DNA from: Amphiura filiformis
Taxonomy: Eukaryota > Echinodermata > Ophiuroidea > Amphilepidida > Amphiuridae
Length of the DNA: 64,000 nt
Assembly: GCF_039555335.1 (NCBI RefSeq)
Contig: NC_092628.1
Coordinates: 65,799,292 to 65,863,291, forward strand
Direction: 5' to 3'
Within the stretch, counting starts at the first letter, position 1. Every line of letters begins with the position of its first letter. The notes under the pieces were generated by a model. That model had not been told where the DNA came from, made no database searches, and saw only the letters and a program-made list of their open reading frames with translations. Shown here one piece after another: positions 1 through 64,000 of this stretch. Position numbers and translations under genes: made by a program.

Positions 1-31
1 TATATTCCTATTCGCTTGTTGTAATACTTAC

Positions 32-180
32 AAATATAAGCAGTATCCATCTAATTCAGCTTTCTCATGTTTCTTGCATAGTTCAATACGTAATGCCTTG
101 AGTGATTCATTCATAATAGTCTTGTATTGTATAGGTCCCATCAGGTCTGTAATCTCATCATATTTCTTCTTCTCTCCTGA
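32..180 (-). CDS. CDC23: CDC23 exon 4
   Basis: 149 nt from acceptor TTTTCAG to donor GTAAGT. It reads [16 protein letters not shown] and continues to [10 protein letters not shown], matching vertebrate SGEKKK and ELDGFGLYLYG segments. It ends in phase 2, so the next exon lies left of the window. Confidence 0.95.
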
Positions 181-3100
181 CTGAAAATATACAAGTGATG
201 ACTTCAATCATGTTTCACTGTTGTTCATCACCATTCAATGGCATGCATCCATCATGTCATCTGCATGGTTTACTTTGTAGTAGATAAAGGGTGAGAAACA
301 GACCATTACCATAGATAATCGGTGTCTTGTTGAGGTATGGTGAGCATGTTAGTAAGCTCGGAATGCGAGACCCAAGGGTCGAGCCTTCCAGCTACTAACA
401 TGCTAACCATACCTCAACAAGACAATCGATTATCTATGGTAATGGTCTGTTTTGAACCGCTTATCTTACATATACGGTGAGCCAAAATAAACAAATTTGT
501 TGTTATGGTTTATTCATTTTCCAAAAGACGAACTGGAAAAGCTGATATGATTATCTCGTGTAAGTTTAGGGTTTTCCAAAATAAAAACACACGAGACAGT
601 GTAATATTCTTCCCGTGTGTCCTGCGTTTGAGTCTCACGAGTCTTATCTAGTGTCAATTGAAAGTGATTTAATCAAATCAATACAGCATTGATTTTAACC
701 GGAGATTCTATTCAATTCACTTGTGGTCATGTCCCACTCGATTATACATATTCGTAATATTAATAATGAATATGTAAATAGTTCAAAGGTCAAAGTGGGT
801 GTGTTTTACCTAGACATGGCGGTAACTCATTTAACACCATAGAATTTATATTTATCTTTAATATGCTTATAGAACAAATGTCCTGAACCAAATCAACGCA
901 TATTCCTGGGTACCTTCCTCGACCTTTTTGGTTGGGGTTAGGCCATGAGATTGTTGTAGTTTTTCTACATCTAGTCTTGTGGCCTGTAATGTACTGCATT
1001 TTAGGTGCAAAATATCCTTGGTTGAACTTAATTTGTAAGACCTCATGGCTCTTGTTTTGTTACCTACTTTGTCGGAATCTGCGTTAGTTGGGAGAGGGGG
1101 ACAAAGGTAGATTGACATCCTCGTCCCTAATTATACAGGCTTTAAGACATAATACAAACTAATTTGCATTATTCAATATAGGTGTTCTTGGTGTCATTCA
1201 ATACACACAAGTATTGTTTACCATCTTCATTTAAATCTAATATGCATAAACTTGCATAATAATTTATGCTGATCGTGTAAAATATATTAAACTTTGATGC
1301 ATTTTAAGTTTGTTGAAATGTCCAAAAAGTCAAATAATGTGGCCAGTGTTTCTAAATATGAACATGTACTTCTCTTGTTCAAAATTTATTGACCTGACCA
1401 AGATTATCTTGACCTGTCCACATTACTTGATATAATCGACAGTTGACCAGACTTTGAACAAAAGAAATACAATAGATAATGGAACAAAAGAAGAGGGCTA
1501 GACGTATATGCGAGGGTAGCTTTAGCTGTCCGGTCATGTAATACACATTTATCCAATTAATGATGTGAACATAATAAATGAAGGCTATAATCAATCTTCA
1601 TAATGGGGCTTGGGGTGTTTTACAATGTTACTTTGGTCCATTCTTTATGACAGCCATAAAAGTTGATCATGATATTTGAAAGCATAAATATGCATTTAGA
1701 TTTAGCATAAAAATCCATTTTTTGTGTGAATAATAAAACTGACTCCAAAAGGAATGACAGGGATAGGACAAATCTTACAAAATCCCTATCAAGTATATAA
1801 TATCTACACACAAACAAATGCATGCACACACACTCAATTCTTTCCTAATTCTGAATTAAATCCACCAATTCTACTTACCAAGTATCGTGCATAGATATGT
1901 AGGAAATAAGTTTTCAGACTTGTACATTTTTCAGCTGAGAATGCTGCTCTATCATACTCTCGTAAGTCAAAGTAGGACTTGGCTAATAAATACTTGTCAT
2001 ACTCCTGCTGAAAATCCTGCAGAGACAAACAAACAAATAAACACATTTAATCAATATGTATCTGATGATATGCATCACAACTGGCTCAAACAATGAGACT
2101 GACTCATATTCATAGTCATAGGAAAATGGTACGGAAACACTTAAATAAGCACATTTTCCTGCTCGCTGCCGAGAGGGGGGCAAGCGATTTTTGGCGAGCC
2201 GTTTGGAAATTTTATCCCTCCCCCCGGGCTCATAATTATTGCACAGCCCCTTAAAGTGTACCACATGATATTCAAATATAGATCTCATCCACCAGACGTC
2301 TGTAGAAAAAGTTCCCATCACCTGCATGTTTTCAATGTTATGATAAGGGACTATTTGCATAAGTTATGCATACTATCCAAATTAAACCTATTATAGCCCT
2401 ATTTAGCCGTACTGACTTGAGACTAGTCCCACACCTTTTTGAGGTGAAAAATGATCAAAATTGGGTGTGGGACTATGTCTTGAATTTTATGAATGAATGA
2501 TCCTAACCTTTAGCTCTAGGCAGCGTTCGAATTAAGAATTTTTTGAGGTTGTCCGCTGGACAACCTCAAAAAAATTTTTGGTTGTCCGAAATTTATATGA
2601 ACGCTGGCTCTAGGTCCAGGGATACTCCAAACTCCCCCCCTCCTTTTTTTAAACCTGGAGACTGGGACTTTACCTCGAAGGTGAGACTATACTTGCATCA
2701 GTACGGTATTTTAAATGGTTGCTAAAAAAGTAAGCCTACAAGTACAATGTATCATGCAAAGTGTAAGCAGGCATGTGAGACTAAGATAAAAGTTTTGAAT
2801 ACTATCCGAACTAAACCCATCAAGCATATTCTAGCGAGACAAATTTTATCGTGAAAACTGAAGACAAGATTTTTGCATCAATTTGTCCAACTCCCATGTA
2901 TAAATTTCACACCCCACACAACTACATCCTATAACACACTATATAGTTGGAATTATAAATGCCTTCAGCTGTCACTAGGAATCAATGGTCCAATTTACCA
3001 TAGGTGTTAGGGACCGTTCAAACACTTGTTGGGGGGGCCTGATGCACAAAAAATTTCATCGCTAAAATTGTTCGGCCCCCTCCCCTTTACAGACCTCCAA

Positions 3101-6100
3101 AATTTCAGGGCCCCCCTTTTTGACATGAAAATTATGGGTCAACCCCATAGAAAAGCATATATGGGCAATTCCACTGTAACTTGTGCTACACTTTTGGGCG
3201 TCCTTGGCATACTTTGTGCAACAGCTTTTTAAACTCATTTGATTGGAATCTGTATTTTTTGTATTTTAATACCCAACATTCAAGGCTAGATCCTCATAGT
3301 ATTGCTAAATGAATATATCAACGTTTATGCGTATGGGACAGCTGCGAAAAACGGTAACTCGTGCTACGAGCGGTGACATGCTAAAAAATCACTCATTTTT
3401 ATTTTGATTGTGTCCTAAAACAAAAAAGATTAAAGCTTAATTGATTATATGATAAGTAACTGCTATGCTAAGGTTGATCTTGGTATAACTTAAAAAGTTT
3501 TGTCCCTCATAGTTTTACATTGACTGGTAAAAAACATGGTAACTCGTGCTACGGTAACTCGTGCTACAGTTTGTCCGGCCATATACAAAATGGTTAATGT
3601 TCTTTTAAATGTCAAAGTTTCTTGATAAAAATTCCTCAATGACTGGTATATGATCAAATAACCCAATCTATGTACATATAATAATAATAATAATAATATG
3701 GAGGCACTTTTAAGTGCATAAACAAAACATGTCTCTATGCCCTTTACAAACAAGAAAATAAATGCTATCTTAAACTACAAACTTACACTACAAACAATAA
3801 ATACAAATTAAATGACATTTGAAATAAATAAATGAGTTTTGAGTTGCGATTTGAATGAGTTCAGAGAATGTGCTTGACGAATATGAATCGGTAACTTATT
3901 CCATAGTGTGACCATGATAACCATGATAACCCCAAAAATAACCCAATTTATGTACAAATAACACCAATACAGTGCATGTATCGGCATACAATGTACCACA
4001 CACATTACATCCCAGCATTACATGTATGTACTTATCCCTTGCTCCACCCTGTTTGGATATTTCATACTACTACATTGTAGGGCTTAAATTTCAACAGTTA
4101 AATTGAATAGTCAACAATTGATAGACTTTTACTTCCAGGTTATTTCACCCTAAATTAGTTCACAAAACTTGTAATGTTCGTGGTTCTTTACAATGATCGG
4201 CTCTGTAAGTTTCTTTAAATTTAAAAATTGCTTTCTGAGCTACCGGTATAGAATGTTTGGTCATCTTTTGGTTGAGATCATTTCCTGTGATTTCCTGCTT
4301 GGTGCATTACTGAATACAGTTTGCACGATTTCAATCACTTCACCTGAAAAATGAGACCCATCATACTAACAACATGAACAAATTTTGTATCAATCATACA
4401 AATCTCAGCATCAACTTGAAATGTCACTGTGGCTGTTAGCTAGTCTCAGGATTTCCAGTATTGCTTAGTTCTTTGAGCTAGATTGGGGGGGGGGACTAAA
4501 AATTTGGGTTGCATCATTTTGACCGGGTATTATGGGATATATACTAGAGCATTTTTTTTAGAGAGACTGTACAAGTTTAAGTCTTTGAGCTTCAAAAAAA
4601 GGGACTTTATTGGTATGTGTGCACAAAAATTTGGTATATTTACACTATTTTGCCGCATGATCAGGGTGGAACTGGCTCCTTGAACCTTTTCTCTATCTTT
4701 GCCTTCCATATTTCATTTGTCTGTCAGAAGGGCACTTTTATCTTTAATTTTGGGCCCCCACACATGTGTGTGGTTGCCTGGTTGTTCCTTTGATTGTTTC
4801 TTTGTTCGGCTGCTGGGGCGGAAGCAAATTGATGAATCCACTGTGCAGCTTCAACGCAATAATCGATCAACTACATACTTGGTATACTATGCCAGATAGA
4901 TAGATAGGTATGGTGATAGGATATGGTGGCTTGATGTGCTGTATAGTTTTGTGTTCTGTTATTTGCATATTTATGAATATTAATGAGCTTATTTGCATAT
5001 TTTGCCTACATTTTCATTAATCCACTCTGCAGCTTAAATGCATAACCAATCAACTTCAAACTTGGTTGCATATTTAAGAATATTAATGAGCTTATTTGCA
5101 TATCATTGTATTTACAAAACATTGTTATTTACACACTTTTGAGTGAGTGCCACCTTAATTACAAACTGCGTAATTCTAGTTTGCCAGGGGGAAGTCTGCC
5201 CCACCTGCCCCCATCCCCACTGGCTACAGTAGGCCTACTGCTAGAAAGTTGTTACCATGGTTACATAAATGCATATTCATGCAGTTGGGAGATACCTCTA
5301 TTGCTATCAAGTGGTATTTTGCATTACCTTTGCTGGTACGGGGGGAATTGGGCTATGGTAACTCGTGCTACATCGGTAACTCGTGCTACTGGTAACTCGT
5401 GCTACAGTTTTTAAGGGGTCATTATTATGTGGTGGATAGTGTTTTGTATTTCAATTTCTTATTTTTATTCAAGGTACTACTAGTAGAAGGAAAATAATAA
5501 GTGGCATCAATTAAATTGCCAACCTTATGGAAATATATTAAAAAATGCATCTCTCGGTAACTCGTGCTACACCATATTTAGTGTTATGAAAACACAAAGA
5601 AAGGAAAAAATTAGCGGGGGTTATTTAAAATGTGATGGATATTTCTTGAAGACCATATTTCATAGATATAAAATGTATCAAATTAAAAAGAAAAGTGCTC
5701 CTGTTTAATAAAATAGGCCCACTTAGAAAATATCTAAGTTGAACAGGATTTTTCCACTAAAAATACACTCTCTGAAAGAATTTTTTTTTAAAACAAAATG
5801 TTAGAAAAATGCAGAAAAAAGTTTAGAACTTGAACATTAATACATCTGTTTGGAATAATATGAAAGTTAAAAAGAAATACATAGAGGCAATTTTATTTTT
5901 TTGAGTCATGTCCACTTTTGCTTGGAATTGCCCATAAACTCAATTTTCCCAGGAAAATTTGTGGTCATTTTTTTCACGGCCCCCTCCCCCTTAGGAGGGT
6001 CAAAAATTTTCAGGGCCCCCCTTTTTGCATCAGGCCCCCCAACAAGTGTTTGTGAGCGGTCCCTTATTCTATTCACATGTTTACATACGACTCGCTGATT

Positions 6101-9100
6101 CCAAATGTATCTGATCAATTATAATCAAACAAACAAATTAATGTCTGTTTTAATAGCGAAGTCAGTGAGTATCCCAACTATTAATACTGCCATTAATTGC
6201 ATCTGGAACATAATCATCATTTCAAGTCTGTATTCATTTCACTTGTTTGTTTGAAACATGGCTGCTACATCAGGTACAAGGAAACACTTCTCCCGCTTTA
6301 TACTTGCATATTTGTGTGGTTTTATTATCACACTTTATATAATGAAACAAAGGAGGAGGTCGTTTACTGATTTTTCAGATCCAAATGGACACATTGAAGT
6401 AGATGCTAGTAATGATGTGTCTCTTGATGAACAACAAGCATTCTTTTCTCACAAACATGAAAAAAAACTAGGTAAGTACATGTAAACACAATCTGAAAAC
6501 TTTACAGTGGAAAAGTCCTCCTTTATTTAAATTTATAACATTCAGCCGAAGCCAGGCAAAACCCAATAGTGTTCAGAGGCTACTAAATTAAATAGATGCC
6601 AACCAAATATGACGGGACAGGGATATGGGAGGAGGTCCAAATTTGGTAGGAGGAAAACCAGAGAAACCCGGAGAAAAACAGTAATACTATTAAAAATAAG
6701 TAAACACATACCAAAAAGTAATTACAAGACAAAACTCAAAATATATGCAAGAAATTAAAAAACTGAAATAGCAAAAACAAACCCAGGTTAATTCTGCAAA
6801 TTTTCAGGAGTGTGAGAGCGTAAGATTAAATCACTCCCTTTATTCTTTAGTTTTATTGCTGATATCAACAGAGAAATCACCTATCTTTTTGTAAGGCTGA
6901 GCAATGAGAATGTTGTGTGGCAATGACAAACGGACATTCTGATAGCTGGATAAAGTTGTAAATTTTAAATACTGTTGCTTCTATTGAACAGCCAGGCACA
7001 TATTGAATTAACATGCATTGCTAGCTGTACAATAGAAGCAAAAGTGTTTAAAATGAACAACTTCATCCAGCTGTGAATAAAAATCTCAGAACTTTTAGTT
7101 TTGGGGTTGTTTTTTTAATAGCAGTTTTTCTCTGGTTCCAACCTTGAACAAGAAATTTAGGGTCTATAACTTATTAATAAAAAATTAAAAATTAAAAAAG
7201 AAAAAAAAAAGTGGTCAGAGCAGGAGGGCAATGCTAAGGGCAAGAAGTAGCCATACAAGAAGTGGAACAAAAGAAGATTAAAAAGATAAATGGTAAAACT
7301 TTCAAGTAAGAACAATTAGATTAAGATATTCATAAATATGTGGGAAATAAGTTTTCTGACTCTTTTTACAACTGAGAATGCTGTAAAGATTCACCTTTGC
7401 CTTGATTTAAATTTCATGTGCAAATAGAGTGTTCCTAATCCTGTATTGTAAGTTTCCCCTTTTCATTGTTGTAGATCTGGTGGGGTTTGCATGCGGATGT
7501 AGATGTAGACAAGCATAGATAAGCGTAATCAAGCGTAGACAGAACTTATTAGAGACTAACATTAATAATAACTTTCATAGAGTGCTGCTCCCTCCTCTGT
7601 GCCCTTATTTGCTGGTGGGAATTTTATGGGAGGGCACTTATAGGTTGTGCCTAAAATTCCACTTTGAATGTCAAGGGACCCCATGGCGCCATTAGGCAAA
7701 CTTTTACAGTACTTTCATAAGTCAAAGTAGAACTTGGCTATAAACCTTGTCATAAACCTGCTGAAAATCTTTCAGAGGAAAACAGACACACAAATAAATC
7801 AAGATCAAGATATATCTAATATTAATATATGCATATGGCTCAAACAGTACCCCCCCACACCCCAGTTGAAATTATAAATGCCCAAAGCTGCCACTAGAAA
7901 TCAAGCGTCCAATTTAATTTTAATACCATAATATATAGGATAAGTCTTATCATATTTATACTGACATTGTTGCATACAGGTCACTGATTCTAAATGTATG
8001 AGTGACACTGACTAACAAATATTGAGTGACACTGTCAAGCAATTCTTAGATAATTAACTGGCCTAAGTGTACCACATGATATTTAAATAAACTTGCCATC
8101 CTGACATCTGTTGAAAAAGTTCCCATCATGGTAGCAAATACAAGCAACAAAAATATTGAGATCTACATAATGGATGATTTTGGCTTAGCTGGATGCTGGG
8201 CCTGCCTGAACTTCAACATTGTGCAGGGATGTGTTGTTCCTCACTGGCCAACAGAGTTCTTTGACAAGATAGTATTTAAAAACAAACTTTTTTGAACATG
8301 ACAGCAGCAGCCACAACAACTTTGAAATGTGCCAATTTTGTTAATTAACTGGAAAAATATTAACGACCGCTACAAATGTATATCACACACCAATTATGTT
8401 GGTGAATGTATGAAATATCAAAGGATTGCAAATATCAATTGGAAGCTCCTACAGTACATAAAACAAAACAGAATCAGTCATTAATTCACCAACATGTCGT
8501 CAATTCGTACTTTTTGCTTTGGGATATTTGTGTACTACCAGTAGAGATTTGATTTTTAAATAGGCTGCTCTTGTGCAGCTAGAACATTTCTGTTACATTT
8601 CCTGCGCCATTGCAATTCTGTTTTCATTTCTCTTATTTGATATACTGGTCTGACAATGGCTACTGAAAGGCAAATAACGTTCCATCTGTCCTACTTCATA
8701 CTGGCATATATGTGTGGTCTTTCTATCACACTTTTTGCAGTCAAATTTGGTGGTAAAGTATTTGAACAAAGGAGGTGGTTCACTGATTACTCAGATCCAA
8801 ACGGACACATTGAAGTAGATGCTAGTAATGACGTGTCTATTGATGAACAACAACAATTCTTTTCTCACAAACATGAAACAGAACTGGGTAAGTGAAAGAA
8901 TAAAAATCTATAGTCTATATGTCTACCTCGTCCTCGACAGTAGCTTTGAAGTTCAGCGTGCTCTGCGTTAGCTTAGCGTTACTTGGTGCATGTACATACT
9001 TTTATATGCGCGATCAATGTACCGCATACCCGGACCGCATACAATGTATGTACATGCAAGAAACCACTCTAAGCCAACACAGCACACACTGAACTTCAAA

Positions 9101-12100
9101 GCTAATGCCAGTGACTTCTAGGTAGATATATATATATAGGCCTACATTGTAGCTATATCCGTACAATTATACAAATATTAATAAAAACTTGATTGAAACC
9201 AGAAATGGTTCTCTTTATTGAAACAGAAATGGTTCTCTTCATACATACTGCCAGTGCTTTGCTAAAACAAAAAGGAAACACTGTTGGAGAGCAGCAGTTG
9301 CTGAAAGTAGAGTATAATAAATAATTAACCTTTGTCAAGTATTCTATTCCTTTATGTCTCTACCTTATAGTAAGAAGTCATACTTGTGTGCCGTAATGGA
9401 TGTTTGTTTTCCCATACATGTAGGTGCTTCCTTTCCTAACAGGCCCCGTTTTCAAGATTTGCATTATAGGGTAGGCCTCCCAAAGGGGTCGGCCGAGAAA
9501 CAAAACCAGTTACGTTTATAGGACGTCATCGATCTTTTGGTTTGTTCCCTTAGATCTTAAAAGGTGTAGACCCAATATATTCACCAATAGACATAATGAA
9601 TGCTGTATATTTAAAACAAATGCTACATTTCTTGAACTGTATGAACTTTTAGCCAAAAAGTTCATGTATTATTATGTTAAAGTTGCCTTGGTGTTACTGA
9701 CCAAGATCAAGATTTGAGGGTGTAAACCTACTACACACAAATTACAAAACAGAAGCCACAACTTTCATCACCACACTTTTTCAAAAGTACAAAGTTGATA
9801 ATTCTTTATTCATATTTAACTATAAACCTGATGACCACAAACATAATAATGATGCACCTGTTTCCTTGTTCTTTTACCACAGATCAGGATATTCTAGCAG
9901 ATTTGATGTATTCCAAAGTGAGAGTACTATGCTGGGTCCTGACAAGTCCACAAAATTTAGTAAAAAAAAACCATTCATATCAAAGCAACATGGGCTACAC
10001 GATGTAACAAAATTGTATACATTAGTTCGAAGTGGACCCTGAATTCCCTACAGTTCGTGTGGAGGCAAAAGAAGGCAGAGAATATTTATGGTATAAAAGC
10101 GAGACATACTTTCCAATTACTTTATGATAAGTATTTAGATGATGCCGAATGGTTTATAAAAGCCGATGATGATACGTACCTAATACTAGAAAACCTAAGA
10201 TACTTTCTGGCAGGATATAACTCTTCACAACCAATTTATTTTGGTGGGAAATTTAAACCTTATGTTAAACAGGGATATATGAGCGGTGGAGCTGGTTATG
10301 TAATTAGCAAAGCTGGTGTGCAGAATTTGGCGGAAATTGCATTTAAAAATTCAAAATTATGCAGATCTGCAGAACATCCTGGCGGAGCAGAAGATCTGGA
10401 AATTGGAAAGTGCCTAGAGAATGCAGGAGTCATAGCAGGGGACTCTCGTGACAAATTTGGCCGTGATAGGTTTCATCCATTTCAACCTGAAGACCACTTA
10501 GTGCCTGGTTCTGTAGATAAAGGGTTTTGGTATTGGCAGTATGTTTTCTACAACACATCAAAGGTACCGGTATTATAGCTTTTGAGGATTTAAAAACAAC
10601 AAACAAGCAAAAATAACATGCAAACATATTACTCATTTACAATAATTTACCTACATGTAGTTCATTTATTTGAGTTTATTTGTAGCAATAGAACATACCA
10701 CAATATTATATGCAGCATAATTTCAGCATACTGAATAATTACCTATTTATGGGTTGTTTTACAATCAGGGTACATTTGGGCTGAGCACCATATTGTGCCC
10801 TGTTTCAAATATTAGATTAACTTATGATTAAAAGTTGCCATGCCTAATTATTGGCCCCTATTAGTTCCACCTACAGCCACAAAGAAACTGTTTGAAATGC
10901 TTAGCAAATTATGAAAATATACATTTCTGTATGATTTTGGGACAAAATAACCGTCTCATTTGACCTTTGTGAACTTTGCAAATGATATATCACTGCCAGC
11001 TATAACATAAAAACATATTTTGACAGTTCAGAAGTAATGTTTGAAACATGATTGTTCAAAATTGAGAACCACATAAGATTGCGACGGTTTCCTTAATTGT
11101 ACCATTTCTTCAAATTTATGTTGAAAATTCCGTCAAAAAATGTCCTCTCCGAATACAAGCTCGTAATCCATAGTTAAAATTGACCCAAGACTAAAATTAT
11201 ATTTTCTTGAAAAACACTTATAGATATCCTACAAACTCATAATAAACACTAAGTCCACTTACACTTAGTTTCCATGTATCACATGTTTGAAAGTTGGACG
11301 TCAGGTTTCCGTCAAAATGTGTCCTCTCCGAAAAATTAGGTATACAGAAACATGTGTATCAAAAACATGTTTCTGGCATAACTTGAAACTCTGAACACTT
11401 GACGCCTAAAAATTTTACAGATTTCCTATTTGACCTATCTACAACACAAAAACAAATAAATTGAGGAAAAACTAGACACTTCATTTTTCACCCCCAGTGA
11501 GACAATCTGTGTACCCTGATTGTAAAACAACCCTTATAAAGACAGTGACCAAAATCCTACCTGGGCCTGAATTCACTTATGAGGGTCATTATTTAACACA
11601 AGCCTTGGCCTTGTCCTGTAAGTTTGATTGAAAAGTTCAATGGCACCAATGAGGTGGTCCCTAGCCACAAAATCCAGTTCCGAGATCAATTCCTGGGATA
11701 ACTTATAATTTAAAAACAAACCATGTCAAACATTATGTTGAACGAGGGTGCTGTGCACGCTCATATTTTACATGTGAGTTGTTGGTGCTAATATGTACCA
11801 AAATTATTTTTTAGAGACAATTCTATTTTTTTTTTGTATCACAACCCCCCTTATTCATGTACATAATTAGGGAGACTGGCTCTTAATGAGCTAAAAAGAC
11901 TGGAAAGGCTCATTAATATGTAATTTTTGCCAATATTTTGCTTAAAATCAATGCATAAATGTTCAGGGTACTTTTATTTTGCATACTTTTGCCCTGAAAC
12001 TTGGTCAAAGTGTTTCTAATATCTTCTAATGTATTATATAGTGAAGCCGCCGTCTAATTTGCATATTTGCATAATTAATGAGCTAATTTTTATAAATGCT

Positions 12101-15100
12101 AATTAATTATGCAAATATGCAAATCAGCATAAAAACTTACCAAGAGGTAGGATTGAGTGAACGCTTTTAAAATACAATGTATCCAATTCAATTTGCAGTC
12201 TACCTCAATCATGAAGCTCCCATAGTCAAGGCACAGGTCTTGCTAACCTGAGGTCCTTGGTTCGATTCAGGATGAGATCACTTTTCAATTTCAAATTTTT
12301 GCCTTTGGTCCCCATGGACCAGATTATGCCACATTTATATTTGTACACTTTGTACAGCTGACTTTGCAAAGCAGGCTATTCTAAACATTCAATTTATTTG
12401 TTTCTTTGTGCTTTACTACAGGGTCCAGAATGTTGCTCTGATTACTCCATTTCATTCCACTATGTAAGTCCGGCTCTAATGTATCAGTTAGAATACCTGA
12501 TATACCACATGAAACCCTTTGGAGTTGGACATTATACCTGCCCTGATGAAGCTATACCAATTATGTCCAAATTGATGGATGGAGAAGAGTTAAACAAAGC
12601 AGTGGTCAGAGCAGGAGGGCAACACTAAGGGCAAGAGGTGGCCGCACAAGAAGTGGAACAAATGAAGATTATTTAATATTAAAGATTAGTAGTAACAACT
12701 TTTGATGCAAGCAAGACAAATTATTTGCTATTTATAATAACTCCTTTATCAAATTTCAGGGATTCTTGCCAAAGAAATCCCTATATTGGTCCTGAAATAC
12801 CAATAACTGACTATAATCATATCAGGGGGCAAGAATGCCTCTCACCAGCACTTACCAGGCAGGCCAGCTCATATACTGGCCAAAAAAGGTAAAATTTGAA
12901 AAAAATGCTCAGATTTTTATCACAACAGTCTCACAATGATCCTCTTTTATCAATTCAAATAAAGATAGGTTTCACATACATAGGATGTTTTTTCCCCAAG
13001 GTTACTTGAAATTAGCCTATGTCAATGACCATGCCTATTGACAATGACCTATTTTTGCGATGAGTCTCTAGATCAGCAGTTCCCAAACTTTTATACAAAT
13101 GACCTAATTCTTGCCTGACTTATTTCCCAACCCACACTATTATAGTGGTAGATACCAGCAGATGTCCAGGGGTGGAGGATGGGTGCGACCAAAGTTTGTT
13201 TTGTGCAGCTTATAAACCAAGTACCGGTACAAACTGTACAAAAATTTTACAATGCAAACAAATCACCCGAAATTTGCAATATTGATATATAAAATAAGAT
13301 GTACAGCTTGACCTGAAATTACTTCAACATGTTCAGAAGGTGCTTACTGCAAATAACATGCAGCGTGAGAAAAGTTTGAATTAAGGTACACCATGCAGCT
13401 TTAGAAAATGCGATATAGTGGGGGGTTGTTACATTTTTACAATGTTATTATATGATTTTCTTTCATATGGGTTAAAATTGGTCATGTCGATTTTTCAAAT
13501 GGCCCGCAGGCCGCAACCCCCATGTTTCAAATGTTGACCCGGAATGACCACTGTAGAGGCAAAATTTGACATAATTTGACTTTCTTGCCTATAACTCAAA
13601 AACTGTAAATCACAGATATGTCATTCAAACAATACTTTAACCCTTTGTACCCTGAATAGGCAATGATGGTGTGACACTGAATTATCTGCATAAATTACCA
13701 TACATTTGCCTAATTATAGGCATTAAGTTGTCCTTGCACTGTTTTTAAAAATGCCATTTCGGGTAATATGCAATGCTCTATGATGCCGGAAAAACAGTAT
13801 TTTGGGTTCAAACTGTTTTAAATCTGATTCCTTATAAGACTTAGAGTAAAATTGGTGTGGTTTAACACAATTTCTTTTTGAGTATCTGAATGAACTTTGA
13901 TCCATGTTTTATGGTTTCCAGAAGAAACCACTATAAATTGATCACTTTAAATAATATTAGGAAGCCATGTGCATGCCAATTTGGTGTTTTTTGTCACCTC
14001 TGTCCTTATTTTGGCTGTTACCCTGTGTCACTAGAATACCCCGGTAGAATGCACAATTGCACATCAGTGGGAAAGGGGGGAAGCTGCCCCCAAACAATGT
14101 GAGAACTCTTGCCCCCTCCTGTGGGATGCTGGTTGCCCTGATATTTAGATTTTTAGGCCTTTTTGGCTCATTTTTGACCATCAACATTTCCCCACTTCGA
14201 AATTGCTTCCCCCTGAAAAAGAGACGTAAAATTCTTGTTTAGACTAGTATGAGATACATGTGGTCAATTAATGCCAAGGGTAACATTATTGTAGAAACAT
14301 TCAACATGAAACCACACTCAAAACTTACCAGTGTTTCTTGGTTGGCTGTAGGTGTTGCTAGTGTGGTAGAACTCAATGCACAGGATAACTCGGCACACCT
14401 GTAAATACAATCAATGGCTTCAGCTGAATTGCAGTAATATTTGGGCAAAAATAAAGGCAATGTATCTTTAGGTCAAATTGAAACTATTCAAACTAAACAA
14501 TAATAAAAAAAATATAATTCTATGTGGAATTATTAGAATGATCTTTCAAATTTATCATTACCGTACTTGCCTTTAGGGTCATACTCATACACTGATGTAT
14601 AATTTGCTGTCATCCAGTGGGGGCATTGATGAGTGAATTTGATGAGATTGGATGGATGCCTTATGCAAAAAGTGAGTGCACTGGGCACTTCGTGTTGTCG
14701 AATTTGGCGTCTTTTGCCAATGAGTGAACATGTTTAATAGGCTTAATTTTGATGGACAGGATTTTAAGATATGACCATGTGAAAAATGATAAGTTTCTTT
14801 TTTGGCTTAGTGTACGTACCTAGATACAAAATACAATGCCTGGTAACCGACAACTTGAACAGGATTTAGCAAAAGCAAACAAAGACCAGAGCTATTAAAA
14901 ATTCTAGCCATCTAAGGTAGAAGCTCAAATCCTCTTCAACAGGTCAGCACATTTTATCTTCAAATATGATTATATTTCTCAGGGTTGTTGATTTTTTATT
15001 AAAAAAAAAAAAAAAAAAAAAATCGGATTATTTTTATTTAAATCAATTTTTTATTCCAAGAACTGCTATACGCCATGATAAAGTCAAAAGAGTACCAGTG

Positions 15101-18100
15101 GAATGCTAGTCATATGCACAATCCTGCCAGGTATTTACAAAAAATCAAAACATGTTTTTACATGTGAACATTTCAAAGACAAAATTTGGTAAAATCATGG
15201 GGAACAAACCTGTTGAGTTCTGCACCTCGAAGATGAATTTTTAGCAACAGATAAAGTGACATCATACAGGTATTTTTATTTTTATTGTATCCAAAAGTTG
15301 TAGAAGCATTAAGAATGAAGTAAAACAGTCAATTTAAGCAAGAAAATGGTAAAAAATGGAAAAAGTTGATTTAATTAAATTGATCAGTGATTTTAAAAAA
15401 ATCAAGTGATTTAAATCACGATTTAAATCATTAAATCAAACAACCCTGTTATATTTCATCATGAAATTGACAAGTTTGGTAACATTAATCACTACCAATT
15501 TTGAGAAATTTGCTCCAACTCAAAGGTTATCTTTACTACATTGAGCAATATACTGCGTGTGCATGGAAGCCATGATGGGTAGCATTATATCTAAAATGCA
15601 CATGGTGGTCAGAAGTGCATAATTTGAGATGGGTTTTGGAAAAACATTCTTTAATATTTCTTAACATCCTGCACATTTTGTCTTCAAAAATAGTTTTTTA
15701 TGAGTACCGTATTGTAAGTTTGCTTGTCTGAATTAATCCAAATTCGGAGATAATTGCATTTCAAGACCTGATGCACAGAATGTCGTCACTTCAACCTGTT
15801 GTAGTTCTCATCTCATTAATTTTTCTTTAAAAAAAGTTGATCCCTTGATAAAGGAAGGTCTTGTCTATTTACTGACCAATCAGGAAAGAGTTTGGTTAAT
15901 GTTTTCTGGTGGAATCAGGAGCCAATGCAAGTACTGCATACCATGGGACTTCCTGCATTGATTTGTGTTTGCATTGACAATACATGGGTGAGTGCACATA
16001 ACAGTAAATATGGGAAACCGTTCTAGTAGCAAATGTATTGACAGTGGACATCCCTATTATTAGTATTTATATTGTTACGATGAATAAAAGCAATTTTAAA
16101 GACAAAATCCAAATGTTAACCTTTTTTTGTATTATTTGTGGCAGCGCGTGTTTAGCTTAGCATCAACAAGTCAACATGTTAATTAAAGAAATGCGGAAGT
16201 ACAAGTCCGAAAATTTGCTAAAAGATTGACAGACTTTGCGCATATTTTTTAGGTCTGATTCTGACCACGTTTAGCCTCAGGACCAAAACTGACACGGAAA
16301 TGAGAAAAATTATCATAGTCTAGAGACTGGAGATGGAATATCACGGCGAAAATGCGGTATGATTGATCGTGAATTTCAGATGCACACATAAAAATCCGTC
16401 TGGACGCAAGTTTTTGCAACCTTGTCAGCCTTAAACAGGAAGCATGCAATCGAGTGAAGTCGCGTCCCTGAAGGCTGACGAAGCATTTATTTAGATTACG
16501 ATTTGTATTGTTCTAAAAAAACCCCAGCTTTTCTACCTATGACGCTCTAACTGAAATACAGCAAGATAATGTTAGATACTAAATGTAAACCTGTATTTTA
16601 GTAGGGTGGCTACAATGCTAGCTATTGTGTGTACCCCTGCCTACATACACAAATGTATGGTGAAAATGTAACAGATTCTGCAGCAGTTGGAAAACTTTTG
16701 GGCATTTTGAATTCCATATAATTTGTCTTCTAGTAACTTCTGTGCAAACCCGACTACCTAATTAGATAGAAAATATTCTGCTCATAATGAAGGTGAATAT
16801 AGCATTTTGTAAAGTCACGCATAAAAAAGTTACGCACAAAATAATTTTTTATCATCAAATAAACCTATTTTCCCAAAGATGTAAAATTATGCTATATTCA
16901 GTTTTACAATCTTTACCCTCAGGGCAAAATCCTGTGTAAAAATCAGACAATTTGGTTGTGTAGTTTAGGAAATACAGGCCTTTGAAGGTCAAAATTGGCA
17001 CATGGTCGCATGTCATAAGTTGGGTATGCTAAAAGGGTGGAGGGATTACACTTTTCTGAAAATTGTGATGCAAATTTGATTGGCTTTCCGTAACCCCATA
17101 TCCTACAGCATTGGTTGATACCTCATTTTAAGCCTAATATTATACTCTTTCAGTCTACTGAAGCATATAATCATAAATTATTCAGTAAAAAAATCACATC
17201 AGTTGAAATGAAAAATGCCAGGGGTGGAGGAGCAGGCGGATGTGGAGCAGGCGGATGCGGTAGTGTACGTGCAATAGGGCCTATGTGAAAATTCACATGT
17301 CAGCATGTCAAAACTACTGGTTACTTTTTTCAAATCTAGGGAGGGTATGATGTATTGACAGCTTTGAATGTTGAATTTGTACAATTTAAACAATTACTGA
17401 CTACTTAAGGTGGTACTACACCACCTGATCAATTTTGTGACTAATTTTGCATTTTTCTCAAAAAGTAACTACACACTGGTAACAAAAGTTATATACATGT
17501 ATATTATAGGGGTAAGGAATCCAATTACTTCACTGAAATTTCAGTGATTCAAGACAAGGGGTTCATTATATATAATTAAGAAATGAGGTACATTCTAGCG
17601 ATACCACTTTTCTTATCATAAATAACGCATCCGCTTGTCTTGAGTCACTGAAATTCCGGTTTAGTAACTGGATTCCTTACCCTATAATATACATAACTTT
17701 TGTTACCAGTGTGTTATTATTTTTTGAGAAAAATGCAAAAATATCACAAATTTATCAAGGTGTGTAGTACCACCTTAAAGGGTTATATTTTCAGGCATTG
17801 AGTTTTGCAATGTGACAGGTGTGCTGTAAATCGCACGCCTGGATAACCCGAGGTGTGCTTTTAGGTGTGCTGCAAATCGCACACCTAAATAAACCAAGGT
17901 GTGCTTTTTTCAAAACTGGTGTATGACTATGATTTCATTTTCAGCTAAAACTTAGCAATTGTGACAACATACATGTACTTTTTTTTAATGGCCATGGTAA
18001 AAGCTCTGGGGTAATGAATGGTGTATACTGCATAGATGCCCTGGACTTTGGACTTATTGCTAGTGTCATTTGTAATTTTTTTTTTTTTTTTTAATTAGTT

Positions 18101-21100
18101 TTTTTTTTGGATTTAGAATGTCCCTAGAATGTCCCTGGAACTTTAGAATGTCCCTGGAATTTTTTTTTAATTTAAAAAAAAAAATTAAAAAAAGATTTTA
18201 AAAAATTATAAATTCTTGTTTAAAATAGGCAAATTTGTAAATTATGTTCACATAATAATCTATGAATGATTTTAAAATGCATTTGTTTTGTATGCTTCTT
18301 TACTTCATAAATAGGTTGTAATGTGAACATCAATTATAAATTTGCCTATTTTGAACATGAATTTATAATTTTTAAATATTTTGTAATTTTTTTCAAGTTA
18401 AAAAAAAAAAAAAAAAATATTTCCAGGGACATTTTTAAGTTCCAGGGACATTCTAAATAAAATTTTTTTTTTTTTTTTTTTAGGTGTGCGAAAAATCGCA
18501 CCTCGGCGTATTTTCAGGCGTGCGGCGTGCGAATCGCACTCGCACGCCTTTAAAACTCAATCCCTGTATTTTCCATTTTTTGTTCATTTTTAATGAAATC
18601 CTAGTTGAATTTCAGTATTTTTAGCAATATGATAATGTACATTTCTCTTCTTGATATTCATTTCCTCAATAATAGAATAACCATCTCGCTAATTACTTGT
18701 AAAAAGGTCATTGACCTTCACAATGTAATTAACATACGTACAATTATTTTAAATAGTTCATTAGAAGCGTTAATGTATTGAGAACATATCCTCCAAATCT
18801 AATGACATTCTTGCATAAAATAAAAAATTTACAGTCATTTTTGTAATTGAGGTCCGATTTGAGAAAAACGCATTTGAAAATTGAGATTTACATAGACGCC
18901 AGTGTATTAATTAATTAGTAATAAAGCATTATCTCAAAAATTAAGCATGTGTTAAGGTTTAAAATGGTGTTAATTATTAGAGGTTGTCAATATATACAAC
19001 ATATTAAATAATAAATTTTTTGTCATTTTTGACCATGTAATGGAAATTGTACCCAACTTATGACATGCGACCACATAATAGTGCCCTCAACGGTGAAAAT
19101 CACATATATTTACCTTAAAAGTACTGGCAAAAGAGTTATTTTTGTGATTTCAGCCATTTTAAAAATGTTGTAAAGAAGCAAATATAGCAATTATGACCCT
19201 GGATTTTTAATATTTGCATAAATGAACATTAAATAAACAAAAACAATACATCTCGTGCCTTCTTTGGCTTTATTCCCACAATTATCGCTCCGTGAATATG
19301 CAAATTTATGACAAAATTAGGATTTTCCTAAAAACGGGGTAAAAATGGCCAATTTTGTGAATCTTTAAAAGGCTGTATCTTCGCAACGGATTGTCCGATT
19401 GAGTTGATTCAAGCGGTTTTAAAATCATTTTGCAGCAGGAACAATCCTGACAGAAAAAGTAATTCCAGGGTGGGTTTGAAATTTTCATGTGACCACCCTA
19501 ATTTTAGATCGACTCGAGCTAATGAAGTATATCAAATATCAATATACCTCTGAGCAACGCTCTGCAGGGTCTATTGTTCTATTGATTCCGATTAGAGCGC
19601 TGATATATTGGAAAATGTTGCCAATCAATATTCTTGAGAGTGTACATTCAACGTCCAGTTTTCGAAATTGGGTGACTTGTGTTTGGCAGGTGTGAAATAC
19701 ATCTGACTGGGCGTTTTAATTACGTAATGAATAAAGGCATTGACATCATCGAATGGCTGCCCAGTGCTGTTATGTGTTTAGTTATTATATAGGCCTAATA
19801 ATTATTATTAAAGTTATTCATCATTCTTTTCTTTTCCCTTCTCTGTACGGTACTTATTCTTTCCTGGGCCTACACTTTATCACTTCCTCGCTCTCCTTGT
19901 CCCCTCTCACCCTCCCTCTCTCATTCCCATCATTTTCCTTATATTTCTATTTATCTACTTGTCTTTATATCTTTTCATTTCTCCCTTCCTCCAGCCCTCT
20001 CTCATTCTCCATATCCCCTCCTCCTCTCTTCCTCCCTCCTCCCCTCCTAAGACTTCTCACAGGGGGTGAATCTGCTCCTCTCCAACCCCCTCCCCTCTTT
20101 GGGCACGCCACTATTTCTATACCAATCTCCTTCTTAAAATAAAATTAAATGGAAATTTCTTAAAAACAACCTTTATAGGCCTATACTTATACTGTATGTA
20201 TACGTATAGCGATTACCATTATAGTGTATTAAGATATGTGACACGGCAGCCTTCATACATTCTAATGTGTATAATCGATCAGCAAAAGCATTCAATTTAT
20301 TTAAATGAGGCGCCTAAATTCAGGTATATGTGGTAAAGGTGATTAAATCGACAGCTAAAGCCTCCTCCATAGACCTCAGACCCACACAAGCACCCATTTG
20401 GGACACGTCAGGACAATGGTACCACTTTACACATGACTGCCCTTACACATGACTGTATTGTGGTCACTTATTGTAGGTAACCTAGGCAAACCTTAGTTAA
20501 CACATTTACTAGTCAGCGAATTCGCCGAGACCGGGGCCCCAACACAATGCATATTTACATAGAAATTTGAATTTTTTCTCGAGGATAGGTGGGTGAAGGA
20601 AACCTACATAACTGTGTTTTCTATCCTTCACTTGACCCAAACAGCTGATTTTTTATGGTGATAATCAAGTCGCACATGGAATTTTAGAGGATTTTGATAG
20701 CAGTTCCATTAAAAAAAGCTGCCATCGCCATGAGACTAAGATCTAGAAACACCCCGAAATGCCGCTTTTGGGGAATTTTGCTAGCTGAATCTTTTTGATG
20801 AAAGTCAATCTTTGACAAGATGTAACTTTGCTACGGAAAGTGCTATGAAAAAAAAGGTTTTCAGTTTTGGCTTAGTTTACTCTAGACGTTCGCTTTTCGT
20901 ATCTCTTTCCTTGTTGGAAAGGTATAACGTTGAGGAGATAGGAACATGTACCGTCATCCGGGACCTGCTCTGCCATGTTTGGCTGAGTAACGGTACATGA
21001 ACACGGTCTTTTGTGCCTATGTAAATTAGTCATTGTGTAAAGCTGTGTTTATACCCATGGGTTGCTCATCATCAGACTGAATCCTTGACCGACAGAGGGT

Positions 21101-21937
21101 GTCAATATTATAAGGCCTACGTGTCGCTTTTGAAAAACAGCGATTCATGCGCATGCTCAGCAGGCAAATACGACGGCGATTTAGTACACTGATCATGCGT
21201 GCGATTCAGATTTCTGCAAAAGCGATTGAGTATAAATGCGTCTTTAGAAATGACTGGCGATTGTGTGTTCTCAAGTGGGTTTTATCATGTTATTAGTGAC
21301 CTGACACACATTTGTATTTGTTCGATCAAGCATTGATTTTTTGTACTGGATCGTTCAAGCATCTCCAACAAATTTTTCAATGTAAGTGCCTCTGGCCCTA
21401 GTGGAAGTAAAAACGGATACTATGGCCAGAGTTCTAGGGCTAGTTTACTCAAGGGCTTTAATTTGATATATAAAACGATGCAATTTGATGGCAAATTTGA
21501 ATTCACCTAGGATACCTACTTATTGATATTCGCATGTCGTGTAGAGCGTTAATATGATGCCGGATCAGTGACCAATTTAATGGCGGAACCCTTGGCTTTG
21601 TTCGAACAATGCAATGGTACCACTTTTATGAATAGCCTGTCGCAACTTCTAATCGGCATCAAACGAACAAAAGATTATATAATCTATTGCGACTCTATTT
21701 CTATTTAAAAGCTCTTTGCCTCTGAGTATATTGCATAATGCATTGTAGCGGCAACGCTGCAGAATTCTGCAACTCGATCACCTAATTTTTGTTGCCTTGT
21801 GATTTTCAATCAAAAGTGGGTAATAAATATGAAATCTTACCACTTCACACTTTGAAGAAGTCCCTATCAGAGCACTCTTTAATTGCCTGGAGCAAGTCGC
21901 GTTTTACTTCTTGTAAATTCATCTTTACATCAAGCAT
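32..21937 (-). CDS. CDC23: CDC23 / APC8, anaphase-promoting complex subunit (5' four exons; 3' part outside window)
   Basis: CDC23 is a tetratricopeptide-repeat scaffold subunit of the anaphase-promoting complex (APC/C), the nuclear ubiquitin ligase that drives mitotic exit. Joined exons in window: 21937-21841, 14398-14329, 2016-1879 and 180-32, giving about 151 residues, roughly the first quarter of a protein near 600 residues in vertebrates. Family hallmarks seen: GLLQSVKW + CAELSCAL across the exon 1/2 junction (human GLLHSSKW + SAELAFSL), the first TPR helix [19 protein letters not shown] + SGEKKK across exon 3/4, and [10 protein letters not shown] at the end. All junctions are GT..AG with matching phases. 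Oddities: exon 1 needs one extra G in a GGG run to stay in frame, intron 2 is 12.3 kb and houses an opposite-strand T-synthase gene, and a decayed second exon 3 sits inside that intron. Family identity is very secure; the start codon is less so. Confidence 0.95.
296..455. mobile_element. 160-bp foldback MITE (CDC23 intron 3)
   Basis: Arms of about 60 bp with only a few mismatches: AAACAGACCATTACCATAGA to GAGCATGTTAGTA, against its reverse complement ending TAATGGTCTGTTTT. The loop is about 35 bp. No clear target duplication. Confidence 0.8.
1879..2016 (-). CDS. CDC23: CDC23 exon 3 (first TPR)
   Basis: 138 nt, 46 codons, [17 protein letters not shown], phase 0 on both sides, acceptor CTGCAG and donor GTAAGT. 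It holds the first TPR helix pair. A diverged duplicate lies at 7329-7773, split by an insertion; this copy is the intact one. Confidence 0.95.
2128..2250. mobile_element. one-armed copy of the TTA-target G-rich MITE
   Basis: It ends AATTATTGCACAGCCCC followed by TTA, and carries CAAGCGATTTTTGGCGAGCC, the same arm as the element at 26575-26918. The opposite arm is missing. Confidence 0.7.
2521..2606. mobile_element. 86-bp hAT-type MITE with perfect 8-bp target duplication
   Basis: Termini CAGCGTTC / GAACGCTG and an inner palindrome GAGGTTGTCC..GGACAACCTC. It is flanked on both sides by GCTCTAGG (2513-2520 and 2607-2614). An 8-bp duplication with CAG..CTG ends fits the hAT superfamily. Confidence 0.85.
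3678..3945 (-). mobile_element. 5'-truncated LINE 3' end inside the 3-kb element
   Basis: The minus strand encodes [20 protein letters not shown], then LKTHLF, the classic C-terminal end of CR1/L2-like non-LTR reverse transcriptases. A 3' UTR follows, ending in an (ATT)n tract (3679-3698). It is bounded by a near-perfect direct repeat ATAACCCAAT(C/T)TATGTACA at about 3658-3677 and 3939-3957, the likely target duplication. Only the extreme RT end remains. Confidence 0.8.
4830..5105 (+). repeat. two-copy repeat with TTATTTGCATAT blocks
   Basis: AATCCACT(G/C)TGCAGCTT..ATCAACT appears at about 4834 and 5018. ATTAATGAGCTTATTTGCATAT appears at 4979-5000 and 5082-5103. Similar ATTAATGAGC / ATTTGCAT blocks occur at 11.9-12.1 kb. 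Confidence 0.6.
6258..6471 (+). pseudogene. T-synthase copy A, exon 1 only
   Basis: An intact first exon: ATG, anchor [19 protein letters not shown], stem ending in KHEKKL and donor G|GTAAGTA, 71 codons plus one base. The stem [15 protein letters not shown] is shared exactly with copy B. No exon 2 homologue lies between here and the last-exon remnant at 7211, so the catalytic part of this copy is gone. It could still act as an alternative first exon for copy B by splicing to 9883 (same phase). That is an inference only RNA can settle. Confidence 0.75.
6942..7072. repeat. foldback element, 131 bp
   Basis: AGCTGGATAAAGTTG..GCTTCTATTG is mirrored by CAATAGAAGC..CAACTTCATCCAGCT. It lies between the two remnants of T-synthase copy A, where exon 2 has been lost. 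Confidence 0.65.
7211..7280 (+). pseudogene. remnant of T-synthase copy A last exon
   Basis: 70 bp nearly identical to 12602-12671: the last codons (VVRAGGQ), the stop and the start of the 3' UTR. It marks the 3' end of the broken upstream gene copy and therefore the junction of the tandem duplication, about 50 bp before the CDC23 pseudo-exon. Confidence 0.8.
7329..7773 (-). pseudogene. decayed duplicate of CDC23 exon 3, split by an insertion
   Basis: 7329-7384 and 7711-7773 align with the two halves of real exon 3 (1879-2016) and its flank. Shared stretches include GGAAATAAGTTTTC, GAGAATGCTG and AAGTCAAAGTAG. About 326 bp of other DNA (7385-7710) interrupts it, and small indels break the frame. 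It lies between exons 2 and 3 of CDC23 and is presumably skipped. Confidence 0.8.
7385..7710. repeat. insertion in the CDC23 pseudo-exon; part is a dispersed repeat
   Basis: The right half (about 7608-7705, with TTGTGCCTAAAAT and CCCATGGCGCCATTAGGC) resembles 49130-49250 (TTGTGCCTAAAAT, CCCATCTGCGCGTCATTAGG). A 4-fold AAGCGTA/AAGCATA-like stretch (7510-7540) is also present. No coding potential seen. Confidence 0.5.
8656..8887 (+). CDS. C1GALT1: T-synthase exon 1 (copy B)
   Basis: 77 codons plus one base, donor G|GTAAGTG. It encodes a short cytosolic tail, a hydrophobic anchor ([19 protein letters not shown]) and a lumenal stem with an acidic [15 protein letters not shown] stretch. This stem is nearly identical to that of copy A at 6258, while the anchors differ. 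Confidence 0.9.
8656..12628 (+). CDS. C1GALT1: C1GALT1-like core-1 beta-1,3-galactosyltransferase (T-synthase), nested in CDC23 intron 2
   Basis: Golgi type II membrane enzyme that adds galactose to GalNAc-Ser/Thr to make core 1 O-glycans. Exons: 8656-8887, 9883-10563, 12422-12628. The corrected length is 372 aa against 363 in human. A signal anchor is at about residues 9-29. Exon 2 has [14 protein letters not shown], then [10 protein letters not shown], the metal-binding KADDDTY (DxD type), [17 protein letters not shown] and AGDSRD; exon 3 has [15 protein letters not shown]. Order and spacing match the glycosyltransferase-31 T-synthase group. Three one-base frameshifts in exon 2 break the literal reading: an extra A in the A run 9962-9970, a missing base near 10033-10035 and an extra A in 10095-10098. 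An AATAAA at 12958-12963 is a candidate poly(A) signal. It is either a live gene with consensus errors or a recent pseudogene. Confidence 0.9.
8923..9125. mobile_element. foldback MITE in T-synthase intron 1
   Basis: Arms CTACCTCG..TAGCTTTGAAGTTCAG and CTGAACTTCAAAGCTA..CTAGGTAG, with an inner pair GCATGTACATAC / GTATGTACATGC. About 200 bp, no ORF. Confidence 0.7.
9192..9240 (+). repeat. tandem duplication of about 24 bp
   Basis: ATTGAAAC(C)AGAAATGGTTC occurs twice back to back in T-synthase intron 1. Confidence 0.6.
9883..10563 (+). CDS. C1GALT1: T-synthase exon 2 (catalytic core, three frameshifts)
   Basis: 681 nt between acceptor ACCACAG and donor AAG|GTACCG. It reads in frame from [15 protein letters not shown] to NLVKK, then shifts +1 to [18 protein letters not shown], shifts back for [21 protein letters not shown], and shifts again for ARHTFQLL to the end. 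Net shift is +1. Removing the extra A bases and adding one base gives 680 nt and the phase needed by both neighbours. From about 10098 on, 465 nt are clean and contain the KADDDTY motif. Confidence 0.88.
10751..11533. mobile_element. 783-bp TIR element with TTAT target duplication
   Basis: 24-bp perfect inverted ends beginning GGGTTGTTTTACAATCAGGG, flanked by TTAT at 10747-10750 and 11534-11537. Two internal copies of TTCCGTCAAAA..TGTCCTCTCCGAA (11125 and 11309). No ORF. It sits in T-synthase intron 2. Confidence 0.8.
11860..12130. repeat. AT-rich stretch with ATTTGCAT/ATGCAAAT and GAGCTAAT blocks
   Basis: Repeated TTTGCATATTTGCATAATT and its complement around 12060-12130, with GGCTCATTAATATG-type blocks. 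Related to 4.8-5.1 kb. Nothing coding. Confidence 0.45.
12212..12290 (+). repeat. tRNA-like (SINE-type) segment
   Basis: It contains GGTTCGATTC (box B-like) after TAGTCAAGGCACAGGTC (box A-like). No cloverleaf can be completed, so it is not called a tRNA gene. Confidence 0.35.
12422..12628 (+). CDS. C1GALT1: T-synthase exon 3 (C-terminus)
   Basis: 69 codons including TAA. It starts [15 protein letters not shown], the family's conserved Cys-Cys block, and continues with [15 protein letters not shown]. Acceptor ACTACAG, phase 0. The last 25 nt and following UTR recur at 7211-7280. Confidence 0.92.
12629..14328. other. CDC23 intron 2, right part, no gene found
   Basis: Contains the probable T-synthase 3' UTR with AATAAA at 12958-12963. 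The rest shows no reading frame with family resemblance and no clear repeat structure. Confidence 0.6.
14329..14398 (-). CDS. CDC23: CDC23 exon 2
   Basis: A 70-nt exon between acceptor TTTACAG and donor GTAAGT. The first base completes the W codon from exon 1. The 23 codons run from CAELSCAL through a Thr/Ala-rich linker to NQETL. This equals the vertebrate segment after KW, before the first TPR. It ends in phase 0, matching exon 3. Confidence 0.9.
14980..15448. mobile_element. hAT-like foldback element, 469 bp
   Basis: CAGGGTTGTT..AACAACCCTG ends, inner inverted ATTTAAATCA tracts and a 22-bp A run. TTATATTTC flanks both sides, with one extra T on the left. Lies in CDC23 intron 1. Confidence 0.75.
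15449..17404. other. CDC23 intron 1 DNA without recognised features
   Basis: AT-rich. A short GGCGGATG(C/T)GG doublet lies at about 17235-17260. No ORF with recognisable content and no strong inverted repeat noticed. Confidence 0.5.
17405..17778. mobile_element. TTAA-flanked foldback MITE, copy 1
   Basis: TTAAGGTGGTACTACACC to GGTGTGTAGTACCACCTTAA. Arms of roughly 150 bp run inward (GCATTTTTCTCAAAAA, TAACAAAAGTTATATA). TTAA bounds both ends (17405-17408, 17775-17778), as for piggyBac-type insertion. Same family as 22712-23429. Confidence 0.8.
17792..18566. mobile_element. hAT-like element with nested palindromes, 775 bp
   Basis: Ends CAGGCATTGAGTTTT / AAAACTCAATCCCTG with TATTTT on each flank. 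Inside are inverted AGAATGTCCCTGGAA blocks and TTTAAAATAGGCAAATTTGT against its complement. GTGTGC(G/T)..AATCGCAC motifs recur near both ends. Confidence 0.7.
18567..21840. other. CDC23 intron 1, promoter-proximal part
   Basis: A pyrimidine-rich (C/T) tract runs over about 19830-20110 and encodes only a spurious S/L/P-rich frame. Otherwise no gene or strong repeat was seen. Confidence 0.5.
19830..20110 (+). repeat. polypyrimidine tract
   Basis: Nearly 280 bp of CTCTCC/TTCC-type sequence on plus. Low complexity, potential H-DNA; non-coding. Confidence 0.7.
21841..21937 (-). CDS. CDC23: CDC23 exon 1 (start codon, frameshift in G run)
   Basis: Two in-frame ATGs are possible, at 21937 (MLDVK..) and 21922 ([17 protein letters not shown]..). 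The second aligns with the start of the conserved N-terminal helix. The frame is also open upstream to 22108, which is probably 5' UTR. The strong donor GTAAG follows position 21841. Read literally, the frame hits TGA before the donor. Adding one G to the GGG run at about 21861-21863 restores DRGLLQSVK plus a split W codon, 98 nt with phase 2, exactly what exon 2 needs. The single-base loss is seen in the sequence; that it is a consensus error rather than a mutation is inferred. Confidence 0.9.
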
Positions 21938-22232
21938 ACATTTTCCGTCAAATCTATCAAAACTACCGCCATAGATGTTCAATATAGTTTCCTTCATAAA
22001 TGGCAGCACCAGTATTTTTATTGCATAGGGATACATTAGCCTGAGTCCCTCGGCCCCGATCTCGAAACAATCAACATGGCGGAATAAAATGGCCGTTTCT
22101 GCCAGCACAACCCGATGACCGTGCGTAAGCAGTTGAAGGACTGGTGGATCAAGTCTAGGGATACATGTACATAGTTGATTTTTACGGATGTGGAAGAGAT
22201 GGAACCGGAAGTGAATTCAGAAATTTGTAATC
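21938..22232. promoter_or_regulatory. shared CDC23/TRF divergent promoter
   Basis: About 300 bp separate the opposed start codons of CDC23 (minus) and TRF (plus), so both genes must start transcription here. A perfect ETS/GABP-type site ACCGGAAGTG lies at 22204-22213, 20 bp before the TRF ATG. ATGGCGG cores of YY1 type lie at 22073-22083 (plus), at about 21964-21974 (minus, in the CDC23 leader) and on the TRF start codon itself (22230-22240). No TATA box is evident at either end. ETS plus YY1 at a TATA-less head-to-head pair is typical of housekeeping bidirectional promoters in animals; activity here is inferred. Confidence 0.7.
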
Positions 22233-22407
22233 ATGGCGGCATTTGCAGAAGAGGTTTTTGTAAACAACATGGATACAGAAACTGACAGCAAGCTTGAAAA
22301 GAGCACAGTGTTTGGTTGGATTTTTGAGTATTGCTGCTATGTCTTTTGGGAGGAGTTTCAAGATCACTTTACAGTTGATTCAGCCTCAGAGAGACGCCTT
22401 CTTGAAG
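22233..22407 (+). CDS. TERF: TRF exon 1
   Basis: Residues 1-58. The ATG sits in ATCATGGCGGC, a YY1-like start context. It encodes the short acidic N-terminus and the first TRFH helix. The donor is G|GTTTGT, phase 1. The following intron is 10.7 kb and carries most of the repeats in the window. Confidence 0.9.
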
Positions 22408-25400
22408 GTTTGTCAGGTTTGTTTCTGTTCTGTGCACTGCACTGTACGATGTACATGATCATGTTTTTTATATTGATGTGTGCTGTCACTCACTCACTAG
22501 TTCCAGTAACTGTAACCATACTCTCTATGGTCCGTATATGTCATTATGTTTATAATAAAGACTGAAGTCTTGCTGGCAAGACTAACTCACTCACTGACAT
22601 ATTGGAATGCATGCATGAATGTATTAAACATGTTATAGTAAACCTGTCATTTCAAGAGTATGAGGGGAGCTAGCTTCAGCTGACTCAGCTCACAATCACA
22701 TTTTCAGTAATTTAAGGGGGTACTACACCCCTGCCCAATTTTGTGCCTATTTTTGCATTTTTCTCAAAAATTATAGCATATTGGGGACAAGTAAGATATG
22801 CATATTATAGGGGCAAGGACTACAATTACTGCACTGGAAATTTTATTTCAGCACAGACAACAGTTGTGGAGTTACAGTCAAAAATGAGGAAAAACCAATA
22901 TTTGATCAATAAATCAATAACTACTTGCTTTGAGTTGCTGAATTTTCAGTACAGTAGTTGTAGTCCTTGCCCCTATATATATACATATCTTACCTGTCAC
23001 CAATGTGCTATAATTTTTGAGAAAAATGCAATAATAGGCACAAATTTGGCCAGGGGTGTAGTACTCCCTTAAGGGGGTACTACACCCCTGCCCAATTTTG
23101 TGCCCATTTTGCATTTTTTCTCAAAAATTATAGCGCATTGGGGACAAGTAAGATATGTATATTATAGGGCAATGACTATAACTACTGCACTGGAAATTTT
23201 ATTTCAGCACAGACAACAGTTGTGGAGTTACAGTCAAAAATGAGGGAAAACCAATATTTGATCAATAAATCAATAACTATACTTGCTTTGAGTTGCTGAA
23301 TTTTCAGTACAGTAGTTGTAGTCCTTGCCCCTATAATATACATATCTTACTTGTTACCAATGTGCTATAATTTTTGAGAAAAATGCAAAAATAGGCACAA
23401 AATTGGACAGGGGTGTAGTACCCCCTTAATATATTATTTATCATTTATTACTAATAATACTACTAAATCAGGGCTGTCAACTCTGTTCATTCTGTTCATT
23501 CATATTTTATTTTGCCAATCACCAATCAATAATACAATGTACAAATGTAATTCAATAACAGAAGCAATAATAGTGATAATGATAATAATATAAATCATGG
23601 TAATAAATGACAATAGTAACAATCCTGATAATTCCAGGGATAACATGATAATAATAATAATAATGTACATGTATATAAGTTAATGGCCCGTTTAAAAAGA
23701 AATATAATAACAGACAAAAATAATTTATCAGCATATGATGTTATTATACCGTAATTGTTGACAAATGAGCCGTATATCATACAAGTCGCAGTTATGCGAT
23801 AGTATTGCCTGTTTACAAAAATAGTTAAATTGAAAAAATGTACAATCAAATAATTAGAAAAAAAACCTATATGACAAGATCATTGAATCTACCTGAAAAA
23901 ATAGGGTTAAATCAGGTGATTGACGAGGACCCTGCTCAACTCTCACGCATTGGCCGTGAGTCTCACGCATTGGGTCATTTTCTCACGGTCTCACGCCAAG
24001 GTAGTATAATCTCAAGCCTAGGTAGTAAATCTCACGCAAAAAGCTGGAAAATGAGTAAAATCTCACGCATCGTCAGGAATAATTTGTTGCTCCTACCCCC
24101 CTCCCCACCCCACCGCTTTTCACATTCCTGAGCGCCGTGGCTCAAATAATCATGGTACAAAATGAACATTGGGAGTCGGCAAATCCCGGTACGTCTCTGT
24201 CTCACGCCAAGCAATTCCAAAATGTTGACAGCCCGGACTAAATACTAGATCTATTTTTGCCTGGGCTACAGCCCGGTGATCAATACTGTTTTCCAATTTG
24301 AAAGTGAGTTTGACCTTGGCTTTTCAAGACAGCAAGAGCTATTGTCTGTCCAAATAACTTAGACACCTGGTTTTTAGGATATATTTCGAAAAGTTTTTAC
24401 TTGGGCAAAAAGTCATGAAAGAAAAGTTGTTAAACACGTCAGACCTAACAGAAATTATTAAGTAAAGCGATTAAAAAATATTCTTCCTTGTCTACTTTTA
24501 TTCAATTTTGACCAATTTACAGCAAGATATCTGGGTCCAGCCGAATATTCCTAATGACTTGAAACTTTTGATGGGATAATCTATTTACAGTAAGGGGTGT
24601 TTGAACATTGTAATCATGCATATTGATCAGTAATGCCACCCTTTTTTCTTTGATCCTTTTACTAATTCACAATAATGGCGGTCTACTCAAATGCATTCAA
24701 CAAAAGCATGTTTGCAATCTACCGCGAGAGGTCGCATACCGTCACACGCATAAAAAAATACACTACGATCAAATAGGTTGATGACAATATTTGATTGAAT
24801 GGACTGCACTGTGCCATGATTTCGGTGAAGGACACCGGTTCAAATCCTTTGTTTGGAGCCAATCAATAATTTCATGCACAACCTCTATAACTCAAAAGAT
24901 GTCAGTTATTATATAACAAATGATAGGGCAAGTTACTATGCGTCTGGAGTGTATTGTGAATTATACGTATGTACTCCTCACCAATAACATCAGAACATTC
25001 ATAGGGCATACAATTTGTATTTTCTTGGAATTGGGCCAAGCCAAAAGCATGCACAGAACAAGATTCAAATACCACGCCAAATTGTTGTAATTGGTTGAGG
25101 GACAGCTGGGATCACTGAGCTAATACACTCACTCAATGCTTTGGAAACACAAAAATCCCGTTAGGTCTCAGCGAATGTTAACACTTTTCTTTCATGACTT
25201 TCTTTGAAAGTGGATATTTTTTCAAATAAGTAACAAAAACTGGGTGTCTAAGTTAATTGGACAGACAATAGCTTCATTATACCCGCATGCGAAGCATGAA
25301 CGGGTATATTGCCATTCTATGGTTTCTTCTCCTTCTTCTCTTCCTTCATCAAACACAACATTCTGTCAAGGCTAGCGCTAAAACTACGAGGGCCACAGGG

Positions 25401-28400
25401 CCCATATGTGGTACACTTATGGGCCCTACCTCAGAGATTTATCCTTGCCCATCTTGGCCCCAGAGGTCAAAGGTCACGGGCCCCAGGGGCCCAAATGTAA
25501 AAATACAAAGCATGCCGTTTCTCATCAAATGAAGCAGCCTCAGGGCCCTGAGTTGGTACGCTGATAGCCCCTGGTGTACTCTATATATACAAGTATACAT
25601 GAGCCCCATATGTCATATATTATGGGCCCCAGGGCCCCAAATGTTAAAACAAGGGGTAACAGATTGACAAAGCTAGCGCTAAAACTACAAGGGCCCGGGG
25701 CCCATATGTAGTACACTTATGGGCCCTACCCTGTAGATTTATCCTTTGCACATCTTGGCCCCAGAGGTCAAAGGTCACGGGCCCCAGGGGCCCAAATGTA
25801 AAAATACAAAGCATGCCGTTTCTCATCAAATGAAGCAGCCTCAGGGCCCTGAGTTGGTACACTGATAGCCCCATGGGTACTCTATATATACAAGTATACA
25901 TGAGCCCCATATGTCATATATTATGGGCCCCAGGGCCCCAAATGTTAAAATAGGGGGTAATAGATTGACAGAGCTAGCGCTAAAAGTACAAGGGCCCCAG
26001 GGCCCATATGTGGTACACTTATGTGCCCTACCCAGTAGATTTATCCTTTGCACATCTTGGCCCCAGAGGTCAAAGGTCACGGGCCCCAGGGGCCCAAATG
26101 TAAAAATACAAAGCATGTTGTTTCTCATTAAATGAAGCAGCCTCGGGCCTTGAGTTGGTACACTGATAGAGCCAGGGGTACTCTATATATACAAGTATAC
26201 ATGAGTCCCATACATGTATGTCATATATTATGGGCCCCAGGGCCCCAAATGTTAAAATAAGGGCAACAGATTAACAAGGCTAGCTATAAAACTACAAGGG
26301 CACTAGGGCTCATATGTGGCACATGTATGGGCCCTAAGTTGTAATGTGTCTTCTGCCCATTTTGGCCCCAGATGTTTAAGGCTAGGGCCCCAGAGGCCCA
26401 AATGTTAAAACAAAGGGCCGGTCGTTTCTCAGCAAATAAAGTAGCTACAGGGTTTAGATTTGGTACACTAATAGGTCTTCAGCATTATATTGTTTTATGT
26501 ATATATATGAACCCCATGTATCATATAATATGGGCCCCAGGGCCCCAAACGCTAAAACATAGGGCCTGTCGTTAGGGGCTGTGCAATAATTATCAGCCCC
26601 CCTGGGGGGGGGTAAAATTTCCAAACGGCTCGCCAAAAATCGCTTGCCCCCCCCCCCTCTCGGCCCGCCAAAAATCGCTTCCCCCTCTCGGCCCGCCAAA
26701 AATTCTTTGCCCCCCCCCCAAGCGTTTCCGTACCGGTTTCGTAAGCCTTTTTAGAGCATTTTATTAAAAAGGCACCCCATGTATGCATGCCAAAAATCCC
26801 TTGCCCCCCCCCCCTCTCGTCTTGCCAAAAATTGCTTGCCCCCCCCCTTTCGGCTCGCCAAAAATTTCTTGCCCCCCCAATTTTACCCTCCCCAGGGCTC
26901 ATAATTATTGCACAGCCCTTACTCAGTAAATAAAGCAGCTACAATGTCCAGCTTGAGTCTGCTGATAGCACTTGAGAATTATATTTCAACATATGCACAT
27001 GAGCCCCATAAGTCAAATATTATGGGCCCCAGGCCCCAAATGTTAAAGCAAAGGGTCGGCCATTTTTCACCAAAGCTCAAAGTTTGTACACAGACTGCAC
27101 CTGAGAATTATATTGTTATATGTACGTATATGAGCCCCATATGTAACATAATATGGGCCCAGGGCCCCAAACGCTAAAACATAGGGCCAGACGTTACTCA
27201 GTAAATAAAGCAGCTACAGTGCCCAGCTTAAGTCTACTGATAGCACTTGAGAATTATACTTCAACATGTGTACATGAGCCTCATAAGTCAAATATTATGG
27301 GCCAGGGCCCCAAATGTTAAAAAGGGGTGTCCGTTTATCATCAAATAAAGCAACTTCAGGGCTCGGAGTTTGTACACAGATTGCACCTGCGAATTATATT
27401 GTTAATAACACCCATCCCATTCACAGACAATTGCGTAATTATAATAAAATAGATGACAGAAACTTTAAGGCTGTTCCAGTTAAATTACATACCCATTGGC
27501 TGTTCTATTTAATTTACATACTCCCTCTGAAATGGCCACAAAATAGGCCGTTCCATTTAATTTACATAAAATATAGCCGTATTTGTGTACAAATATATAG
27601 CCTTCTAGTTTCATTTCATTTCATATTTATTCAAAATAACTTTGTGGCAAATAGCCAAATTGTGTTACCTTTTACAATCTTATAACATCAAAATTTTAAT
27701 TATTTACTAATTACACATAAAAGTTAAAATGGGGATACATTATAAGAAAGCATAAGAAAAACACAAAATATTATATTGCACATTGCACTTATTAAATTAT
27801 GAAAACACTAATCTTATCTCCACACTTACCCCCCACTCACTCACTCCTTAAAAAAACATTAAAAAATTAAATTGCACATGATTATGAAAGCAAACCCCCT
27901 GTATATTCTTTCTCCACACTCGCCCACACACACACCCCCAGCCCCCACCCACTCCTATTAAGCGCACCTCTTGCTCCCAAACATAATATTAAGAGTCACA
28001 CACCAAATCACTCATATTCACACTCATACCCATACCATAAAAATTATCACAACAAAGTAATAAATTGCATCAAATTAAAGCAATATTATAACATTATCAT
28101 ACAAAATAGATTAGCAATTCTTTGACATAAAATGTTAGTTTTACTGTCAGATATATCCCTTTATTTTTGAGCCGAACAACTACGGCAAAGCAAAGAAAAT
28201 TGGAATTTACTACTAGTGCGTATGTCGCCAATACGTACCACTCCTTCGGTCATGTTATGGTACGACCCTTTGTTGTGTAGATCACCGTCCCATACGCCGT
28301 GTACGTACTGTGTGTTATGAACATCGTGTATGCGTTTGACTAATAATTCCATCGTAATAATAAGACGCCGGTTCCGGCGCTTTATTCAAAATCTCGGATT

Positions 28401-31400
28401 TTGACCAAACTACAGCACCTAGAGTCTTGATTTTTGCAGGGTATATTGGTTTAATAAAGTACAATATAATCGTGTAAAAATATGAATTTTAAAAAATCAG
28501 CGAGGGCGTCCTCAGCAGCAAATGTTATAATATGGCTTTAAATTGCATCATTGGGTGCAACAAAAACATCAATCAACCGCTCAGTTCTACAAGGCAAACG
28601 AAAGTGATAGAATTCAGTTGCGTACAATACAGTAAATATTTTATTGTCTTGCCTGATAAGGCAGGAGACTATATAATCACTTTTCTGTGCGTAGGGGTGT
28701 GTGGGGGTGGGTGTGTATGTGACAAATTTGGTTAAAGTTTTGGTTAAAGTTTGCTTTCCGCCTATTTTCTCGGAGACTATGAGTCGCACATTCCTCAAAC
28801 TTGGTGGGTGGGTGCATCTTGACCCGAGACAGAACCGGTTTGTATTGGTTAGTGGGTCAAGGTCACTGAGGTCATCTAGGGGTCATCTGAGGTCAAATTA
28901 GTAAAAACTGTCGTATGGCCATGAAACTTGGTGGGTCCAGTCAACATTTAAAGCCACATTTTTGGAAGGTCATTTCGAGGTCACCAGAGGTCATCTGAGG
29001 TCAAATAAGTAAAAACTGTCGTATGGGCATGAAACTTGGTGGGTACAGTCAACATTTAAAGCCAAATTTTTTGAAGGTCATTTCAAGGTCACCAGGGGTC
29101 ATCTGAGGTCAAATTAATAACTGTCGGTTGGTCATGAAACTTCGTGGGTACTGTCAACATTTAAAGCCAAATTTTTGCAAGGTCATTTCGAGGTCACCAG
29201 GGGTCATTTGAGGTCAAATTTGTAAAAACAGTCGTATGGGCAGGAAACTTGGTGGGTACAGTCGCCATTTTAAGCCAAATTTTGGAAGGTCATTTCGAGG
29301 TCACCAGGGGTCATCTGAGGTCAAATTAGTAAAAACTGTCGGGTGGGCATGAAACTTGGTGGGTACCGTCAACATTTGAAGCTAAATTTTTGGAAGGTCG
29401 TTTCGGGTCACCAGGGGTCATCTGAGGTCAAATTAGTAAAACTGTCGTATGGGAATGAAACTTGGTGGGTACAGTCAACATTTAAAGCCAAATTCTTGGA
29501 AGATCATTTCGGGGTCACCAGGGGTCATCTCAGGTCAAATTAGTACAAACTGCCGTATGGGCATGAAACTTGGTGCCTGCAGTCAACATTTAAAGCCAAA
29601 TTTTCGGAAGGTCATTTCGAGGCCACCAGGGGTCATCTGAGGTCAAATTACTAAAAACTGTCTGATAGGCATGAAACTTGGTGGGTAGAGTCAACATTTA
29701 GAGCCAAATTTTTGGAAGGTCATTTCAGGGTCATCAGAGGTCAAATTAGTAAAAACTGTTGCATGACCATGACTCTTGGTGGGTACAGTCACCATCAGCC
29801 AGATAATCGTGCCCAGCCGATAACCGCCAAATTCAGCTACCAAAAGTAATTGCAAATGCAGGCGGTCGCAAAAGCAGGCGAGACTCGTGGTTCGAGAACC
29901 GCCTTGTTACTTCTGTGGTTCAGGTATGTGCTAGTGATTGGCGTTCAGCGTAGAAGTGGCGTAAGTCTCATCCCGCTGATCAGCCAATCAGTGTGATTAT
30001 TTATCACTTCTGCATAAATAGGGCTCATATTGAAATTCCCTTACACAGAAAGGTGTGCGCCATCCTGCAGCCCGGCCTGCAGCTTTCCTGTGCTAGCCTT
30101 CTTTTGTTAAAATCCTGGGCAGGGTGTATCACTGATGCATATAATCCATCCGCTTTATGACCGAAGCTTTCCTGAGGCGGCGCTTAGTGAGGGGAATCCT
30201 GCCTTCTTTCTGTGTGAAAACATGGTAGGGTATTTCAATATGAGCCCTTAAGCTCATGTGCGCTCGCCACACAGCACAGACCACGAAAGTAATAAAAAAT
30301 AACTATAGACTTTGTCCTCTGAGGGTCTTAGGCTACATGCACAGAGAAAAAATAACTCGTCACACACAGCCAGTTTTTGATACCACCCAATTAACTTTAT
30401 TAACACTGTGTATACTTTCAGTCATCTGGGATTTGATCAATTAGTAGATAATTAAATCTGGTCAACCAGAAAAACTCACTTTTGGTCAGATGGAATCACC
30501 AACATTTCGGCCAAAACCTTTGGCCTTCAGCTGGGTGGATGATTTAGGTTCATCCGAGGTCAATCGATGAGGAAGTTGATGACCCGATCCCAACCATGTA
30601 ACGGGGCGTTAGAGTGAATCTGTCACATGGTTGAAGGCCAAAGGTTTTGGCCGAAACGTCAGTGATTCCATCTGACCAAAAGTGAGTTTTTCTGGTTGAC
30701 CAGATTTAATTATAATTAACTTTATTGTTTGCGGAATTAGCTGAGCACCACACTGATGCACGAACAAGTAGGACTATCTACAGAGATTTCCCATTGATGG
30801 GGAACAAAAAGGTGGGAACGGATTCTGGACATATTATTTGATGATTTGGATGGTGGATCCCACTTGGGGCAACACACCTCCAAATATTTCCCGGACACGA
30901 CTATTGAAACTACCAAAAAAGAAACGGTCCAGACCCTGATCCCCCTGAAAAACATGCCATACCTGGCTGAGCACACGCTGCAAGATATCTTGCCAGCCCA
31001 CCCCCACATCCGGAACGGGGACTGTGCATAGACCTGGCCAGCTACCCCCAAACACCACTGGTCTGGGACGACCCACCGAACCCTCCCCCAGCTACAAAAC
31101 TGGGTGGGTTGGGCGGGATTTTCAAACGAACCTGACCGCTTCAGCCGACAAAGTGAATGAGGAGGAAAGGGAAAAACCCGCGAAGTACCAGACACTCGCT
31201 AACAAGAGATCTGATTGGTCCGAGCCTGGCAAGGTCGTAAGGCAGCCAATCAAGAAGGGGAACAGCCCGCCGCAGTTACCTCTCAAGGGTGACATTACTG
31301 ATATGGCTTGAGCTGGGGCAATTAATACAAACTGCCTTACTCCCCGAACAGCGAGAAAAATCCGCCAAAACAAAACTAAATAGGAGACCCCATGGAGACA

Positions 31401-34400
31401 AAAACGCTTTTGAATAGACAAGCTATTAAAAACCGCACTTGTCCTCAGAGGGTCTTAGGCTACATGCACAGAGAAAAAATAACTCGTCACACACAGCCAG
31501 TTTTTGATACCACCCAATTAACTTTATTGTTTGCGGAATTAGCTGAAACGGTCAGAGCACCACACTGATGCACGACTATCTACAGAGATTTCCCATTGAT
31601 GGGGAACAAAAAGGTAGGAACGGATTCTGGACATATTATTTGATGATTTGGATGGTGGATCCCACTTGGGGCAACACACCTCCAAATATTTCCCGGACAC
31701 GACCATTGAAACTACCAAAAAAGAATTTTTCAAACGAACCTGACCGCTTCAGCCGACAAAGTGAATGAGGAGGAAAGGGAAAAACCTGCGAAGTACCAGA
31801 CACTCGCTAACAAGAGATCTGATTGGTCCGAGCCTGGCAAGGTCGTAAGGCAGCCAATCAAGAAGGGGAACAGCCCCGCCGCAGTTACTACCTCTCAAGG
31901 GTGACATTACTGATATGGCTTGAGCTGGGGCAATTAATACAAACTGCCTTACTCCCCCCGAACAGCGAGAAAAATCCCGGCCAAAACAAAACCAAATAGG
32001 GAGACCCCATGGAGACAAAAACGCTTTTGAATAGACACGCTATTAAAAACCGCACATATAGTTACACAGTCGATGCTATAGAAAAATTATTTGTGTACAT
32101 CGTGGAACATTCACTTACTACGCTACTCTACACGTCCATATAAGCAAGGTTATCTGCGTACAACAGCTTACTAAGCACAGCCACGCAAAGAGTACCGGTA
32201 TGTTCCACGATGTACATGAATTAAATAATTTTTCTGTAACTAGAGTATGTTGCTATTGTTTTTTGCAACAGATGTTATTTATTCTGGTAATGTTGAAATT
32301 TGGATGAAAGTTATTTTGATGAGTCAACTGTATCTTTTGAGTAAAATTTTTCCTATTTTGTAAATTGTACAATTGTCTAAAATTGTGTTGAAATGCAATT
32401 TTAGCAACATTTTTTGATGTGATCGCCCATGGTGATTGGCTGTATTTAGGACAAGTAAAATAAAAAACATGTTACACATGTCCGGGTTTTTGAAAAAAAA
32501 GGAGGAATGCAAAATCAGTGTAAATATCCATAATTAGAGCTGTTTTAGCACACACAATATTGCCTGGAATCCTCTTTTTATTTGTTCTGAGAGATAGGCC
32601 CCCTCTAATTATCACAAAACCTTCCAAAAGTGTTTCTTGATTATCAGCAAGGCTATAGAAAGCATCTCTAGGTCCTAGACATATTTTTTGAAAAGTTATG
32701 ACTGAATTTCAAAAATAAAAATATAATTGAAGAAACCTCAAAAAAGGAAGCGGGAGGGGACGTGAAACATGTTTATTTTTTTATTTGGCCTTACTTCTGA
32801 ACTTCCATTGCTTTCCATGGTGTCATGCTTCAGAGAATTCGACTAGATTTTGAATGCAATTGTCTCTAGCCTTGAGCCAGGGAACTCAAATATGATGTTC
32901 TTTTCAGCATAGGGTATAATATGTAAAAAATATATCCCACTGAAAATGTTGCTATTCAACTTCCACTACCTCCCTAACCCACAGTGTCCAAACCGATCTT
33001 CCTACTTGGAAACTAAAATGTATACTCTTCTTGTTCTTATTATGACAATTTTCAATAATACGATGCCTTCAATCAGTTAATTACTTTAAAGGTGAATGAC
33101 CTGTATTTTTTCTAGGTATACCCATGTATTCTATACAAAGTACTGCTTCACGCAACAGCCTGGCTCATTTTGTTTCCCTGTTGACCCGTCTTGCGGATGG
33201 ACTAGAACACAACACTGAGTATGACACTACAGATGATTCAGATGGGTGTGGGACCCCATTGGAAGGAGCTATTCAAGTGCTACATAGTCTAATGGATATC
33301 ATAGAGGAGGACAACATTGACAAGAGAGGACAAGTACAGGAAGCTGCAAGGAACCTAGAATTGGACATCCAAACTGAGGTACCTTGCACATCAGTCCTTG
33401 CAGAATTTGAAAATTACCACTTGACAGTAGGACAAGTCCACATAGAAATTTGCTTGCTCGATTAGATCATATTTTACTTGCCCTGCTCTCTGCACAGTCA
33501 CACTGATATTTAGTATAAACCCTAAGTTAAACCTTACTAATGTACAATCGGTGCTCTTGTAAATCAACTTGCCTACCAGGCTGACATGTCAGTGTTTTTG
33601 GTTACCCAACATCAAATTTTGGGTGTCTGTTGGGATTTTGCTAGGGCTGGTATGTCTCATACTTTACTTAATATAAATGTTCCTTATGGTCCTCACCCAA
33701 ATAGGTAATGGCCCACTCACTCTCATACTGGACCAGATTATAATGAGCTTACCCTTCTTGAACCAGTCTTTGGTTTTTAATCTATCTGGGTTGGTCAGGG
33801 GAATTGTATGTTTTCAAGATGCCGTACATTGCTCAGAGTATTCCAGCTGGTTATATTGGTGTGTATCAGGAAGTGTGGTGCTCATTAATATGCCAAACAA
33901 TAACTTGTTCTAATATGGTTTGATTTCAGGCTGTGTTGGTGTGTTGTCGTGCTGGAGATTATAATACTGGTGGGGAAGTGTTTGAGAGACTCTGGGCTGG
34001 AAAAGAATGGTCAAAAGCACAAAAGGTAACATCTACATTTTTAACACAATAAATTGCCATCGACTGGTTGTCTAATCTTCTCTTAACATGTCTGGAACTG
34101 GAGTTACCTTTACTCTCTGACAGCTGTCAGTTGCTTGATATATGAGGTAGAATCAAAGAGTACCAACTCTAAAATGTTTGCATGTGGTTCACTGATTATA
34201 GGTTAATGAACGCATATTACTTGTTGAATAAATTAGACAAAATAATGTGTGCGCGTTGTTGATGCGTCTAGTGCACGAGCCCCGAAGGGTGAGTGCATTA
34301 GATGCATCAACATTAGCGCAAGTGCATTATTTTGTCTAATTTTTCGAGCAACAAGTAATATGCGTTCATTAACCTATTCCATACACAAGAAGAAAAAAAC

Positions 34401-37400
34401 ACATCATTTTTGCTGTTTTTGTAACAAAATTGTCACTAAAAATATTGGAAACTAGAACCAAATATAAATGCATCAACCCGCCCGAAAGCACACATGGTCA
34501 CATCACATGGCTTGACCATGTGTGCGAAAGCACTGCACATAGTACGTGGAGTGCACATTATACACATTACACAATCAATGCATGGTTTGGATTTTTCTAA
34601 AGCTTGCTCTGATTGGTTCTTGCTATCTGAGTATGTATGAAGGCAACTTAATGTACCTCCTGATTATTTCACTATGTGCCTGGCAAACTTTAATGCAAAG
34701 TGTGTGATTGTTTGTATGGTAATGTGTTGTGTCAAATTTGTGCACTTTAAACACTGCGTGCGCAAACCTTTGAAATGATGAAGCTTAAAATTATCAATTG
34801 ATTTATGGGTTTTACCAACAAATGCCATAGGTACATTATCTGCCCCCCCCCATGAGCGACAAACCAAGATGGTGGATTTTCTATTGCGTTACATATGGTG
34901 CAAATTTTGAATCATTAATCTTTGGGTATAATATCTGTTGGTTTGATAGAATCACATATTTATCAATTCAAAAACCTAAACTTATCTTTATTTGATCCTG
35001 TTATATATGTTTACAGGGTGTAATGGCTACACTTAATTCAGCGTTGCGGAAAAAGTCAGTAAAACAGTTGCCATCCAATATGACATGGGAAAACTTCCAG
35101 GAAAAGGCCATAGAGAATTTGAGCGTTATCTATGAATACATGAGGGTGGATGAACCATTCCTACATAAGGTAAGGCGGATATAACAACTTCCATTAGGGG
35201 CCGTCCATAATAACTGGAGTCACATTTTGAAATAAATAATATTAATAGCTAATATAGCTTCAGTGATAATCATGACTAATTGTGATTGTTGCTAAATGGT
35301 AAATATGGCGTGTCTTGGGCCACAGTGGTCAGCAAATATCTCTAAAAGTGTGCTGAGGCTTGTGGGTTTACACCTATACACTACTTTTGTACATGATATG
35401 ACCTTCACATATGCAAAAGTAGTGACTATCTATTGTATCTGCATAACTATGGAAAATATTATATAGGCCTACAGTGAATTTTGCTTTAAATATTCTGTGA
35501 GTCTTGAAATTGAAAAATATATAGTGTGTACAGTTACTTGTGAGTAGAATGTAACAGTGTATTGTGATTTTTTGTATTTCATGTTTTTAGGCTTCAAGGA
35601 AGTTTTTGGAATCAAGGAAACAACAACGCGCCTCTAGTATATCAACACCAAGTCTACAAACCAGCACACATAATTCCAGGTTAGGATTAAAATGGGTTTG
35701 TACATACAGGCTATCTCATGTTGTAATGTGTGCAACATGATGCAATATCAGAACAATGTGGGAAGTTCAGTGTTCTTGCAATCTGAAGTTAAAAGGCTTT
35801 ATTTATGGGACAGTTGTATATGCCTGATGTCTACAAGGTGTATCATAATGATTGGTACCCATCAATTTTCATTGATAATGGATGTGCCAGACACATCAAA
35901 ATTCAACATAAGATCCAAATAATGTGTAGAATAATTGTTTCATAAGTCATAAACTATACATTCTGGCCATTTCAGTAGTATCCAATGTGGCATTTGGTAG
36001 AGGCATGCTTTTCAATAAACATCAAATTTGATGGGTACCAATCATTTTGATACAGCCTGTTCTCTATCCAGATTTAAACACTTAGCTCACAGAGTATAAT
36101 CTGTTCAATAGAAAAATTCCACTCCATGTCTACAGTGCATTTCAAGCATTGAGCAACATATAGCTTGAAATTGCCATTGAAAAAAGATCTTCTGCTTTGT
36201 TGAATAAATTAATCAGGATCGGTAGAGTAAACTCAGTAAACAAAGGTTTTTTTGTCTGAAATAAGAAATAGGGTCATCACCATGAACAGGGACGAAGGAC
36301 AGTATTAACTTTCTCATATTTGTTATGAGTTTCTGCAACAGGGATCAAGAAAATCCCTAGGGGAAAACTCAACTGGCAACTCTAAGATGAGCACTGAAAA
36401 TCCATCTACCATGGTTGTCATGTCAGTAGCAGTCACTTGTTATCAAGTACTTTAGAAGGCAACACTGGTTGCTGAAGCATACAAAAGTAAGTGCATTTAC
36501 TGGTTCTGATACAATGAACTTTGTTTCTAAGTGAAATACTGATTGTCCTGGTATACCCATGTGAATAACTTGGGAATCTGTTTTCTAGCTGTGATGGTTA
36601 TTCTAGACATAGACTGATGACGGTACTGCACCTGTATTTGATTCAGCTATCTGTCTTGTTCTCAACAGACACATACCAATGGGAAGATTGCAGGCTGTGG
36701 GTAGGAAACTTGGCTGTACCAATTTGGAAGATGAAACTACTGATTTCATGAAAGAACTCAAACGTATCAGAGAACAGTATAAAGTAAGTAAAAGGTTGAA
36801 ATTACTATTTCGCCACAATCTCTCTTGTCCCTCCTTCTTTGTTACATAACCACTATAAGGTATAGAATATTTTTGTTTTGACCATAGTCCTCCAGAAGTA
36901 TTCTAATTATTTTTGTTTTTGAAAAATAACTATATTCAAGTTTGTAATAACATTTGCACAAAATGGTAATTGAGCAAGTATATATGCAATGTACTAGTTT
37001 TCCAGAGAGGCTATACAATTTTATTGATGTATATGTCCCTGGTATGTATGTGGTCTTTTCAAAAATAAAATATCCATTTGAAACAAGGTTCTTCTCTCTC
37101 CCTCTCTCTATCCCCTATCTATCCTCTCTCTCCCTTCCGTCTCTCCCCTCCCTCTCTCTCTTCACTCTTCCACTATCCAGTTCTCCCCTCTCCTATGCCT
37201 CCCTCATAACACACCCTTGCACAACCCACCACACACACATCTGTAACCAGGAAATGCAGACAGTGACACATGCTTCGTATTTGTACTATCGAACCACGGT
37301 CACATTTTTGGTTTTTATTTGCCTTGCCAAGGGCTGCTCAAGTTTCATTCGCCTGAGTGTCGACTCCTACACCCCAAATGCGGCCATTGTTAATACATTT

Positions 37401-40400
37401 TATGCCATTGTCAATCCAGTAACTCCATCCATCAAGCATGGATCCTATTTTGTTCACAGTTATGCAGTAATTTCTCTTGTATGTACCAGTCTTTGCAAAA
37501 ATCACTCACACCTACTCTCTTCTTCTGCCTCTCTTACTCATTACATGTAAATAATTGATTTCTCAAAGGAGTTGTCTAAGCCTTTTTTACTCATCAATTT
37601 AAAAGGACTAAAAATTACACTTGTTTATTTTCTTTATTAGAAAACACCAAACAAGAAACTGACCAAACCAGCTGTCTCACCGATTGAAGTTAACAACAAT
37701 AATAGTGCGGAGTCAACAGATACATCAGGTTTGTATAACATTCTTCTATATCAATTTTCTTGTGCAATGACCCACTATTGCATTTATCTTTCAAAAGCAT
37801 ATAAGATAAGTATATATACGCATAATCATTAATTAATTATGCATGTCTTCTGTAAGAGTTAGCATTGTGACAATTTTTATTGTATGGGTTATGGTTTTCC
37901 CTCATAATGGTTCTAGCTAGGTTGCTGACCTGGAAATTTAATACAATAGATACTTTGAATTAGTCCAAATCAAAATGCAGAACCATTGAACCCAAGGTTC
38001 CCAACTTCCCATCTAATCAGGGGGAAGTTATTCTGATCTCACGCACAAGTACAGACCCCATTGGTTTGTTAACAAAAAAAATGATTACTACTTATAGGAC
38101 AGCCACTCAAATATGGGTTGAAATTGGCCAATGTGCATTGCAATCCAGATGCATAACCAGGGTAGTGCGATACACACCTCAAATCACCAAAAGGTCCGCT
38201 TTTATTGTGCAAGCTGTTAGAAAGTGAATCTCTGGAAATGTTAGGTAGCGATTTTGCGTCATGTTCATATTTACATGTTTGTTTGAAGGCTACAATGCTT
38301 ACCCTGTTGCAGTGGCAAATTTCTACTCCTTTGAATGTTTATGTTCATAGATAGTCTACCCATTGCCTGATCAGCAGGTACCCAATTTAGCCTGACAAGT
38401 TTTTACCACAATCATTTAGTGATACCATATCTTCTGAAGTTGTTAGCTTCATGATATTGTCATGTGTAATTAACTCTGTCAGTGTTGTTTCTGCGACTTC
38501 ATACGGCATTGCATGAAGGAAATTTTTGTGTGTCGTTTCATCAATATTGCAAAAATGTTTCTTTTTTAATGCTGTTTGCTTAAGGGAATCAACAATAACT
38601 CAAGCTTACTTGCAGAATCTTGTGTCTTTGTGAAGAACTACTGATTCATTATAATGAGCATCTACAAAAAACATTTCTGCCATCAGCTTATTTTCTTTCT
38701 GATTAATTGTACATGATGTTGTATATGTAGATGATGAAATAGTAACATCGACGCCTCATCCCAACACGATCAAAGACAGGCTGCATGGCACAGATGTCCC
38801 AAAGGAGAGTATCTCATCTTCACCATCATGGAAGGATAGACCGTCCACTTCAAAAGAGAAAACAAGGAGAGACAGACCATCCACTCCAAAAGATAATGAA
38901 TGGAGAAATAAACCATCTACTTCAAAAGATCAGCCAAGGAAAGAGCGACAGTCTTCATCAAGAGAGAGACCGCCAACAATGGAAACAGATGTGAATAACA
39001 AGGAGAATAATAGTCCTAAAAGGTAACAGAATGAATTGAAATGTGGTAAAGGAAATTCAGGAATCAGTAAATCAAAGCAGACAAAATTAAAATAATTAAA
39101 AATGTACATGAAAAGTATTTTCCTTCAAATTGTGATGGCCTCTGGCTAGGACGCACTCAAAAATTTATGATTTTTGTGCAAATAGTTTTTACTGTGTAAT
39201 AATTCTTAATTTTATTTTTTGAAAGCCTTGTGTAATTTAAAATCATGTTTTCTATGTCGAGTTACAAATTAATGTAGTGTGAATATTTGCTTCAAAGTAT
39301 TAAGTTTATTTTAATTTATGTATTGTAGCGGCTTGTGGCAATTAAAATATGGTTTTCTTTTTTTAAGAGGGTTGCCTTGAGGTGCTTTAATACCTGTACA
39401 ATTGGGATTCTTTCATAATGGCCTGCTGTGCTATACCATTTATCACCGCGATGTGGCAGTGACATCAACGCCAATGCCACATCACGGTGAGAAATGGTAT
39501 AGACTGATGCCTGCTGTTAGCCAATGTTCAGGTGAACGACTGATAAACTTCCGGGCACTCGTGTTGTTGTGTCCAACTTAACCTTTGACCATATTTGTTT
39601 CTGTGTGACATATTTTTAGAACAATCCTGGCACAGTAGGACATATGCGCATCGTCAGGTACCTTTTGGAATGTTTTTTTTTCAGTATCACATAATAAACA
39701 TATGCACAGTGTGTAGACACCAAAAGATTCAGGGTACTGTTGCACTTCATGAGTCTCTTCTGTTCCTTGCAAAAAAATTAAGCTAATTTATTCTTTGCAT
39801 TTCAGAGGCAAACAAATACGAGACCAAGTGTATCAGCCTGGCCGTGTGACTAGAAGTAAGGATACACCACCTAATGAGAAAGCTAATAAGAAAAAGTATA
39901 TAGAGTGGTCATCGTCTGATAGTGAAGATGACGACAGAACAACAAATATCTGTAAGTATCAGTGTAAAAAACTATATAAAAGGAGTGTGAGACTTTGGAC
40001 TAGTGGAATGATTTTATTAAGGTAGCGTGCTTTGTTTAAATTCTGCGTCTAATGCATTGTACCAATATGTGCACAAATCATCACTTAAAACGTGAAGATG
40101 CAAATTATTGTTTGATTTTGTGGTTTGCCAATAAATGCAGGATGTAAACTATTTTGGTCTCCACGCATGACAAACCAATGTGGCAGGGGGATTTACCATG
40201 GTGTTACATACAGGGCAATTCTGAGTCAATGCTCTTTGGGTCTAATCTATATATCGCGTATTTCAAACTACAATGCGAACACACAACCTTAGATACAATT
40301 ATACTAACCAATCACCAGTGCGTTGGCATGGTTGGATTCACTTCTGCGTTGCATACACACAGTCACACAAGCTGGCGTACATCGTGCAGTGTACGCTCTA

Positions 40401-42218
40401 TCAGGCTGTGTTCATTCAATTGAAATTTCCACTGTAGACATACTGATCACATAGTGCAGTAGTCCACAATGCAAGATTGTTGCAGGGGATCAGAACATCT
40501 AATATTCTATGAATGACATTAATACGAGGGGCAGTCAGTATGTTTTAAGAGTTGACTTGTGACGTCATTTGTGGATCGTTTTCATGGCATTTCTCAATGA
40601 TTACATAAACACTGTACCTTTGTCTTTCAAACAACACATGTAAAAATTCTATCACATACATGATTACGTAACAGCATTAGCATAAAATCAATGGTCTAGA
40701 GTCACCTGGTGAAATTGAGGCGTTTTTGTTAAGGGAAATAAGAAGCTGAAATGAGGTATTGTTGTATTTTCTATATTTTCTCGGAATTAAAGAATGGAGA
40801 ATGCTGCCTTTTGGAACAGTAATAGAACACAAACTACCAGTTTATTAAACCATGTTTGTTGGGCTGTAAAGGTTTTAGTTTATTTAAAATGCGTGGTCAA
40901 ATATGTCTTATTTTTGACAAAAACAAGGCTTTTCTTTCTTTAAATATCTTGATATTGCAAACGTGGAAATTTAATTTTTTTTACCAGTTTTGTTGACTAA
41001 TCTCCAAACATTTAAACGGGAGTCTCCCTAGAAAATATTTGAATCGGTGATTAAAATATAACTGTTATTGTACCATTGTTACATTTATACAAAAAGTAGT
41101 GGTACAAAGAGAGAGGCCGTCGTTTGAATGAGAAATTTATTTTTAAAACTTTTCTGTTCATTTCAGGTTGAGATCATCCATAAAAATTCATATGCATATT
41201 TATATTACAATTTTCATAGCATTTTGTAATATTTTAGGCCCTATTTACATGGAATTTAGCAATTTTCATGCATTTCCACCATGTTGTATCGGTCATCCCA
41301 CCTGCGCATGCGCAGATTGTTGTTTCATTTGCACCAGTTATCATCGCACTGAGTACCAGCTCTCACACGTGACCAGTCATTATATTTTAGTCTGTTTCAT
41401 TTTGGAGATAATTAATGTCATTTGTAATAACTGCTTTTTCATTTTCGCCATTTTTGCAGAATAATTTTGCTTCCATTCAAGCCCTAAAGTTGTTGAAGTT
41501 TCCAGACGTCCCATTTCCACCAAAGTTTAATGGCAAGTCTCATATTTTACCAAATGCAAACGGAGGACCTAGTGTTTATTCCTGCCCAAAACTAGCCATA
41601 TGCACCTTGTACTTTTGCTGTTTTTGGACATTGTGAACACATGGTTTTTCTGTAATTTAAAAGGCCCGCCTTTTTGCGTGATTTGGCAGTGTCCCTAGTA
41701 TATTGATTTTATGCTAATGCTGTTACGTAATCATGTGTATGATATAATTTTTACACGTGTTGTTTGAAAGACAAAGGTACAGTGTTTATGTAATCATTGA
41801 GAAATGCCATGAAAACAATCCACATATGACGTCACGAGTCAACTCTTAAAACATACTGACTGCCCCTCGTATATACCTCAATAAAGGGGATATACCACAG
41901 CACTTGCACAGTAATACCATGTTTTTATCAATTGCAGTTAAAACAGAGCTGCCACACAAAAAAGTGAGGAAGAGTCTAGATTTGGAAGTAGACGGTGCGG
42001 TGCAATATCATCAAATTAGAAAACCAGCACAAAGAGTACCATGGACAGCTGATGAAGAGGAGAGATTGAGACGAGGTGTTGCCAAGTATGGAAAGGGAAA
42101 GTGGGCTGTTATCAAAGACAAATGTGATTTTGTTATCAGGACTAGTGTTAACCTTAAAGACAAGTGGAGGAATATGGAGAAAGATGCTAAATCTGTTGCA
42201 GGAGAAGCTGATTCATAA
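22233..42218 (+). CDS. TERF: telomeric repeat-binding factor (TRF; TRFH + Myb/telobox), 10 exons, 565 aa
   Basis: Shelterin-type protein that binds double-stranded TTAGGG repeats as a dimer. Exons: 22233-22407, 33116-33378, 33930-34025, 35017-35169, 35591-35679, 36669-36783, 37641-37728, 38731-39022, 39806-39951, 41938-42218. They total 1698 nt, all phases agree, and no correction is needed. The TRFH domain spans about residues 29-240: VFGWIFEYCCYVFW at its start matches human GWMLDFLCLSL, GTPLEGAIQVL matches TPLESAL, and CRAGDYNTGGEVFERLW matches the TRF EVFERIF helix. A charged hinge follows (230-500), with DRPSTSK-like repeats and an acidic SSDSEDDD patch. The Myb domain is at about 505-555, with tryptophans 508, 528 and 549 and the telobox signature VNLKDKWRNM. 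The N-terminus before TRFH is short and acidic, closer to TERF1 than to the basic TERF2. Vertebrates have two paralogs; I cannot say which this equals, and a pre-duplication single TRF is likely. Confidence 0.94.
22712..23429. mobile_element. tandem pair of TTAA foldback MITEs sharing one TTAA
   Basis: Copy 1 is 22712-23072 and copy 2 is 23069-23429. Each is 361 bp with TTAAGGGGGTACTACACCCC ends, and they overlap only in the TTAA at 23069-23072. Both carry the asymmetric centre CAGACAACAGTTGTGGAG in the same direction. The high identity points to tandem duplication rather than two insertions. Confidence 0.85.
23469..24236. mobile_element. hAT-like element with TCTCACG subterminal motifs, 768 bp
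   Basis: Ends CAGGGCTGTCAAC / GTTGACAGCCCGG, flanked by ACTAAAT on both sides (23462-23468, 24237-24243). The right third holds about seven TCTCACG(C/G) motifs (23940-24205). The left half is (ATA)n-rich. No transposase ORF. Confidence 0.8.
24337..25273. mobile_element. 937-bp element with TIRs over 100 bp
   Basis: AGCTATTGTCTGTCCAA..AACTTAGACACC at the left is repeated inverted at the right (GGTGTCTAAGTTAATTGGAC..AATAGCT). Homology continues inward through AAAGTCATGAAAGAAAAGT. A tRNA-like stretch with GGTTCAAATCC (24837-24847) lies inside. No ORF. Confidence 0.75.
24808..24862 (+). repeat. tRNA-like box B segment
   Basis: GGTTCAAATCC at 24837-24847 is a good box B, but the upstream half does not form tRNA arms. 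Probable SINE fragment. Confidence 0.3.
25281..27412 (+). repeat. GGGCCC-rich tandem array, period about 300 bp
   Basis: It opens with a small hairpin (ACCCGCATGCG..CGGGTAT). Anchor phrases recur: GGGGCCCAAATGTAAAAATA at about 25480, 25783 and 26090, and GGGCCCCAGGGCCCCAAATG at about 25624, 25925 and 26231. The later part (26280-27412) is in more diverged half-units near 150 bp. Palindromic GGGCCC blocks give many frames in all directions, none convincing as a gene. Confidence 0.85.
26575..26918. mobile_element. 344-bp G-rich MITE with TTA duplication, inside the tandem array
   Basis: GGGGCTGTGCAATAATTAT at left, ATAATTATTGCACAGCCC at right, TTA at 26572-26574 and 26919-26921. A neighbouring array unit (about 27192) has ACGTTACTCAGTAAATAAAG uninterrupted, the exact empty site. 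The inside is C-runs alternating with GCCAAAAATCGCTTG. Confidence 0.9.
27603..27665 (-). mobile_element. probable LINE 3' tail
   Basis: On minus: TTTGCCACAAAGTTATTTTG then AATAAATATGAAATGAAATG, the look of a CR1/RTE-type 3' end with a short tandem tail. No coding part seen. Confidence 0.4.
28870..29795 (+). repeat. 107-bp tandem array of AGGTCA half-sites
   Basis: About eight units: a constant part (ATGAAACTTGGTGGGTACAG..AACATTTAAAGCCAAATTTT) plus a block of four half-sites. In the unit at 28967-29003, AGGTCA copies sit at 28967, 28978, 28988 and 28998, with spacers of 5, 4 and 4 bp. Later units start their blocks near 29075, 29180, 29287, 29394, 29499, 29608 and 29717 with point changes (mostly GGGTCA in third place). 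Confidence 0.9.
30021..30247. mobile_element. 227-bp foldback element
   Basis: GGGCTCATATTGAAAT at left, ATTTCAATATGAGCCC at right, and an inner pair ACACAGAAAGG / CTTTCTGTGTG. Target duplication unclear. Confidence 0.65.
30313..31439 (-). mobile_element. LTR-like repeat, copy 1 (with insertion)
   Basis: Direct repeat of the next entry. On minus it runs TG..CA-like, with AATAAAG about 85 bp before the end, as in an LTR with U3-R-U5. It differs by a 312-bp foldback insertion (30402-30713) and by about 170 bp (30.93-31.11 kb) absent from copy 2. No reverse transcriptase or integrase nearby. Confidence 0.5.
30402..30713. mobile_element. foldback insertion in LTR-like copy 1
   Basis: Arms AAATCTGGTCAACCAGAAAA..GGCCAAAACCTTTGGCCTTC and complement (30452-30535, 30626-30712). 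It is bounded by AATTAACTTTATT direct repeats (30389-30401, 30714-30726). Copy 2 at 31518 lacks it, giving the empty site. Confidence 0.8.
31440..32056 (-). mobile_element. LTR-like repeat, copy 2 (617 bp)
   Basis: It abuts copy 1 directly. On minus it starts TGTGCGGTTTTTAATAGC and ends CTCTGAGGACA, with AATAAAG inside. No open frame with known domains; the short frames on both strands are not shared cleanly between the two copies. Confidence 0.5.
32060..32241. mobile_element. 182-bp foldback element
   Basis: AGTTACACAG..AGAAAAATTATTT..GTACATCGTGGAACAT is mirrored by ATGTTCCACGATGTAC..AAATAATTTTTCTGTAACT. It adjoins the LTR-like pair. Confidence 0.75.
33116..33378 (+). CDS. TERF: TRF exon 2 (TRFH core)
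   Basis: Residues 59-146. Acceptor TTTTTCTAG, donor GAG|GTACCT. It contains the FVSLLTRLADGLEHN helix and the GTPLEGAIQVLHSLMDIIEE segment, both recognisable against human TRFH helices. Confidence 0.93.
33930..34025 (+). CDS. TERF: TRF exon 3 (TRFH EVFERLW helix)
   Basis: Residues 147-178, 32 codons, phase 0 on both sides. Acceptor TTTCAG, donor AAG|GTAACA. It encodes CRAGDYNTGGEVFERLW, the most conserved TRFH stretch. Too short for a plain ORF scan. Confidence 0.93.
34200..34376. mobile_element. 177-bp foldback in TRF intron 3
   Basis: AGGTTAATGAACGCATATTA..TTAGACAAAATAATG is mirrored by CATTATTTTGTCTAA..TAATATGCGTTCATTAACCT, with about 50-bp arms. It would form a strong hairpin in pre-mRNA. 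Confidence 0.8.
35017..35169 (+). CDS. TERF: TRF exon 4 (TRFH C-terminal helices)
   Basis: Residues 179-229, 51 codons, acceptor TTTACAG, donor AAG|GTAAGG. It includes LPSNMTWENFQEKAIENL, the region of TRFH helices that help form the dimer. Confidence 0.92.
35591..35679 (+). CDS. TERF: TRF exon 5
   Basis: Residues 230-258. It opens with ASRKFLESRK, equivalent to the last TRFH helix (AAKVVESKR in human TERF1), then turns Ser/Thr/Gln-rich. It ends in phase 2 at donor AG|GTTAGG. Confidence 0.9.
36669..36783 (+). CDS. TERF: TRF exon 6 (hinge)
   Basis: Residues 259-297. Acceptor CTCAACAG, donor AAA|GTAAGT. It encodes a predicted helical, charged segment of the hinge (MGRLQAVGRKLGC then FMKELKRIREQYK). 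I do not recognise a named motif; a partner-docking site is possible. Confidence 0.85.
36930..37560 (+). repeat. TRF intron 6 with pyrimidine-rich stretch
   Basis: CTCTCC-rich DNA at about 37085-37200. The long open frame across it is an S/L/P/T-rich artefact and the flanking exons splice across it. Confidence 0.6.
37641..37728 (+). CDS. TERF: TRF exon 7 (hinge)
   Basis: Residues 298-326, lysine-rich then Asn-rich (KTPNKKLTKPAVSP, VNNNNSAE). Acceptor TTTATTAG, donor G|GTTTGT, phase 1. Low-complexity linker. Confidence 0.85.
38731..39022 (+). CDS. TERF: TRF exon 8 (hinge with DRPSTSK repeats)
   Basis: Residues 327-423. Three imperfect repeats of the form (R/K)PST(S/P)K(D/E), spaced about 15-17 residues apart, sit in a very basic, serine-rich, presumably disordered hinge. 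Each repeat offers S/T-rich basic phosphorylation-type sites. Phase 1 in, phase 2 out. Confidence 0.88.
39431..39502. mobile_element. 72-bp foldback in TRF intron 8
   Basis: CTATACCATTTATCACCGCG..TGTGGCA is mirrored by TGCCACATCACGGTGAGAAA..TGGTATAG. A compact palindrome. Confidence 0.75.
39806..39951 (+). CDS. TERF: TRF exon 9 (basic then acidic hinge)
   Basis: Residues 424-472. A basic KANKKKY stretch is followed by WSSSDSEDDDRTT, a casein-kinase-2-like acidic serine patch. Acceptor TTTCAG, donor T|GTAAGT, phase 1. Confidence 0.88.
40525..41869. mobile_element. 1.35-kb TA-flanked element with about 185-bp TIRs
   Basis: Ends CGAGGGGCAGTCAGTATGTT and complement, TA at 40523-40524 and 41870-41871. 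Arms run inward about 185 bp with few differences, to GCATTAGCATAAAATCAAT. TA duplication and CGAGGG ends fit Tc1/mariner-type elements. Each arm carries TGACGTCA (CRE), and the centre has TGCGCATGCGCA (41303-41314, NRF1-like). No transposase frame. It is the bulk of TRF intron 9. Confidence 0.85.
41938..42218 (+). CDS. TERF: TRF exon 10 (Myb/telobox and stop)
   Basis: Residues 473-565 and TAA at 42216-42218. VPWTADEEERLRRGV opens helix 1, KYGKGKWAVI helix 2, and VNLKDKWRNM is the telobox recognition helix. Trp spacing (20 and 21 residues) fits a Myb repeat. The acceptor ATTGCAG lies 69 bp after the end of a 1.35-kb long-TIR element. Confidence 0.95.
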
Positions 42219-42494
42219 AATGATGATGATGTCACTGAATTATTTCTTAATATTCACAATACTATTGTTAAAATCACATAGTAAGGAATTTTTAATGTTT
42301 GCTCACAGTTATCCCCGCAATTGTTATAAAGAGGTTGTTGCAACTCTCTTTTTTCCATCATATTATATGTGTTAAAAGTCTGAAATAAGCAAGGACAAAT
42401 GACTTTGGCTATGTGGGACACTTGTTTTGTTCACCTGCCCATGGTTAAGAGATCATGAACTATGCACTGTACCCCAATGAAAGTGGGTAAAAGT

Positions 42495-42784
42495 CAGAGG
42501 AGAAAGGAAACAGAGCATGTACAACCAGTCAAAGTCTCCGCATCACCCGACAATGAGGGCCGATTGTTCCTTGAAATGCGACAGGCGAGACTGCTACGCA
42601 ATTACTGCATCTATCGCGAAAGGACACAACGCTCTATCACGTATACGCGAAGGCACGCAGCGCTGGCGTGATTGTTAGACACGGCACGATCGAACAATCG
42701 GCCCTCATGAATATGCGAGAACTCACCGAAAACAATACACAGGGACTTTGACTGGTTGTACGCGCTCTGTTTCTTTCTCCTCTG
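42495..42784. mobile_element. 290-bp foldback just after the TRF stop codon
   Basis: CAGAGGAGAAAGGAAACAGA..TACAACCAGTCAAAGTC is mirrored at the right end, with inner GAGGGCCGATTGTTC / GAACAATCGGCCCTC and GCGTATACGTGA-like elements between. It probably lies in the TRF 3' UTR. Confidence 0.8.
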
Positions 42785-43218
42785 GTAAAAGTAAATATGT
42801 GATATATCCATGGCTGCTTTGTGTGAATAATAATAGTCTTAAAACACCAGGTTGGTGCTAGCGGCTACCCAAAGATGTCCGACCAAATCCTGACCATGAC
42901 TTGGCTCGTTGGATTCGTCTATAGAATCCCATGGTACAGAGATAACAACCCTTCCGATTTGGTTGGGAGGCTCCCGAAAAACAGACCTAACTCCCGACCT
43001 TCTTAAAATCGTCCCGATTTGCTGTAAAAAATGCAACAACAACAAAAAAAAAATTCTCAGAGCTTCCAGGGGTGCAACCCAAGAACCCCAATGTGTGTCT
43101 GCATAGGAGTTTTTAATGTGGCAGCAATGGATAGAAGGGACTCAAACCGGTATCAACATATAATGGTGCATGATTTTGAGTGTAACCAGGAGAAGGTAGA
43201 ACTCCCGTTTAACTTTGT

Positions 43219-43301
43219 AACTCTCACCTTACAAAACCATTTTCATTGTCGTACAAAAGCTTTTCATTCGACAATCAAAATTGCTTTGTAAGGTGAGAGT
43301 T
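43219..43301. repeat. 83-bp foldback
   Basis: AACTCTCACCTTACAAA..ATTTTCATTGTCG is mirrored by CGACAATCAAAATTG..TTTGTAAGGTGAGAGTT. Confidence 0.75.
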
Positions 43302-43575
43302 AAAAAGATTTTACACTTTGGAAGATACGGATTAAAATAGTAAAGTTGCTTGTATTTCCTGATTTTTAACCTGAAATCAAGAACTACTAAAACTGATGCA
43401 GTAGAAGTAGCCCGTCTTTGGATTGGAGAAGATGAGGTCTTGTACCACAAGCTGGGGCCATTGGTTATGAATTCATATTTACATGAGTTAGCATGCACAG
43501 TTCAGTTTTTATTTATGGTTAGATGAAACAAATGATGCATGTGAGCCATATATGTATATACGCTTAAGAGAAAAC

Positions 43576-43822
43576 TCTGTTCTACGGGCCGGACCGACCC
43601 AGATTTGACAAGAATTGGTAAACAATTTTTTCCTGTACAAATGAATACCGATCCAAATTTTGGAAATGTCAGGAATTTTTTTTTTTTTGTATTTCCCCAA
43701 ATTGCAAAATATACACAGATTTTTGTGATTTTTGGTGTCATGCAAAACGGGGAAAAAAAAAAAAAAAAAAACCAGACTGACCGACCCTACTTGAAAGGTC
43801 TGTCCACCCGTTGTAGAACAGG
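43576..43822. repeat. element with imperfect inverted ends
   Basis: TCTGTTCTACGGGCCGGAC against TCCACCCGTTGTAGAACAGG, with T- and A-runs inside. Weak TIR character, no target duplication identified. Confidence 0.45.
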
Positions 43823-44467
43823 GTTGTAAATTCTACCTCGGTAACTACAAAATTACAAATTTATAGTTTTCATGATGTTGTCTGCTGTGGAAATGGACGG
43901 ATAAGGACATTGTGACAACATGCCTGTTAGAATTTTGGTGAGATTCTGTGAATCAACCCATACAAAGATTATTGTGAAAGTATTTGTGTACATTTTCAAT
44001 GTGTACATTGGTAGATAATTTGCCAGAATCATTCATTGCAAGAATTCATTTACAAGATTAATACTTGTGAGGATTTGATTAATTCTGTTATTACTTACAT
44101 AATTGAAATCAGTATACCGCAATGTAATTCTTTTTTATTTTGTTATAATATTAACTTGTGCTTTTAAAACTTATGCCTAGCAGACAAAGGGCAATGCACA
44201 TACTGAAAAATGAAATGGTCGAATCCTGTTCCCTCCAATATATTGATAGACGAGTACTAGCCTTTGTTTATAAACACTGATATCAACTCATCTATATATA
44301 TTATAAATAGAGAGGTCGGCCTATCTGCTGTCTCCTAGCAGGACATCAGTCAATATGAGACATTAAATATTAAATGCGAGGATCCAGAGGATGCATGCCT
44401 GAGAAATATATAATACATAAGGAAATGGAGCTCAGACAAACTGGCATTATAATAAAGGAGAGACAAA

Positions 44468-44555
44468 ATCAGAACTGTTGGATTTAAACCAGCGCACACC
44501 CACGATTGCATGGCGTAGAACTCTATGACATGTAATTGTCGGTGCGCTCTGCTTG
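44468..44555 (-). repeat. tRNA-like segment (SINE-type)
   Basis: On minus, GGTTTAAATCC (44490-44480) is box B-like, downstream of a 60-bp region with tRNA-like spacing. It lacks a proper acceptor stem. Confidence 0.3.
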
Positions 44556-46423
44556 GTATGACACATGCATGGCAGGTTGGTTTTTGATATTTTGAATGGG
44601 TATGGTACAGGAATAGAATAAATCCAATAATGAATAGTGTGATGAAGTGATCACTTTACTTGGGCATAAAAAATATTGATTGGTGTAATAGGCCAAAATA
44701 ATTAGGCCAACTGATTGGCTTTTTTTTTTTTATTTCAGTCTTGTTTCTAATGGAATTTTTTTTTGGCTGTGTTCTAGGTTTAGGCTGTGTTCTATAAACG
44801 ATATGAAAAAAAAAAAACCGCCACAATTTCTGATTGCCCCCCCCCAAAGGACCCAACTGTATTTTTTCAAACAGCAGAAAGACAAAAACATCTTTCTTGG
44901 AAAAGAAATAAAATGGTGTGGGTCAGCATTACCAGTCAGGTTGTGCCAATCAAAACTGGTTTTTAATGCCTTATTATCCTATTTATAAAGCTGTGGATGA
45001 CATCCGTCATAAGCAAAATAAAACCACTTGGACACAGAATGACAATTTCAACACATTCTATTTATTTTACCAAAAGAAAAACAGATAAGACCAATGGTGC
45101 CTTCCATACATAAAGAGTTTCAATATTATATATATAATACAGCTGTTAATAAAGGTTGATAATGTACAATTTGTATACTACACAGTTAAACATGCAACAG
45201 AAGAAGGTATACAATTTTAAGACATTAAAAATGTTCAGAGAACATCAATAATACATTTTGAATGTAAAAATATTATTATAATACAGTTTTATGATTATTT
45301 TTGTTCCATGATACTGTTATTATTTTATTTGAAGAATAAGTGTTAAATTGATATCAAAATATGGTTTACCTTACAAGTGTTTTATAATAATGCAGAGGTA
45401 TTGTGATATTTTGTACAAAACTTGAAATTGTGAAAAATGTGTGCAGACGCATGAATGCTATCAATTTAGGGGATTAAACCAGAAAAGATGCAATCGGGGA
45501 CGCAATATTTGCATGTCACTCTTAGCATACCGTTTTGCCATCAGGCAAAATACATTGTTTGACTGTCTACGCTTGTGAAGGTTGTCTTTCATCCATAATC
45601 AAATATAAAATTAGATTCTTTAAACTATTCAACTGGACTCAAAATGTCCTTCACCCCTGCACCAAATTTTGAGAACAAGAAAAAAAAAGGATTTTTTTTT
45701 TGTGTGTCTTTCCTGTACCTACACTCATTTTTGAAAATCCAGAAAAGGGTTTTTACATTTTAAAGTATGATTTTAAAGATTTTTAAACCAGTCAGTTTGC
45801 ACTTCTAAATTGGTTAAAAAACATGAATGGAGTGAAGTAATATTGAAATACCCTTATTCACATCTTATTTAGACTTCATTAGTACATGGAAGTGTAGACT
45901 ATAAAAATTAAAATTTTCCAACTGCCCGCTCCTTCCCCAGAAAAGGTTCCTTGTATATTTGTAATGTAATGTCATTTTGCTGGCAATTATTCTATTCTAC
46001 TGCTGCCCCATACAATATGGCATATTTATTATATGGCCCTGAAAATTCAAAGCATTGAATGACCTATAAACTAAAAGCATGATCTTATTCAAGGCTTAAT
46101 CATGCCAATTGTATTTGAATATTGCACTCGCATCTCAGTAGATTTTGAGGTGGATTAATTTTTTTTAATTTTTGAGCAAAAAAGAAATGCAAAATCTGAT
46201 TAAATGTGAACATGTTACAGCATCTGCTTTAAGACCATCACTTTCTTCTTTAAACTTTATATTTAAAAAGCAAAACAGGGTAGTACAATTTTTGTTAATT
46301 TTTCTTGAAATCATATGTAAGGCTGAATGATTCCATATATTAATTAAACTTTCATAACTATACAAATAAAGAGACTGGCATGTTTTATTCTCTTTGATTT
46401 TGTAAATTCATTTGATTTGAAAC

Positions 46424-46593
46424 TATAGGTACATTAGGTAATGCTTGACTAAGTTGGAATTCTCGGTATGCTTGTAGCTCCGCGATAAAAACAAGCATGT
46501 ATAATGCGGTCCAGAAGCAGACACCCTTAAGTGCGCTACATGGACGCATGTTCGAGCTTAGCCAAGAATTTCCTAGTTTACCTATAATGGATA
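46424..46593. repeat. imperfect foldback
   Basis: CTATAGGTACATTAGG..CTAAG(T)TGGAATTC against its approximate complement ending ATTTCCTAGTTTACCTATAA. Confidence 0.55.
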
Positions 46594-47350
46594 CCTCAGG
46601 TCAGTAAATACGAGTAGAATTCATCTTTCCCCAGAGAAGTCCATTATCAGAGGACTACAGATGTGATGGACAAGATTGTAATGTAGTGAAATTATGCACC
46701 ATCTTGCCTTGTTATATAATTAGCTAGTCTGTAAATGACACAGTATGAAACTCTTTCAACATGGACTTCTTCAGAGAGACTGAATCCTACTCATCTCACC
46801 TGGTTTATTTGTGAATTAAAATGCACCAAACTGTTCACTACTGAAATGATGGTGCCTCTATGAAATAACAAAATGGGTTTAAAACATAAGATACTTGATA
46901 CCAGAGATCTAATTTGCACATACACGATTAAAAACAGCAACAATTGAAAGGCAAAACACTGATTATCATTTTTGAATGTGACAACAAGTTTGTATTCATG
47001 ACTTCTTATTTTGGGAAAGTATGCTTGTAATGTACAAGTACATGTTCGAAAAACCATTGGTCTACGTGCAATATCATAAGGGGAATACAGTAAGACAGGT
47101 AATCATGTTGAATTCTGCAACCTAAAGCTTGTTACAAATGACATTCCAGCTGATTATTACTGAAATTTCCCATGTTCAATTTGATCACAATGTGCAGGAG
47201 TTGGATCAGATATTCAAAATATCCTCTTCTATCATTTATTGATATTTTTGCATCCAATGGACATGACATCAGTTACTTTGTATTAAACCTAACACCCAAC
47301 CCTGCTTTTTGCTAAAGAAAAAGGAGATAAGATGAAGAAAGAAGTCACTT

Positions 47351-47426
47351 GGCAGGCTCGGGATTCAAACCTTAGACCCCCCCGCATGCCAAGCACACGA
47401 CCGGTAGCCACACAGCTAATGCTGCC
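47351..47426 (-). repeat. tRNA-derived sequence / tRNA pseudogene
   Basis: On minus it begins GGCAGCATTAGCTGTGTGGC (box A-like TAGCTGTGTGGCTACCGG), continues to GGTTTGAATCC (box B) and ends GCCTGCC, about 76 nt. The ends pair partly (GGCAG / CTGCC), but the anticodon loop lacks U33, so a working tRNA is unlikely. Confidence 0.5.
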
Positions 47427-49129
47427 CCGGGCAGTAAGCATATAACACTTAGGGTGATTGCCTCATCGCAGACCCTAGGATTCACGCATGCACAGTGGTT
47501 TTCATTGTGGTATCTATGGGTGTTAGGGTTAATACATGTAACAAATGCCCATGAAATTCAAATTTGAGTGGAAACTCTGTTAGTAACATTTAATCCCATC
47601 CACCAATTCCTTGTACAGAAAGGTTTACAGAATTCATTGGATTATCTGACTTATCTACTGATTTTAGTTCCATATGCAAAAGGCACTGATTGTAAATGAC
47701 ACAACAAAATAACTGTCCTACTGCTATTATCCTAAAACAGATATTTAACATTTCAAATCTTGTAATTCTTGATACAGGGTCTGGAAAAGGGTTTCAAAAA
47801 TCTTGTATTGTAACTATATACTTTCAGTGACAAAAATATACATGTTGAACAAAATGATGGCCAAGATGTATTCAATTTGACTGTACCTTTTTGTTTACGA
47901 AAATTGAAAGGGACATTATATTCACAACATATCTATCACAATGGGTAAAGATATTTAAAAAGTGTACTATATTTATTGGAGTCGAGTGTCTTCATGGACT
48001 AAGTCTCCGTCTGTTGCTGCAAATATCACATAAACAGAGTTGTAGCAATCAGTACATTTTCACTTGATTAGGACCTTACTTAATAATGATTATACATTGT
48101 ATGTCAGCAATTAACTAAAAAGATAAGTAGGCCTATGATATCAATATTCAAGTAGACAGATAAATAATATGGAATAAGAACAATTACAATTCCAAACAGT
48201 GATGTTTATTGCTCGGTGATGGGAATTGGATGAAAAACAATACAAGAACTAAAAGAATGACCTCAGAAGACCATGCAAATTGTGGCACTTATTGCTGCTA
48301 ATATCCACTCGGTTTTAGTCTGTGATGATAAAAAGGTCTCTATTTTGTGAATACACATTATTTCAGAAGATAGACTACAACTATTTCAGCAGTGGTTGTA
48401 ACAAAATAAATAGAAACAGAATACTGAGAAGCAAAATTGGGAATAAATGGATAGGGAATAAAGCTTACATTTGAAACAATTTCAGCAGGATAGTTGATTT
48501 TTTCACAGACAAAATTTCTTGTATAGGCGTAACCAAGCATTTGGTGCTCAATTAGACAATAACATCTAGTAAAATCACAAAATTAAACCAAATTTCTGAT
48601 AGGAATTGAAATATTTACCAAATATAAGTACCAAATATTTGATTGAATCTGTACAACAACTCTTTTTTGGATGTAATTTTTGGTCTTATCATACACACAT
48701 AACATGCTCAATCTGAGGCTATTGACGGACGTGTTGATACTACGCTTTATTCCGTACAGTATGTGTATTGTTATAGAGGGCCATCTACTATGGGCTGTCT
48801 GCATTGTAATGTACAAAAAGTAGCCTGGGTTCGGAACTGTAACCTCAGATCGTGCACTGTTTACATACACAACAGATAAACCACAGATGGGCTTCCTCAA
48901 CAATAATAACAATTTAGGTGTTAATGTTAAGCAAAATGCTTTATATGTCTAACAAACTCATATTTGTTCACTTTAACAAACCTGTCCAAATTAGTATAAT
49001 ACACTGAAAATGCACTCAAAATTTTTAGTTATGGCACATGATATATGTTCATACCCGCCATAAAGATTAACGTAATGACACACATGGGTTCCTTTACCTT
49101 ATGGTAAACTTCACATACAGATAAAGGGC

Positions 49130-49258
49130 TTCTCTAAAAATCCTGACAAGAATTTGCCAATGGGATTTTTACTGGAGAGTATTTCAAGATTGTGCCTAAA
49201 ATGCAAGTTATGTCATGGGAGCCCATCTGCGCGTCATTAGGCTAGTCTTTATGGTATT
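49130..49258. repeat. second copy of the dispersed repeat at 7608-7705
   Basis: Shares the order TTTTA..GGGA..TTGTGCCTAAAAT..GTCATGGGAGCCCAT..TTAGGC with the insertion at 7.6 kb, in the same orientation. Diverged, family unknown. Confidence 0.45.
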
Positions 49259-50708
49259 CATGTTGCAGAATACTATGTAATGTAACAGAATTTGTACACT
49301 TCTAATGCGGTAGTAATGCCCAATCAAGATTTAGCAACAAAGGCCCCATTTTACATGGTTGCATTACAAACCTTCCATGCAGCCATTAGCAATGGTTTCT
49401 ACCTATCAGTGTTTGAAATGAAAGCTTATGATTTATCCTACAAATAAAACCACCTTGCACACACGTGCAAAAGTAGTACCATCCTCACCCTGTGGTTTGA
49501 AGAAGTTTCATACAACTAGTTATGACGAGAGGGCAATGTGTTATCAGTTGCTGGTAGCAAGCTGCCACTGCTGGTGGTTGCAATTGAGACAATGCAACAG
49601 AGAACTCCCAAACTGATAGCATCTGGTTGGTATAACATCATTATTAAACCTACAAGTCTACACTTGCAACCAGGATAATAGTTCAGCACTGACTGACACT
49701 CGCACTCTGTTTATCGGGTAAAAGAACAGAGTCGCACCAGGATCACATGATGCTGTGTGGTTTGCTTAGCAAATGAGGTGTCAATGTTACATAGCTTTTC
49801 ATGACATGATTCAATCAACCAATCAGAATCTTAATTCTGTGCTTACTCTGTGTATTCGATTAAGTTCAGAGGCAAAAAAGTGCTCAACTTTTCTGCTGCC
49901 TAATGTAGCTCCCAGCCCCCCACTCAACATATAAGTTGGCTATAATGTTCGACGGTTAAAGGATTGATCATAGTTTGGAGCTGTCAGACTTTGAGAGCAT
50001 TCTTTGAGTTTGAAGTAAACAATCAGCCGATTTGATACTATGTCCGTAACTTTCTGTAAGTGTTATTGAAAAGAGGTTTTTGAAATTCTAGTCATTGTAA
50101 ACCACAAGCGTTTTTTTATGCTGAATATTGTCCTTGATTTTGCATGAAAAGGAGGGGCACGGTTACCCATTTTTATGTTGATTTATTGGTCTGATTCACT
50201 ACTCAGGTGAGGTGTACATGTCTCCATGAAGCAATGACCCTCTTAATATAAACAAAATTCAATAATAACAATAAAATAATTGGTTAGACCAATTGCACCA
50301 CACTAACTCTTTTTTACTTGTGCTAGTTGGCAAATTAACTTATAAAAAATATTTCATTTACAACATAAAATATTAACATAGTACATATTGCAAGACACTT
50401 ATTCTTAAAAAGGTGATGATAAATAAGAACAGAGTAGATACACCTGTTGGTTAAACATCCAATAAGATACTGATTTCAAATGATTATGAGGGTCATTATG
50501 TACTCCTAGTCACCCCTCCCACCCCTGTTCTCTGCAGAACAACTGGAGAACATTTATTATGCATGTGGTGCTCCCTCATTTGCCACTAAAAATTTATGAA
50601 CATGTCAACAGTATTTTTAGGAATTAAATAATTTTCTTGACGTTAGGTTTAGAAAATAAACCCTGGCCATTCATTCAATATAAATTATGTTACATGCACT
50701 TTTCACTA

Positions 50709-50883
50709 CTCCTATACTTTGTTTGGCTTGTAATTGGCAAAAATTATTGTTTCGTCAGTATGCGCATCAATAAAGTCCCAACGTATGCTTGAGTAAATTC
50801 ACATCCGCGCGTACACCAGTCACGCATTGCGCAAAGCCCCGCAAAGCCCATCTTCGCCAATTATACGCCAAACAAAATATAAG
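50709..50883. mobile_element. 175-bp TIR element
   Basis: ATACTTTGTTTGGCTTGTAA..TTGGC against GCCAATTATACGCCAAACAA..AATAT. CpG-containing interior (GCGCATCAA, CCGCGCGTAC). No clear duplication. Confidence 0.65.
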
Positions 50884-51637
50884 TGTGTTTTACCAGGTGT
50901 TTATATTCATGAAATTGGTTAATCACTTGGCCTCATTTAGGAGGTAAAATATTGATAATCCTTTCCCCTACTTAATGTTTGCCCACACCATCCTTATTGC
51001 AAACATATATTTAACTAATGGCAGGCAAAAACTTGATCGTATATATAGTAGCATAAGAGAAAGCATGTTTTAACTTGAGAAGAGAAAGCAAAGTAGTTAA
51101 AAGCAGCTTATAACCACAATAATTATGTCATTGTACTGTTGACCAATAGACACATGTCGTGGATATGATATTATTACCAAAAGATACTGTTTGTTAATTC
51201 AAAAATAAAATCACCCTCTAGCATGTCTAGGAGAAGCATCAGGAATTAGGAGGTAACTTTAAAAACATAAAAACACTGTAAAACAAAATACACTTTAAAT
51301 AGTTAAAAAACACCCTGTATTGTGACAGATAAAAGGGGCCATTATATCACACATGAAGAGGATTGTTACTTACATAAAATTGACACTATTCAAAGCTGCA
51401 TTGAAACCTCTATTGCAATGGGTTTGACTTTCTCTAGCTCAAAATATGAAGTGACTTTGCTATATAGATACATAAAAGAAAATTGCATGTATAATAGTTA
51501 CCTTGTTTTTAAGGCTTATACAACAACACCAGAAACTGTCACCACATCATTGTACCAAGATTCGGTAGCGCTTACAATTAGGTAGCTGAGTTGAACCAAT
51601 CTATTAATAGTTGCCATCAAAGATAATTTGAGTAAAT

Positions 51638-51726
51638 CATCAGGTGTATCACATAGTGATGGATGTGTAAATTGGGTGTATCACATAGTGACAGATGTGA
51701 GTATAGGGTGTATCACATAGTGACAT
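51638..51726 (+). repeat. three tandem GGTGTATCACATAGTGA units
   Basis: Units near 51641, 51677 and 51708, separated by 14-19 bp of TGGATGTG/CAGATGTG spacers. Minisatellite. Confidence 0.75.
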
Positions 51727-52953
51727 GCCAATTACAAATCTATCAAGAAATGAACACCGGGAAAACAATAGGTGAACTGTATTAGATTATTAACTTGTCA
51801 ATTTATGTTCAGCATTAAGACATTTGACAGTTATTTCAAAAATATTAAAATGTTGTAAATCATACTCCTCACATATGTATGCCCAAGTTCTACATCATTA
51901 ATTATGTGAAAAGGGTATTTTATGATATTTGAACATACATCACTCTATCCACCTAATTGTTCATATCCCTCAGTATGTACATGTAATACACCTGATGAAA
52001 TGATTAGGAACTAAGCAAAAATGATAGCTTAAATTTCATCATTTGAGCCAAGTAAAATGTCTAAATGCTTGAGTGAATGGTCATGCAGCTGACCACATTT
52101 CTGGGTACTGTTTTGTAAACAGCTGACGTTTCATGTGATTTGAGGCACCCAGTTTGAATTTCTACAAAATATAAAAAGAAGTACCAACATCATGATACTA
52201 ATAACAAACTTATCAGTAGATAATGACATCTGTATGGGGTAAACAGTACAAGATGGCTATGACCAATATCTCATTATGTATACAATATACCCAACCAGAC
52301 ATACCCATGAGTTAATGGTGATAGGGCATTAAGAGGAAACAGGCAACTTCTATGAAATACTAAACTACGCTTTTCTTTAACCATTTTGCCATATCAGAAA
52401 TGTCCACATCTCATTGTACTATCAAAAGGGCATTGTGACGAGAATTATTTGCTCACCATTTGTCAACCATGCCCTATTTGAATCAATTTTCATCAGGTAT
52501 TAGTAATTTCAGTGTCTTATGACGGATAAATCTGAATGTTAAGTCTGATGAAGTCTTTTGCTGCTTTAAATTGTATGTAAGGTAGTGACACCACAGTATG
52601 TAGTTGCTATGATTACATAGACGTCAACATTGAATGATTGCATATTTCTGATATGGCGAAAACTGGCTGATGATATCTGCATCCAGTAGAACTTTCAGTC
52701 AATTCATGTGCATATCCTTGACTAATCTCAACATGTATCAAGGCAAATCTGTCTTACCAAGTAAAATTGCAGTATGTGCAAATATATTACAAAATAGATA
52801 CTGCCTCTTTACTTGCCAGACAGGTGTATTCAAGCAGTCTGCCCTCCCTTCAATACAGTATCTACAAATAAATAACATAGCAGATAATGTGTGTTATTTG
52901 AAAGGAATCTACTTTTAAAACAGTCAATGTAAGATGCAGTATCTGCTGTACAT

Positions 52954-53412
52954 TAGTGGCATAGCCCCCCTCATTATGAACAGTACTGTCAGTACATCTT
53001 AGGCTGGCGGTAAAGTCAGGAAAAAATTGGGGTCAACAATTTTGTGTGCACTGCTTGTGCATGGTGCAGAAACAAAAATTTCATCCAGATTATCTTGACC
53101 ATACTTGCACCTAATCGAAATATCTTTTTAAATTATGTGTTCTTATCCATGCTCTACAAAACACTGTAAAATGTCTCGTCATGACTGTTTCATCTGGCAC
53201 TTCAAACATCTTGAAAGATAATTCTGTTTTTGAAAAATATTGAATGACATTTTTTGATCCTTTAATTATCTTGAGGAGTGGATATGTTGGCCCAATCTGC
53301 CTGTTTATGTTGGCTATGTTGGCACATGAATTAATAGTATATAAATGTGTGTGACAAAAAATATTAATAAGTTTGTGCCCCCTCCGGTTCCAAAAACCTG
53401 GCTACACCACTG
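52954..53412. mobile_element. 459-bp hAT-like element with 8-bp target duplication
   Basis: TAGTGGCATAGCC at left, GGCTACACCACTG at right, and CTGTACAT on both sides (52946-52953, 53413-53420). No ORF. (C/T)AGTGG(C/T)GTAGCC ends are common for hAT relatives. Confidence 0.85.
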
Positions 53413-54257
53413 CTGTACATATTATACATTTACTGACCTAGGGAGGGCTGAAGTAATGTGACAGATTCCATCTATAGAGCCATGGCCAATCATCTGTCAG
53501 CTTTGTTCCAGTAATAACACACATTTTCAGGATGATACATACTTTATAGTCTCTAATAGATGCTTTGGGAGTATTGCACTTTCCCAAAAGAGGGTATGAT
53601 TTGGAAGCATTAATCTCATCAAAAACCATTATTTAATCTGCTTTGATAAGAATATTTGGGCTACTCAGTCATCACAAAATTCACTTAATTTATGTGGTAT
53701 TATTTTCAGCATTTTATCAATATTTTAATTTTAAAGAATTGGTAGGGGGTATTTATTAGAAGGAGCATTTATTAGAGACAACACGGTATGTCAGACTTTC
53801 CTGGCAAATGTGTTAAACTTCCCTGATGATATGAGAGCTTTCCTGTTTATAGATGTCCTGATAGTATACATTTAACCATCACATGCTTGTTGCAGTCTCG
53901 TTGAAGGATAGGCTACTCTTCCGACAGTGACATTCATTTGTAAGCTACATCTCCTGCACATATGCACATTCAGAATTCCTTGCAGACACACGAGTAAGCT
54001 TGCAATGACACACTGAATACCTGACGGTTATGGTCCTCTACACAAGCACCAAACATATGGTAATAACAGATATATTGTATAAGTCTTCATAGGCATCCGA
54101 TTACAGTTTTGTAAAAAGTTTCGTTTCGTGTAGAAACAGTATTCACGTAACATAATCTGTACATAGCATCAATATCTTCAACATAATTATTGGTATCATT
54201 TCACATGTGAAATGGATGATATAAATTATTCTAATATTGTCAATAGTTTTTGTACAA

Positions 54258-56378
<2,121 letters not shown>

Positions 56379-56589
56379 TTAGTATTTTAAGTTTATAATT
56401 CTCTAAAATCACTACTACTAATCATTTTGTTAAATAGCTAATGGGCATGTCATGGTAAGCATGCCGGTGTGTGTGTTTGTGTGTGTTGATGTTTGCTGCC
56501 AAACAAGGACACATGCCTTTATTTTGTATACCTGCAATAAAATGGACTGCGGGTAATATAAAGATGCATTTGGCTGGTGCTATGTTTCA

Positions 56590-56800
56590 ATAACACCAAA
56601 TGGTTATTAGACGAAATGGCTATTAGAAGATATTAAAAAGTGCTTATTGGATGATATGTTTGATAGACGAAATGGTAATTGGACAAAATTATATTATACT
56701 CAATAGACATTGGACTAGATGATTATTAGACAAAGTGGTTTCTAGCATTTCTGGTAACAGACCAAATTACACCATATGATAATTAGACGAAATGGCAGTA
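56590..56800 (+). repeat. degenerate minisatellite (ATTAGACGAAATGG type)
   Basis: About eight diverged versions of (T)ATTAGACGAAATGG(C/T)(A/T) over 200 bp, e.g. near 56607, 56670 and 56778. Non-coding. Confidence 0.6.
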
Positions 56801-58291
56801 AACCATGTGGCAAAACCATGTGGTAAGAAACCATTGAGATGCCAATAATAATATAAGACATAATTCAATCAGCTAATTGTACTTTGCTTCTATATTTACA
56901 CTTCCGTTCACCACATTGGGAAAAATGCAAAATAATTGTGACAGGTACGATACTGCATTAACACAGGCATGCATTCATTGCTGGGTTCATTTCAATCTCT
57001 TGGGATTACTAGCTATGTCATTTACCAAAGTGTTACACAGTGGAAATTGACAATGCAGTAAACAGGTTGTCAGTCCCAGAAATGTTCTTGGCACGTGCAA
57101 CTAAAAACTCAGCTTAACCGCTAATGTAGATTAGTTATCCACTGAATTTAAGGTAGCCAAAAACAAGTTATAACAAGTGATGGAGCCAAGGTTTCACTAT
57201 AAATGTTAATGTTTTCCTTAACTGTGGTGATACATTAGTGTAATATACTGTATGACCCATCCTCTGCAGGACAGAAGAACATGATACATTGTTGTGTTGG
57301 ATGGACCTGATGGTCACTGTGTAGCTGCCTTCTACACAGTCAAAATGAGCATCTACCAATTTTTTATGTTCATTAACAAATAAGCCTCTATGGATGACAT
57401 CAGGATTTATTACAATTGGAAGTGATGCCCTAAGAAACACATTTTGCATGTGTAGAACACTGACTGATGAAGTACCCATGTATAGATGAAGTTGTGTGTG
57501 GTGTCTATCCGCTGACAACTGCAGCTGAAGGCAACCTTTTGATCTCAAGCATGGCAGCTGATGATTTGTTTATAAACACTACCGTTACTTCATCTGTAGA
57601 GGCGCGGATCTTCCATGAATAGGCACTGACCTCATGTGTAAATATCACATGTCTAATTGTTTAGCATTGTAAAAAACAATTTCAACATATTTTATGGTAC
57701 AAAGGGAGCATCAGCCCCTCCCTCCCTGTAAAACTTGGACCAGCCAAAATTTGTGCATGCTACGGAACCTGAAAATAAGATCATGTGCGAATCACAAATT
57801 TGATAGACATTTGGGAGCTGCCATGAGGTGCTAATGGGCACTAACAGCACATCACCAGCACTAGCGTACTATGCCATCAGCAAAGTGTATCATGCGTATT
57901 GTGCATTCTTGTGCGCCGTACGTGACTGGTAGTCCCGGGATACGCGACAACAGGGTCAATAGCCGCTTCCACACAGTAACGTACATCTGAACTGCTGTCA
58001 GGGCCTTGATTACATGCTTAGAGGTTTACATCAAGTAGTGGTAGACTACAATGTCCAATGTCCTGGATCAGAACTCAAGAGTGTATCTTGAACATAATTT
58101 CTATACATACAAGAATCTTCTACAGCCTCAATTAACACAAAGCAGCCATTTGTTCCTAAGATTTTGTACCATCAAGCCAATGGGTTTATATGTCTCCTTG
58201 TTGACGTCATTTGTAAATAGACACAAAACAGTCTCCATAAAGCTCAAAATAAGTCCAGAGAATTTATTGACATTGTTGGCAAACATGATAG

Positions 58292-58571
58292 AAATGTTAA
58301 TGTCACATTTGTGACATAATCAGGTCCATGGAGGCCAAAGGAGGCATTTTTGGAAATTGAGTTACTATAATTCATTACCTTACAAACATTAGGTATCACA
58401 TACTGAAAACACCAAAGGTCTAGCATACTTGGTTCTAAAGTTATGAAGTTTTGTGACATCTATTTTCTTATGTATTTTATTGTTTTGTTTACTCCATATT
58501 TTTGCCTTTATATCTGTTTCAAATTTGCTGCCTTTGGCCTCCATGGACCAGACTGTGTCACATTTTAACAT
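58292..58571. repeat. foldback with GGTCCATGGAGGCCAAAGG arms
   Basis: AATGTTAATGTCAC..GGTCCATGGAGGCCAAAGG (58292-58341) against CCTTTGGCCTCCATGGACC..AACATT (58528-58570). A related TTTGGTCCCCATGGACC lies at 12303. Confidence 0.7.
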
Positions 58572-60183
58572 TTATATCATACTTCTAGATACTATTAAAT
58601 CTCCTCATGATGTGTTTACTTCAGTACTTGTTCTAGAAATTGACAAAAATGATAACCACAAAACCTATACAGTGACAGAAACATAATATTATCCATTTAC
58701 AGTTTTACAACCAAAGGATCCGAAGAAAAAACCTTTACAATATCACTTTCCAAATTAAATTTTCTAAATTAAAAAGTTTTCTATTATGAAAGGTAATATT
58801 GAAAAAAGGGGAAAATAGAGAGTTACTTAACAAAACGCCACTGGTCAAAATATTATCCATTAGGTTTCAAACGAAAATAAATTTTTCCTATCCACAATTC
58901 TTAAAGGAACAATTGCATAGAGCAGATAAAATTCTAACATTATTTTTGCAGCAGTATGTTTACTATAAGTTGACCAGCCAGAGTATATAGCACTTATTTC
59001 TTATTGCTTTGGGAATGCTTTGAGGCCAAATATGGCATTATCTCTTGTATCTTTACCTTCCATATAGTAGATATGTCAGTGTTCTAGAAATATTCAGAGC
59101 TACGGTACATTTGTGAAAATTAAATTTGATTATTGTAAGATATTTAAATTTATTGGTTTATGACACACGATTGGAGCAGACAAATAAAGAAGGAGATAAG
59201 CAAACAGAAGTTACGTTACTTAAGTTACATGAAAACAAAACCATAATTGAAACTTACACAAAAATTGATTCAAACAAAGATTTTTTTAAAGAAATTTCTT
59301 CACAATATGAGAAAAATGTATGAACTATACAATTACCTCAGCATGTCAATTTGAATGATGTGATCTCTATAATCCAAAGTCAATTCCTTTTAAATTGGAG
59401 CACTTGTAAGATGATATTAACCAATCAGTATAAAAGTTACATATTTAATAACGCATTTCCTTTTTATGAATTCTTCCTACCTCAATAACAACTGACCACA
59501 TAATATATTTGTTTTGAGATTTACCTACTGATTATACATCTATTTTTGACAATGCAATAAATATATGCAGCATACGGCAATATTTCTTGAGCTCACATTA
59601 GGCAGACGGATTTAGAGATAACATCGCATCAACTTTACATTTATGGATCTTTTTATTACTTATACTCCAATATTACTATCATCTAAGGCACAATATGGTC
59701 TTGTTTACGTGGAGAGGGGGCTATTTCAGAAGTGCACAGACCTCTGTCAGTTTCATCACAATATATGTCATTTCCTTTTACTATATGTAAGGAAGTTTTT
59801 CTTTGGAATTACTTAGTGATTTGAATACATCCAGATGGGCAAAAGCTCAATGGAAAATGTTCTTCTAATCTGAATTTGTACATATTTACACACAGTTGTG
59901 TAATGAATGGGGAGGGGTAAAGGGGGAAATGCCTCAGGAGTCCCTCTTGGGGTTACCAATTAACTTGTGGGCATTGCTAATGAGTTATAGTAATTGCTCA
60001 TTATTGATAATGAATTGCAGTAAAAAATACATGAAATTTATCAATAAATAAAATAATAGATTAAAAATCATTGGTGTAGCTCTATGAAACTTGTTCTTAT
60101 CATTTTTATCCATAATCTCTTATATTTGACTTGGAGCAACCACTTCTCAAACCTTGGATGCCAAACAGTGTAATCTAGTCCTA

Positions 60184-60415
60184 TGTAATCGGAACATCAC
60201 AAGAGACCCTTCCTATAATGAAATGTGAACAGGTTTTCCTATAAAGATGTCTCTGTACTAAAATAACATATGTGACAAAATTCCAAATCACTGAATGTCT
60301 CTTTAATGTTCTCCACATTGTGGCTTCATAATCTGCTCTTAAAGTTCAATACAACATAGTGAAAGTTCTTCAAGAGATGTAATCGGAACATCACGGGAGA
60401 CCCTTCCTATAAATA
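60184..60415 (+). repeat. direct repeat, 194 bp apart
   Basis: TGTAATCGGAACATCAC(AA/GG)GAGACCCTTCCTATAA occurs at about 60184 and 60378. Confidence 0.65.
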
Positions 60416-60772
60416 CTTGATGGCCTTCATGATATAGAAGATTAGTAATTCCAAACATACATATAGAGAGATGAGAAAAATGATGTCGGTGCTTGGCGGC
60501 ACCATGATATTAAGATACAAAGCCTTGCAATCTTCTGGCATGCATGTGCCATCTCAAAGCTGCCAGATTTACAGTTGAAAATTGCACTAAATCAAGATAG
60601 CTTTCACTTGTGGTGGCATTCATGTGTCTGTCAATGTGGGCTCCATATCACATCTCTGGCAACTCTCATCTTCAAAAGATGGAAAATATTAATTTGTTGC
60701 AAAGTTGCTCAATGCACTTGAGGATTTGGCATGTCTTGGCACTGCTGATGAATATTACATTAGTGCTATAAC

Positions 60773-61212
60773 CTACTCCCAATTCCAGAAAAACACAGCA
60801 CTAATTTGTTTGGATTAAAACAGTTTTGCCAAATGAAACACAGCTAAACCCTAATCCTTTAATTAGTTCTAGTTCTAACTGGCAATGAAAATCAAATTTT
60901 AATATTTGGTCAGTTTTTGGAAGTAAGGGCCAAAAACATGTGTTTTTTGTATGCTGTGACAATCAAACACTTGTAAAGAGACTCATTTTAAGTTATGCAG
61001 TCTTAACATTTTGTGACTATAATTGTAACCAAAAAAAACACAAAATAGCATGTTTTTGCCCATTTTCCTGCAAATTGCACAAATTTGACTTTTATTGCCA
61101 GTTAGAACTAACTAAAGGATTAAGATTTAGCTATGTTTCATTTGGTACTTTAAGATAAATATTTTTTAATTCCAAAAAATTAGTGCTGTATTTTTTTTTT
61201 AATCAGGAGTAG
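60773..61212. mobile_element. 440-bp foldback element
   Basis: CTACTCCCAATTCCAG..ACAGCACTAATTTGTTTGGA at left and its near-complement at right (AATTAGTGCTGTA..AATCAGGAGTAG). Inner arms GTTCTAACTGGCAAT / ATTGCCAGTTAGAAC. Confidence 0.75.
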
Positions 61213-63128
61213 CTGTGTGACTAATTTTCAGGATTCTACTTAGTATACTAACCAATTACCAGTATACAAAAAAAAGTACACAAACATTTGGCATCTTTGA
61301 TTTGATGTAATGATTTGATGTTTACAAAGCAGTAGAATTGTATTATTTTGACATTTGAAAAATTCATGTTTGGATATAGTATTATTTTGACATTTAAAAA
61401 CACTCTTGAGAGTAACAAACAGATAGAAAGTCACGTTTTGCTGTAATATGATGCCCTGGTGATACAACATATTATTACACATATAGTTTGGATTAAAGCT
61501 GCAAAGTATGTATGTATATGGTGTCGCTGTATAACATGGATCTACGAGTAGTTATGTATTAAAAACAAATCTGAAATGAAAAAAGGAAGTTCAAATTTGA
61601 ATCTTGAAATATCTCGAAATATGTTTTTTGAATAATTTACATATGCATGAATGATATGGACAATTACCAAAACTTTGCAAAAGCCTGTTCATGTCATTGT
61701 TGTATATTTTAAAATGGTACAATGAAAAACAAGGATTTTAGTGATTAGTTTTTCCCAAACAATTCCTAATTGACAAATCTTTCTTTGTTTTGCCTCCTGT
61801 GCATAACTGCATACAGAATTTTGGTACATGGATGGGCCATTTTTTCCAGACAATTGCCCAATTTTACCTATCAGTAGCCAAAAGTTTGGAAAAAGTTGTC
61901 AAAACTCAAGCAATTTGCATTTAATTTTGCTGAAAATTGTGACCTTTGGTATATCAATGGGTTCCAATTTCTTGGAAAATTGGTATATGGATATTTCCAC
62001 TTTCAAATTGAGCACCTTACATCCCAAACCAAACCAAACTTGAGTACCACCCTCCAACAGGCCAGCACCATGCCTATTGCAGAAAATGTAAGGCATTGCA
62101 CATAATTATCAGCTATGGCAATGATTTTACCAGCAAACTCTCAAAATCCACTGAGACCAATCCCCTTTTTTTGTTAAATCCCATTATAAGCCTTTGCATT
62201 TGTAGGCCCTACACCTGATGTCGTCACACCGATGTACACATCATTAGCGAACAATTTTACTGCGCACTCCAATGCTGTGAAGTGCACAGTAATGAATGAT
62301 GTTTGCATCGAGGTGGCGACATCCGATTCATGGGTCCATAAAGAACAGCAAACAAAAAGAAGTATTTCTGCTAAAAATAAAAACAAACAAACAAAAAACA
62401 ACAACAGGTAATCTCTATTCTAGGAAGATGTCACCAGAGACAAGAACCAATTTCATCAGCAAATCCCAATCAGAAAATTTGAAGGGTTTTTTCTACATGA
62501 GAGGCCCATTTGGCATAATTCAAATAGGATCATGGACAGCAGTTTACTCACAAATAGCCATGGATTTTAAATTGATGCCACCCTCCGGGGAAGTACTTCA
62601 AGTATCTTACTGATTAATCCTTGCCAATTACTGTCTAATACCTCACATGAGAGCCCTGGTCTACTTCTTAAACATTAACATGTTTCTAGATTGTTCAGTA
62701 AAGAATGTCCTTCTTATTCCACTTTTAAATATAATATTTTAATTCTTTATCATTGTATCGTAGGTTGAAACTACTCCAATCCAATAAAGAAGAAACAAGT
62801 TTTCAATGTTGCTTGTAATACCTTTGAGAGTGATCTACGGTTGCAATGTAAGCTTAACACAATTTGTAGGAAACAAAGGTATACATAAAACCACTCAGTC
62901 TTGACATAATCTTGACAGAAGCTGGATACATATCAACTTGAACCTGCCCTATATACCATGTGGCATAGATAAATACAATGGCTGCCTTGTGGTATTCATT
63001 AGAATTTATTGACAAATTGTTATTAACTCAAAGGGTCATTAATTCCATGCAATGAAACCATCATAGCATGTGGAGAAATCAACAAAAGAAGCCAAGGGTT
63101 AACATTTTTTGCCAAGGGTTCACACAGG

Positions 63129-63294
63129 TCCAGAGCAAGTGGGGCGGCCGGAGATGCCATGGCCGCTCCACTTGTTGAGAAATTTGTTATGTTTTTCTTT
63201 ATATCTTTATTTCAATTTGGGAATATATTTGTAATTTAGCCGCCCCCCATTTGTGATGGCCGCCCCACATTTTTTAACCTTGCTACGGCCCTGG
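63129..63294. mobile_element. GC-rich MITE
   Basis: TCCAGAGCAAGTGGGGCGGCC against GGCCGCCCCACA..CCTTGCTACGGCCCTGG, with internal GGCCGCCCC/GGCGGCCGG inverted blocks. 166 bp. It stands out as the only GC-rich patch in this region. Confidence 0.65.
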
Positions 63295-64000
63295 GTTCAC
63301 ATTACACATACATACATCAGTCACACCCCTACCTAACACACATGCACCGGAGCTCATTTTACAGTCCCATTTCCAAACTTTGTTTGACAGGGACAGGGAC
63401 AAATAAAGAATAACAGCTACAGCATTTACAAAATAGCTTGGGTCAGAAAATTGACAGAAATCAACTCATTTTAGGAGCAAAGCTTACTTTGCATGTGTGT
63501 CAATTATATGAAAAATTATAAAGATATCTGGGGCCACATGGTTCAAAGCCAAGTCATCTTTTTGTCTCAAACAAATTACACAAGTAGGCTACATCACATG
63601 ACTACATCCATGGGATTGTAGGTCCAATAAGTTCCACCATAAAAATAATCTCCAGATCATGGACAACTATCAATTAACATGAAAGGTAATGCTCCTCAAG
63701 TCACACAGCAGCTGAAGTAACTCTTGTATACTAGTCACATGCATACCAAGCAAGCTGAAGTATAATATTGAGTAGATAGTCATGTTGCCTGAAACCCTTT
63801 GAAATTAATGAAAAATCATGACTATTGCAGCACAAGACAATCAATCACATAGCGGCATAGTTTGCAGAAAAGGCCGGTTTTGACCCAATGCAGGTAGGAG
63901 ATGTACAATGAACTCTCATTATTTTAACTAGTAACTTTTAGTCTACAGGTGTATGAACTTCTTATAGACTCATTCATGTGACATAAGCTGATCACAAGGG

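Follow-up and report, generated by a model that had tools for sequence, protein, structure and literature searches.

An old tandem duplication within CDC23 that copied host exon 3 together with a nested T-synthase gene

The analyzed stretch of 64,000 nucleotides from Amphiura filiformis, hereafter the window, contains N-terminal exons 1–4 of CDC23 on the minus strand, the later exons lying outside it. Exon 1 is represented by its coding part (21841–21937, first methionine not fixed) and contains one apparent frame break near 21855–21865, and exon 2 (14329–14398) was placed by phase and homology. Exon 3 (1879–2016) comprises 138 nt running from phase 0 to phase 0 between a CTGCAG acceptor and a GTAAGT donor, and exon 4 (32–180, of which 34–180 was translated) starts in phase 0 with a donor read from the sequence. 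When these exons were joined into one query, with an X at the exon-1 break, residues 7–151 aligned with residues 28–173 of human CDC23 (5g04_C, E 5.4e-36). The 46 amino acids of exon 3 also match human CDC23 (E 9.3e-10), which together with the splice sites bears out the initial annotation of this copy as intact. For exon 4, the Pfam ANAPC8 match is below cutoff (E 0.0098). No Rfam family reached the gathering threshold anywhere in the window.

Intron 2 of CDC23 spans 14328 to 2017 and, as had been proposed, houses a T-synthase gene on the opposite strand. Its exons (8656–12628) are situated between CDC23 exons 2 and 3, so that a complete gene lies within the intron of another. Exon 1 (8656–8887) encodes the N-terminal anchor region, ends in a GTAAGT donor and gives a sub-threshold Pfam match to Peptidase_M50 (E 0.069). 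Exon 2 (9883–10563) is the catalytic exon (Pfam Fringe, E 5.7e-15), and exon 3 (12422–12628, E 7.5e-12 to 7q4i) ends in a TAA stop codon followed by an ATTAAA at 12678. With X placed at the frame breaks described below, the deduced protein aligns with fly C1GalT1 (7q4i) over 287 query residues (E 8.5e-107) and retains the DxD, xED and C-His residues and the EGR..L..K residues of the uridine site. These C1GalT1 residues are named in excerpts of PMC9065035 and were placed by counting from S73, at which the crystallised construct begins. The statement that this gene keeps all of its exons holds for the presence of exons 1–3, but no single frame stays open through exon 2, which is interrupted towards its 5′ end near 9961–9970, 10021–10035 and 10091–10100, the uridine-site residues falling in the frame between the second and the third break. 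Because the spliced exons do not form the single open frame of a C1GalT1, we class the gene by sequence as a homologue of C1GalT1 (core 1 T-synthase) and not as an intact member. Relatives of exon 2 were sought in genome_contigs and viral_contigs, two collections without eukaryotes, and the resulting 21 and 3 pattern matches yielded none that was confirmed.

The T-synthase gene belongs to the right one (7322–12716) of two adjacent blocks, the left one of which (1879–7321) starts with the intact CDC23 exon 3; both were delimited by BLAST alignment and a breakpoint scan. The blocks share six same-strand matches of at least 50 bits (52.5–176 bits), which pair 1890–1946 with 7331–7383, 1955–2092 with 7710–7846, 2254–2320 with 8065–8128, 2945–2997 with 7864–7916, 6218–6494 with 8608–8909, and the sequence from 7201 onward with that from 12592 onward. 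Shuffling the right block 100 times under an order-1 Markov model gave no match of 50 bits or more (top match 38.3 bits), and none was given by 23 other 5.4-kb segments of the window, which overlap one another (top match 48.3 bits). The alignment of the two blocks, on which the initial annotation had staked its proposal of a duplicated unit of CDC23 exon 3 plus T-synthase, is hence significant. Five of the six pieces are collinear; the pair 2254–2320/8065–8128 is displaced, in agreement with the one internal reshuffle proposed, and needs an additional, unexplained rearrangement. The breakpoint scan placed the top junction at 7321, within the 7.28–7.33 kb estimated before, with ties at 7322, 7325 and 7328, and junctions scoring at most 3 points below the top spread over 7312–7335. 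The four tied breakpoints correspond to left-block positions 1879, 1880, 1884 and 1888 (from 7321/1879 up to 7328/1888), which puts the left edge of the duplication at, or no more than about 16 bp from, the splice donor of CDC23 exon 3. Adjacent homologous blocks in the same orientation with a single junction constitute a direct tandem segmental duplication, and this one is old. Recombination between repeats was considered as its cause and found unsupported, as the BLAST comparison listed no match between 1801–1890 and anything right of 12700.

The left block retains only parts of a T-synthase gene. Its exon 1 (6258–6471, plus strand) has an open frame of 71 codons and one base, keeps the GTAAGT donor and matches the right exon 1 (tblastn, E 5e-28); it has no Pfam match at E values up to 1. 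At the other end a 3′ remnant (7211–7321, plus strand) comprises about 8–12 last codons of exon 3 and the 3′ UTR with an ATTAAA at 7277. The loss of the catalytic exon claimed for this copy is therefore correct as to exon 2 and too narrow as to extent, given that nearly all of exon 3 is gone as well. A transposon-like insertion of 3.05 kb (3010–6063), which has inverted ends (GGGACCG...) and is flanked by TTA at either end, takes up more than half of the left block as it stands today; nothing in the right block corresponds to it between 7916 and 7956.

In the right block it is the CDC23 exon that is broken, by a 326-bp insertion (7384–7709), as the initial annotation described. The insertion looks like a repeat by its sequence, its right part resembling 49152–49261, and it splits a dead exon-3 copy that extends over 7322–7770 on the minus strand. 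This copy is damaged beyond the insertion: the donor is absent, the acceptor AG has become AA, and small indels are present. Aligned with each other, the copies of exon 3 show 12 differences in 113 sites, against 15 in 70 for the intron flank next to them, as if one exon copy had been constrained and the other free. The comparison is a weak one: the other aligned non-coding pieces of the blocks differ at 51 of 315 sites, and one of these, the 3′ end piece (12 of 101), is barely above the dead exon. All four tied top breakpoints exclude the donor, and the right exon-3 copy may thus have been dead at birth; slightly poorer breakpoints down to 1866 would take the donor in, and the resolution of the scan is too coarse to establish a donorless birth.

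We consider it probable that a tandem duplication, tolerance through exon skipping and the subsequent ordinary loss of redundant copies account for this locus. A segment now measuring about 5.4 kb would have been duplicated in direct tandem inside CDC23, taking in exon 3 at its edge and, from intron 2, the whole nested T-synthase gene on the opposite strand. Homology, direction and the single junction are seen directly, as is the present state of the parts; for the step between we infer that the duplication was tolerated through splicing, the spliceosome being able to skip or ignore the new upstream copy of exon 3. This copy may never have possessed a donor, given that it lacks one at present and that the breakpoint coincides with the donor site or falls no more than about 16 bp away. 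CDC23 would have kept splicing from 14329 to 2016 over a lengthened intron, and the spare exon would have been free to decay. The two T-synthase genes would have been redundant; a deletion would have removed the catalytic part of the left one, with that of the right one retained. The outcome for each gene would be a single copy that works or nearly works, which is ordinary non-functionalisation.

The frame breaks bear on how much of the right T-synthase has survived. It is conceivable, if rather unlikely, that this copy is a pseudogene too, the locus holding one partial and one frame-broken gene with a working T-synthase elsewhere. The three breaks lie inside about 140 bp of exon 2, a straight reading from exon 1 meets a stop about 12 codons past the first of them, and the only frame open from there to the end of the exon swaps the uridine-site residues for unrelated ones. 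Against this, the checked catalytic and uridine-site residues persist in one or other frame, no further stop or frame break was seen in exons 2 and 3, and the splice sites carry AG and GT. A comparable break is moreover apparent in exon 1 of CDC23, which is an essential gene, so that pseudogene decay is no more likely than assembly indels as the cause of the exon-2 breaks, and the window sequence may itself carry indel errors. The CDC23 break could be avoided through a weaker upstream donor, the use of which would weaken the case for assembly errors. The right T-synthase as the surviving copy depends on the breaks being assembly errors or very recent, which we favour; if they are, it would work like a core-1 beta-1,3-galactosyltransferase, and if all three are real, the locus holds no working T-synthase. 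The models of CDC23 exon 1 and T-synthase exon 2 are to be used with caution.

Less likely still is that the left promoter and exon 1 remain in use as an alternative first exon that is spliced to the right exon 2 and provides a different N-terminal anchor. The left exon 1 is open, with a GTAAGT donor in the same phase as that of the right exon 1, and a protein alignment of the two places a single in-frame gap of six codons between them. Given the frequency of indels in the remaining aligned segments (18 in 498 bases), a freely evolving branch would show at most one in-frame indel with a P of about 0.05, which suggests constraint, and it would be free of stops with a P of 0.27–0.49 for 40 down to 20 substitutions. 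The case from indels is weak, however, because the gap count depends on the alignment, a DNA-only one placing five gaps instead of one. The dN/dS of 0.61 over exon 1 (bootstrap 0.30–1.43) would likewise result from one constrained and one free copy, and the left ATTAAA at 7277 may end such transcripts. Were exon 1 still used, the duplication would have given the nested gene two alternative N-terminal anchors, and CDC23 would ignore a donorless exon copy situated between two T-synthase first exons.

Subfunctionalisation denotes the sharing out of a gene's roles between its two copies. That CDC23 and T-synthase, as two interleaved genes, underwent this is scarcely credible: intact and damaged parts do alternate between the blocks, but the sequence points to simple loss with a divided ancestral role of either gene nowhere seen, one dead copy per gene would by our reasoning alternate about half the time by chance, and the surviving CDC23 exon may have been set by the position of the breakpoint, in which case the right copy was born without a donor and there was no choice as to which copy would be lost. 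The "subfunction-like partition" of the initial annotation was therefore dropped, each gene having gone from two copies, or a partial second one, to one. Its "reciprocal decay" is apt as a description of the outcome, different parts having been lost in the two blocks.

Read as duplication, tolerance and loss, the locus is a small and clear example of how a duplication edge inside an essential gene could be tolerated: a copied exon without a usable donor can be ignored by splicing, and a redundant second copy accrues to the nested gene. The decay of one copy into a pseudo-exon after tandem exon duplication is a known process, and here too an exon running from phase 0 to phase 0 was placed a second time in the neighboring intron, with one of the two copies now devoid of its splice sites; the difference is that the same block contained an entire, unrelated gene on the opposite strand. 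With fly C1GalT1, in the excerpts of PMC9065035, the right T-synthase has the DxD, xED, C-His and EGR..L..K residues in common; unlike it, the right copy has a frame broken at three places and is a homologue as judged by sequence. In the open-licence literature we found no paper joining C1GALT1, CDC23 and nesting, nor one on a nested gene and its host gene "duplicated together" in that wording. The closest parallel is LRRTM in the introns of vertebrate alpha-catenin (ctnna) genes, for which duplication of host plus nested gene and later loss of either partner are already described (PMC3933685, in the portions consulted). There as here, the nested gene lies on the opposite strand, host and nested sequence were copied together and partners were lost. 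In the LRRTM/ctnna case, according to the same portions of PMC3933685, whole host genes were duplicated and the losses fall between species in some lineages, whereas here only a single host exon was duplicated, in tandem, and the losses lie next to each other within one locus.

Comparing the left block (1879-7321) with the right block (7322-12716), the two halves of the tandem duplication, gave six same-strand BLAST matches of at least 50 bits (176, 96.8, 89.7, 61.1, 55.4 and 52.5). Shuffling the right block 100 times (order-1 Markov) yielded no match of that size (top 38.3 bits), nor did 23 further 5.4-kb segments taken, with overlaps, from the rest of the window (top 48.3 bits). With a lenient BLAST setting, six strong matches (E 3e-46 to 7e-9) were obtained between 1801-7300 and 7301-16000. 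The tandem blocks proposed in the initial annotation are hence borne out, as is the single internal reshuffle of order: five of the six matches of at least 50 bits are collinear, and a seventh, weaker match (6067-6110 / 7956-7999, 34 bits) identifies 2254-2320 / 8065-8128 as the piece out of order. The blocks are real and were well observed, yet they are ordinary in kind. The left copy of the displaced piece adjoins the first member of a repeat family located at 2175-2251, 26574-26652 and 26879-26918.

The minus-strand host gene CDC23 comprises exon 1 (near 21937-21841), exon 2 (14398-14329, in phase with its neighbours), an intact exon 3 in the left block (2016-1879) and exon 4 (180-32), which joins exon 3 in phase. 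Joined, with X at one apparent frame break, the four exons match human CDC23 (5g04_C residues 28-173, E 5.4e-36), and exon 3 alone does so at E 9.3e-10. Since exon 3 has 138 nt and runs from phase 0 to 0, the frame would survive a second intact copy. The right-block copy is split, as originally claimed, by a 326-bp insertion (7384-7709), part of which resembles 49152-49261; it also lacks the donor, has its acceptor AG changed to AA and carries small indels. Between the two copies of the exon 12 of 113 sites differ, and in the adjoining intron flank 15 of 70, which suggests only weakly that one copy was constrained and the other free: pooling the five remaining aligned non-coding pieces (with the 3′ end counted once, its shorter, overlapping alignment being dropped) gives 51 differences in 315 sites, and the 3′ end alone gives 12 in 101, hardly above the dead exon.

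Sequence at the left end of the right block can be matched to two places, the 3′ end of the right T-synthase and CDC23 exon 3 of the left block. A switch-point scan scored best (68 points) at 7321/1879, with ties at 7322/1880, 7325/1884 and 7328/1888, and points scoring at least 65 are scattered across 7312-7335 (left-block 1866-1895). As the final base of exon 3 is 1879, with GTAAGT next on the minus strand, the scan places the breakpoint no more than about 16 bp from the exon-3 donor, or at the donor itself. The four best positions exclude this donor, whereas poorer-scoring ones would include it; it is the left exon 3 whose original donor-side neighbour is still in place.

The nested right T-synthase (plus strand; exons 8656-8887, 9883-10563 and 12422-12628) was said to keep all its exons. 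All three are present, with introns bounded by GT and AG, but the frame of exon 2 is interrupted three times (near 9961-9970, 10021-10035 and 10091-10100), in two cases within runs of A. With X at the breaks, an alignment to fly C1GalT1 (7q4i) spans 287 residues of the query protein (E 8.5e-107). The fly study (PMC9065035) names the DxD residues Asp181 and Asp183, the catalytic base Asp255 in the xED motif, the metal-binding His324, Trp300 and the uridine-site residues Glu150, Gly151, Arg152, Leu155 and Lys158; all of these are conserved in the 7q4i alignment, with residue numbers assigned by taking S73 as the start of the crystallised construct. Past the first break, one frame runs open through the rest of exon 2, but between breaks 2 and 3 it has unrelated residues for the uridine-site stretch. 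A self-complementary stretch (8908-9139) starts about 20 bases past the end of exon 1; like three others (282-466, 6944-7072 and 12054-12127), it is probably a small inverted-repeat element.

CDC23 exon 1 served as an internal control for these breaks within the same window. Its human-matching frame changes at one point, near 21855-21865, and in the new frame (LLQSVKW vs human LLHSSKW) the sequence runs on to a GTAAGA donor, where it is in phase with exon 2. Because CDC23 is essential in animals, an assembly indel is more likely here than a true lesion, although a weaker upstream GTGAAG donor could bypass the break. By our arithmetic from exon lengths, the CDC23 exons (454 bases) show one apparent break and those of T-synthase (1,120 bases) three, similar rates from tiny numbers; hence the exon 2 breaks are no proof of a pseudogene. 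We lean towards an enzyme that still works or was broken very recently, set down as a C1GalT1 homologue and not as an intact family member. Near CDC23 exon 1, an ORF (22215-22562) has by eye only a TRF homology domain likeness, with no PDB match at E up to 1 and no Pfam match; a plus-strand Myb-type DNA-binding exon (41850-42215) is closest to telomeric repeat-binding factor 2 (E 1e-11). If both belong to one gene, it would lie head to head with CDC23.

The left T-synthase, described initially as lacking its catalytic exon, has lost exon 2 and also exon 3 save its final 8-12 codons, detectable by DNA alignment; a tblastn search of the left block with the right exons 2 and 3, at E up to 1, came back empty. 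Exon 1 (6258-6471, plus strand), with an open frame and its donor, and a 3′ tail (7211-7321, ATTAAA at 7277) are left; by itself this copy is unable to encode the enzyme. Between the two exons 1, dS is 0.37, so the duplication is old, and dN/dS is 0.61 (95% bootstrap 0.30-1.43), compatible with one copy being constrained and the other free; the first 33 codons give 0.94 and those after them 0.29. The absence of stops and, in the protein alignment, of frameshifts are weak signs of constraint on the left exon 1, which may still be used as an alternative first exon, but a DNA-only alignment requires five gaps. Between pieces 2945-2997 and 6067-6110 stands a 3.05-kb transposon-like insertion (3010-6063) with inverted ends GGGACCG and TTA on both sides, flanks we take to be consistent with PIF/Harbinger elements; it holds internal copies of GGTAACTCGTGCTAC at 3538-3567 and 5355-5406.

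The duplication, the order of its pieces and the present state of each part are observed; as to mechanism, splicing could ignore an extra exon-3 copy without a usable donor, and because such a copy would be skipped, the duplication would have done CDC23 little harm, the redundant T-synthase then going down to one copy. Loss could have hit either T-synthase, and the breakpoint position may have fixed which CDC23 exon survived, so the alternating pattern is no sign of partition; nothing indicates the subfunction-like sharing-out of either gene that was first proposed. In open-licence literature we found no earlier description of the CDC23/T-synthase nested pair and, searching by phrase, none of host-and-nested duplication; no relatives were found in prokaryote and viral contigs. 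A counterpart is offered by LRRTM/alpha-catenin, where, according to PMC3933685, opposite-strand nested pairs were duplicated together, with loss of either the host or the nested gene afterwards.
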